Positions 1-64,000 of a DNA stretch of 64,000 nt are shown in pieces. Under the pieces are notes generated by a model. It searched no databases. It worked only from the letters and a program-made list of their open reading frames with translations, and was not told the DNA's origin. Numbering within the stretch: the stretch's first letter is position 1; each line of letters begins with the position of its first letter. This stretch comes from Sinotaia quadrata (Eukaryota; Mollusca; Gastropoda; Architaenioglossa; Viviparidae): assembly GCA_028829895.1 (NCBI GenBank), contig CM054181.1:64287759-64351758 (forward strand), read 5' to 3'. The position numbers were made by a program, and so were the translations under genes.

Positions 1-470
1 AATCAGATACATATCTAGACAGATAAAATGTACATATCCATATATGGTTATTGATATTAATCCATTCACAAATGTAGATGCAATACAAAATCAGATACAT
101 ATCTAGACAGATAAAATGTACATATCCACACAAAAACAAAGTTATTACTTAAAAAACGGCACAGACAGAGATGCAATTAAATATTTCCAGATACAGATCC
201 AAATTAATATCCATATTCTGACTCAGATCCAGACACAGTAAAAAATACAAATGAAGGCACATTCATAGAGGCAGTCAAAGAATCACACATATTCATTAAA
301 TATCCAACAGATATACAGGTGTAGATCAAGTAAAGAGGCAATCAAAGAATCAGACACATTGAGTCCAGATACAGCCACAAAACCGACAGTAATCCCAAAA
401 TATATCTGGACACAATTAAGACATATCCAGACACAGTCCATCATATATCCATTTATTATCTCAACACTGA
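1..470. repeat. degenerate repeat tract rich in CAGATATCCAGACACA-like words
   Basis: About 40 bases at position 1 recur almost unchanged at 89-128, a spacing of 88 bases. Through 470 the sequence keeps reusing words such as ATCCAGACACA and CAAAGAATCA, for example near 270 and 338. It looks like an old, diverged tandem array and may continue left of the window. It lies inside or upstream of the gamma-SNAP intron that ends at 872. From 470 to 872 I see only AT-rich intron sequence. Confidence 0.55.
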
Positions 471-872
471 TCCAAAAAAATGCATAGTTTTTAATAATTG
501 GATGCTGAATGTAATGTTTACACTTTTATATTTAAACTAAAATTATAAAATTTTAGCAGTGTTTGAAAGAATTGAAAATAAATATTTAGTATATTTATTA
601 TAAATTTCAGTTTCACCTAGATTTTTTCCTCTTGATTTTATTATAATATTTTTAATTATTGTTCAAAATATGTGGACATTTAATTTATATGCATGTCTAC
701 ATATTTGGAAAAGCACTAATTGTGTTGCTTATAGCATATTTGTTCACCTTGAAAAGATGAAAATTCGTTTATGCACTTTGACTTTGCGTATAATCACTTT
801 GTTTTGTTAAGTACAACTCAGTAGGTAATGTTATTTAAATAGGTGACTTTGTTATTTACCTGCAATGTATAG

Positions 873-1002
873 ATACCCAGAGTTTGGCAGCAGTGAAGAG
901 GCAGGGGCTTTACAGGATCTTTTGCAGGCTTATGATGATGGTGATGATGAGGCAGCCCGTGCCACCCTGTCCTTGCCAGTCTTTAAGTACCTAGACAATG
1001 CA
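873..1002 (+). CDS. NAPG: gamma-SNAP, penultimate coding exon (partial gene)
   Basis: Gamma-soluble NSF attachment protein is a cytosolic, peripheral membrane adaptor that helps NSF take apart SNARE complexes after vesicle fusion. This exon follows an AG at 871-872 and ends before GTAAGT at 1003. It starts with the last base of a split codon, then encodes 43 residues beginning YPEFGSSEEAG and ending LFKY-like FKYLDNA. The order PxFxxSE...ALxxLLxxYDxxD...FKYxDN matches the C-terminal helices of animal gamma-SNAP as I know the family. The exon ends in phase 0, which fits the next exon exactly. Earlier exons lie left of the window, so this is a fragment only because of the window edge. Confidence 0.9.
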
Positions 1003-2197
1003 GTAAGTAATATTAATGTTCTTGGAACTTAAAATTAAATTTAAAGTTGCAAACTACTGTATAAGGAGTTGGGATTTTTCTTATACAGTCTCAGAAAGTG
1101 CATCAGAAAATTAAGCTCTTGTACATGGACACACATAGTACCAATTATTTTATTGTTGTTGTCTTTGTGAAGACTTTCTGTATGAAAGTGAGGTAGAAAA
1201 GCCATGTTTGTGTAATGATCATATTCAGAACTAATTATTGTTGGATCATTAGAGTGTTTATATTACTGAATTTTACATGAACAGTTCTGTTTTGATAGTT
1301 TCTAATACAGTTATTTAATTTTTAATTGAGGGTATCTTGCTGTAAAAGTGTATATTTATTAACTATGTTTATTGAAAGTTCTTGCATAACTATTAATAAC
1401 GTTAATATTACAAACATGGTGTCTCTCACATTCTTGTGCACAGCTAGAACATGTTGATAGTGCTTACAGTGATATATAGTGATGTGTTTATTACTTTGAA
1501 TGTTTTTACAGTATGTTGATGAAAACTTGAACATAACACTTAACATTTTCTTGAGAAGAAAAAAAAATTAATACATTTAAAGTAACTGACAGACATTTGG
1601 CCTGAAAGCCACTGCTAATAGCGCACTATTCGTTAGCCAGCATAACTACCTAGTGATTCATAATTATATGCACTTATAAATACATTTATATTTACATGCT
1701 TTTATACATATATATAGTGTAAAGATTTAGGCACAGTTAACTACTTGTTGAAAATGTTTGCATAAATAAATTATTGTGCTATGACAATCACAGGCACACA
1801 GCCAGAGTTAATGATGCACTACTACTGATCACATTTGCATAGCTCATTTAGCATTGATATAAATACAAATACAAAACTATATGCAGATTGAGTGTTCGGA
1901 TTAACATGGGTTTGGATTACCAGTGTTCACTGTACAAGTACTGCGTGTATATTTTTGTGATTATTGTCCTTATTAAGTATACTATGAAACTGTATGAACA
2001 GAATTATTTTTAAAAATCTAGTTACAAATAGAATAGTAAGAAAAGTAAAAATATAAAGTTATCCTATAATGTATTTATTTCACTTAATTTTAAAAAAAGC
2101 TAATGAGGTTTCATTATTCATGGTAATGGCATAGGACAGTTGGTAGGATATTTGAAATCCATGAAAAACTGCAGATGCTGCATGCATTTAAAATATA

Positions 2198-2234
<37 letters not shown>

Positions 2235-2738
2235 GCATGTAAATAATATAGAGAGAAAGTTTCTGCTACAAAATATTTTAATTTTTATTGGAAGCCTTTT
2301 AAGTTGTTTGAAATGTGAATCCCTCTTTTGTCTTGTGAGTGAGTGCATGCATGTGCACAAACTCAAAATCTCGACATTTTTTAAAATAACCCTGGAAACA
2401 AGGTAGACCACATACCTTGTGCCCATATTTGGGACCAGATTATTAAAAAAAATTTGTGAATCCCTGTATGTATGTATGTATACAAGCACATGCACTACAT
2501 TTAATTACATGGATGAACAGTTGTATGTTTTTTGTACAGTACATTTTTATAAGAAAAAAGGTAGAGCTGCTGCAGTTTTCAAACGATTTTTTGGGGGGTG
2601 GGGAATTTGAGAAATTGGCCTTAGTGCAAGTATTAAAAAAAAAGTGTGAGTATGCAAGTAACTATTAAATTTGATTACTTGTTTAGTTTGTGTCATTTAG
2701 CTGTGGTGTGCTATAGCTGTTCTAAACATTCTGCACAG
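1003..2738 (+). other. last intron of gamma-SNAP
   Basis: This 1,736-base intron has a GTAAGT donor and a CTGCACAG acceptor. It is AT-rich and holds a (TA)15 tract at 2203-2232 and a short ATGT repeat near 2467. I see no gene in it; the short reading frames around 2118-2610 come from low-complexity DNA. Confidence 0.8.
2203..2232. repeat. (TA)15 microsatellite
   Basis: Thirty bases of uninterrupted TA lie in the last gamma-SNAP intron. Confidence 0.95.
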
Positions 2739-2870
2739 TTTGCCAAATTGGCACGTGACATGAAAATACCCGGAAGCGGCAGCATCAGGTCCAAGTCGCC
2801 AGGCGATGCCACAAACAACAGTTCAGGCCCAGCTGAGGATGATAATGATTTCCCAGGTGGACTCTGCTGA
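2739..2870 (+). CDS. NAPG: gamma-SNAP, last coding exon with stop codon
   Basis: The exon opens after the acceptor AG at 2737-2738 and reads FAKLARDMKIPGSGSIRSK, then an acidic linker, then FPGGLC and TGA at 2868-2870. The (Y/F)AKL start, the IPG...KSP stretch and the acidic tail ending in GGLC are the signature end of gamma-SNAP; the vertebrate protein also ends GGLC. It gives 43 residues plus stop, in phase with the previous exon. The KSPGDATNNSSGPAEDD segment is low complexity, as this region is in the family. I could not place a polyadenylation signal: the first plausible one, ATTAAA near 3627, is weak evidence. Confidence 0.93.
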   Translation, partial: FAKLARDMKIPGSGSIRSKSPGDATNNSSGPAEDDNDFPGGLC

Positions 2871-3149
2871 ATATTATGTTCTTCCACCACCACCACCACC
2901 ATTTCCTGCATACCTGTTAGAATATTCTTTTTGTGTGTGTGTGTGTGGTCTTTGTAGCCAGTTTTTGAGCATTTTGAAGATTTTTGACTTTCTAGGCTCT
3001 TGCTGACTTTCAAGCGGTGTTGTTTCAGTAAAGTGGTAGAAGGGTAGTAATATGTTGTTTCTAAGTCTTAAAAGGTAACATTGAAACTTGCTTTACGATT
3101 TTATTGTATGTTTAGCAATTACAGTAATTTGTAAAGCAATTCATAAGTT

Positions 3150-3427
3150 AAGAAAACTGTGCCCAACTTATTGGAGTACTTATGCTCTAAACTATACAAA
3201 GAACATGTACAAGAAAACTGTGTCCAACTTATTTGAGTACTTATACAAACCTAACCTATACAAAGAACGTGTACAAGAAAACTGTGTTCAACTTATTTGA
3301 GTACTTATGCTCTAACCTATATAAAGAACATGTGCAAGAAAACTGTCCAACTTATTTGAGTACTTATGCAAACCTAACCTATACAAAGGGAATGTACTAA
3401 AGAACAGTGTCCAACCTTTTTGAGTAC
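3150..3427. repeat. 61-64-bp tandem repeat, about 4.5 copies
   Basis: AGAAAACTGT begins at 3151, 3212, 3276 and 3337, and a diverged copy follows near 3400. Each unit then carries CCAACTTATTTGAGTACTTA and a TATACAAAGAAC segment. Alternate units differ by an extra AACC, which explains the 61/64 alternation. Confidence 0.9.
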
Positions 3428-3500
3428 AATCAGTCTCAGGTTATGAACAAGTTCTGTTCTTAAAGACACTAGTTTGTAACCCAATTTGGTATTTAATCAG
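3425..3500. mobile_element. possible terminal fragment of a pogo/Tigger-type DNA transposon
   Basis: The stretch CAGTCTCAGGTTATGAACAA, followed by GTTCTGTTCTTAAAG and GTTTGTAACCCAATTTG, resembles the ends of Tc1/pogo-type elements and MITEs, which often start CAGT and carry paired AACAAGTTC / GTTCTTAA words. No transposase or opposite end is visible. This rests on resemblance alone. Confidence 0.25.
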
Positions 3501-4544
3501 TATATAAATCTCTGTGTCCATTAATACTACATAGGCAAAAATAATGTCTTATAATTTTGATTTTACTATTTTTTAAAAAGCCTCAAGCTCATTAATAATA
3601 ACAATTTAGTAAAATACAGTAAATTGCAAAATTAAAACTGTGTAGTGAATGAAAACATATTCTCACTGACAACCGAAATTCTGCTCTTTACCCACATCTG
3701 AGCTCATTTGTCTTGTTCATAAGTAGTAATGAATAGATGTCCCTACAGTTACATGTACACTTACTTGAAAATTAACTTGAAATTGAAAAATTGAATATTA
3801 TTGGGGTCTCATGGGCTCATTCTTATCAGCAGGTACTAAAAGTTGAGACCACTGGAACCCAAGACCTGACTAAATATTTTCTTCAAAATAATGCAATTTT
3901 CAATTGACCTCATACTTGCTATATAATGTTGCACAACTAAATCAAACATTTCTGCATGATAAGTTTTTATTACACTTACATCTTAGCTAATCATATTTGT
4001 GCTTCAGTTTGCTCTTGTTCATATCTGTTTGTACTTGATCGCACAGTTTAGTTGGATGCAGGAAGTTACTTTTGGGATGAATTCTTCTTAAACTAGGCAG
4101 AGATATTACAATATTGTGGATCATAGTTTATTAACAGATTTATTCTACTGTGCATTATAAGGTATAATGTGGAACTTTTCACCTCAAATATATGCTAGTA
4201 CTAGGGAAAACTTAAATATGCATGAATGATTTGCATGATGGTGAACAGGTAAGAATTAAAGGCTTGTGCCTTTTTGCAAAATACCACATAACTTTAAAAA
4301 GTAACAGTTACTGCTCACTTGAGAAGAATAGAAGTACCACTTGACCTTAACATGGTCTTATTTCTGTATAACTGTTGGATTTTACAATTTACAAAGTGAC
4401 AGATTGGCAAAAGCACCATACAGTGAAGAAATCAGCAGACAGTAAATTTCATGTGAGAAATATATGAGAAACAACCAAGAACCTGTCTGCCTTACAAAAT
4501 AAATTTTTTAAATGAAAAAAAATTGAAAAGTTTCTAGGCAACAA

Positions 4545-4545
<1 letters not shown>

Positions 4546-4628
<83 letters not shown>
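4546..4628. repeat. (TG)41 microsatellite
   Basis: Eighty-three bases of pure TG, followed by interrupted TGTATG units to about 4642. The complementary frame would encode a poly-Thr-His string and is not a gene. Confidence 0.97.
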
Positions 4629-4635
<7 letters not shown>

Positions 4636-5565
4636 TATGTGAGTAAATGAGAAATTATCAAATATATTTTGTTTTAGGTTTTAAATATACATTTAAAAAA
4701 TGTATTGTGTTTTTTGTATGAAAATAGTATTAATATTTCAGATTGGTATAAGTATTTCTGACATTACTAGCAAATATTAGTGATAGCACTAATTAGCTTG
4801 GTGCTAGTCATTAGGATGGATTAAACGTTGGGCTAGTTATGATGTTTACTGCCGTAGTGAGTAATTAAAAAAAAACCTGTTTAAAAATTGGTCCAGGATT
4901 GCATTTAGATGTTAGCTTTTTTCTTAATCGACCATACAGAGCCATTCTACTCATTAATTTGGATTTCAGAGATAAATACCAAGGCCGAGTGTTAGAAATT
5001 TGTACATTCATCAAATTAAACTATTGTCAAGGTGATGGGCAGGCTCAACTGTGCACATTCCGTTTTCCCATCATTTACCTTCATTCCAGGCACATACTTC
5101 TCAGGCAGGTGCATTGAAAAATCTGTAAATGACTTATGCTGGTAACATGTTTTAGTTGCAGGTTACATTCCAATGGTCATTTAAATTGTGTGAAATGGAA
5201 AGTCTGAATAACATGTATTCAATAAATGCACGCCAGTGTTTTGATCCTTGTAGATTTAGCTGATTAACATTACACTTTTATTTTTCAAACATACTAAGTC
5301 ACAAGAGTAGTGATTAAACTGTACCTCAAGCATGCGACATGTGGCCCTTTACAAGCACCTTTACCTGTGGCCCTCACAAAGATTTCTACAGTGCAAGCAC
5401 ATTTTATCTTCGTTTATAAATTTTAAAAACAACGCAGTTTTTCGATTTGATTGTTTTTGTGCGATTTTTGCAACTACTTTTAAATTCCGGTGAATCATGT
5501 GCAAGTCATTAACAGTCATAAACAGAAAACTTTCTTTCAAAATTTGAAAGATTTTTGCTTTTAAA

Positions 5566-7054
5566 ATGTTGAGTGCTCCTCCAGTGAAGAGTAAAAGGAA
5601 ATTGAAAGAAGAAGGGTGAGTGTTTCAAGAAAAGTGGGAATTACAGTATTTTGCACAACAGTGAATGAAAGATACATTGTATAATTTGCAACAACTGCAT
5701 CACCATGCCAAAAGAGTACAACTTGAAAAGGCATTATTAAATGAACCATCGATCTTACGATAAATTTGAAGGACCAGTGCGTGTTTCAAGACTCGAGGAA
5801 TTGAAATTAACTTGATACAACAGACCTTTTTTATGAAAACTCAAAAAGGGAAAGTCGTTTCTGTTATTGCAAGTTATGAGTGTGAAATCTTACAGTGAAG
5901 GAGATTTCATAATGCAATGCATGACTATGGTTTTCATTTGAGTATACTTGCATGCTTATCTACTGACGGTGCTGTGAATATGGTTGGCAGACATAATGAT
6001 GATGCTTCCAAGTTACAAACAAAAATAGAAAACTCGCATCCAGATTTATTATTTGCACATTTTCACTTTATTATTCATCAGCAAAATTTGTGTTCAGAGA
6101 TTTTAAAATTGGATCTTGTTCTTAGCTTAGTCACAAAGACAACAAACTATATCAGAGGTCGTGTTCTCAAGCACCGTCAGTTCAGCCAGCTTTTGGAAGA
6201 TATGAATAATCAGTTCACCGATGTTCCATCTACACAGAAGTCCGCTGATTGTCGTCACAAAGTTCTGAAAAGATTCTATTTGTTGAGACAAGAAATAATT
6301 ATTTTTAGAGATGAAAGGTCAAAACAGATGAAATAAAAGATGAAAGTTGGCTCCAAGATCTGGCTTTTACTGTAGATATTACTACACAATTAGCTGATCT
6401 TAATTTGAAATTATAAGGTAAAAACAAACTCATCACTTGGTTGTATGATGACATCAAGTGCTTCATTACAAAACCAAGCTTATGGAAGCCACAGTTGTTA
6501 AATGAAAATTTAGTTCATATTCCTACATGCAAAAAGATTAAAAACACTGCCAATACTGAGTCTGACTTAGCTTTACTAAGTATGACAGTCACCTGGAACT
6601 TTGTCAAAAGAAATTTCAAGAAAGATTTTGTGATTTATTTTCTCATCTTTTGAAAATCAGTTTGCATTATTCTCAGCACCATTCATCTTTGATGTTGCCA
6701 AGGCAGAAGAAAGCCTGCAGATGGAACTACATGTATTAGAAATGCAGTCAGATTCTACACTCAGAGCAAAGTACATGTATCTTGAAGTAGGGAGTCCTGG
6801 TTTCTTTTCATACCTTCCTGGAATATTTAAAAACTTCAGAAAGATTGCCACAAAGATTATAGTAATGTTTAGTTCTACCTAAGTGTATGAATAGTTATTT
6901 TCTTTATGAAATCAACAAAAACTTTTCAGAGAACAAGGCTGACTGATTAACACTTGTCATCTGTGATCAAAGTCAGACATTTCAACCAGACATACCAAAA
7001 ATTATTAGCAAAAAGAGGTGTCAAGCCTCAGGACAAAACACTAAAAATGATTGA
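5566..7054 (+). pseudogene. decayed hAT-family transposase (ZBED/GTF2IRD2-like)
   Basis: Read across all three forward frames, this region follows a hAT transposase of the kind captured in ZBED5, SCAND3 and GTF2IRD2-like proteins. In order: a KRK-rich start and VFQEKW (5595-5635); a broken BED-finger region with YNLQ and a His pair (about 5680-5705); SEGDFIMQCM (about 5893-5922); the first catalytic block STDGAVNMVGRH (5956-5991); HFIIHQQNLCS; KVLKRFYLLRQEI (about 6259-6297); SAPFIFDVAKAEESLQMELH (about 6675-6732); and the dimerisation region with FSSTYL, SLMKSTKTF and RLTD (about 6868-6945). It ends KRCQASGQNTKND and TGA at 7052-7054. Many frameshifts and stops break it, and the Trp of the family's RW motif is now TGA in the frame reading TEVR-stop-LS near 6240. 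No terminal inverted repeats or target duplication were identified. It is non-autonomous and dead. Confidence 0.85.
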
Positions 7055-7131
7055 ATAGTAGCAAATAAATGTTCAGTTTGAACTGCTGTAATTTTTGTAC
7101 AGTGTATTTGTTGCCGTTACAAACTACAAGT

Positions 7132-7174
7132 ATATGTTACCGTTTAAAATTATATTTTTTAAACGGTAACATAT
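7132..7174. repeat. perfect 18-bp hairpin
   Basis: Arms 7132-7149 and 7157-7174 are exact reverse complements around a 7-base loop. The outer part of the left arm reads ATATGTTACCGTTTA. It lies 78 bases past the dead hAT reading frame and could be part of that element's 3' region. Confidence 0.85.
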
Positions 7175-8012
7175 TTTTTGTCAAACTACTTCATTATTTT
7201 GTATTCATGAATGCTGCTAAAACATTTGTGTGCACAGTGTATGTTTCTAAATTTAAGTAACAAAATATTCTGCAATACATTTTATTAAAGAGTTCAATTA
7301 GTTGTAATGTGCACAATTAGTTGTCGTGAGTGGCCCTCATTAAAATATATTTCGTCCACCAACAGTTTCCTTTTTATATATAAATTCTAAATTAGAGTTA
7401 TCTTTCAAAACCTTATTCCATAAGTCAGTCCTCTTGTGAAATAAATGCTGAGGTTATGTTATTGAAATTCTGCAATACTGCTATGATGATTTTGTGAAAA
7501 CTAAATATTCTTTAGCTTACTGACTTCTTCAAATCAGCAGTGGCAATAATAATGCTCAACTGCTTGTTCACTTGTTTTATACAAAAGCCTTCATTGTAGC
7601 ATCACTTTGTAGAATTACCTCCCTTGTTAAAAGAAAAGGTAAAATGTAAATCTGTAAAAGTTTCTTCAAGAAGTGTTCAGTATAGCATACTTCCTAACTG
7701 CTAAAATAAATCTCAAATATGAACATAAAACTTAAATTTTCACAGCTGAGATTTTAAGGATTATAGGGGAGGAAAAAAAAGTTTTAATGGAAATTTTTTT
7801 ATATGTGGTGTATTTAATATGTACAATTTTAAACTAAACTTGGCATAAGTGGAATTGTTTAATATTTTCCATGTTGCTCAAACTGACCTTTCCCTGTAAT
7901 ACCACTGCTTACAACAGACATGTATGTCCACATATCAGAATTCTTGGTTCTCGTATAGTTGACGTGTTGTATGTTCTGGTGTAAGTTAAATGACTTCACC
8001 AAAGTAACCTGC

Positions 8013-8330
8013 CATTAAGTTACATTGTACCAGGCATACCCAGCTATCTATAGAGTAATTCAACTGACAGTGTGCCAGGAAAACCCAACTATTTATAAAG
8101 TAAGTTAACTGACATTGTGCCAGATATATTCCTTCATCTGTAGCATAAGTTAACTGACAGTGAACCAGGTGTACCCTACCATTTAGTTAACTGACAGTAT
8201 GCCAGGTATACCCAGTCATCTGTAGCATAAATGTCAGTTTTAACTGACAGTGTGCCATGCAAACCCAGTCGTCTGTAGCATAAGTTAACTGATAGTGCAC
8301 CAGTTAATTGACAGTATACCAGGCATACAC
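8013..8330. repeat. diverged tandem repeat, about 55-65-bp unit
   Basis: The words AAGTTAACTGACAGTGTGCC, AGGCATACCCAG and CATCTGTAGCATAAGTTAAC recur about six times with small indels. Copies are degenerate, so the array is old. Confidence 0.85.
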
Positions 8331-10959
8331 AAGTATTTTTGCATTCGTTTTTTACTCCCTACATATGGAGCTTATTTTATGTTATAAAATAATTCAACAC
8401 ACAGTCAATGTGTGAAACAGAGGAAAAGGAGAAATATTGTGTTTAAATCTTTTCTTTTGTGCTATTTCTGTATGAAATTTCATTTCTGATTATTGGATTT
8501 TCTTAAAAGTCTAAAGTACAGGCAAATATATATTGAAGGAGAAAGGGCAATGATTGTATTGCACTTATAAAAAAGAAATCTCCAAATTATTTTATTTTTA
8601 TTTATTTGATATTTTTATATCAGCTCCAATAAAATAATAGAATAAATACAGATTGCTTTTGTGTAGGATGGAGTTTTATTAGACTAAATAATTAAGTATA
8701 GAACTTTTTATGCAAAACATACAAACTATTTCCCATATGTTCTTGTAATATTCCCAGTGGGGAAGGAATTTTTCTTCTAGTGGAGGATAGGTCATTTGTA
8801 AAAACAGTATCATTAATATCTTCAAAAACATTTTAGTTTCATTAAAACAAACCTTGAAGATCCATTATCATTTTAAACCAAAATCATTTTTCTATTTCCC
8901 ATTTTAACATACATAGTATCTTAGATGACTAATATTGTATATAAATTCTTTACAATTTTCCAGGTGCTTATTAATCTCTTTAAAATGAATAAAAGAAATA
9001 AAATATCTTGTTAGGACTGCTGAAATGTTATTTATTTGTGACATGTGTATGTTACTGTTTAAAAATGTCCAATTCGTCTTTATGAAATAGCTCACATGCT
9101 TTGTTGTTTTTTTTATATTGTACAACTTATCTATGCTTCTTTCTCTTTAAACAAAACTATTTGCAGTGGAATGAAGTCAGTATTTGTTTGTAATTTATTT
9201 TGTTTTATATTATTTTTTAATAAACAATCATTTATTTATTTATTATTTAGTAATCACTACCACCCTCCACAGACACTTTATTTAATCTCACCCTCTACGC
9301 ATTTTTTAGCATTGTTTAATTTTTAAACAGAACTATTTACTGTTGAACCAAGTCATTTGGGTTCATTTGAAATGTTTCATAAGCTCATTTTAAAGAAATT
9401 GGACATTTTATTATTCATTTCCTCACACCTTTGCATAGTACTTATCTGTGTGAATTTCACTTCTTAAAAACTCTACATAAATTTTTACTTCTCTTGAACT
9501 TCAAAAACTGTTTACTACATCAATTTTTTCTTCTTTCCTTGAACTTCGAAAACTGTTTACTACATCAATTTTTACTTCTCTTTGCTTTAACTTCAAAACT
9601 GTCTAATATATTGATTTACGTTCATCTTTTTTTTAACTTCAAAGCTGTTTATCAAATCACTTTAAATTCATTTGAAATACAATGTTCATGTCATTTGGCA
9701 AAGTCCATGTTTGAACTAAACCCTAATCATTATTTCTGATTGTTGATTAATTTGACCAAAATGATCCATAGATTAGAGCAATTTTCATAAGTCACTATTC
9801 CTTAGGTTTTAACTACTATTCCATTTTTCCCCTTAATCAGAAATGTCTGTAGCTGTCTTGCCAGCTCCCATTTTTTAATTTTTTATTTTACCCTATTCAT
9901 AAAAAAGTCATTGTTTTCATGTGACAGATTATTTTTAAAGTACTTGAGTCAATGTATGCAGATGAACTGGATAGAACAGGCATGTAACTGATTGTAATTT
10001 CCTTTTAGCTTGGTTTTGTAAATAAAAATATGAATGTAATATGATGTACATACAGCTTAGTGTATTTAAAGGTTTCAATTTATTGTTATATCCTATGTTT
10101 GAAGCTGAATTCAAATCAGCTCATATTGGTGATGGATTGTTTAAAGCAAACAATTTCCCCTGTGTATTTTTTATTTGCAAAACCTCATAGATCTCTGGGA
10201 CAAAATTAAACAATATGCAAAAAATATCAAAACCTAGTCACTTTCAAAACAGATATTTATTTAAGCATAGTGATTATTAGCACTGGTGGTTTTGTTTGTT
10301 TCAATGTTCTTTTTTCTGATTGATAATGAGTTCTGGTACTGTTTAAGAGGTTTCTCCTAAACAGACTTTGATTTGATATAAAAATTATTATCATGTCATT
10401 AAAATGTTTTATCATTTGTTGATTTTAAAAATATATATTAAAACAAGCCACTTAGGTCAACTTTGTTGCAAAAAGAAAAAAAATGAAATGTAGGAATTGG
10501 AAAATTTAGTATTCTTTAACGATTTCTGAACTGGGCTGTTTTATATTTTATGATTTTGATACTGATCTTGTCATTGGAGCATTGATTCAGTCTTCAATAT
10601 TATTGATTTTTTAAAAAAATTAAACACTATAAATAAAACACAAAAATGCCAATTAGAATGCTGTTGGTGAAGAAAGAAAACAAGTGCTTTTGTGAGTTTT
10701 TGTTTTGCATAATTTTCATTTGTAATTGTTTACATGTGTGTGTGTGTTTGTGAAAAAGAGAGAGAGCAATACTTTGCAAAAAACATTAAAAAAGAATTAT
10801 TTGGAAAATTAGATTTTAAATCAATGTTTTATTAAGGTACTAGTAGGCCCTATGCAACTACTTTGCCAAATTATGTAAGAAGCGAAAAAATATATAAGGT
10901 CGTACCCTTTTGATGGATGAATTTACTTATATGTTTTTGCTGTGAACATGTATTTTCTC

Positions 10960-10981
10960 TATAACCATATATATGGTTATA
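10960..10981. repeat. 22-bp perfect palindrome
   Basis: The core ATAACCATATATATGGTTAT equals its own reverse complement and extends by one base each side. It sits just before the 11.0-kb repeat array. Confidence 0.9.
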
Positions 10982-10999
10982 TTTTAAAATTGTTTTTGT

Positions 11000-11345
11000 A
11001 TGTCTTTTATGTATTGTAGATCCATATATTTAATGTAAGCCCTTTATTTATTGTAGGTCTTTTATGTATTGTAGATCCATATATTTAATGTAGGTCCTTT
11101 ATTTATTGTAGGTCTTTTATGTATTGTAGATCCATACATTTAATGTAGGCCCTTTATTTATTGTAGATCCATATATTTAATTGTAGGCCCTTTATTTATT
11201 GTAGGTCCTTTTCTGTATTACAGGCTCATTATTTATTGGTAGGTCCTTTTATTTATTGTAGGCATTTTTACATATAGTTGACCCTTTAGGTTGGTCATGT
11301 AGGGGGCACTTCCATGCTGTTAGCCCTTTATTTATTGTAGGCCCT
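11000..11345. repeat. tandem repeat of TTTATTTATTGTAGGTCC-type units
   Basis: Copies of CCTTTATTTATTGTAGG alternate with TTTTATGTATTGTAGATCC and ATATATTTAATGTAGG, giving about 52-bp higher-order units on the left and shorter 25-30-bp units on the right. Confidence 0.9.
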
Positions 11346-11721
11346 TTTTGTGGTATTGTATCTTGTTAAACTGTTACTGTGTGATTGTGTGTGAAAAAGG
11401 ATGTTCACATTTCAAACAGTGGCATGCAAGTGGTAATCAGTGTTTCATGCATTTATGCTGATAATAAATGCTAAGTATTGTAAGAATTGTATGGTTCACA
11501 TGTTGGGTTTAATGTTTGTTTGATTTCTAGTGATAGATATGCAGGCCCATTCAAAGTAATAATTGGCTTAGTCATTGATTTTGGGTGGTAGACTAGGTTA
11601 CCTCCCCCCAAATAGATGTTAGTTTACCAACACCTGAAATAGTTACAGTTTACAAGCTTTTGCCAAAGAATTTATTGGGAACTGAGCTCATAAATCAAAG
11701 AAGCATTAATTCTTTCTTTTA

Positions 11722-11790
11722 CATAACTGTAATGCATGCACACTTACAAACACCACATAACTGAAATGCATGCACACTTACAAACACCAC
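11722..11790. repeat. 34-bp tandem duplication
   Basis: ATAACTGTAATGCATGCACA plus ACTTACAAACACCAC is followed directly by a second copy starting ATAACTGAAATGCATG. Confidence 0.9.
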
Positions 11791-13281
11791 TTTACAAGTT
11801 GACTAAAACACTTTTTATATTTTTATTATCGGCAGAATAACAAAGGCTGATATTTCAAGTAAGAGTCTGGATGGAAAAGAAAAATATATATAAAATTTTG
11901 TTCCATATGATAATATTTTATGCAAATCTGCCATGAAATAATAAAACAAACAAATAAACACCCAATAATTGTGGTGTGCTTTTTGTTTTTAATTTTTATT
12001 ATACATGCTTAGCTAATGTTAAAATATTTTTATTTAAAAAAAAAAAAAGAACTAAGCATAACTTTTGCAACAAGACTAATCTGGAACTGAAAGCATGATA
12101 TGTTTTATAATTTACAACAAAATGCTCATTCACTGTAAATACATAATTCATGTAAACTATATGCATAAATATTAAAATGCAAAAGAGGTATCAACAGTTG
12201 CTATTCAGGCTAAAGATAAAAAAACAGCTTTAACTTTATAACAAACAGCAGTGAATGAATAAATTTCATTTAAAAAAAACTGTTTATATACAGTGCAACA
12301 ACAAAATTAAACACACCAACCAAATAAATATTAACAGCTAAAAATAAAGTGGGAATACAGTAAATTCTAATAAAAAGAATGTTTAAATAACTTAAATGAA
12401 TGAGATAAATAGCAGCATACACAAAACGAATGTTTACAGTATTAGTAAATGTAATAAATATAAATCATAGTTTTAAAAGTAAATGTTCAGTGTAAAGAAA
12501 CAAATGACATTTAATAACAAATTAATGTTAAAATGACACTGAACAAACACAAACTGGTTTTTTTTTAAATATAAAAAATAATCTATAGAAAATTGTAAAC
12601 AAATTTAAATGACAAGAATTGACATACTGAATGTAAAACAAGCAAGATTTCAACACACAAAACACACAACCTAAAATAACTTTTACAAAAGATAAAAGAA
12701 AAATGCAAATAATATTAATGAATAATATGTTCAAATGAAGCTTAACATATACAAAACATTTTTTTTAAAGATAACTTCTAAATGATTTGTTACAGATAAA
12801 AATTTGATATTCACTATCTCACAAGTTTAGATACAAGAAAATTAAATAAACTACATCCTGAATTTAAGATGTGATTAAGAAGAAATTTGTGACTATATCA
12901 ACATATTCATCTAAACTATAAAACTTTAAAATTACAGCCCCAAAAAATCAAAAATCCATTATGAAAAGTATAATGGAGATCTCTTCACACAATTTGGACA
13001 ATTATTCTCATTTTTATCTTAGCTAGCAGAATGTTTATCACAAGCTGTCCCAGAAAAAATACACTTGATTAACAAACTACTTCAGCAGTTTGGTTCAATG
13101 ATTATCAAAATCTTTTATGTCTATGGATAGAAATTTATATCCATTAACACTGGAAAAATTATATAAAATCTTTACAAAGTCTATTAGATTATCATATGTA
13201 TTAATCCTTTTTCTTGCTTGTACACTTCTGGTGAACTAAGAACTTAAATGAATAAGTTTTTCAATAGTAATATTTTATTAA

Positions 13282-13420
13282 TACAGTGAAATCTCACTCA
13301 TCCAGGTATTATAGACAAGGGGGGGTGTCTAGAGGAGATAAAAATATGATTGGTTAAATGCCATTATTTATGCTATGGGGCAGCACAAAAATTAATTTGA
13401 GGCCAGTTTATGAAAGATTA
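13282..13420. mobile_element. possible pogo/Tigger-type transposon end
   Basis: TACAGTGAAATCTCACTCAT, then CCAGGTATTATAGACAAGG and GGTTAAATGCCATT, has the form of pogo/Tigger termini: a TA target, a CAGT start and wording like 'AATCTCACTCATCC'. No transposase or second end was found. Confidence 0.3.
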
Positions 13421-14287
13421 TATAAAATGCTACTGCATTACAGCCTTACAGTTGGGTCCAAACCAGCACACCATCCAGACTATGTGACATCTACAATATC
13501 AGGGTTTAAATTAGTCACATTTTGATGCAGTATTAATTTTATTTTTCTGAGTATATACAATACATTCTCTGTACATTTAATACAATAAGTAAATCTTTCT
13601 ATGACCAAAAATAACATTTTTATTATATCATATAGTCTATTTTTAAATATTAAAAATCTTTAAGTACAGATAATACAAATAACAATGCAAAATCAAAACC
13701 CAACCAACACCCAACTATTGAGCCAAACTTTACAATCCTTGGATATAATTATAAAACAAAGATAATGGCTGACATTTAGGCTAAACAGCTTTCCTCAAAC
13801 CAATAATATTAACACTAAAAGATGGAAAATGAACACTGTCAAACATTTATGAATAATTAAAAGCATTCATCCAGTGGCAAAAGAGACTATATGACAGTAT
13901 TTCCTTTCATCTACAACTGCTTTCATTGGAAAGTGGACATGTTTTGAAGACAGAAAGAGGGATCAATGAAAAAAAATAATAGAAAAAATAAATGCAAAAC
14001 ATTTTTCAAAAACAACCACCATATCTGTTTATGCTATCTTATCCTTCCTACCTATCTGTCTGCCTGCCTGTCTATTATCTATCTATAAAATCACCCTGAA
14101 ATCTTCAAAACAATTTTAGTTTTATATAATACAAGAAATTCTCTGCAAAAAATAGTGAGACTGTAATTAAATTAAATGCAATCATAGTTTTGGATCAGAA
14201 GTACAAACTATGTTGGAAATTGAACACAATTCAATAACAAAAGAAAAAATGTAGACACTTTGAGTGTGATAATAAGGAAGTTTTGGT

Positions 14288-14520
14288 ATGAGGATTGGAA
14301 ACAACAGTGGGTTTGAGGGTAATGCAAGAAGCAAACCTGTTGGGTATGAGGACAACACAAGAAATACTTTTGGAACTAGGATTGAGAACAACATTGGGTA
14401 TGAGGACAACAGAAGAAATACTTTTGGAACTGAGATTGAGAACAACATTGGGTATGAGGACAACAGAAGAAACAAACACTTTTGGTTTGAGGATTGGAAA
14501 CAAAGCTTTGGGTAAGAGGA
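14288..14520. repeat. 54-bp-class minisatellite, about four copies
   Basis: ATTGAGAACAACATTGGGTA, then TGAGGACAACAGAAGAAATA and CTTTTGGAACT, starts at 14381 and 14435. Diverged copies start at 14294 and 14493. The unit length is divisible by three, so repeated peptides appear in several frames on both strands. These frames are by-products of the repeat. Confidence 0.9.
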
Positions 14521-17500
14521 TAAGAAAAAAGAATACAAACTGTTATGACAGAACTTTTATTTTTATACATCTGCCCATCATCTCCAGAAAAAATGTTCCT
14601 ATAAAACATATTTTGTTGTTAAATCTTCAAGCATGACCAACACTTATAAAAATCACAGCATACAGCTTTGGTACCAAGCAGGAGCTAGCAACCATCACAT
14701 ATTAAGTTAAAAGCATAGTTGGATGATTTTCAGCACCATGTATGTTCTCATTTAACAACATGAATTTTTAAAGCAATACATACAAAAATCCAACCCTCAA
14801 GTTGCAGTACACTTTCAATAAAAACTCAATCAAATTAATGTTAAAAATTATTATTTTTTTAAAACACAGTAACAAAATTCTTGTTACAAAAAGAAAAAAG
14901 ATGCAGCTGCTGAAATCCAACAATGCTCAAAGTGATTAGTGTCAGCTGTTAAGTAGTACAATTCCACTAGTGAAGAGACCCCTAAGTCACTATGCACTGT
15001 CAAGCATAGAGCTTAAATCAAGCAGGTCTTCCACTATACCTTTATTACTTATTACACACATGTATACGTTTATTGGATAATTAACGAATTTAGCTAAAAT
15101 AAGTTAGAGCAAATGTAAACAAAAAATGTTTCTTAACTAGGTATTAAGTACATATTAAGTTGTAAGCAAGGAAATACACTTCCAAAGAGTCTATGCACAT
15201 TTTGAAGCAATGTGCATTAATTTAATATATTTTATGCATTTTTTAAGCATCTGCATTTAACTTTAAAGTAATTTTTAAAGTTGCAGAAAATAATTTAAGA
15301 CATTTTTAAAGAAATTTTTAAGACATCTGCATTCATTTATTATGCAAATTTTTAGTACAGTGTATTTGCATTCATTAAATATATATTTTAAATATATATC
15401 TACAACAACTTAATATATTTTAAAGCAAATTTTTAAGTATCTGCATTAGCTGAATATAATTTAATGTAAAATTTTAAAAACAATGCTGAAAAGTAGGTAA
15501 CAAGAACAAATCTTACACAGATTAAGCAACCCATTTGATACACAATAACTATGAAGGATTATAGTTTCTTGCACTATTTTTAAAAAATCAGACATTTTGT
15601 AGTGTCTTTTCAAACCAATACTTTATAAGGATTCAAAACTTGTAGTAAAAATGTCGTTGCATTTAAAAATAGATAAAATACCAAGTGGAATGAAATTTTA
15701 CTATCCATACTCCAATTATCAGAAGAAAATAACTCCCGACAAATTTTAATTTGTTTAGCAACCATCAGTTCATATAGCATAATCTCTAATGATGTGGTAT
15801 ATCCTTTTAAAGCTAATGAGCTCATTAATTAATTTTTAAAACATAATCAATGAGAAACAAAACAAAAAAACCTTTCATGAGGTTTCATGGATTAACTGCT
15901 ATTTCAATCAAAAATGAAAAATACAGATTCAAATCTACACCCCAAAATGCTGTAACTTTAATAGCCTCTCTTTGCCATTCAATCAAGAGTATAGGTTCAA
16001 ATCTACACACCAACATCAACCAGAAACCACACTTGCACAAATATAAATGCTTAGTCTATGGTCATATACTGTCAGAAAGTGTGTTTGTTATCTACAATTT
16101 GTAGTGCTCTTATCGAAATGGTGTTGGTACCCGGTAATTATATTGTTTTTCCCTCCAGGTTTATTTGGTGAAAATTTTTTAAGTCACAATAAAAAGAGGT
16201 ATTGGCACACAGGCAAGCATGCAGTGTACACATGATTTGGCATTTATTGTAGTTATAATATTACTGCATAATTATCTAAACATACTGCAAATTACATTAA
16301 CTTTTGTCTTTCAAAGAGATGATCGATTAGTCATTCAATTTGTCCACAATGTTCTGAAAACATAGTTTAGTAATCTAAATTGCAAAAAGGCATTCAGTTA
16401 TAGTATTTTTAAACTGAATAATCTTACATTATAATCAATACATAACATTAAACAAAGCAGTAAGAATATTAATAACAGTAACAAAATTAATATATATTTA
16501 CCCCAATGATCCTATTTATCAATTTATTTTAAGCAGGTAGATTTGTATGTGGCAGTTATTACATTAATTCAATACTGTTACACAACCTTAGTGCATATGA
16601 ACTCTATGATGGAAACAGAATTTATTTTCAGAAAATGTTATTAATTTTTTCCCCCCGTTATCCTATGACGTTTACTTTGTGATTGTGTTACTGTTGCTCT
16701 AGCAGATGTGAACCTTTTGTACCTGAATGAACAGTGAGCTTCTAAAAAATGAAGTGTTTTTATATATATGGGGTTTACATGCACTAAAGTTATACAACAG
16801 TACTGAATTAATGTAACAAGTCAATGATTTAATATATTATTAAGTTATATATTCACTAAGGTTGTAACAGTCTAAAAATGGAGATATGCAATTAACTCAG
16901 GAGGTTATATTTTTAAAAGGCAATCAAGAATGATTAACCCCTTCACTGTGGACCAAGTCAAGACTGCCCAGAAATGGCAATATGACCTGAGGTCAGCAAT
17001 AAAAAGGACATATTTTTAAAGTGCAAACAAGAATGAGAACATAAATTAAATAATGTAAAATATTAAGCATTAATAAGGAGCATCAAATTTCATAAAACAT
17101 AATCACAATTTCTGTATTAGACTTTTCTTTTGGTTTCTTATGACAATTCTTCATAAGTATACAGAAAGTTAAAAAACAAATCAGGATGAAGCAAAGCAAA
17201 AGTAAAAATGACAATAGTATAACCTTGCATCCAAACAAATATTAAAACAATTAAATAAATAAGCAAATATGATTAACAGATTTGCTTTGCATAAAGCATA
17301 TACTATTTTATTCTGAAATCCACTGAAAGATCTCCCTTTGACATAAAAATATTCCATAACTAATGTGATGTAACCCTGACATATATATACTTTTAGAATT
17401 GCTGTAAAATCCACTGACAACAAATATTTGATGGAGTTACTGCAAACTCCACTATGACATAAAATTTTTTTTTAAATATATAAAAAAATTTAAAAAACTA

Positions 17501-18124
17501 TATAAATTTCTTTCTGACAAACTTGTAGAGAAACTAATTTTAAATTCTACATTTCAAATGTCATAACTATTGTAATTTGTATAACCCCTTTTGACTTTAA
17601 TTAAAGAAATACTGTAAGTACTGTAAAATCCTATATGATGTAAGTAGGTAAATTCTGTAGAACAACCTTAATGCTGATGAACAGTGTCCAAAGCAGCATG
17701 ATTAAAATGTACAACTTTAAATTTAAATTTTATTTTAAAATAATGTTGTTTTAATTATATTTTACAAACTTATATTCGACAACAGTAAACCCATGATAAC
17801 GGCCATTTGCCCTACATTTTATCATGCAGTCATAGTAATACTAAAATATTACTTCAAAACAAACAATACCTATATCAACTACTTAACAAACAGTGAGTGC
17901 TCTTCTACAGAGTATTCAATAGTAAAAGTTAATACACTACCTAAAACAGTAAGTGTTTACACAAACCACCTAAAATAAAATAGTATATAGCCTCATAAAC
18001 TACCTAGCACATAATACACTCCCACATAAAAATCATACCTAAAACATGTCCATTTAAATACCTAAATAAGTACAGCATATATGCCCACATTCTGCTACAG
18101 CAGTTCAGCAGCATACATAACGAT

Positions 18125-18365
18125 CTACATCAGTACACCATAAATGTCCACATAACCACTAAAACAGAACAGCATACATGCCCACATAACCAATGAAACA
18201 GAACAGCATACATGTCCACATAACCAATAAAACAGAACAGCAAACATGCCCACATAACCAATTAAACAGAACTGTATATGTACCCAAATAACCACCTAAA
18301 CAGAACAGTATATGTGCCCACATGAACATCTAAAATAGTAAAGCATGCATGCCCACAAACCTCAC
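18125..18365. repeat. 34-bp tandem array
   Basis: CCACATAACC begins at 18148, 18182, 18216 and 18250, exactly 34 bases apart. Each unit continues with AATAAAACAGAACAGCATAC. Flanking copies to about 18365 are diverged. There are no unique spacers. Confidence 0.93.
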
Positions 18366-20908
18366 CTATTTATTACATGCCTAAAGATAACTAAAACCAC
18401 AAATTACATGATTAACTCAGTGCGATGACCGTATATTATTGATTTCTATAAGCTTACTACTACTGCCATAAAACTTAAGTCATTTTTGACCTTTTAACAC
18501 AGCTGAAAAAATTTTGAATGGAATCTAATGACTTGTTTTGGTTGAATGATTAGATATCATTATAACTGTTATTTATGATAAACACTTCTTCATGCTTTAC
18601 TGCCAGGATTTTGAAAGCATTAAATCCTTCATGAACTCATCCCCTCATATAACATTATTCTTATACTTTATAGGAAAATATTATTTATAATTAGTAAATA
18701 TGAGATATGTGAATGCATCCATTATGTATTGAAAAATATTACAATTACTCTACTGTTTTTAATAGTACATATTATATTGCAAAATATTATAAACTATTAA
18801 TAAATGTTTGTTAATATTATATATTATTTTGTAACACTAAATGAAATGGACAGACCACATGGGCATAATCACTGCATCAACAAAGAGTGAAAACTTGTAA
18901 CAAATGAACATGTAAATGCAATTTTTTAAACAAAATACATCACTCTGAAGTCTGTTTATAGCTGAAACCATATCATCGTAGAAAGCATGGAATGGAAAAC
19001 AAAACACTTTTGGAATCAGGTAAATAAAATAAAGAAAGTAGAGTGCAGTGCGACATTTTATGAAAATGTGTTTTGCAACTCTATAAACATAGGCCTAATA
19101 TTGCTAATATGTTTACAAGATCTTATTTTTGTTTTCTCATTTGAAAAAGAACAAAAAAGTTGAAAAACAGATTAATCACTGGTGAATGCTATTTCACCAT
19201 CAAATATTACAAGTGATCAATAAAACACTGAAAAGCAAACAATAAAATCCTTCTAACAAAAGGCCTTTCCAATGAGTTTTAAATAAGGGTAACAAATAAG
19301 CAAAAACTTGCCTAAGGTGTTTAAGGAGACACTTTTAAAATACCCCAAATATCAGTTGATATTTTTAGTAATTTTTAAAAAAATTCTGATTCTATTCTTC
19401 TTTGTATAAACAAAAATCCTTTGAAGACTACTCTATGCATGATGAAGTTTTCAAAGTGGAATGGTTAATCTGTTAATTCTAGATAGTTAAGCAAGAAGAA
19501 ATGAGCAAATCTAAAACAGTGGTGGAATGTTTATGAAGCAAAAAGAAGATATCTAAAACTGAGCACACCACAGACTCAACAGGATTTGCTTTCAAAGAAC
19601 AAAATCATATAAATAACAATACCATAGACATACAAACAAGAACTCAGTAACAAGAAAACAAAAAAATTGCATTGAAGTTTAAAACAAAAAAACTAAACAA
19701 AATAACAGATTATGGAATTAAGAACGATTACCCTGATAGTTCAGCAGAAATGCTTAGAATAAATATGGAATTTATGATAAAGAGCAGATAAATATAATTT
19801 GAATATATACTCTTCTTAGCACAGCAGCAGCAAAAAACATCAGAGAAATGATAAGAGATGAAATGTGGATTTCTCAAAACTATAGACTGATAAAGTTTTC
19901 ATTCATGTATATGTAAAGAAAGTTTTGTTCTTAAATGCATTTAAAGCATTAAAAGATAAAAAAAAAAAAACAAGGGTTTGGGGGACTCAGTTATTTCTCA
20001 ACTCTCAATTAAGAATCACAAGCTCAGCCAATGACTTGAAAACTACTCCAGTAATAAACACCAAAAGAATTTTCTGTTTTGCACAGACTTTAACTTAGTC
20101 ACATCTTTTACTATATTTACCTTGTGTATATCAGCTTTACAGTCCCAATAGATTACTTTACTGACAGAGTAAATAGCTTGGCAATTGAGTACATCAAGAT
20201 TAGTGTATAACATTTCATAATCAGGATGCAGTGTGTCAAGTTTTATCATATAAATTTGAAGTTAGATATATATCAGTTTTAGTCAGAGATATACTAGCAT
20301 TATAATTAGGGTAGAGTGGGTTACAGTCAGGGTCCATTATTAGCTTTAAGTCAAGTTTATTAAATTTTGTTTGCTGAAGGACACACATTTAAGATTAAGA
20401 CAATGTTAAGTAAAGTTTTAAGTACTGTAATAGATGTTAATTTTGACTGATTAAAGTCTTACACAAATGAAAGTTCATTGATATGCATATCTTGCAAATT
20501 CATCTCACTGTACATCTCAAGTTTCAACTTGCTGTATGTCAAGGTTTGACTTCAGTTCTCAAGATATACTTTGACTCAATGTGTCTCAAGGTTCTGTATT
20601 TTGAACCCAAATTTGCTTTTGTGTCCAAATTATAGATTAGGATTCACAACCAGCAAGAAATCACCAGTTAATTGAAACAGTTCTCATAAATGAAACAAAT
20701 CTGAATGTAAACATCCAACTCAGAATTCAAACAAAAGCCACTTAAATGATAAACTAAATATGAGTCAGTTAAAACAATAAACCATCACATCATTCCCATC
20801 AAGATTTGTACTGTTTGGGATTTTTGTTCTACAGAAGGTGCTTTGACATTATATCTGAAGAAAGGTGTGCTAACACTACTTCACTTTTTATTTTAAAAAA
20901 CATGTTTA

Positions 20909-21482
20909 TCACACTGAAGTGATAGTTTGACACACTTCCTTTGAATTATCACTGAAGTAGTCACTGTCACCACAACGCTCCCCACTATCTCCTCTCTCAC
21001 TCACCCCTACTGATGACAATTGTTTATTACAAGATGTACTCCTGCGCAGATCAGTCTCTTCACTTGAAAGGAGTGATTCCATTGCTGATGCAGTCTGCAT
21101 CATACAAATGCTACTGCTTCGCACACGCTCCAGAGATAGTGGTGAGGGATGAAATAACTTTGAGTGTATCTTGGGACCATTTGCCTTGTTAGAAAATCCA
21201 GGCACTGAAAATGTTTTCCGTGCTGCAGAGGCTAATTTATCCTGCCAGCTGCCAGATCTCCGAGGCAGGAAAGAAGAGGGAGTGGCATTGTGGATCAGAG
21301 CTGTCTGGCAGGAAGGTAAGGCCATTTCCAAGGAGTCTGTGTCTTCCATGACAACGCTGGTTATTGGGGCATCAAGACAAGGGACAAGAAATTGTTGATT
21401 GTACTTGAGGTAGTCTAATATATCTTCCAAGTCTGGTCGAAATCCTTGGTCATAGAACATGCACCAGTGAATAAAGGAGCGT
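20909..21482 (-). CDS. VKR: VKR exon 21: end of kinase domain and cytoplasmic tail
   Basis: Follows the acceptor ACAG at 21486-21483 and encodes residues 1138-1328. FIHWCMF and RPDLEDIL are the last kinase helices (W in the CW position, RP..). From about 1166 the tail is rich in Ser, with LPRRSGSW, several RSSS/RRSTS stretches that could be phosphorylated by basophilic kinases, and a tyrosine in GDSDYFSD (Tyr1313). It ends TSV, a class I PDZ-ligand pattern. TGA is at 20911-20909. A minus-strand AATAAA follows only 18 bases later. Intron 20 upstream (21483-21925) is plain AT-rich DNA. Confidence 0.93.
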
Positions 21483-24400
21483 CTGTAATATAAAAAATGA
21501 ATGAAGACATCAATTCAAATGCAGATTTATAGGCAACCAAAATAAACCCAAAAATAATAAAAACATGAAAAGAGGAAAAATATTACTACTTATATGCATA
21601 AGAAATATGATATAATCACACTACACTTACATCACATGACACTTACAATGTGCATGATTATATTATTTAAATAAACGTGTGTTTTTATTTTATTTGATAG
21701 AATTCATTAACAACAAATGGTTAATACTGAAACAGTGAATGGCAATACTGTAACAGTGAATGGCTTTCTGAGTAATAGCAATATTTTTGTTCTGTGAGTG
21801 CAAGTGAGTAAAACTGTACAAAACAAACTTATGCGTGTAACACTTTAAAAAAAATGTACATAGAGTATTTTTTTTTAAATTACAACAAACAACAGAGTTT
21901 TATAAAAACAAAATAGAAAACTCACAAATCATCAGGACATTTTTCTGGAAGAGTAAGGCGATTGCCTTGTTTAATGTAGTCAAGAACTTGTGTGTTTGAA
22001 AGGCCTTGGTAAGGGAAACTTCCAAATGTGACTATTTCGTACACCAATACACCAAAAGACCAAATGTCTGATTTGAATGTGAAAATACCATCCACCAAGC
22101 TCTCAGGTGACATCCACCTTACTGGAAGCATACCTGTAGAAAAATCTCAGTGGGATGTGATTCAAACATTTCAAATGAAGCTGATTAAAACTGCTAAATA
22201 AAACATTACTGTTAATCATCTTTAACAGTGTATTGTGACTCATAGAGGCGATTCAGTTATCAAAAGATCTGTCTTCTTTCCTGTATCTTGCACAAGTTTT
22301 CAATTACTTACCCATCCTTCAGCAAGATATTTGTATCAATTCTGTATTGGTGAATGTGTTTAATACTGATCAAACTACTTTTCATGCCTATTCTTAATAG
22401 GTAAATGTTATTAATTGCTGATCAAATTGCCTTTCATGCATATTCTGAATTGATAAATGTTATTAATTGCTGATCAAATTGCTTTTCATGCCTATTCTAG
22501 AGTGAGAAAAGAAAGAGAGAGGTAAAAATAATCTTTGTGAATAATAAATAAATAAATAAATAAATCTTTAAAGCTTTAGAGTACTGCAAGACATCAGTTG
22601 CTTGCTATTTGACAAAAGAGAGATATAATAAGCAAGCAGACTATCAAGAATTGGGAATCTATTCTGTGCCAGGAAAAAAGTCTGTTGTTAATTTAAATAT
22701 ATTTCACTTGTTCTGCTTGCTACTGCTAAAGTCACTTGAAAAAGTTACAAAATGTTTCAAAATTTTTATTTTCTAATGGTTCAAAAATGTCAAACATAAC
22801 TATCTTGTTACATTGTGAAAACTGTAGCCACAAGTAATGGAAACGATCAAAGTCCTATAATATATTTTTTACACTTTTTGTAAGTACAGTACATTACAAA
22901 ATATTTTGTTTGTGTTCAATATGTTAGATAATTATATCTTGTTAATAAATGTTAACTATTTAGTTTTTGTTTTTATTATTTTATACTTAATTTTGATACA
23001 CTTTCTGGACCTTGGGAACAAATTAATTTGATTTCTATTAATTCTTATGGGTAATAATTTTTGTTTAGTGCTTAATCAGTCAGCACTCAAGTTTTTAAGA
23101 ATGAATTAATAGCACTAAGTGGAGAATTCCTATATTCCTGTATTTCCTGTATGTGATGAAAATGTATATATATGTGTGTATATAATTAATATTATTATCG
23201 ATATAATATGTATCAAAGAAATCAGGTCAATATTAAAAAAATAAATTTTCACGAAAGGTTCTAATTATTTAAAATTAATTATAAAATGCACACAGTGATG
23301 TAATAAATAATAATTCAAAAAGAAGCAGCATTGACTTGAAACCATTCTTTCAACATTGTCAAAATAAAAATAATTTTTGTGTGCATTTTATGTTATAATT
23401 TTGAGAATATATTCTCTTTTTTTTCAAAATGACAAGCAAACAAAGAAATTCTAAATCTCTAACTCTATTACTTATAACAGGAAGCACTCTCTTTTGAGAC
23501 AGACTGTGACATTTTCACAGAAAAAGACAGATAAGGTTAATTTCCAAGATAAACAAAACTGTAAAATGTGTTGCTTGGTGGTGGGTTTTTGGTCTTACCT
23601 TTGCGAGAAAATCTGTAGTAGTCTGAATCAGATATATGTCGTGTCATTCCAAAGTCTGAAATCTTTACAGTCTTGTTTGCATGCACCAGGCAATTCCTAC
23701 AAGCCAAGTCCCTGAAAACAAATAAACCTTTAGAGTTATGATTTCACACACCACAATGCTATGAGTTGTGATTTCATACATAAATAAATACTATGGAGAG
23801 TAATGTCATAATACAAACCTCTCTGATGATTGTGTGCATTTGTACTAAACAGTACAAGTTTATATTACACTACAGCTCACAGAGAGAGACACCATGTAAA
23901 TTTTAAACTGCTTCATACACAAATTTCTATTTATATCTGGGTTTTACACCTAAATATCTACAGATTGGTCTATGTGCTGGACTCCTGGCTCAAAAGACTG
24001 GTTCAAGACTACAAGCTTCCACAACTAGATTTGTAAACTAGATTAGCTATCATTCAATTCATCCAGCAGGCTAAGCTTGTCCATCACCTATCCATAGCCA
24101 GTTACCCTGATTGGAAAGACATCCTCTGCAAGACGACAGCTGTTTGTCTAGAAGCACTATCACTATGATGTAGTTATAATTATTTGGAGAGTATGGATTC
24201 TGTTTTTGTGACTGTAGCACTAGTTATCTGCACAAAGTGCATGTCTACTGTATCAAGACTAATCATTGTTTTGTGCATGTAACTGCTGCAGCAAATAATA
24301 TTTTGTTATTTATTAACGCTACCAGGCTGTTCATCAGACTGTTCATTCTGTCCACTGTTGTACATTATTTATTAACGCTACCAGGTTGTTCATCAGACTG

Positions 24401-27400
24401 TTCATTCTGTCCACTGTTGTACATTATTTATTAACATTACCAGGTTGTTCATCAGACTGTTCATTCTGTCCCTGTTGTACATTATTTATTAACGCTACCA
24501 GGTTGTTCATCAGACTGTCCACTGTTGTACATGTCTGGGTGAGAATGAGTCTGACTTGGGGCAAGCCATCTATCAATCATCAATTATTTGTGGCTTGGTC
24601 CAAGCTTAAAATGACAGAGTTGACCCACCAACACATCACAGTCATTATGTAAGTCTCTGTGACCAGTGACTTCAAAGCTCTGCTTTCAAACACATTGGCT
24701 TTACTTACGATTTAGCCAACAAAGGCAACATCACAGTCATTATGTAAGTCTGTGTGACCAGTGACTTCAAAGCTCTGCTTTCAAACACATTGGCTTTACT
24801 TATGATTTAACCAACAAAGGCAACAACAGATTAAACACCAAGTAAACATGAAAGCATACAAGATCACAAATTCTAAAGTTAGTAACCATAGCTTGTCTAA
24901 GATTTTCATAAAAGTTGCACAATAAGAGTCTAATGTTTCTTTTCTAAATTTGTCTTATGTGTTAATTTGCTTGAGTATACATTTCAATCATCCACAAATA
25001 TTTTTTCTTCAATCTATTCATCTTTACATCTTCCGCTCTTTCCAATCTATTCTTCATATTCCTTTTCTCTAGTCCATTCATTCTTATACTATCTTTGCCA
25101 TCTACCATTCCATCACCACCCTCTACCTTCAATCCATATGTCAATACATCTTCTTTATTTCCAATCCTTTTGTCCCATATCAATCTTCTTCTGTTTTCAT
25201 TAAAAACAAAAATGCAAAACTTACAGACCTGTGAACATATTTTATTTGATGAAGATACTGGAGTCCACTGGCTATGTCAACAGCCATTTTAGTCAAGTTA
25301 TCTGCATTTACATCTTCTGCTTCTTTGGAGTTTTGACCAACCAAGTTACGTCGTGATAAAAGGTATGTTTTTAAGTCACCTGTAATATTTTTAAAAAATT
25401 TTTTTACAATCCATATTTTGTTGTTCATTTATTGACAAATTATGTTTAAGAATGAATTAAATATTTTAGGGACAATGGTACACTAAAAGCATAGAATCTG
25501 GCAGTCAATGGTTTAGTCACTAAACAATTAACTTTATTGTTAATTTATTGCTAACATCAATATACCCAGAAAAGCTGTCTTACAAAAAAAATATTGCTTT
25601 TAATTTGTAATATAATATAAATATTTAACAGTTTAAAAAATATAATTTTAAGAATTATTCGTTCAATTTTTAACAGCACAGTAAACACCCTCTGAGAGGT
25701 ATACATAAAAGATGTTTCATGGAAGTCACAAAAGCCTGTATTAATAGAAATGGCCCTCTTATCTGTAAATGAACTATGATCTCAAATGCTATCCTTGACA
25801 ATAACTCACATACATTAACATACAATATTATAAAAAAAAAAACAAACTAATACCACTCTCTAACAGGAAAGAACTTCTTTGACATTTTAAGGTAAGACAA
25901 ATCAAACATTTAGCATACTTGCTAATGTATACCATTACAAAATAAACTAATGTGATTCTCTAGCAGACAAAAGCATTCAAGAATGGGCCCCAGAAGTACA
26001 ATCTTGGAAAAATCCTACCATAAGAAATGATATGATATTCTTCAAAAGCTTCTAAATCAATTTAAAATTGAATTAAAAAAAATATATATATATTTTGACA
26101 AGCTGCCTAGAAATTATCACTGATGCATGTATTTTAAATAGCTTGCATTAACAACATGCAACAAAAAAATGTTATAAAATGTAAATTAAAATAAAACAAT
26201 GCACATACCATGCAGCAAAAACTCCATAATAGCAAAGACAGGTTCAGATCGTGTGCACACCCCCAGCAAAGCCACAATGTTTGGATGTTTGAAGTGTTTC
26301 ATCATGCCAACTTCACTAAAGAAGTCCAGCTACATGTGGGGAATCAAACCAGATAAAAAAATTAATTGAAATTTAAAAACTACTCTCTACAGTGTGCTTA
26401 TTTTCTTCATTATAGATCATTACTTTATTGCCAAGATTAGTTTATAAAATCTTAGCAAACAAAGCAAATCCGAAAATAAAATTTAATGAAAAAATAATGA
26501 AAATAAAATAAATTAAAATAAAATTTTGCTCAAACCAGCTATTATTCAGTTTTCAAATTTATAACTTTAAATCAAAATGACTGGCAGAAAGCAATATTAG
26601 AATAAGTTTCTGAAAATGAATTGTATATTATATATTTAGTAATATTAATAATGCATGTACCTATGAATATTTGAGCCAACATTTAAAGCAGTATGATCAG
26701 GTGTAGATTCTGACAAAAGTAATGCTACAGAAACGTGACCTATAATACATGACAGAAATTACCCTAAATAAACACCTGTGGAAAAAAAACCACATTACAT
26801 GGTTCGGGGCAAAATTATTATTATTTCTGTATTTATGGAAACCAAAATTTAAAGATCTATGAACAAATCAGTGTTTATAATCACAATGCATAATTCATGG
26901 TTAGAAAAAGTGGCTTTACAGACAGCAGGATCACAACTGCACCCAAAAGAACAACTGTTGTATACACTAAACACAATACTGTCTGGCAAAAGTAGATAAT
27001 GCTACTGTTTATATAAAACAAAATCTAAAGTACTATGATCATGTATCAGCATTCTGATGGTGAAAGTACAAATGTAAAAAACTAATATGATCTAGATGTT
27101 GCACATCTGAACTGTCACCAAATACACTGGTGCCTTGATATATTACAGTGCTGTATCAAATCAAGTGATTCAGTTTACAAATGTTTTGCGACCATACCTA
27201 AACTTTATACAGTATAAGTGTTCAGTGCATTGTACATTTACTTGCCACTTCGTAAACGCAGTTTAACAGTGATCACTATTGTTTTGAAAGACTTCAAACA
27301 CATCCTACCACTGCCTAAACAGTTAACTGACATTTTTTCTTCACATATTTGTCACACATCTCTTCAAAGTACATGTACAATGTAATATTCTTTGAAGCTG

Positions 27401-30400
27401 TTTCTCTGAACAAATAAAATTCGTGGATTGAACTGACTGTGAACATGGCTCTGAGAAAAGCCAGGCCAGTGGACAAACTTTTATCTCTATTCGCAGTAAT
27501 ATTCTTTGAAGCTGTTTCTTTGAACAATTAAAATTGTGGTTAGAACTGACTGTGACCAAGGCCTTCAAGAGAAAATCGGGGTAATTTTAACAGCTGTCTG
27601 TTAAATAAGAATTCTTGTCCTCATGCAAAAGACTGCATGTTTTATTAATGCTAAAAATCCTTATATACACAAATTTGTAATTTAGTCTAATAGTGCTGTA
27701 TTTACATATGCTTAAATTACATGGTTTAAAGTACGTGGGGTGAATTGTAAGGTGATAAACAGTAGCTGTCATGTGACAAGGATTGTTCATACATGACAGA
27801 AAGGATCCCTCATTATAATGCGGCCTCATTGTAATGTGGTTGAATTTTTGGGACCCCCAAAATATATTGAGGCAACAGTCTAACTACAGCTTTAAATGGG
27901 AATTAAGATATGAATGTAATCTGTAATTGGTCTATTGATTTATTATAATGGTTGACTGTAGTGATTCGCTCAGTTCAAGTTCATTAACTAAATTACTGAA
28001 ACATGCAAAAGTCTGTGAAGAAAAACATGTATACCAACACAAGTAAAAATATATTTATGGTAATGGCATAAAAGTGACTAGATCTAGTAGACTGATATCA
28101 GCAAGAAATATAAAAAGGCTCCAGGAATTAAAAAAGAAAAAGTTTCTATAAAAGTAAATCATTGCTTTATGAGTACAATATTCTGATGCTATTTATGTGA
28201 TATACCATTGAAAAGAAAGTGTCAATTCACAGGCTGTCACCATTCAGTTAAAACAATTCAGTTTGATAAGAAATCAGAATCCTACAAAAAATCTGATATT
28301 GTGATTTTTTTTAAAAAATGGAATCAGTAATTTTTACTATGAACAGCATTATCATACAATTTATTTCATATGCAAAATGCTGTCACTCTAATAAATTTTC
28401 AGTGCAACATTGCATTTATGTACACTTTTTCTTCTGAGCAAGAGTAACCATTTAAAAAAAAAAATCAATATATCATTTAATACAGCGATTGAACGCCGAA
28501 CTCAATGACAAACGTTACAATGAGTTAGCAAAGACAATCAGAATGAATGGATAAGTTAAAACCAATGCATAAGAACTCAAGCTGTCAAACTATAAGGATT
28601 TGAAAACAATAAGTTCTGCTCTGGATGATAAGGACATTGATATTATTTATAAAAAACAATAAAACTACTGCTTTATTACTATTGTGATACCACATGACAA
28701 AATAACACTCGGATAATGATTGCCAACTCTATCTATATCAGATCAGTAACTCTTGTCAATTTTAGTAAACAGCACTCAGTCCTCATAACTCTGTTTTCAT
28801 CTCATGTAAATAGAAATTTATTTGCAATATTATTTTTTTTTTAAATTATGTTTTATTTCAGTATATTATAAAAGTAAGCCAACTACACCTTGCAAGAAGG
28901 TGAAAGGTTAACAGTCTGTACATTATGGTGATACAACTATTAGTCTTTGGAGGGAAAGTGTGCAAGCACATATTATCTGTCAATATATAATAGGTGTGTA
29001 CCGTACATCATTGAAATAACTCATAAAATAACTTTTAATTTAATTGAATCAAGTTCCAATGAGTGGACATCAGCTATTGTGGACCAAACTGTAATTCAGA
29101 GTATCTGTTTATAGCACCATAGTTCAGAAGGGTTTGCCATAGAAACTATAGCAAATCATAGCTCTAGGCAGGTCGTTTTAATTTTAATTTGTCCTCATCA
29201 ATTTGTCTCCCCTGTTAAAAATAAACATGAAATTAGACTTCTCCCACGGAAAGCTGTGAATACACAGATGATTCTCAACACCAAGCAAATGGCATACAAT
29301 GTTAAAAAAAAATATGTGTAGAAAAATTGCTGACTTTGTTGCACTAGTTGTCTCTAGGTTGTTTTTTTGACAACATATATAAGTTGTGCAGAACTTCTCA
29401 AATACCATTAAATTTTTTTAGTTCTACAATTCACTGAAGAATTACAATACATTATTAGGAGAGAAAATATCATAATATTAAAATTTCTGTAACTCACGGG
29501 TTGGTTACTGATGTGTAAGAGTGAGAATGTATATAAATTATATAATATTTCAAGGCACTTTTAAGCAATGAAATAAATTAAAGTCTAGAAAAGTCTAGAA
29601 AAGCATCATGGAGAAAGGCTGGCCCAGATATAGGAAAAAAGCAAAATTACTATGGACAATTTTTGGCAACTGACAGTTATTACCTAGGATGAGACTGATT
29701 TAGAAAATGAAAACAATAAAAAAATGAGAAACAGAAATAAAAGATCAAATGTTTACTGTCCAACACTAAATATAATACAACACTATAAATGTTTCGTATT
29801 TTACTGAAACAAAGTTCTCTTAATACAGCATATATATTTTAAATTTTACTTTTAAATAAATTTCCCTTAACTCCATCAGCAAATTTTTTTTTAACCTATC
29901 TGCTGGTCCACAATATTTTGTAAATATTTCTTGTTTCAATCTAACAATCAAGGAGACATCCAATGAAAATTAACCTTTTCTTCCATTGAGTGCCGAATCT
30001 TCAGTTTCTTAACAGCCACTGCCACCCATCCTCCTTCAACCTGCATTTCCCCACCACACACTGTACCAAAGGCACCCTCCCCAATCTTGCGATTTAGAAC
30101 TACATTTTTGCGTGGAACTTCCCATTCATCCAAGGTCAAACACCGGGAGTGATCAGCTGATACCAAACCAAGTTCCTTCATGCGTTCATGAGTGGCTCTA
30201 ACTTTAGCATCAAATCTGTGAAAACAAAAGTAAAAAAAATAAGACAAAACCTACGACTTGTAAAGATTTTAAATAAACCAATAGTGCAAATGCTGATTCT
30301 AACTTATTATTAACTTTTTATTAAATAAATAAATTAAATAAAATATAAAAATAAATAAAAAGTATTAAATAAAAATTAAGGTATTTTCTTTTTTAAGTCA

Positions 30401-33400
30401 TTTACTAATCCTCATTCATAATGTGGTTTACATTAGTTCCATTATCTATGCAAGTCGAAGCTGTGATCATTTTAAATGTGTCTGGCATGCTCAGGAAAGA
30501 CAAACAAAACTTGATATTTTGTCGCACTCCTATAAACCAACGGAAACATTCACAGACCTGCCCTGGTTCAAATTTTTTGTTACTAGTCAAATCCACCCAC
30601 TACTGTGCAGCATTAACCCCTCATATACAATGACAAAAATCACTCCATAAAACACAAACAGCAACAAAATGTCTTCATTAATCTTGCATTGAAGCACATG
30701 CCTCTCACCCAGAAATAGTGCAGAAAAATAGAATTTAATTAATAACCAGTCAATTGTAATGAAATAGGGCTCTTTTATTTATAAAGCTTTCCATTCCCAC
30801 CAAGTTTATTGCACTTGTCAATGAATTACAATCAATTATTTCATTTTTCTGATACCCAGCAACATGGACTGTTGCCCAATTTTGTTTGCCTTGTATTATT
30901 ATCAGTCTTCTGTTAGCTGCTTTGCTTATTTGTGCTGTTGGTTTTGTTTTTTTAACAACTGTCATTATTTTTTTTAACAGTCCATAAAATTATTTGGAAA
31001 GATCAAAACAGTTTAATTTTTTTTTAAAAATGCAACAATTTCTAAGTGTTCATTGAAAAAAAAAAATTATATATTGCTTGTGTATGCTTATTTTAACTAA
31101 AAACCAAAACACAAAATCAGAAGCTGCACTGCAATGCTAACCATATCAATCAAACAGAAAAGAAAAAAAACACATTTTGTAAAACGTTTTAGTTTTGATA
31201 AATGCAATGATTGAATTTAGTCACTGCTGTCAGACCTAACAATGAGTAAACAAAGAAAACCACAACAACAAAAATTCAACTTTGGCTTGCATCAACATCA
31301 ATACAAGTCAGTACTATAAAAGAAGATTTACAGACAACATATCTCCTGCCATGAAAGAAAAGTATTTATTTATTTTTTATAATCAAATATAATTATAGCT
31401 TTTTGTGACATTAAATGCAATACCAGCCCAACTTATATCTCCTCAACTTAAAACAGACTCAACAGTTGCCAGTGATATCTTACCCTTTTTAAAAGAGACT
31501 GTGACTGGAACTTTGTTTAGCTACATTTACGTGCAAAAGTAACGCTAAATGTGTGTGACAAAACTTCTGAGAAAGTGAAAAGCATGCAGAAAAACAACGA
31601 CTATATGTAGCAGAGTTGCATCAGTCACACACTCAGCTGTTTTGATGTTGTTTTTAATTTAATTTGCTGATATAATTTAATTTGCCAAAGTGCAGCTAAT
31701 CACAATTGAAACACAAAGTGTTTTGAAAACTGGTATAACATATGGTCATGTTAAAAAATGAGCAAAAACATGGTTTGTGGAAAAGTGGATCAGAATCTTA
31801 TAAAAGGAACAATTTTGCATAATATGGAATAGTTGTCAGCAATGAATATATCTTTAAACATAAAATGTACAAACAAATATTATATGATGTGCAGAAATAA
31901 ATTATCAACTAAATAATCAAAGACAATGCACCTATGATAAAGCCTGCACAAAAATGTACTTAGGTTTCTATCTTTAATTAAAAAAATAATTCAATCAGAA
32001 AGTAAATGTTGAACTTTCAAAGGAAATGGTGAAAGCAGCTACTAGAAATGAATGTAACGAGAAACAAATTAATATACGCATACACTCATGTGCACAAAGA
32101 TATCTAGGTAAATTATAATTTTGCCACAATTGCGGGTTTTAAAAAAAAATTTGATTTTGATAGTAAAATATTATGACTGAGAGGAAAGAAATAATAAAAA
32201 AATTTAACAAAATTTAATAGCCCAGTATATGTTGTAGATTATAAAAACACAAATAAACAAAATGAAACCTTTAATAAAGCAACATTTTTCAACACTTTTC
32301 CTAAATAGACATATTTGACTACTGAGAGATTTATAATTATTAATACCAAATACAAATTAAATCTAAAATTAAAAATATGAAAAGTGTACACAAGAACATA
32401 CCTGCATTTGATAATAATCAAGCAGATGATGGTGATAATGATGAAGGCAACAAAACCCATAACATTGGCAATAATAATAGCAGTAGCACATTCCACACCA
32501 AGAATTGCTCGGAAATCTTCCACAGCACAGGTGAGGATCTCTGGAAAAAAAGTACAGTTTGTAAGCATGGATAGATACAACGTGCATGCATGTATGCAAA
32601 AATATATTTCACAAATATGGGAGATAAGTTCTTAAAGAATATTACCTATTACAAATCCAATTAATTCATGCAAATAAAGTTTTCCTTTAAGAACATAGCT
32701 TTCAAAAAAGAAATTAAAACGTAAAATAACATTTTCCTGACTAGATGACAGCATAATTCAGATACGTCTATCGGTCATCAATAGGCTGACTCATTTCATT
32801 GTTCACGTCATTGCTAGATCTGTACTGTCCTGGTGAAGGTCACTGAGCATGACATTCTAATACTCATGTTGCATTGGCTTTTTATATTTAACAGCTTTGC
32901 TATTTATACTGTTGAATTTTTCATTTTAATATGTAAAATATGTTTTTCTTGAATAAGGCATTCAGAGAACCTCTCAGCTTCCCTAATTTAGTCTTTTATC
33001 TGCTGTCTATTATTGCAGTCACTATTATTTCAGTCAGTCTGTCACCATCATCAAAAGGTTCAGATGTCTGCTAAGTGCATTTAGCCTCAATCAAAATACT
33101 GTAAATAATAGGACAAAGTTATTCTGTCATGTATGTTGCTCTTAACACATAAATAATCTTCAAGGCTAATATAAAGAGAAATGCATGAATTACTGTGGAA
33201 AATGTGTACGAATGATGTGTGCAATGGTTAATAGGTCACAATTCACAACCAAATGTCTAAGCAAACTTAAGTGGGACACTGTTCACTGCTGCTGGAGTGG
33301 GCTTCTCCAGTAGTGAACTCTGTTCAGTGTAGCTGTTAGGTTTAGAGTGAACATCATGAACCGACAGTTCTGCTGATCAAAGTGATATATTTAATTCTGA

Positions 33401-36400
33401 AGCAAAAACATGTGGTGGGCTGTGGAATGAAAGGTCAAGATGACATATGATGCAAAGATAGTCAGAAGCAAACTTCAGTAAACAGAGAGAGATAGGTATC
33501 ATAGTACTGTCATAAGAATCTGGTCTAAAATGTGGCCACATTTACAGGTGAATAAGCAAACATATTGTATAAAGTTGAAAACATGAAGAAAGTCTAAAAT
33601 TTTCTTCACTGCTGGACAAACAGGATATTGAGCAATCAAAATGAAAACGATTTTATTTAAGAATATACAAGTATATGTAATAAAAATATATTTATAACTG
33701 TCTGCCACCCTTTCACCCTCAAACTAATCTGTCAGTACTGACCACAAACATGTTTTGATTGACTACTTGCATCAATTTGGTTTTCTTCAGTTCATCTGTT
33801 ATGATTTTTAAACATATATTCCCTGTTTATGTTAGACAGATAGAGTGATTTAAAAATTAAAACAGAAAAATCCACAAAAAGTTTTCTTTAACATAGGACT
33901 TCAGGTACAAGCATTCTTGCTTGTACTTTTGTTTATAACAAGTGTGCTGATAAAGTGACTATAAAAGTTATATTTAACTTTACTTGATGAAGTAATTATT
34001 CTGAACTATTGCTGTTAATAATAATCAAAATATTGCAATTTATTTCATATGCAAAATTTTTTTCACTTGTACACATTTTCAACACAATATTGTGATTTTA
34101 TATGTATTTAAGAAACATATTAATGCAATAGCTGCTATTTCTATTTTCAGCTTCCAAGAAAATAAATTGCAGGAAGTAATTTCAACACAACAATAGACAG
34201 ATAATAATCTTTCAGTATAAAGAAAAAGGAAAAATAAAAACAAAATAACCAGCAAGCAAGTGAAGTTTAAGCAATACATTACCATCATCAATTAAATCAA
34301 GGCTAGGACCAACAGTAGACAACCAGCGAATCAGGTCACGATGAATAGTTAAGGATTTTGTCTGTGGTTCATAGTGACCAACTGTGATGGTTTCATTACT
34401 GAAGATTTGTTGAATGGTTAAAGCACCTATTCGATCGCTGCCATCAAAAGCAATGTTACCAGATACTCCCTGGAAGTGGGTTCGATTAATGGCTTCAACA
34501 AATGCCCTAAGAAAATTGTAAAACATTCTTTTATAAGTAATAAAGTTTCTTAAAGTCAGAATAAAAGAGAATGTTTTCATTATGCTTATTATATTTATAT
34601 TGTACATTCTCCCTCCCTAACCTCCTACTTTCATTCCCAAATGTCACCTAATGCATTAATATCTTAAGTCAGAGAGCAGTAAGATGTGAGGTTACTCATA
34701 AATCTTGACACACTTCTATAATTAGCAGATGTCACAATGAAATTCCATAAAGTTACTGCTTTGGTAATAATACATCCCAAATGATACTACTTAATAATCA
34801 CTTCTCAAATCAGAAAACATTTACACGAGTGGGTAAGTGATGGTTTTTAGAATGCAGCTATTAATCATGTCTGGCAAAAAGCCTGTTATATTATCAAGAA
34901 GGATATTTTCTAAATGTACCTACTCTTAATACTAGCAATATTTTCTAAATGAAGTTACTCTTAGGATACAAGCAATACTTTCTAAAATGTAGTTTTAATA
35001 CACTAGTGATATTTTCTAAATGAAGTTACTCTAAGGCGATATTTTCTAAAATACTCATTATAATGGAGGTGATACTTTCTAAAATGTAGCTGCTCTTATG
35101 ACAAGGAGATACATTAAAAAATGTAGCTATTCATTATGACCAGCAAAAATCTTTCTAAAATGTAGCTACTTATTATGATACAGGTGATACTTTCTAAAAT
35201 GACAATAGCAATACTTTCTAAAATGTAGTTACTCCTATGACAATAGCAACACTTTCTAAAATGTAGTTACTCCTATGACAATAGTAATACTTCCTAAAAT
35301 GTAGTTACTCCTATGACAATAGCAATACTTACTAAAATGTAGTTACTCCTATGACAATAGCAATACTTTCTAAAATGTAGTTACTCCTATGACAATAGCA
35401 ATACTTTCTAAAATGTAGTTACTCCTATGACAATAGCAATACTTTCTAAAATGTAGTTACTTATTATGACACTGATAAATACTAAGTAACCAAGAATTTA
35501 AAGAAATACAATAGCTCGTTTATATATTATGTATTTTGGCATTAAAAATAAAAAGGTCATATATTCTGACAACAACAAAATCACACTAACTTAGCAGTCT
35601 TCTCTTCATTAAATGAGTCCAGAACAGCTGGATTCTCCTTCAGAAGATTATGAAGGCCCTTGGCAAACACCCACACAGCATCATACACAAAGCTTGCAAA
35701 AGGGGTCTCTTCAACATACTGCAAGAAGTAACAAAGGGAAAAATATACGAATGTTTATTAATCCTTATTAAAAATTTCAAATTTCTTCACTTTTGGGATA
35801 GAGCAAAAATTCCCAAACTAAACCAGTAATGATTATTGTTTTCAACATAAAGTAAACAATTGGGTCCAATAACCTCGACATGATTTAAGTGTCAATTAAT
35901 TATATTATTTCAACAGAGAAGTCTAAACATAAAGAAATGGAAGACATACTATTTTTATTTTGTAATTTTGTAACTGAAAAAGAAAAGTGTTCTGGAAAAA
36001 TACTTATTAAAGATATTTTAAAAGTAAAATGTTATAGGAAACTTTGACAAAGCTGCAACTCACAGACTTTCCAACATATTCTGCATACATTTTTTTGTAC
36101 TGTGTTATAGTTATGCCACCTGCTGCTGTCAAATCACTGTCATCAATGAAACTCTTGGACAATATAAAGTGACCTTCAATGGCATATTCCATCTCCTAAA
36201 ACACAGAAAGCAAAATTGTAAGATGGTAAATGCAGTTTTCCATCATCCCATCAGACATTATTTGAATAGTTTTCACAGCTAGTTATTATTTAAGTCAGCC
36301 CAGACAGATTGTGACCTTGTAATAAATACTCTTCAAATAAACAAAAATAAATATGATCACCTCTGTTGAGCATGGGACTGCTTCTTGTGGTCGTGGATCA

Positions 36401-39400
36401 GAGGGTGATGGTGGACCATTGAGAAAATCAACATTCCACCATTCTTGAGCATACCATGAAGGTAAAAACCAAACATATCCATCATGTGCTGTCATGCGCT
36501 GAAAACAAATTTTCACAATATTATTGTTCTAATATCAATATATCATTATCATTACACTAGTGATCAATCTGAGTTATTACTATTTAATTTAAAAATAAAC
36601 ATGAAAAGGAAATTTATTCTAGAAGAGTATCATGCATCTTCACTGACATACAAGCCACAAACCAAGTATGTTCCTGGGGGGATATGAATAATTATATTAC
36701 CTGCCCAGTAGCATGTTTCTTACAATTATGTTCCCTTAGAATCTCAAAAGTGAGGAACAAGCCTGAAAAGTGGAAAGCTGGAAGAGCAATGTGTACACTC
36801 ATGTGGAAAGTATTTAGGGGAATTTATTTTTCTTAGAAAAATTACTTTTCCAGTCACAAATAGCTGAAATTGTATGAGAAAAATAATGAAAAGGAGTGGA
36901 ATTTTCTGTGTGAAATAAATAATGTATATATTTATGCATGAAATGAATACAACCTAATAAATAATGTATATACATGTAAAAATGCAAACAAGCAACAAAT
37001 TATGTATATATTTATGTTGTGAAATGCATACAAACAAATAATATCAGAACTGCCAGTCTCTTGACTTCAACAGCCAAAGAAAATGGGTAAGACCTCTGTA
37101 GAGATATAAAGAGAATTAAATCCTGTAATAACACACAAGCAACAAGAAAATATTTCATTTGTTTGATATACCCTACGAGTGCTGAACGTTTTACTGATCA
37201 TGATATATACTACTGCCAAATTTATGAATGTCTTCCTTCACAATGATGAGTGACAAGATCTAAGAAAGCAATGCCAGCAATCCTGGAATCTGATGGAAGG
37301 CAAAGGCATAAGGCTGTCTGAGGTAAAATCTGGCAGTTTTCTCAGAATTTCTGATGCATTTTCTAATAAGTGGAACTTATCAGAAAAGAACTATCATTAT
37401 TGACTTCTGGTTATATAAGCTTATCTACAATATGGCATGTGGAAGGTGCTGCAAAGCATTTTATTCTAAATAACTGACAAAGTTTCCATTGCAAATGGGC
37501 CTGAATCAGGAATAAATAAATGAACTGTGAATTGAGTATTATATCTTGTAGCACAGAGATCTATATGTGATCTGTTCCAATAAACAAAAATTGATGGATG
37601 GAGGGTTCATTCTTGCAGACTGACATATCATATGAACCAATCAGCTAGTCTAATATTGGAAAAAAATAATCTGAATAAACTATCAGTCTTTGTAGTGTCA
37701 ATAGGAAATGGAGAAAAAAAAAATGTGAGTAAGAGGTAGAGGAGAAGAAAAAGAAATTAGAAGTCTGGAGCTAATAATTTGTATGACTTATTCATCAAGA
37801 AACAATTTAAACTAATCAGCTTCAAACAAGTACTTATTTTATTCTACAATATACAAACTACAATTATTGTTCACAACCAAACAGATATTTTGGCTATCTC
37901 TACTCTTGATGTGAAATATTTCCAGCACAAATGCAGTACACAGCTTCTATAACTCTGAACATTCATAAGATGACAAAACAGGGTTTAGAGAGCAAGGTAC
38001 CTGCTTAAAGGCTTCACACATGACAGCTCGAGCAACACTACCAAAGAAATCTGCAATGATTACACGCACATTGTTGTCCTTCAGCTCTTTAAAAACCTGT
38101 ACACACACACAAAAAAATTCTCAATGAGTTGAAGAGGATGTCAAACCATCGAAGACATTATAACAAAAGTTTCATAATAAAATTTTTTGCCTATTTCTTC
38201 TACAAGTATATCAATAATACAATGCATAAATGATACCTGAGAAAGATCCACTTTATCTGGGTTGTGGAGAAATTTACGTTTGACAAGAACAGAGACTCCT
38301 TCTTTCTGTAAATATTCCTGCAACTCTAGATGATATTCTGGCAATTCTTGTCCTTCTTCAGCAATAGCTCCTACTCGAGTCCATTTCATTGCATTAAAAA
38401 AATCAGCATACACAAACCTGAGAGAACAAGACCACAACAAATAGATCATTTAAAATGAATGACTTACAACTTATTCTTACGAAATTAATGAACTACAATA
38501 TATACTGATTAAGAAAGTAGTCTGTTCCATGGTTTCACTTAACAAACTGTCAGATTGAGCTAGAGACATCTAAGTATTTAGTACTAGGACCCATAAATAA
38601 TGATTAACAAGAGGAACAGTTCTAAAAAATACTGCCATGCTTCCTGTGTTTGACAAAGGGAGGTTAGCAACAGGATAAATACTTAGTACAGTCAAATTCG
38701 GTTATGTCACTGGCCTAGGGGTTTGCCAAAAGCGTTGAGATAACCAATGATCAAAATAATCGAAAAACAATATGGCGGCAATATATTACAGTACAGTACT
38801 GTAACAGGTGATTGAAATTTCTTTATGTACATGATGTGCATTAATAAATGAGAATGTGCATGCGCAATTTTTGGTGATTTTTTACACAATAGCGTTGCCG
38901 CAATTTGTTTGATGATGCGATTGACATACTATTAAAATGTACATACACTGTACACGTTTGCTAACAACAAAAAGCTTATGTGCTCCGACTAACAGCAGGG
39001 ATTTACCACTACATATATACAATAAAAATTTACAAACCTTTCATTATATTCTCTAACATTGCAAACACAAAGATCACTCACACAAAATCACAAAAAACCT
39101 GTGGGGTGTACACTGTAGTTTGTTTTTACAAAAAGCTAGCCAGTGTCAAAATTAAATTTGCGAGTCATTTCTCTCTGAAAAGTATTGTATGCGCACTTAC
39201 TTTAAAAGTGGGCTAATTAACATAAAAGAGGTATGAGCCAGTTGAAGGGCATCAATAACTAAGATTTTCAAAAGCTGGCAATGATTAATCATGGGGATCG
39301 AGATAACCGATGTTAAGTGGCGATTTTGACCCTCTTTTGTGTTCGAGATACATGTACATGTACAAAGAAAGAAAGAAACAAACAAGCAAACCTGTGTCTG

Positions 39401-42400
39401 ACAAAGGGAGATTAACAATACGATAAATACTTAGTACTAAAACCTGTAATGATTAACTTGTGGAATAGTTCTAAAGAAGTATGGGTAGGTCGTCCTGTCT
39501 GCTAAAGATGATGCCTCTGCTCCATAGCTGACCATGACTGTATGAAAATGGCGAGTCAAAGCAGCAATTGGTTTTGCAGCATCAGAACATCCTGGACCTA
39601 AAAGCACAACAGAAAAAAAAAAACCAACAAAAAATATATTCAATATATTAATAATTGTATGCATGCACATACAAACAACAACACTCAAAAAAATGTATTC
39701 AACACATTAATGTATGCATACAAACACAGACCATAACATTAAAAAATGTATTTAACACAACATTACTTACACAAGCAATAAAAATGTAATCAACACAATA
39801 CACTGTACTTGTATGCATACGTAAACAATAAAAATATGTATTGAACACAAGAATACTTACATAAGCAATAAAAATGTAATCAACACAATACACTGTACTT
39901 GTATGCATACGTAAACAATAAAAATATGTATTGAACACAAGAATACTTACACAAGCAATAAAAATGTAATCAACACAATACACTGTACTTGTATGCATAC
40001 ATAAACAATAAAAATATGTATTGAACACAAGAATACTTACACAAGCAATAAAAATGTAATCAACACAATACTTGTATGCATACATAAACAATCAAAATAT
40101 GTATTGAACACAATATTTGTAAGCATACGTGCAGACATATGAAATTCAATAAACTACCTGAGGGGACAATTAGACTAAATAGTTTTCATTAGGACAATAA
40201 GCCAATAGGTGTATGAAAAATTATGAAATTAATTACCATCTATTTAGATAAATGTTTTATACATCAATCAGCTTTCTTATTTCATTGTTAAATCTGTCAT
40301 TGTTATTAAAAACTGTACTGCCCTGATGAAGCTATTTAGCTGTGATATTGATTCTTGTAGTTGTTTATATATTCATTCTTCACTGGTTATTATGTAGAAA
40401 AATAATGCTAATACTTAAGTGCATCAAAATGTTAAGATATGCAACTATAATTAATTACAAAATATATTAATAATAACAAACTCAGCTCCAATCACTGTAT
40501 CATTATCACTGATAAAAGACAAGCAGTTTTTCTGACTATTGAAGATGATTCCAATCCAGAAAGTTTGTTTTTTAAATATAGGGTTAAATTCAGAAGAGAA
40601 ATATTTAATAGTACTGTTTAAAAGGTCATGTTTTAAATCATCAACTTTACAATGAGACATATGCATTGCATATAACAAAGGCGTTTAACTTTTACATTTA
40701 GATTCATCCAGAAAAATTTAAAAGTGGCATAAAAAATATATATGTATGCTAAAAAGGATTTATTAATATATTTTCTCTATAATTTTTGCAGTTGTAAAAA
40801 AAGGTTTTAATTCATTATATGGAAAATCTTTTAAGGTTATTTGTCAAAAATAAAATTCATATTAATACAGATGGTAATGCGATCGAGATCGTCATGGACA
40901 TGAATGAGAGTAGACAAGTAAAGGCATACTAAACAATACATGTAGTTATTTATAATTTCTGCTGTAAATTTTATTGAAATGTTTGATAATCTCTGTCAAT
41001 GGTCACACATAATCCTAGATAATTTTTTCCCCACAATAAACTGGTTTATTAACTAAGTTATGATGGATCACAAATGACAGCCATTGTATTAATCATATTG
41101 GGTAGTATCAAAAGCAACAGCCTCAAATATGCATTAATTATTTAGTTCCCCAGCATGGTATCTTTTTAGAGTTGGTAAAAAGTTAAATTATTGTTAGGGT
41201 TCATTTAACTTGTAAAAATTGGCCAAGACTCTCAGGGACCATATTTCAGAATACCATATACTACTGTTTTTATTTCAACCTGTCACTGTTTCAATCAGCC
41301 CTCTACCCTTATTTTTAATTCATAAATTTTAAAACATAAGAATTAATAAGTGCATTTTAACTAAAAATGTCAGCTATTTTTATTGTTATTTCATTGTAAT
41401 TACTTAAACAAGTCAAATGGAACTAAAAATAACAAAAAAGCATTAATATCGTTAATATTCAGTTGGCTCAAAGAGCAAATGCACAATTTGTGTTTTTTCT
41501 CATTTTTGAGAAATTATATCTAAAAAAATAAAAAAGCTATTATCTCAGAAAAAAATCAGGCTTCTTGTTAGTATTTGATACATGAGATATGCAAAACTTT
41601 AGCTCTGTTTGATAATCAGTTTTGACTTTATGGTGCATGCAAAATGGCAAAACATAAAAAAACGTATAAAAAGCATTTTCCCCCCAGTTTTTAAAATTGT
41701 GAAAGTAAAGTTTTATCTTTCATAAAAGTATGAAAGATTAAGCAACCATTTTTTGTAAATTGACTTCGTTCAACATTATAGTTAGGTGGTGTAAATTTAA
41801 TTCATTTCCAAAGACTTAGAAAAAATAGCTGGTTCTACCTATTTTAAGTGATATGCTTATAAAACTGATTAACTTTTAAAATACCATAACAAAAGACAAT
41901 GTCAAGCATTTATTATTCTCTGAAAAGTAATGTCTCACTAAAAGAAAGAGCTTTCTTCAAAACTTAAAGCTGTTTTATTAGTGGAGGTGCAGTACAAATA
42001 TTGCATAAGATCTTGAAAACTTTATACAGATTATGGACTGGCTTGCTAATGCCATATCCAGTATACATGCAAACTAAAACTGAAATCTATAAGAAGAAAT
42101 TACCCAAGATTCCAACAATTTTGAAGGTGTGATCCTGGTTGAGCATAAGCTTGATAAAATTGTTCATTGCTATATCTGCTCGACACTGGGTGTCATTGAT
42201 TATCAGTGCCAACTCATGTGATGGAAGTGTTTCATTGTCATTGTTTACCAAATCTACTGCAAGCTTGGCACCTAAGAGAACACAATATATAAAATGGTGC
42301 AATGTCAAAATACTGTAATTTAATTACAGAAGGAATGGAAGAAACTGTATTACATGCAAAGAGAGTTAATGGCTCTCTGTGCATCTGACTTCATCTTTAT

Positions 42401-45400
42401 TTCTCTCAGACTTTTGTCTGTCTTTCCTCTTTGATTTTGTCTTTTATCTCTCTCTGTTTCTCTCTCATCTCATCTCTTCCATTTCTTTACTTTTTCTTAC
42501 CATCTGTCTCTAATTCTCTGGTCTGTCTCTGTCTTTCTCAATCTTTCTGTGTGTGGCCAAAGTCATAGCAATGATAATTCAATAATGATACTAACAAGTT
42601 CATGAATAATAGCAAATCAAGGATAGCAGCTAGCCAAAACATACACTTTACTGTAACTAGACAAACAAAAGGGGAAAAAAACAACAAATGGGACCAACTG
42701 CAAAACACTACAAATTGGAAGAAATCTTAAACTCTTAAGGAATGCCGAAAAAATACACCGCCCTTACAAGCAGCTTATCATGAGTGTGATGAGGAAAGAG
42801 TTGTACTTGGGAGATTACTCCATAATAAGGGTAAATAATTTGATATGTATTTTGAATGATTCTAATTAAGCACTGAACTACAACCTTCTGAGCTTATAAT
42901 ATGATGAGTGCAACCACACTCTACAGTAGGTGCATCTGGCTGTATGTTGGAAAAAGTCACCTTTTACATAAAAGTTTTGAAACACATTGAATGTAAAACT
43001 CTTGAAACAGATTGTTGAATGCAAAAAAACTCTTGAAACACATTACTGAATGGATAATTATGGAGCATATCTGATTTTCTCTAATCTTTTTTAAAATATA
43101 AGATACCCTTGGCAAAATGCTCCCATATCATTGTATCTTGTTCAGAATAATTCACAAAAACCCAACCCCATGTAAGCCATGGGACTGTTGTTCATGAGTG
43201 GTAGATAGGGTCATAATGTTTCATTCTGCTCATAGTGCCATTTGTAATGGTGATGGTTTAGAACAGAGTGCTCGGTTTGTAGAGATGAAACATAAGCAGC
43301 AGTCACACCAATGCACAAAGAGAGAGAGAGAGAGAGAGAGAACAAGAGACACAAGGTTATATTGCTGGCATAATCCATCTTTATTTACACTCTGTGTAAA
43401 CATTACATGAAGCAGAGTTCACCCCAAGTCATAAACCACACTATAACAACTCTCAACAACTTGTGGTTTCACTTTCTACTGTGCTATAAGCAGCACTGAA
43501 TAATGCACCAAACATGGTGTAAGAACATGTCACTTTGAATGAAGTAGAACATGGCAGAACATCAAAAATATCTAATACTGTCCATCCATCAAGAATATCT
43601 AACACTCTAGTTCTTCTCCCTTCTCTGACTCTGAGACTGATACTGATCGAGTTGAACGTAAACTCATAATCTTGTAATAATCATATAATAATCTTGTAAT
43701 AATTTTGTAATCATCTTCTAAATAATCCGAGCATGCTGTCTGGCTGCCCTCCTTATATATTGAGTAGATGGTCACACACAAATGCTCCTTAAGGGTTCGG
43801 GTCTAGAGCAGGCAAAAATGTCCGCAAAACATAGCTTTTGCGTTTCTTATACATCTTTAAATATAAACAATTGTTCAATATTTAGAAGCTAAGTGTCAAA
43901 ACAAACATATAATGAAACTATATCATACTCGAAAGTGCAATCATTAGTTAGCATAAAAAACAAAGAATAAGACTTATAATAAAATGTGTAGTGTCATGTA
44001 CAGAAAAAGCATTATCACTCGTTCAAATCACAAAATACATAAATATAAAAAGATCAAACATCATGTCAACATATATCAATAAAAAATATAAATTATCTAC
44101 TTTAATAATATATAAACTTCTAATATTAATGAAGAATATATCTAATCAATATTTAAGGTTAAGATAGATACCATCACACACACACACTGTGGCAAGTCTT
44201 AACATATAAATGGGTTATAATCTGACTTAGTGCATGTCGAGACTTGTTGGCTTTTGCCCAATGAACATTAATAGTACCAGGGCTTACACCCATTATTAAG
44301 TATAATTAAGTATATGTACTAGTATTGTGACCATTAAAATAAAAAGTACATTTAATAATTCACACAAAACAACCAAGATTCATGCACACTGAAACATACT
44401 TACACCCACAAACTTACCTTCAACCAGGCCTGGTACAGATAAAAACTGACCAGTCAATGGAAATAAACCAACAAGATATAACTTTGGCTTGTCAGTGAAA
44501 GCAGGTGGAAGCCAGTTTTCCCATACATCACGGTTCTTGAGCACCCACTGGCAAGCAATTTCCTCTGGTTCTAGTTGAGCTTGAAGTTGTGCTTCAACCT
44601 GGAGATCACAGTACTCTTGCTGTGTCAAGCTCATTTTGGAAATAACATGAAATGCCTCTGGTGCTCCTGCTTTCACTCGGTACCAAGTAACTTTTGAGAA
44701 CTGATTCACCTGAAATTTATTTAAATTTTTTCTGATCATCTTCCTTTTATAATATTATTTATTAAATTAAATACACTATGAAATAATCTAATAAATTTCA
44801 TTCTTAGCTTAATTATAAAAAGCATACTTTATTTCAAAACTTAAATGGTCTTTTCCTAAATACTTAAGTGTATTTCAAATAACATATGCTATTATTAATT
44901 CTAAAACCAAGGAAAAGATAATTAAAGAATATATCAGAGAATAATTTGCTATGAACTGAAGCTTATGTATGGTCAACCTTTGCCCATTATTGTAGATTTT
45001 TTTTTTTTTAAAGTATACTGATGAAGGACTAATGGTCTAACTTTCTAAGCATAATTTGGCTATCTAGAAGAAAAAAATTAAATTATTTATAGTTTACAAA
45101 AACGAAAAAATTTCCTACCATGAAAATCTACAGTATCATAAACTTAATTATGTGAAAAATATGCTGTAAGGTGAGTTCTGTGCTTGTTTACAAAAAAAAA
45201 AAAACCCTCATAACCAAGTGAAAAGGGCACAAATGAATCAGTTCCAAATAACTTTAATACTACATGAAAGAGAGAAGAGTTATGCTGTACAAGCCTTCAA
45301 ATTTGGAATATAAATTGCCCTTTGTATAAGAAAGCAATAATAGTTGCCAGATTTAGAATATCTTATTTAGTCTTTACGTTATTAATTTTTTAATGTTTGA

Positions 45401-48400
45401 AAATATGTACTCTTTGACCATTCGTAAAAAAAATCATTAAATATTTAATACTTAATTTATTTAAGATATTTATTTTATTTAAAATATTTAATTTTTTTAT
45501 TATCTACTGGACAAGCTCCCCCCCCCCCAGCTATGCAATCTGGTTTTTAAATTTTAAGAAAAATAGTTATGAATTTTTTATCATACCCATCAAAAAAAAT
45601 TTTTTGGGGGGTGGGGGTGGGTGGGTAAAAGTAGGATTTTAAAAATTTATTTTAAAAAAAACTAAAGCCTACAGGCTTTCTTCATCCATGCATAACTTTT
45701 TAACTGTATGTATTACCAGTATACCAAATTTCTGGGACATGTAATAATTACAAAAAAAAGTACTCAAAAGGAGCCTTGAGGGTTGCTCAATGGATGAAAA
45801 AAGTCGTTTTGAGAAAAAAATGCATTTAAAGTAAAATAAAGACTACAGTATTTGAAAACTGTTCAAAGTTGTTTAATTCTTTTATAAATATACCCTATCC
45901 ATACCACATTGGACTGCTATTAGTCATTTAGCTCTCTCAGCAATATTTAATAGAATTAAATAGTCTGCCTTCTACAGCCTCATTGTACTGTCTTTTTTAT
46001 TTTCTGTACAACCAGAATACTGCAAGGAAAATAGAAAAAATATATTTATCAATCTACATTTCTAAAATTTGGAATATATGTTGTCTTTGTTATGAGAAAG
46101 TAATATCAGTTGTTAGTTTTAGAATATCTGGTATAGATTTTATTTTATAAATTATTTAAATATATAAAACACATATATTTTCCTAAATTTAGGCATGTCC
46201 ATTAGACTAGAGAAAAACAGTAAGTCTTATTGTAAAAAGAAATTATTCTTCAATAAGCATGTTTTATTATTTAAGAGTTGGATATGATTATTATTTTGTA
46301 ATGTTTTATTCATTTCTTTGTCTTTATGTATGAGTATTTGCAATATGTTTCGTAGATGTAGTTTGTTTCAGACCGATAATTTCTTAAGAATATTGCAAAA
46401 ATGATCTTATATGTAAGCTGGAAATGATTTATTAAATATTTCGTAATTGTCAAAATGAAATGGTGTATTACATGTACTTATCACTACTTGGTTGTCATTG
46501 TGAAAATGTGAACTTTGTCTATCAAATGAACGGGCAGTAGAAACGTTAAGCGCCAAATTTTGCTTATCCCATCAATGTCTAACTTCTAAACATAAATAAA
46601 TATTTAAAGAAAATGTTTATTTCATGAGCAAAATTGTGTTTGGTCAACTAAAATTAATAATGGCTGATAAAGTAAGATTCCCTAAGTGTTAATAAAGGGA
46701 CTTGTTTGTTGAAGAGCCCTTAGCAACCAGGACTGTCTCAACCAATTGAGTCTTTTACATGATTTGCATAAAATCTGATCAGGATATTAGGTGAGGCGAC
46801 AGTTTCTCAAAAGACAGTATTTTAACAATTGTAATGTAAGGGAGGTAATCCCCTGTTTCTGCGTGCCGTGTTCCTTCCTACAATACAAATAATGGTGGCA
46901 ATTGGGAGTCAAACTATTGCATTTTGGGCAATTTTCAGCACAGGTGGGTTCAAAAAGAGTCTTTATTAACATAAATAAAGCATTTTGTACAGTAAGAAAA
47001 TATAAAATCCTGAAAGAGTATAATGCAAATATATAAAAATCTCAAAAGTTAAAAAAAAATACATTTTTTTCCCTCTCACTGGCTTATGCCATCTATCGCC
47101 TTTAGAAGAAACAGGTTGTGCTTATTTTTCTCATGAAGAGCAAGGTAAAAGGAAATGAATGAACATAAAAGCAATTTATTTTAAATAGAAATTCTATGCC
47201 TTGGAATTATGTGCATAAGCTGTGTGAGAATTTTTAAGAAAATGGAGAAAACTGGCAGGTCAGTCATCTTTAGCTGTTTACAAAAGATGTCTTTCCTTAA
47301 TTTCTTTATCATTAATTAAAGATCAAGTGAATAGGAATCAATTTCAAACACACACACACACACATATATAAAAAAACAAGATAGTAATACCAAGATTTCT
47401 AAACATTCTGGCAAAGTTTTAAGTTGTCAGCAACTTTTATAAATGGTATTATTTTAGCATTAAAGTGGAACAGAAATCAAAGCTCTCGATAATGCATGAT
47501 TGCCACATGAGATCCTACTTGGACACAATTAAAAAGAAAAAATCCTCTTTGGGCAGTCATTCAACAAATATCTTACCTGAAATTCAGTACTTGGATTATC
47601 TTGCTGTTTGATGCTGCTCCCTTGATTATGATGTTCTGGGAAGTTCATACGAGAGAAGTTACCACTGAGGTTAAGTTTGCTTGGCTCCCAACTGAAGAAC
47701 AGAATGTGGCGTCCATAAACTGTCTGGTTCAAAACAAACTGTTCAAGATCTCTGCCAAGCCAAATAACATCCACTGGCAAATTCAGAGTCTCGATTTGAT
47801 GCTGAATCATTCCTGCATCCAGCCCTAGTAACAGTACAACATTAATAATCAATAATTTTAAAAACAGTTTAGTTTAATTATAGCTGTCTGATGTAGGTTT
47901 ATAACAATGTGATATATTACGAAATAAGGAAATTTGGGAAAGTTTTTAATCTTAAGAAATAACAGAATATATATGGTTCTGAGATGACGATTAAGCATTA
48001 GATGAAATATGTCACGAAAAACTGCACGTCTAATCTGTCTGTCTGCTCACATGTCATTATATTTGTCTGTATGCAAGAAAGATTATGGAAATGCATTTCA
48101 TTTTTACTAGATATAGAGTATTAGAACAAATATATTTTGCTTTAATTTAGAATGTAATGTAATTTTAAAACTAGTCATTTTCTTATTCTGTGTCTTTATC
48201 ATTTATAGGTTATCCCTTTGGGGATGTTTATTTATACACTGACAGAGCTGTTACATACCATTGATACATATTAGAAGGGCTACCTCTGTCCCATATCAAT
48301 ACTGTTACTTTGCTACATTCAGTATTTCACTTTACTTCATGAGTACTACACAACTCTGTCACAAGAATGCTACATCCTGCAGCACTGTTATTACACCTTG

Positions 48401-51400
48401 CTACAGTTACAGTGATGTTGCTTTTTGCCACAGTATGCTGCCAGTAGGGATGTACTCATTCTCCTTTATGACGGTTGTGTTTGTTAACAATACTATGATG
48501 GTTTGCTATAAAGCACATGGCTAGGATGTGTCAACATCGTGTACATTTTTCTGACACTGCCACAACTGATAGTCATCAAATTTTACTGGTTTCACAAGAC
48601 TTGTCATGATGACCAAAAGGTTAAAACAAAGACAATTTTTTTTCCTGACCAATAAACATACTGAAATATTTTCTAATATTGGTCACAAATTAAAATGCAT
48701 TTGCAAAACAAAATAACAAATACAGATTAATTTTTCTAATTAATTATCTAATATAAATCTATAATGCATGAGTAATAATGACAATTCTTTTCTTTTTAAA
48801 AACACGTATGCAGGTGCACAACCACAGAGAAATTCTTTTACAAACATATCAGGATTGTGTTTCAAACGGAATTGTATAGACAGTAATTAGTACACAAGTA
48901 TATCAGTGATATAAAATATATAATATACATATTATGCATAAAATATACAATTCATTCATGTTCCTTTGACAAATTCCCCCCCGTCCCCAACTTCCTAAAC
49001 TGAGATTCCCCAATATATTCTCCCAACCCCTGATAATGGCTCATATGTGGATTGAAAATATCAAATTGCCAGCATGGTATTTTACCTACCTCTGAAGCTA
49101 GAAAATAGTGTAGCACAATTCTTTCTCCTTTTGTTGCAGTGATGACTTCTGTAAGCAATCTTTTCACATGAAGGACACAGCTCTCGCCAGTCTGGGTGAT
49201 CCCACCAAGAGAAATTTCTAGCCACAGACTTTATAAGCAAAGAACGCCAATGGTCCACTACAATTTTATCTGCCCACATCTTCTCCACACAAGATGAGGG
49301 CATGAACCAACCCATCCTGGCAAGGAAAGATAAATATAGAAAACACTAGACAGGTGATGAGACATATGCCTGAAAATTGTGCTTTACTTTGTAACTACTA
49401 AAATATCTTTCATAAAGAATTCACATTAGCTTAAGTTGCAATAAAACTTCATTGTGAGAATCCAAACAAATTTGGCAATCATTCTGTTTTGGTTGGTGTT
49501 TTAAAAATAAAAAACTTTTACAGAGTACAAAACAAAACAATATAATTATTTATTTTGTTTAATGTTTTACTTTTACTCCCTCACAATGCCATAGATACAT
49601 AAAAGGTATAATCTTCTACGGAAGATAAACAGATCATATCTATAAGTTTACCTGCTATAAGGACCAAGAGGACCAGCATCAATCAATCGTTTTGTGTCTA
49701 TCCAAGGTGCTTTGTTAAAGCCAGCAGACATCCATGTCTCCAAGTTAACCATTGTCTCTGGCACAGAATCCATACCAACCCCTTTACACCTGTGGGGAAA
49801 ATATGGAATAAAATACATCAGTAATTGCACAGGTCATCAACCCAGCAAATCAGTCAATTTTATTTTTGTCAGTGAAAACTGTATCATTATAGAAATGTAT
49901 CACTATCAGTAGTAAAGTCCTCCCCTCTCAGTAGTTTAAAGGGTCTCTCAGTAGCAGAAACACTTCCCTGTAAATGTGACAACACTAGAAACATCAACAA
50001 ACAAACAAACAAACAAACAAAAATAGTAAATGGACCCGCATTTATGCTTATTGAAATCATTTGCTCTTGAGTAACAGAAACTCAAGCAATACTGCTTGCC
50101 TATTATAACCATGTGACTATCAATCAGAAAAAATACTGCAAACACATAATGCAATTAGCATTAGTATATACACCAGTTATGTATGTACCAAACTGAACTG
50201 CAGTGAATGAGTCAAAAGAAAGTGGACCATACAGTAGTTTTAAGTAGCACCAAAGTAGCTCACTATAGTTCCTAGATAAGTTTATAAATATTACCACAGA
50301 TGGTTAAAATTAGGTGAATCTTAAATTCTGAATGAACTTTGAAAGAGGTGGATACAGGATCATAAAAGTTAGCATAAAACTCTGAAATTACACTTCAAAC
50401 TTTAAAAAAAATATTTTAGAAACTGGATGTTTACAACTATACTAAAGAAATGTCACAATGTTTTCACAATAGTTTAATTATGTGATAATTAAATCAGAAT
50501 AGGCAAAAACATGAACATATTTCCAAGCCAATTAAGTCTGTCACGCACACAAAAAAAGGACTCTACTGTGCTGTACAAAATACCGGGCAAAACAGTTCAT
50601 GGAAAGGATTTCAAACTGTGCTATTGAAGTACTATATGTCATTACTTCATTCAGTGGAACAGGCAACTATCTTGTTATATTAGTCATTTATAGCACTCTA
50701 AGAATAACACACAATGAACTATAGTTAGGTAAAAGGTGCAAGCATGCTAGTGCTTTTGCATATAGCTCATTCTCTGTAGGGTGGGTCCATTTGAAATGTG
50801 TTATTTTAAAAAGCAATGAAATATCATGTGTTTATATTCTATATATTCAGAATCAATGTGAGAGATATAAAAGATGGTCGCATGAATTTGTGTTTATTTA
50901 TTTTGTAATTATTTGTAATACAAATTCGTTTTGAAACTGAAAAATGGCTCTTTTTGGGGTGATATGTTTACATACAGCTATTTTCTTTAATTTTCATTGT
51001 TATACATAATCCAACAAACTTACTGCATCAAGATTTTCTTAGAAGTGATAATATATTAAAATCAACATTCTAGATCCTTTTTATCTGGAAATAGTCAATT
51101 TTATGAAGAAATAATATTTTTAAAAGGCATCGTTTTTGTCACACTTCTTTCCCATAAATTGGATTCAAAACTTTTTTTTATTCTTTTACCAAACACTGAC
51201 TTGTCATACATAAAAGCCAAGTGCTATTTTTTTGAACAATCATTGCAATCAAAATACTCATACACTAAGTTTTTCAAATATATTCATTGTATTCAGAAAT
51301 ATTCAGCTTTAACAAAAAAATAATTTGCCTTAATTTCCATTTTAGCAATTGACAAAGAAAATAAATTCATAAATATTAAACAAATGACGATAACATCGAG

Positions 51401-54400
51401 AACTAACTCTTACATTTTTGAAAGGTGCCATATTGTAGAAAGATAATTCTCACTTTAGCACATTTTAGGCTGAGAAATGTAGAGCTTCTTTTAGGATGGT
51501 TGATATTTTTGTCTGTGGGGGCTGAATAAGGTTTTCACACAATCACGCAATAAAATTATAGTTTTATAATCCATTTGAAATAAATATGTAATCAGATTAA
51601 GTTAATAATTTGAGTTAATAAGAAAATATATTTGTTGTAATGAGATAATTATACTGCTTATTTAAAATATTTTTTCCTGGTAAAACACATCTCAACTTTA
51701 CTTTCTAAGTTTTCAACACAAACATGCTTTTTACATATTTCAGACTCATATAACATCAACAATTTATAATTTCGATCTTTTCTTATGTTTTTATGTGAGC
51801 ATTAGGCTATGTTGTAGACTTGTAACAAGTAAAATACTTAAGATTTAATCCACTTTATTTTTTGCACTTCATATCACAAGAGGGTACACTAGAACAGAGA
51901 ATGATCTATATACATGTATATTATTAATATTATGCTCTCACTGGCCTCTGTCTAATGAGAGCAATATTAGAAGTGCTGTGTTAATATGATTAAATTACAA
52001 ACAAAACCCCAAATGGTAACTGTTTAAAAATTGTAATATTAAAACTGTGTAAAAAAAAATATTTAAAAAGAAAATCCAAAAAAATTTAAACATTTATTCC
52101 TATTAATTATGAAACATACAAACAATACTAAAATGATATAATATAAAGATTTTAGGACTTGTAAAATGCTTGCGAACATTCTAAATGCAATTATTTGAAA
52201 GTCATTTGTCTACAAAGAACACTCACTTTGAGGGAGAACAACCAGTAACTCTATCCAACACATTTGAGGCACTGATGTTGTCATAGTAACTGTGGCTGAG
52301 AAGACTAATATTCTGGTAACAGAGTACATCTTCTAGCACAATTTTTAAAATGTGGTTGGCCAACTGATGAGAAGCACGGTTACTGTTTTCTATCACAAGC
52401 GGCAACTCAAAGCCATTATGATAGAAATGATGAAGATTGCCTGCAAAGTTAGAAAAGTGCCATCACTAATCATATTTCAACCCTCCATGTTACTAAACTC
52501 AAAGTTTCTATAAAAATTTGCATTACTGATAAACACTATCAACACTTTATCTGTTCTAAAGTAAGAAATTAAAGAAAAGCAAATGTGTTGAATATATAAC
52601 TATATGGAAAATAAATAATCTACATTTACAAAACAAAATCTGACTATGATGTGGAGAAATTTGATTTTGTGTGTGTGTATTCAATTTCAAATTACCTAGG
52701 TAAGACAAACAGTAAATATTAATGTAAAGCAGGGAAAAAGAAAATATTAAAATGTAGTTGTTACACATCTATAGATTACCACAGATATTTAGCTTCTGAA
52801 TCTAAAATGAAACAAAACTAAGAGCTGAGAACCTCAAAACCAACAAAAACACACAAACACATACATACCACTATATTAAATGAAATGATTACCTAAAGTT
52901 AAAGATTAAACAAAGACATGCCGAAATCAATATATATGCAGATATTAATATTGCAACAAATGTCATTACTAAAAAGCTTAATTATAACAAACAGTGGTTA
53001 ATTATAACAAATAACCACTGTAAATCTGAAGACAGTAAGTATAAAATGAACATATCTAATTAATAACTGTAAAAATTAAAATACATTAAATCCAAAATTT
53101 ACTTCATAAAAATTATGTATGAAATCTTCAACTTCTTTGTGTAGCCACATTAAATGCATGGTTTATAATAAACATTTTACATTTATTATTTATGATGTAG
53201 ATTCATAAATGTTTTTTTTTAATACTTTTTTCAGAATGTGCTTGATTATATATAGTGTTCAACATATATTAGTCCAAGTATAAGAAACCCCTCTCTACTT
53301 CTACTTGTTACACAAACTGTTGCTAAGTCTTCTATTATAATAATTCTGGATCAAAACTTGCTATTTCATGTTATGATAATGAATATCCAGGATTTGAAGT
53401 TAATAGCTAAAAATGTCTTATATATTATAACGATTCTAGACACTGGTCAACACTTGCCATTTCAAGTTATAGTAATGAATGTCCAGGATTTATAGCTAAT
53501 AGCTACAAATGTCTTTAATATTATAAATTATAATATTCTAGATCACTGACCAATGCTTGTTATTTCAGGCTATGGTAAATCTGCAGTTTAGAACCTATTC
53601 CTTTAGGTCCCTGTGACCATAACTTTGACTCAAAGTGAATAGCTATAACTTACTGTAGAGGGAGGCATTTGACTGTCCCCAAACTAGGAGAACTTTGCAC
53701 AGCTGCTGGCTTGTTTGCCAACTTATTAAGAATACAGATACAGCACACATCTACAGTTTACTATGGAAAGTATCCAGAAATTATATAATAAAAACATTTT
53801 ATTTATTGGAAAATAATATATAATAACTATATAATAAATAATATGTAATAAATAAAATAATGTGGGAGCAAATCTATTGTGGACATATACATTTGAGACA
53901 TTACTAGCTAGGTAGTAAATTTGACACTCTAATTAGCAGTAAATCAGATTAATATTTCTCTTATATTTCCCTCCTCAAAATCTAATGCTTTACAAATTTA
54001 AAAGCTAAAAAAAATTTTAATGTGTCAATCAAATTTAAACATTTTAATAATTAATATGAGAGAGGACATATTTAATCAATTATCACTATCAGTTATCAAT
54101 ACACTTGCACAGTACATGTACTTTAATTTTACACAATGTTATTCTCTGGCAGACAAGGCCATAGTTACTGTCTCTTGAAACAACACCAAATAATATAATA
54201 ATAACTTTAATTTAATTAACTTTGCTTTTGTTAAATAATTTGTTTAATAAAGTAATATGTAGATTTAGTTATATATATAAGTAACAATAGCAAATGTAAA
54301 ACTTCAAATGTCTTTTTTACAAGCACTTACATGATCGCTGTGAAATGCAAGATCCATGGACCACATTTGGTAGCAGCATTATGAATGTAAGGACAACTCC

Positions 54401-54430
54401 ATACATTAGTGTGAATTCTACTTTTCTCAT
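20909..54430 (-). CDS. VKR: Venus kinase receptor with an extra N-terminal OpuAC-like domain (complete, 21 coding exons)
   Basis: This is a single-pass receptor tyrosine kinase of invertebrates. The 21 exons sum to 3,987 bases, 1,328 codons plus TGA, and all 20 junctions keep phase. Domains in order: signal peptide (1-26); OpuAC/ProX-like substrate-binding domain (about 40-376); Venus-flytrap domain of the ANF-receptor/GABA-B class (about 385-800); membrane segment (about 834-857); tyrosine kinase (about 895-1165) with GEGAFG 905-910, Lys929, Glu946, gatekeeper Met975, HRD 1030-1032, DFG 1050-1052, DYYR activation loop 1061-1064 and SPE 1077-1079; Ser-rich tail to 1328. The kinase is closest in wording to the insulin receptor (GLLPVRWM-, PYQGLSN-like strings). 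Known VKRs signal in reproduction and growth and respond to amino acids or peptides; that is family knowledge, and the ligand here is unknown. The OpuAC module is not part of the VKR layout I know. Exon coordinates are listed separately. Confidence 0.93.
21926..22133 (-). CDS. VKR: VKR exon 20: kinase activation segment end and helix F
   Basis: Encodes residues 1069-1138: [12 protein letters not shown], then [13 protein letters not shown] and FPYQGLSN. These strings closely follow the insulin-receptor kinase C-lobe; the APE motif reads SPE. The donor is GTGAGT at 21925 and the exon ends in phase 2. Intron 19 (22134-23598) holds a 52-bp triple repeat and AT-rich DNA. Confidence 0.95.
22335..22500. 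repeat. 52-bp tandem repeat, three copies, in VKR intron 19
   Basis: CTGATCAAA begins at 22366, 22418 and 22470. Each copy has AATGTTATTAATTGCTGATC or a variant, then TTTTCATGCCTATTCT. An (AATA)n tract follows at 22542-22565. Confidence 0.92.
23599..23711 (-). CDS. VKR: VKR exon 19: catalytic loop and activation loop
   Basis: Encodes residues 1031-1069. It completes the HRD motif (Arg split across the intron) and continues [10 protein letters not shown], then [10 protein letters not shown], then [10 protein letters not shown]. Asp1032 is the catalytic base, Asp1050 of DFG binds magnesium, and Tyr1062-Tyr1063 match the paired activation-loop tyrosines of the insulin receptor. The loop reads LACRN rather than the usual LAARN. 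Intron 18 (23712-25228) holds two tandem duplications and a pyrimidine-rich stretch near 25000-25160. Confidence 0.95.
24301..24530. repeat. 59-bp tandem repeat, four copies, in VKR intron 18
   Basis: TATTAACGCT or its variant begins at 24311, 24370, 24429 and 24487. Units carry ACCAGGTTGTTCATCAGACT and GTTGTACATT. Confidence 0.93.
24633..24823. repeat. 95-bp tandem duplication in VKR intron 18
   Basis: ACATCACAGTCATTATGTAA starts at 24633 and again at 24728. The two units differ at only a few positions, so the duplication is young. Confidence 0.93.
25229..25379 (-). CDS. VKR: VKR exon 18: kinase hinge, helix D and helix E
   Basis: Encodes residues 981-1031: [11 protein letters not shown] (hinge and helix D, like HGDLKSYL of the insulin receptor), a short polar insert with NSKEAED, then [13 protein letters not shown] and YVHR. 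The catalytic loop is cut inside the Arg codon of HRD. The donor is GTCTGTAAG at 25228; a better GTAAGT sits four bases further on but would shift the frame. Intron 17 (25380-26208) shows nothing but AT-rich DNA. Confidence 0.94.
26209..26329 (-). CDS. VKR: VKR exon 17: helix C to hinge of the kinase
   Basis: Encodes residues 941-981: [19 protein letters not shown], then [18 protein letters not shown]. Glu946 is the helix C glutamate that pairs with Lys929, and Met975 is the gatekeeper, as in the insulin receptor. Intron 16 (26330-29974) is the largest in the gene at 3,645 bases and holds a 114-bp duplication near 27.4 kb and transposon-like sequence near 27.8-27.96 kb. Confidence 0.95.
27382..27560. 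repeat. 114-bp duplication in VKR intron 16
   Basis: GTAATATTCTTTGAAGCTGT begins at 27382 and at 27496; both copies continue into GAACTGACTGTGA. Short reading frames over this region reflect the repeat. Confidence 0.9.
27800..27960. mobile_element. possible pogo/Tigger-type transposon remnant in intron 16
   Basis: CCCTCATTATAATGCGGCCT followed by CATTGTAATGTGG, and a right edge TTATAATGGTTGACTGTA, resembles pogo-type elements that end in a form of TTGACTGTA (inverse of TACAGTCAA). The left terminus was not located. Confidence 0.3.
29975..30215 (-). CDS. VKR: VKR exon 16: juxtamembrane region and kinase N-lobe
   Basis: Encodes residues 860-940. After a basic, helical juxtamembrane stretch ([12 protein letters not shown]) comes [17 protein letters not shown], the glycine loop GEGAFG (905-910) and VAVAVKKLK with the ATP-binding Lys929. 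WE(I/V)PR is a common opening of receptor kinase domains. The donor is GTTAAT. Intron 15 (30216-32401) contains A/T-rich simple sequence (about 30300-30380) and nothing else I recognise. Confidence 0.95.
32402..32540 (-). CDS. VKR: VKR exon 15: membrane segment
   Basis: Encodes residues 814-860. Two extracellular Cys (818, 831) flank EDFRAILGV; then a hydrophobic run from about Ala834 to Ile857 ([21 protein letters not shown]) ends at KCR, a stop-transfer signal. One segment only, so this is a type I single-pass protein and not a seven-helix GABA-B-like receptor. The donor is GTATGT. Intron 14 (32541-34282) is AT-rich with one dispersed-repeat-like patch near 32760-32880. Confidence 0.94.
34283..34506 (-). 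CDS. VKR: VKR exon 14: end of the Venus-flytrap domain
   Basis: Encodes residues 739-814. The order [34 protein letters not shown] and [10 protein letters not shown] is the standard end of ANF-receptor domains (FxGVSGxVxFD...R.G...I.Q...VGxY). Donor GTAATG. Intron 13 (34507-35590) is filled by the 38-bp array on its right side. Confidence 0.95.
34900..35480. repeat. 38-bp tandem array in VKR intron 13
   Basis: AAATGTAGTTACTCCTATGA begins near 35221, 35258, 35297, 35335, 35373 and 35411, so the period is 37-39 bases. Units continue CAATAGCAATACTTTCTA. Copies between 34900 and 35200 are more diverged, giving an age gradient from left to right. The array ends about 110 bases from exon 13. Confidence 0.95.
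35591..35718 (-). CDS. VKR: VKR exon 13: flytrap domain, lobe 2
   Basis: Encodes residues 697-739: [20 protein letters not shown], then [19 protein letters not shown] is a hallmark of this fold in GABA-B, mGluR and VKR ectodomains. Acceptor TTGCAG, donor GTTAGT. Intron 12 (35719-36063) is plain AT-rich DNA. Confidence 0.95.
36064..36195 (-). CDS. VKR: VKR exon 12: flytrap domain, lobe 2
   Basis: Encodes residues 653-696: [17 protein letters not shown], then [15 protein letters not shown]. The A(V/I)(E/D)G(Y/H)F start is typical of the linker between lobes in class C receptor ectodomains. Acceptor TTTTAG, donor GTGAGT. It is separated from exon 11 by a 165-base intron. Confidence 0.94.
36361..36498 (-). 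CDS. VKR: VKR exon 11: flytrap domain, lobe 2
   Basis: Encodes residues 607-652: [20 protein letters not shown], then [10 protein letters not shown] and a Pro-rich loop ending VPCSTE. GYVW(F/L)LP..Y matches the VKR/GABA-B pattern where a substrate-facing Trp lies. Phase 0 at both ends. Intron 10 (36499-38000) is AT-rich and holds TATGTATATATTTATG words near 36,920-37,020. Confidence 0.94.
38001..38096 (-). CDS. VKR: VKR exon 10: flytrap domain, lobe 2 start
   Basis: Encodes exactly 32 residues (575-606), phase 0 at both ends: [18 protein letters not shown] then [14 protein letters not shown]. The pattern L(K)xxxxRVII..F......VMCEA is standard for lobe 2 of ANF-receptor domains. Its acceptor is preceded by a (TG) tract. 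Intron 9 is only 140 bases. Confidence 0.95.
38237..38417 (-). CDS. VKR: VKR exon 9: flytrap domain, hinge region
   Basis: Encodes residues 514-574: [19 protein letters not shown], then a Glu-rich loop, then [20 protein letters not shown] is the (F/Y)xWxxVG.(I/L) motif that follows the first lobe in all receptors of this class. Acceptor CTCAG, donor GTATCA (weak). Confidence 0.94.
38577..38690 (-). pseudogene. relic copy of the 3' end of VKR exon 8
   Basis: On the minus strand this segment reads [11 protein letters not shown] where exon 8 ends [12 protein letters not shown]. It is flanked by the same TAGTACTAA and TAAGTATTTATC...CCCTTTGTCA wording that follows exon 8. The donor dinucleotide seen in exon 8 is lost here. 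It is a partial tandem duplication of the exon end and adjacent intron, now inside intron 8. Confidence 0.75.
38689..39335. mobile_element. probable pogo/Tigger-type DNA transposon remnant in intron 8
   Basis: It begins with CAGTCAAATTCGGTTATGTC right after TA. The inside carries GAGATAACCAATGATC and ATAATCGAAAA. Near the right end GAGATAACCGATG is followed by GGCGATTTTGAC, a degenerate inverse of the left end. This is the look of a TA-target pogo/Tigger family element or MITE. It separates two copies of the duplicated intron-8 sequence. No transposase remains. Confidence 0.5.
39444..39597 (-). CDS. VKR: VKR exon 8: flytrap domain, lobe 1 ligand-binding segment
   Basis: Encodes residues 463-514: [18 protein letters not shown], then [14 protein letters not shown], then YPYFFRTIP. 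GPxCSxAxxP and the SYG...S(S)LxDR...YP.(F/Y)RT.P order place the first-lobe ligand contacts; Ser492/Ser493 lie where mGluR and VKR proteins use Ser for alpha-amino binding. The donor GTTTTAGT is weak, yet it is the only one that joins in phase to exon 9 and restores NHYRFVY. Confidence 0.93.
39700..40120. repeat. 90-bp tandem array in VKR intron 7
   Basis: AAAATGTAATCAACACAATA begins at 39781, 39871, 39961 and 40051, exactly 90 bases apart. Inside each unit two related words (AACAATAAAAATATGTAT and AAGCAATAAAAATGTAAT) suggest an older 45-bp unit. Since 90 is divisible by three, a repeated 30-residue peptide appears on the minus strand; it is not a gene. Confidence 0.96.
42104..42271 (-). CDS. 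VKR: VKR exon 7: flytrap domain, lobe 1
   Basis: Encodes residues 407-463: [17 protein letters not shown], then [16 protein letters not shown] and [10 protein letters not shown]. The order A..A(V/I)..(V/I)N, then L.L...DT.C, then VGxxG is the standard start of the ANF-receptor fold. Acceptor TCTTAG, donor GTAATT. Intron 7 (39598-42103) holds the 90-bp array; the rest, 40120-42100, is AT-rich without a gene. Confidence 0.95.
43319..43340. repeat. (GA)11 microsatellite in VKR intron 6
   Basis: Pure GA run followed by AACAAGAGAC. A pyrimidine-rich, CTCTCT-type tract also lies at about 42380-42550 in the same intron. Confidence 0.9.
43600..43830 (-). promoter_or_regulatory. possible promoter, perhaps a solo LTR, in VKR intron 6
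   Basis: On the minus strand the sequence reads CTCAATATATAAGGAGGGCA then GCCAGACAGCATGCTCGG, the shape of a TATA box with a start region about 25-30 bases downstream, as in LTR retrotransposons. The segment is less AT-rich than its surroundings. I found no paired LTR, primer-binding site or TG...CA ends, so this is a suggestion only. Confidence 0.25.
44418..44709 (-). CDS. VKR: VKR exon 6: end of OpuAC-like domain joined to start of flytrap domain
   Basis: Encodes residues 310-407. Residues 316-376 ([15 protein letters not shown], then [20 protein letters not shown] and WL) follow the C-terminal helices of OpuAC/ProX proteins, which have the form (A)PEA...LK..SL....  ...EEAA..W...N.D.V..WL. 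After a short PPAFTDKPK linker, [13 protein letters not shown] (386-398) opens the flytrap domain. The two domains meet inside one exon. Intron 6 (42272-44417) holds simple repeats and the promoter-like segment near 43.7 kb. Confidence 0.94.
45606..45625 (+). other. G-quadruplex motif in VKR intron 5
   Basis: The plus strand has four G-runs of 6, 5, 3 and 3 separated by single T, a strict G4 pattern with one-base loops. A run of 11 C lies 78 bases to the left (45518-45528), which puts poly-G on the opposite strand. The G-runs are on the template strand of VKR. Confidence 0.85.
47348..47364. repeat. short (CA)n microsatellite in VKR intron 5
   Basis: About eight CA units followed by TATATA. 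Intron 5 (44710-47576) is otherwise AT-rich, with a mollusc-type AGGGAGGTAATCCCCTG motif near 46839. Confidence 0.85.
47577..47824 (-). CDS. VKR: VKR exon 5: OpuAC-like domain, lobe 2
   Basis: Encodes residues 227-309: [20 protein letters not shown], then [18 protein letters not shown] and [10 protein letters not shown] block of the form (I/V)LF..W.P......(L).(R)(V/M)..P is conserved in OpuAC/ProX proteins, where the Trp belongs to the ligand cage region. Asn259, Asn278 and Asn282 are N-glycosylation sequons. A polar, Gln-rich stretch (about 291-306) follows. Phase 0 at the 3' end; donor GTAAGA. Confidence 0.93.
49090..49316 (-). CDS. VKR: VKR exon 4: OpuAC-like domain, Trp- and Cys-rich part
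   Basis: Encodes residues 151-227. (Y)[14 protein letters not shown] (149-163) fits the OpuAC pattern GR.GWYVP....., then DHWRSLL and [14 protein letters not shown] follow. A cluster Cys198-x2-Cys201-x9-Cys211-x6-Cys218 with a basic KRRK comes next. Asn185 is an N-glycosylation sequon (NFS). Donor GTAGGT. Intron 4 (47825-49089) shows no gene. Confidence 0.92.
49652..49789 (-). CDS. VKR: VKR exon 3: OpuAC-like domain, hinge
   Basis: Encodes residues 105-151: [20 protein letters not shown], then [20 protein letters not shown] and PLGPYS. LE(T)W in mid-domain and the G.LG..(G/S)R lead into exon 4 recall metazoan and bacterial OpuAC domains (LE.W...(V)...G.LG..GR.GWYVP). Acceptor CCACAG, donor GTAAAC. 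Intron 3 is 335 bases with nothing notable. Confidence 0.92.
49995..50021. repeat. (CAAA)n microsatellite in VKR intron 2
   Basis: About six ACAA units. Intron 2 (49790-52226) is otherwise AT-rich, with no recognisable gene. Confidence 0.9.
52227..52440 (-). CDS. VKR: VKR exon 2: start of the OpuAC-like domain
   Basis: Encodes residues 34-105: [20 protein letters not shown], then [18 protein letters not shown] and [19 protein letters not shown] first beta strand (LPLVIEN), an Asn/Ser/His-rich loop and a long helix ending (L)LEDVLCY match the opening of type 2 periplasmic binding proteins (.I.(I).....S...A.....LLE..LGY.V). Asn77 and Asn88 are N-glycosylation sequons. Acceptor TTTGCAG, donor GTGAGT. 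Intron 1 (52441-54330) holds a diverged three-copy repeat at 53330-53580. Confidence 0.92.
53330..53580. repeat. about 105-bp diverged tandem repeat in VKR intron 1
   Basis: ATGAATATCCAGGATTT and ATGAATGTCCAGGATTT, each preceded by a TGCTATTTCATGTTAT-like word and followed by AATAGCTA(A/C)AAATGTCTT, mark two copies; a third partial copy lies near 53540. Confidence 0.8.
54331..54430 (-). CDS. VKR: VKR exon 1: start codon and signal peptide
   Basis: ATG is at 54430-54428. An in-frame TGA lies 15 codons upstream with no ATG between, which fixes this as the first Met of the frame. MRKVEF, then the hydrophobic [15 protein letters not shown] and HGSC form a signal peptide with likely cleavage after Gly26. 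The donor is GTAAGT at 54330 and the exon ends in phase 1. Any 5' UTR intron is unproven; an acceptor-like GGACAG lies near 54511. Confidence 0.92.
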
Positions 54431-54437
54431 GTTTATG

Positions 54438-54488
54438 TCATATTTCCTGATGGTGTGCTTTGTTTGAGGAATTCAAAGAAAGCTGCAT
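54438..54488 (-). other. upstream ORF in the VKR leader
   Basis: ATG at 54488-54486 opens a 16-codon frame ending in TGA at 54440-54438, seven bases before the VKR ATG and in a different frame. If transcribed, it could lower translation of the receptor. Conservation is unknown. Confidence 0.5.
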
Positions 54489-54648
54489 GGATGACACGGC
54501 ACCTGTCCATTCTTTTACATATTTGATGCATATGAATTCACACACATTAGACCAAAATAAACATGTACAAAAGTGCATTCTTTTCATATAATATGACAAT
54601 TATAAGTACCTAGACAATTTTCTTGTTCAATCACAGGAATATATTTTG

Positions 54649-54652
<4 letters not shown>

Positions 54653-54686
<34 letters not shown>
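54653..54686. repeat. (TG)17 microsatellite upstream of VKR
   Basis: Thirty-four bases of TG lie about 225 bases before the VKR start codon, in the leader, promoter or first intron. Confidence 0.95.
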
Positions 54687-54687
<1 letters not shown>

Positions 54688-56213
54688 TGTGAAAAAAACA
54701 GCATTGACAATTAAATACAATATATCCTTTATATTCAAGTCTAATTTTTGTATTCTTCTTTTTGGCTGTTGTTTTTATTTATAAATTAAAAATGGCTGCC
54801 CTGATTCAGTTTATTTCTAGTATGAAGCAATGGTGCTTACAAGGGCTAAATTATGAATACTGTGATAAATAAAACGCTTGATAGTGACTAAGTGTTAATT
54901 ACAACTGCAGCATTATTCCAATGTATTATAGTCATACAAAAATAAATATTACAATATCAATGTGGCACAACAGCAGCAATTATGACTGGCTGGGCTTCTA
55001 ATTCACACTTTATGGATGGTATAAAACTAAAAAGTTTTCTGACTTTCCAATGATTCTTTTTTTCTGATTTTGTATTCCCAAAACAGAGCTGATAAAACTT
55101 ACTTAAATGATCACACACATATAACACTTTCTCAATATTAACTTATATTTAATTTTTAAAAATTAAAAAGATAGATATATTTTTTTCAAAGGAAGAATTA
55201 TTGCTATTATTTTATGCAGTTATATAAATGCAAGAGTACATGTATTTTGAAAACTATGCACAGCAATATAACTATTACAAAATAAATAAAGTGCTTTATT
55301 TAATTTAATCAAAATATATTGTTCAATGCTCCAAATTTAACAGTTTCTACACACATAAAAAATATACAATCTATGCAGTGCATTTAGTTTTTCATTCAAA
55401 TCTTACAAAAGTCTTCCACAGAATATGCTTTTCAAATAATGCCCAGAATATTTGTTATTAAATTAGGTCTAAGCAGAATTAATATATTATACACATATAT
55501 GCTTATGATATAATGAGATGTACATAATTCTGATAACTACAATTAATTATTTTTTTATATACAATTCACATATTTAGATTTTTTTTTTTAAAATACACAT
55601 ATACAAATAAATTTGTTGCCTATTTGGGAAACAATTTTATAAAAGAATCAAATTTTTTTAACAGAAAACATATACAGTATTTAATTATGTTTATATATTT
55701 CAGTTCTGTAATATTTCTTTTTAATAATTATAAAAGGTACTAAATGTATATACAATCTTATTTGGAGAGTTTCAAAATGACAAAGTCATCAACACTAGCA
55801 AAAGGGTGTTTTTGTGTCATTTTTTTTTTTAAATCCCCCGTTTGTATTTTATATCCAGTTTTATATTCAACCACAAAACTGACCCACAAATGAAGTGTTT
55901 TCCAAATCTGTGTGTAACTTAGCTGATAATTCAAATTTCATCATTTCAGTATAAGTGGCTGCACAATGACTGTCAAAGTGTCAACACAACATAAGCTGTA
56001 GTTAGAAACACAGCAGCACTGAAGTGCTTGTCCACAGTGAATGAGCTGACCATGACAAGATGCCCACCGAACAGGAGACAAATGGATGCTTCCAGATGGA
56101 TGAGCTCTTTAAATGACATCAGTTTTGATCATTATTCTTCTTACATCCTAAGTTGTTGGAGTTTTTCTGCTGGGCCACTTCTCAAGATCTTTTTATGGAC
56201 AAGTCAAATGTAA

Positions 56214-56258
56214 CCACACACACACATGCAAGCACACACACACACACCACACACACAG
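56214..56258. repeat. interrupted (CA)n microsatellite
   Basis: CACACACACA blocks broken by CATGCAAG and CCA. Confidence 0.92.
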
Positions 56259-59200
56259 AAACATAGATAGAGACAGACCACAATAAATTTAACAAATTCT
56301 TAAAAGATAAAACTGTATGTGTAGCTCAAGTCTATACAAATATTTAAAATATCACCAGTTTTGCAAATTTACTAAAGAGAGTCTAAGAAAAAATACAAAT
56401 ATTTTACTCACTTATTGGCACCTTTCAATTTTTAATTTCTAAGGGGAAAAAGTGGGAAAATGATAAACTAAATAACAATATTTTCATACATTAAAATATT
56501 CCAAATAGTAATATAACAGATGTTTGCAAAGATTTTAATGCATCAGCATAATAATCATAGTTTATTTATGTTCTATTAAAACCTTGGATTATATTACAAG
56601 TACAACTCTACACGCATAAGCACATACTATACAGAGATTCATTTGAGCTATTTATTATTATATTATCAGTATATTATTAATACCAGTTAAAATTTCTTGG
56701 AAAGTGCAGACAATGAATTTTACCAAAGGTTGTGTTAACTCTGACATCTTGCCTATATTACCAAAACTAAAAACTCACTGCTAAACTACTGTGAATTCCA
56801 ATTATTTCATTCGAGACTGTACAAATTGTATTACATGTATATAAATGTTTACAATTGAATTATTAATAAAATAATATTTTTCTCCAAAAAGCCTCATTAG
56901 TTATACCAAATAACTTTATGAATTAGTTTCATAAAATAAATTATTTATACAATATATATACAATTTTTAAAAAATTCTTTTCTTTTTTCTGTTAACAAAA
57001 TATATGAAAACAATGCTTAATATAGTGATTTGTTGTTTTACTAACACTGTAAGTGTAACAGTAAGAGAGAAGAGCAAGTGTGTGTAACAAGTACAGCCTT
57101 ATGCAGCATTACAAGCACTGCAGCCATGCTGATAGAGCATCAGATAACTGATAAAGTGAAATTAATACTAAATGACATTCACAATGTTGATTTTCAGTCT
57201 CAGTCTCACAGGAAAGGAAAGTAGGTTAAGGTTCATAGACATACTAGTTAGAGAGGGATGAAAGTTAAGTAATCCTCCACAATGTATATAATGAAAAGGA
57301 CCAACTTATATATACTAAAATCAATGTCAGCCTAAAAAATCAAGATATTCTGAGCACAACTGTAGTAGCAAGAAAAATGTTAGTCTGAAAAGATGTCTGT
57401 ATTCATTTTAAATTTATGTAACTTTAATATATAAGAAAATCTTGAAATGTTTTCCTTTAAAAACAATTTTTTAAAATGTGTTGTGATCAGAATTGTATTT
57501 TAATAACACCCAACCAAATTCATTTGCATTCTTGAAAACTCACAATTCTCTTATGTACGTAGCATATCCTGCGATAAAATCTTTAAAGGCATGCAGGGAG
57601 TTTACTTTATTTAATGTTTATTTTTATTTATTTAGAGTTTACTTTATTTAAAATGTACAAAATGTAAAAAAAAAAATACATATAGCTAGTCTTGTCTGTT
57701 GTAAATATAAGTGAAAATACTCTTTTGAATGTCCAGATTGATGATAAATACATTTTTAAAAATGATTTTCTGATAAGAGTTTTGCACCATGAAATGAATG
57801 ATAATTATGATTTGTATGACTAAAAGACATAATATAAAAGAATTCTAAAAAGAAAAACCCAGAGAATATTTTCAAGTTAAAAAAGATAAAGAAAATGACA
57901 TTAAACTAAGCATAACTACAAACATAAAACCATACGTATATTTATATGATTTGGGCAATCTATAAATTTAATTGGGAAATTATATCTAACATAAGCACAT
58001 CAAAAGCACAGACATCAGTATTTCATGATGAAATATTACCTAATTATAAATTGGGGAGGGGGATCAACTTTACTATAAGTATAACTTATATTATAGTTAT
58101 AACTTGCAAAGTGAGAATGAAAGAAAAACATACTTAAAATGGTTAACTGTCATTTTTTTGGTGTTTATTGATTTAAACTATATTTTTCAGTACTAATTAC
58201 TATCATTAGTATCAAATAAATACTTGTCAGTGTTACTATGTTCTAGTTTAAACTATACTTATTTCACTCTGTCAAATGTTTGCTAGTCCTATTATTACTG
58301 GTTTAAACTGTACTTTCAACACTATCAAATATTTGTTACATTACTAATACTTTGTACTGGATTACATTATACTTTTCAGTACTAACAAATAGTTTGTTTT
58401 TAAAAGTATGATTATTTTGATTTTCTTTTATTCTTTTAAATCATTAAAAAGACAAAGACATGCAAAGTGGATTTACTTGTGGAATAGTCCATTAACGTAA
58501 ACAAAAATGTGGAAGAAACTTTTCTTATACTACACTCATACAGAATAATCTTTTTGGAAATTTTACTGTGTTTTTAAGTGCTGTAAACTTTGAGGTTTTT
58601 TTTGAAAGACTGTTTTGTTATACCATAACTGTTAATGTTATATTTTTATTATATCACTTGTCTGCACATCTGTCATTGTACCAAAGTATCTAGGAGCAAA
58701 TCAAGTATTTTTCCATTGAAATCCACACATAATCAAATGCTATATTTATAGTACATGTAATATGATTCTTAACTTAAATTTTTATTAAATGCTATACATG
58801 ACACTTAATAAGTTAATATATATGTAATAAATATAAGATTTCTGCATATTAAATATAATAAGGCTAAATAAAAGCCTCCATATATTTTTTCAATCAAGTT
58901 TAATTTAAGTTTAAGAAAACTAAAATATTAAACAACAACCAACCCATCCACCCCCAACCTAAAATCATATTAAGTTTAATTTCTTTTGGTGGGGGCTGTT
59001 AATTTACATTTAATTTTTTGTCAATGCTTAGTTACTATTTCAATTTTTATATACAATTTTATATACTGAAGCTGTAAAAAGTCCAGCACCACTCTCAAAA
59101 ATACATTTAGTATAGCTTCAACATTGGAACATACAATGCCCATCGTCTGTGCATTAATCACTTGGAATGGCTTATCACTCAGTATACAACCACAATAGAA

Positions 59201-60195
59201 TCTAACAGTAACACAAATTGTCTTCTTCTTGGTACATTTCACTTTCTCCAAGCCAAAATAATTTTTCTTTCTTTCTTTTCTTTAGGTATCCATATTTATA
59301 ACTACTTAAGCTGTCTTATACTTATAGGTATAAGTGTTATAGGTAAAAATTAAATGAATACTTAGTGAGCTCCAGTCACCTAAACAGGCACATTTTTTTA
59401 TTACCACTGTAAGAGAGTGAACTATCACTATCAGTTGAGTTTAGTAAAAAAGTGAAGCATGATTTCATTCTAGTGTGTAAATTAATGTATATAACAAAAT
59501 TTAAAAAATACAATAAATAAATCATTCTTTCTTAAGTTATGTAAAGCCAAGTGCAGCAAAAATTTAATCTGTCTGTGAGCTAAAAAATAAAAAACCTATC
59601 TAAAGTACCATTCTACTAAGACTATCACTATGGGTACTAACAGTATAGCAGAACATTTTAAAACATTGCACAAGTTCAAGTTCTGATCTACAGACTACAC
59701 AAATAATTCCCATCAACATGAAAGAAAATATACAAAAGACTTTAAGCAAAAATTAGCTATAAATAAATATAAATACAGTGACTGTTATATAAATACATGG
59801 ATGTAGCGATATGAAGTGGGTGAATTCTGAAGAAATGTCTTTCAAACAAAAGACCTCTTACTGTCTTAGTTTTATACACTACACTAGACCAAAACTAGTA
59901 TCACTCAGTTAATATTTAAAAGAAATCATATGGTTTTAAAATAATATTTGCTCTCCCTGGAGCGGTGATACTGATAGTGATAGATTAGAACCTTGCGACC
60001 GCCAGAACAGCTAAAAGTTTGTCAAACTTTACTTTTATGTATATTTATACTTTAAATATTCATCGAATCAAAGCTATGTCAATGCATCATATCTACATAT
60101 AATGGAGGGACATACCGAGTTGATTAATGAAAGTCTAATATACTGTATGTTCAAAACATAAGCATACTTGTATAAAAATTATAAACAAACATTAC

Positions 60196-60390
60196 CATTC
60201 ACTGATTCAGATCCATATGCAGACAGCTTCTTGATCAAGCAGAGACGTCTATAACAGTATAAGATCATGGGACATAACAGTTTCTCAAGTTCGAGCACTC
60301 TTCTCAGGCGTGCCCAGTCGCGCGGAACAGTTTTAATAACCTCAATAAAATTCGCGAAGTATGCGTGTTCGCTAGTAAATGTCTACCGTA
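60196..60390 (-). promoter_or_regulatory. CpG cluster: candidate VKR promoter or first noncoding exon
   Basis: Between 60290 and 60375 there are about ten CpG dinucleotides (GTCGCGCGGAAC, TTCGCGAAG, GCGTGTTCGC) in a window otherwise nearly free of them. On the minus strand the segment ends at a possible donor, CAGTGAATG|GTAATG, at 60196. This fits a transcription start region with a short 5' UTR exon feeding VKR. Without transcripts it is only a candidate, and a plus-strand promoter is equally possible. Confidence 0.4.
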
Positions 60391-61167
60391 TGATTAAGTT
60401 CTTTTCTCAGCCATGAATTTTGTTAGTTTTTGCTAATGTCTATGGAGTTAGAATTATTCAAAACTATTGTTATCTCCATTACTAGTTTTCCATTTAATTT
60501 TGGGTTTTTTAAGCCTCTGCTACGGACGTGTTAGACAGTGCTTCTGGGGAGAGTTTTTGGATGAAAAGGGCCTCTAGAAGGGAAGATTTGGGATAGAAGA
60601 TAAAGAAAGTGTTGACGAAATGGGATAGGTGTGTGTTTTTAGTGTCGGATTGTCTAGTGTTAGTAATTGTATGCAGTATTTATTGCTAATAGTTGCACTT
60701 AATAAGTTGTATAGCATCTTATGCATTTTATATGTACCGATTCTACAAATGACGGCTGTCCTTATCGAACAGCGTTTCAGGATTTCTAGAATTTCCTTTA
60801 TCCCCACCCCACCCCCACTGCCCTTTACAGAACAAAACAAACAAACAAAAATGTCTGCGATAGATACACCTGTAAATTAGGCCTACTTAATCGCTCCTAA
60901 GGACTGAATTAAGGGTTAGGCCTAATCCTCATCCAAAGTTTAATTGACATTGTCGATTTTGAATCATATGCTAAAATAAATTAGCCTATATCTTGGTTTA
61001 TTTTATATTTGGTTTATGAAATACTATGTTCTTCATTTGTTATTAATTTGTAAAAATTTGTCTCGATGACTCGATCTTTTCTGTACTACCTTACACATAT
61101 GGTCACAACCCTTCCAAATTTGCCCACAATGCATATTAGAGTCAATAACACTGACTTTATTATTGCA

Positions 61168-61193
61168 TGTGTGTGTGTGTGTGTGTGTGTGTG
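61168..61193. repeat. (TG)13 microsatellite
   Basis: Twenty-six bases of TG followed by AGATAAAG. Confidence 0.95.
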
Positions 61194-62320
61194 AGATAAA
61201 GTTCTGTTAACAACATGAAATTTCATGTTCAAATTTCTACAAATGCAAGTAAGACACTTCAAAACAAAAATATCGCCGATCATCTATTTAAAGGATTTAA
61301 CAGGAATATAAATAGTCAATATGTAACTAATGTTGTGCATGTATAACGCATCCACGAATTCATTATTGCCTGCTGATTGGAGAATTGTATACATTGATAT
61401 GCCAAATCTATTTCCCCACTAACAAAAGCTTTGAAACAGAATATTACAGGATTTGCTGTATGTATGTATACAAAATCAACTCTTTTGCAAAGTTAATCTT
61501 AATTGCAGTATTTACAGATCAGAGAACGTATACTGTACACTGTGTACAGTATTAGAATGTTCTAGAAACTACTATAGTTCTGTTATATCAAAATGAGCAT
61601 AAATTTCCTTAGGGTATTATTGTTCATGTCCCTAAATGAAGCAGTCAAGTTACAGATCTTAACATGTTTTGGGTGAACTTCAAAGAGCCCCTTTAGTTAT
61701 AAAATTATTTTATATATACATTCCACATTTCAAAGGTGAGTCATACAGTGTTAGCATCTTGCTCATCCCAGTAGAAAATTAATAGCAGCAGGTAATTATC
61801 AGGCAAAAGTGACATAATAAATGCATTGGTTTTTTTTTAAATGGTGTTTTAAGCACTCTACAAATTTAATTTAGGCAAACACGTTTTTTTTAAAGTTCAC
61901 TTACATTTTGTTAACCCTTAATTTTTGTTAAGTCATGCAATTTTGATAAAAATAAATAATAATAATGAGTATTTATTTGTGCTAATTCTTCAAAGATTTC
62001 TAAACATTCACAATCTTGGTAAGTAAATGCAAACATCTTTTTTCTTTATTATTTGCTAAGTGGATAAAATTTAATTTTTTAAAATACAGATAGCCTTGGC
62101 AGGCCTCCAACCATCAGCATAGTGCTTTTACTTCACAGCCACCAAGCTCCCTATACGTTTCTGATCAGCAAATATTTTATTTTGAGATACTTCTCAGCAT
62201 TCATTTTGGAATCGTGTATTTTCAATTGATTAAATGCTTTAGGTTACACTTTTTTCAGCTATTGGTCACTGTAGCTTCAAAACTGTCATTTAAAAAATAT
62301 TACGATACACATGTTTATTT

Positions 62321-62548
62321 TGACTCATAGTAACTAAATGTCTAACTTCATGGTTATTATTGGTTTTCAGTTTTATTTATGCTCAAACTTTTATTTATCA
62401 TCAAATCAAAGTAAGATTTTCCCAAGAATCACAGGGGTAACATTACAAATGTTGAACTGAAGTACTGGTAGTAATGGCATTTGAACTCTTAAATAAAACT
62501 GAAAACCAAAAATAACCATGAAGTTAGACATTTAGTTACTATGAGTCA
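62321..62548. mobile_element. 59-bp inverted repeat with 110-bp spacer, MITE-like
   Basis: Left arm 62321-62379 and right arm 62490-62548 are reverse complements with one mismatch (TTATTATTGG against TTATTTTTGG). The left arm starts TGACTCATAGTAACTAAATG. A (TA)12 tract directly follows the right arm. The 228-base foldback is the size and form of a MITE or foldback element; no clear target duplication was seen. Confidence 0.8.
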
Positions 62549-63018
62549 TATATATATATATATATATATGAGAAATGTATTTACGTCAAATTTGCATCAA
62601 CTTATTAACATAGTGTAGGAATTAAAATGCTAGACATCTAGAGATTTACCAGCAACCATCATGATCATGCACACACAAATTAAAATGCTATGTATTGGAG
62701 AATATTTAACATAAGTTATGTAGACCCTATACCAGAATCACAGTACATGTATTAAGTACAAAACTGAGTATCTGGTGTATAGGCTAGTGCACAAGTTGTT
62801 GAGTATTATGCATGTCCAAAGTTTATGGTTATAGGTAACTGGATAAACTTTGACCAGTACCTTAGTTTAAGAGATAAAAAATGTGGGATTCCTGTTGAAA
62901 TCCTTTTTTGTGACAATGCACTCCTCTGCTAATGGTTATTATTATTATTATTAATCATCTGTAATTCATTACAAGTGATGGAGAAATCTTAATTTATGTT
63001 TATTAATAATTCTCCCTG

Positions 63019-63111
63019 GAGACACCACTTGTCTCTCACTTGGCAGATTATATGGGTGTAGTAAAAGTGAGACACCACTCGTCTTTCACTTGGCAGATTA
63101 TACAGGTGTAG
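63019..63111. repeat. 50-bp tandem duplication
   Basis: GAGACACCACTTGTCTCTCA, then CTTGGCAGATTATATGGGTG, is repeated 50 bases later with four or so changes. Confidence 0.9.
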
Positions 63112-64000
63112 AAGAAATCTTCTCTCTTCCACAACAACAAGACAGACATTTTACTGTCAACAATATTTTCATAGGTGGAAACTAATAACTTAAAGAGTAA
63201 CAAATCCATCTTTAATTATATTTGTTGAGTCCCCATCCACCCACTGTCACTCCACCATATAATTTAATAATATGTGCAAGAAGGTTAATAAATTTAACAA
63301 TAAATCAGATATACATATAACAAATACAATGAAAAGATTATTTGACATTAATATTCCATGAAATAACACTCAGTAATTCCAATACTTATTCAGTCTTATA
63401 TCCTAGCATGATTCAGCAGTCAGATTAGTAACAAAAATAAATCACAGCCTATGCTTACCATAGAAGAAATGGAGTTATGAGTGAAATGATAATAGTTTGT
63501 ACATAACTGTTCAGTGATGTAAGCCACAACAGTCTTTCACATGCTTTTGTAACAATATCAGAAGTTTATTATTAACAATAGAATAGACGATCTTCCATGC
63601 CTAGTTCATGAAGTAGAATGTTCCAACACTGTAGATCCTTCGAGACTAATCTAGACATGTTTGCTGAATAGGCTTCTCAAGTTAGGCAATCACAGTAATG
63701 AACTTCTAGCACTCTGTTTAATGGAAAGTTCCACAGTGGAGTTGGACACACTTGACAATGCACATAAACAGAGTGCAATGAATCATCACAACTGCCACAC
63801 TCTAGGATGGAAACTTCTCGAATTCATCACAAGCATACAAGAAGAAATTAAAAAAGAAAAAGGCTTGCTCCTTTCTGAAACATCTTTTCAGAGAGCAACA
63901 CTAAGTTCCAAGTTTAATCATCTCTATTTTCCATACTCCCTTACAATCATTCTCAATTTACAATGCCAAGCAACATAATAAATACAACATAATCAATTAC

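What the first reader, a model, noticed from the sequence alone, without database searches (positions are those of the whole stretch)
44418..52440. Receptor tyrosine kinase with two different periplasmic-binding-protein sensors in tandem (OpuAC-like plus Venus flytrap)
Seen: VKR residues 34-376 form an extra extracellular domain ahead of the flytrap domain. Its C-terminal block (APEAF...SLT...[13 protein letters not shown]...VWENWL) and its middle ([24 protein letters not shown]) follow the OpuAC/ProX family of betaine/choline-binding proteins. Known: VKRs as I know them have one flytrap domain, a membrane segment and an insulin-receptor-like kinase. Inference: this is a dual-sensor tyrosine kinase in which a type 2 and a type 1 binding protein may jointly control kinase activity. 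I do not know whether this architecture has been published.
Basis: partly seen in the sequence, partly recalled or inferred. Interest (0 to 1): 0.88.

Follow-up and report, generated by a model that had tools for sequence, protein, structure and literature searches.

The report
Kinase receptor with two binding-protein sensors
A snail-like gene encodes a cell-surface tyrosine kinase whose outer part carries two different nutrient-binding-protein domains in a row, and the first of them, apparently missed in descriptions of this receptor family, is present in every sufficiently complete family member examined here.

Summary

The receptor itself is not unusual. Of 120 VKRs retrieved by kinase region, 102 have at least 300 residues before the flytrap, and 102 of 102 carry the domain, 88 of them not used to build the HMM. 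It lies in published VKRs, although the 2009 family paper states that no other known domain could be revealed. So this is an overlooked second sensor of a known family. A cationic small-molecule ligand is plausible (two aromatic-box Trp mostly kept) but unproven; TmoX Glu131 and Trp55 are not kept. No named Diptera, flatworm or cnidarian VKR was retrieved.

The parts
54331..54430 (-). exon 1: start codon and signal peptide (aa 1-33)
   Evidence: Of 7 candidate starts listed (filtered there for a hydrophobic leader and for phase 1), only 54430 and 54406, in the same exon, have a gtaagt donor; model; hydrophobic at aa 6-30. No transcript of this species seen; the least certain exon.
52227..52440 (-). 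exon 2: PBP2 domain, aa 34-104 (includes the ExSxR loop)
   Evidence: aligned in A2
49652..49789 (-). exon 3: PBP2 domain, aa 105-150
49732..49734 (-). codon of Trp124, aligned to TmoX Trp102 of the TMAO aromatic box
   Evidence: alignment; TmoX pocket from a PMC8918994 passage; W in 58 of 62 VKRs; position of Trp124, codon position by my own arithmetic
49090..49316 (-). exon 4: PBP2 domain, aa 151-226 (GWF motif, conserved cysteines)
47577..47824 (-). exon 5: PBP2 domain, aa 227-309
47688..47690 (-). codon of Trp272, aligned to TmoX Trp222 of the aromatic box
   Evidence: W in 49 of 62 VKRs; codon position as above
44418..44709 (-). exon 6: C-terminal part of the PBP2 domain (to ENWLPP, aa 378) and first strand of the flytrap (KLYLVGLFP, aa 385-393): joins both sensors in one exon
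34283..42271 (-). exons 7-14: rest of the GABA-B-like Venus flytrap (ANF_receptor), aa 407-815, with Ser467 and Arg505
   Evidence: Pfam ANF_receptor 1.7e-53 at 408-770; motif positions
32402..32540 (-). exon 15: membrane-spanning segment (aa 816-861)
   Evidence: hydropathy scan finds two segments in the protein, aa 6-30 (leader) and aa 825-867; model
20909..30215 (-). exons 16-21: juxtamembrane, insulin-receptor-like tyrosine kinase and C-tail, aa 862-1330
   Evidence: Pfam PK_Tyr_Ser-Thr 4.6e-87; [31 protein letters not shown] present

Best explanation
This is a Venus kinase receptor with two extracellular sensors in tandem: an N-terminal type 2 binding-protein domain related to the bacterial betaine/choline/TMAO-binding (OpuAC-type) family, then the known GABA-B-like amino-acid flytrap, one membrane helix and an insulin-receptor-like kinase. 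Shown: domain identity, single gene, conservation through the sampled family. Inferred: the first domain binds a small molecule with a cationic nitrogen (betaine- or choline-like) in its cleft, and its open or closed state biases the flytrap dimer, so that the kinase fires according to two chemical inputs (amino acid plus a second solute). My estimates: OpuAC-type domain in one receptor 0.97; general part of the VKR family in spiralians, arthropods and hemichordates 0.93; it binds some small ligand in the cleft 0.55; that ligand is a methylated or quaternary amine 0.35; it modulates kinase activation rather than only folding or trafficking 0.6.
Against: Glu131 of TmoX, which hydrogen-bonds TMAO, is replaced by variable, mostly hydrophobic residues, and Trp55 would fall in an ExSxR loop (the Trp55 place is judged from secondary structure only). 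The full set W, F/Y, F/Y, W is in only 31 of 62: 0 of 14 hexapods (though both W in 11 of 14) and 0 of 4 rows (Pinctada and three unnamed) that lost both W. The Phe positions rank only 87 and 119 of 346 in conservation, and the Phe106 match needs a one-residue shift. The 62 rows were picked by me for diversity and completeness from 135. The N-domain is less conserved than the flytrap (mean pairwise identity 0.33 against 0.43) and its matrix follows the kinase less closely than the flytrap's does (r 0.51 against 0.82). Arginine activation of Anopheles VKR is lost on mutating the flytrap serine (PMC6401105, passages), so the flytrap is the demonstrated sensor. No coordinates were available to check pocket geometry.
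Confidence: 0.5

Rival explanations
1. The N-domain is a protein- or peptide-binding module (or dimer scaffold), not a small-molecule sensor: for instance the site where neuroparsin-type hormones such as mosquito OEH dock, which would explain how a receptor with an amino-acid flytrap answers an 86-residue peptide.
For: AaVKR is reported to bind and be activated by OEH (PMC5601475 and PMC4522560, passages), and how VKRs bind such ligands is discussed there as open. In hexapods the aromatic set is eroded (0 of 14 full sets) while the domain is kept.
Against: Neuroparsins are described as known only in arthropods, while the domain is equally present in molluscs, annelids and hemichordates. PMC4522560 proposes the flytrap itself as the site. 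No named mosquito VKR was retrieved, so its domain was not seen; only the numbering of Ser505 in Anopheles VKR, if it is S66 of the flytrap alignment (matched by me on the GPxCS motif), implies about 439 residues before the flytrap.
Confidence: 0.25
2. The N-domain is a ligand-free structural relic: a binding-protein fold kept for folding, export or spacing, like a pseudo-enzyme.
For: Partial loss of the TmoX pocket and lower conservation than the flytrap.
Against: Kept in 102 of 102 adequately long receptors, hemichordates and protostomes alike, with columns such as W148 (61 of 62), S50 (60 of 62) and W118 (58 of 62) near-invariant.
Confidence: 0.22
3. Artefact: exons 1-5 belong to another gene, or the domain is a bacterial contaminant.
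For: No transcript of this species was available; splice sites were chosen by me for GT-AG and phase, so their agreement is partly by construction.
Against: One exon spans both domains; the domain is 67% identical in Pomacea; whole proteins of the same make-up on contigs of 4-5 kb, short enough to be transcripts (inference); no relative confirmed in the bacterial and archaeal genome scan (28 pattern matches, 0 confirmed).
Confidence: 0.02

Closest known systems
Venus kinase receptors (LgVKR, TcVKR, SgVKR, AmVKR, SmVKR1/2; PMC2680970, PMC3703292)
   Same: Same family: GABA-B-like flytrap, one membrane helix, insulin-receptor-like kinase. Best full-length relatives are at 68-74% identity (P0001-P0005: four named gastropods and one unnamed source). 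Lottia hit LOTGIDRAFT_109151 bears the number listed for LgVKR.
   Different: Described in the passages seen as flytrap + TM + kinase only; [quoted passage not shown] Here an N-terminal PBP2 domain is shown, in the Lottia protein and in a Tribolium protein (presumably TcVKR) too.
OpuAC-type substrate-binding proteins (TmoX 4XZ6, DmpX 7YLE, ProX 1R9L, OpuAC 3L6H, choline protein 2REG)
   Different: Fused to a receptor kinase, leader peptide of a eukaryotic gene, conserved cysteines, TmoX Glu131 and Trp55 not kept.
Ionotropic glutamate receptors
   Same: Also combine a type 1 and a type 2 binding-protein domain in one chain (recalled; their domains appear among the weaker matches).
Fungal class C GPCR-like proteins with OpuAC domains (Allomyces; PMC3251606, passages)
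   Same: OpuAC domain reported in the N-terminal part of eukaryotic receptors (six sequences).
   Different: 7TM effector, fungal; no tyrosine kinase.

Membership tests
Venus kinase receptor | ANF_receptor flytrap of GABA-B type | tested here: met
Venus kinase receptor | insulin-receptor-like tyrosine kinase with catalytic motifs | tested here: met
   PF07714 4.6e-87; motifs between residues 907 and 1081; likeness to the insulin receptor itself is recalled from the VKR papers, not compared here
Venus kinase receptor | single transmembrane helix between flytrap and kinase | tested here: met
   Kyte-Doolittle scan (window 19, cut 1.6): only aa 6-30 (leader) and 825-867
Venus kinase receptor | flytrap Ser66 and Arg107 for amino acids | tested here: met
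   Ser467 (GPGCSD) and Arg505 (FFRTI), matched by me by motif to PMC3703292 section 8
Venus kinase receptor | kinase activated by arginine or other ligand | not testable with these tools
   needs expression
OpuAC (PF04069) domain, residues 34-377 | found by Pfam's OpuAC model from the window's own sequence alone (a detection test, not a defining trait) | tested here: not met
   no PF04069 hit up to E 10; 10 of 13 rows of A2 match at E up to 10, best 1.2e-6; precomputed PF04069 on P0014, P0136, P0139, P0164, P0165
OpuAC (PF04069) domain, residues 34-377 | sequence homology to solved OpuAC-family proteins | tested here: met
   E 3.5e-5 single window sequence, 8.2e-13 profile
OpuAC (PF04069) domain, residues 34-377 | type 2 bilobal fold closest to OpuAC/ProX/TmoX | tested here: met
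OpuAC (PF04069) domain, residues 34-377 | aromatic box plus polar residue for quaternary or methylated amines | tested here: inconclusive
   Trp102 and Trp222 equivalents kept in the window; Glu131 and Trp55 not; Trp177 unassignable
Substrate-binding protein of an ABC importer (the transporter component) | works with an ABC importer | tested here: not met
   fused to a receptor kinase in the window and in relatives; so it is filed as an OpuAC-type domain, not as a transporter component
Dual-sensor receptor (function) | both domains bind ligands and jointly set kinase activity | not testable with these tools
   inference from architecture

The most novel reading that the evidence does not exclude
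VKRs are a family-wide dual-sensor receptor kinase: the N-terminal OpuAC-type domain still senses a betaine-, choline- or TMAO-like solute (an osmolyte or methyl-donor signal) and gates the amino-acid flytrap, giving invertebrates one receptor that reads two nutrients and drives insulin-like signalling, with the pocket later altered in insects and lost in some bivalves.
Probability: 0.27. Interest if true: 0.87.

Novelty: new variant of a known kind. Interest (0 to 1): 0.7.

Why it matters
VKRs are reported to act in egg formation and growth of helminths and insects (listing; passages), and their ligands are unsettled: arginine, calcium ions, or a neuroparsin peptide. If the receptor has a second, unexamined binding-protein domain, ligand screens and flytrap-only models have looked at half of the ectodomain. 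Deleting or mutating that domain in an expressed VKR makes the ligand question directly testable.

Tried and rejected
Separate-gene and contamination readings: rejected on the straddling exon and one-protein relatives. Own-species peculiarity: rejected. A guanylate cyclase or class C GPCR (names that some sources give to relatives): rejected, the window gene ends in a tyrosine kinase. A simple TMAO receptor: disfavoured because Glu131 is not kept. Close bacterial donor: the genome-contig scan gave 28 pattern matches, none confirmed by tblastn; this does not exclude distant donors. NCBIfam gave only weak hits (choline protein best 0.0013 in 4 of 13, ProX best 0.0043 in 4 of 13, the rest unrelated). 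Neighbouring frames: no tRNA gene found.

Against universality: PMC3703292 Table 2 (gene predictions) also lists VKRs whose flytrap starts in exon 1 or 2 (Nematostella, Drosophila species, Hymenolepis); whether these lack the domain was not tested. Not among the named hits I saw: Diptera, Lepidoptera, platyhelminths, cnidarians, sea urchins (one brittle star, P0196, shows only a fragment, 6e-7); one search listed 120 of 1284 hits, one search listed 120 of 183 and scored only 7994 candidates. Of the 18 receptors with under 300 residues before the flytrap, 8 show no N-domain; all 8 begin within 6 residues of the flytrap. Unnamed sources may include any taxon; phylum names other than Pomacea's are recalled from the species names.

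Literature: in the listings and passages seen (30 of 67 listed; 15 of 88; 20 of 27; 0 papers; 1 paper, unrelated by title; 3; 12 of 964; 2; 5) I saw no OpuAC or second binding-protein domain ascribed to a VKR; subscription journals are mostly not held. Seen of papers: PMC3703292 outline, sections 6, 8, 9 and passages; PMC4026697, PMC2680970, PMC5601475, PMC4522560, PMC6401105, PMC8918994, PMC10030565 and PMC3251606 passages only; all others listing only.
Full report
Gene. On the minus strand lies one gene of 21 predicted exons from 54430 to 20909, product 1330 residues. Splice sites were chosen by eye as GT-AG with matching phase and homology-like frames, so their consistency is partly by construction; what is not is that every intron offers such a pair and that the product aligns end to end with relatives. 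Exon 1 is the least certain: of 7 candidate starts listed, the two in this exon are the only ones with a gtaagt donor. Pfam sees ANF_receptor at residues 408-770 (1.7e-53) and a tyrosine kinase (4.6e-87). Hydropathy finds a leader and one membrane segment. Catalytic motifs and the flytrap residues Ser467 and Arg505 are present. The closest relatives over the full length are Pomacea, Nucella, Babylonia, Batillaria (partial) and an unnamed source at 68-74% identity; Pomacea is a caenogastropod, so the source is probably a caenogastropod snail (inference).

One receptor. Exon 44709-44418 encodes both the end of the PBP2 domain (ENWLP from 373) and the first strand of the flytrap (KLYLVGLFP from 385). 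Relatives carry the full set in one protein, several on contigs of 4-5 kb, which suggests transcripts (inference). The published locust SgVKR is a Sanger-confirmed ORF of 1277 aa (PMC5601475, passage); the Schistocerca americana protein P0040 has the same length and carries the domain at 37-398. That the two are orthologues is inferred.

Family-wide. To avoid selecting for the domain, VKRs were gathered by the Lottia kinase region only (residues 820-1110; 120 best of 1284). All 120 have the flytrap; 102 have at least 300 residues before it and 102 of 102 carry the domain, worst E 5e-39; 88 of these were not used to build the HMM and all 88 match; of 18 with shorter N-termini 10 still show part and 8, which begin at the flytrap, none. 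Some entries are isoforms or close species. Named sources include gastropods, bivalves, a cephalopod, annelids, a brachiopod, nemerteans, chelicerates, crustaceans, insects and two hemichordates. Controls: 127 of 135 VKR-type proteins, 0 of 72 other retrieved proteins, 0 of 135 reversed sequences; an HMM from 15 arthropods (first 390 residues each, so in some rows with the first few flytrap residues) finds seven of eight test proteins including the window (6.4e-63) and both hemichordates, missing the truncated brittle-star P0196.

What is in print. [quoted passage not shown] PMC3703292 tables flytrap exons starting at E4 (Lottia, Capitella), E7 (Schistosoma) or E9 (sea urchin), but at E1 or E2 in others such as Nematostella and Drosophila species, so upstream coding exons were known in part of the family but unnamed. 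Lottia protein 109151 in its Table 1 is P0009 here, and the Tribolium protein P0044 carries the domain (1.3e-57). Searches for OpuAC, betaine or periplasmic with VKR or receptor terms showed no report of it (listings and passages). Databases hold it implicitly: five retrieved proteins bear a precomputed PF04069.

Mechanism. In TmoX the pocket is Trp55, Trp102, Phe106, Glu131, Trp177, Phe220, Trp222 (PMC8918994, passage). Trp102 and Trp222 align with Trp124 and Trp272 of the window; over 62 chosen VKRs these are W in 58 and 49. Phe220 aligns with Phe270; Phe106 with Phe129 only if one residue is shifted. Glu131 and Trp55 are not kept. The full aromatic set is in 31 of 62 and in 0 of 14 hexapods. 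I read this as a cleft that once bound, and in many lineages may still bind, a cationic-nitrogen solute, not TMAO as such; a near-invariant ExSxR loop about where Trp55 would be might meet an acidic group (inference). Coupling to the flytrap dimer is inferred from architecture alone.

Rank. The protein is an ordinary VKR, probably of a snail; the domain is an apparently unreported general feature of a receptor family with unsettled ligands. I call it a new variant of a known kind.

Noticed in passing
window 35199-35461, 39735-40113, 24306-24518, 24633-24825, 3150-3427, 11006-11263: Several minisatellite arrays in introns and flanks (for example 38-bp unit x 6.9 at 96%, 90-bp unit x 4.3 at 94%).
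   Followed up: no
window 5899-6333 (+): A 145-aa open frame that recalls domesticated hAT-transposase-like proteins (GTF2IRD2/ZMYM type, from memory); Pfam gives nothing convincing (best 0.067).
   Followed up: partly
P0127 (Pinctada) and unnamed P0027, P0030, P0031: In these VKRs both box tryptophans are lost (P at one place, V, L or F at the other) although the domain is kept, suggesting a changed ligand in one group, perhaps of bivalves.
   Followed up: partly
P0143 and P0181: Hemichordate VKRs (Glandiceps, Ptychodera) with the full architecture; PMC3703292 saw none in hemichordates, PMC4026697 later lists the phylum.
   Followed up: no
P0196: An Amphiura (brittle star) VKR with only the last part of the N-domain at its very start, probably a truncated gene model.
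   Followed up: no
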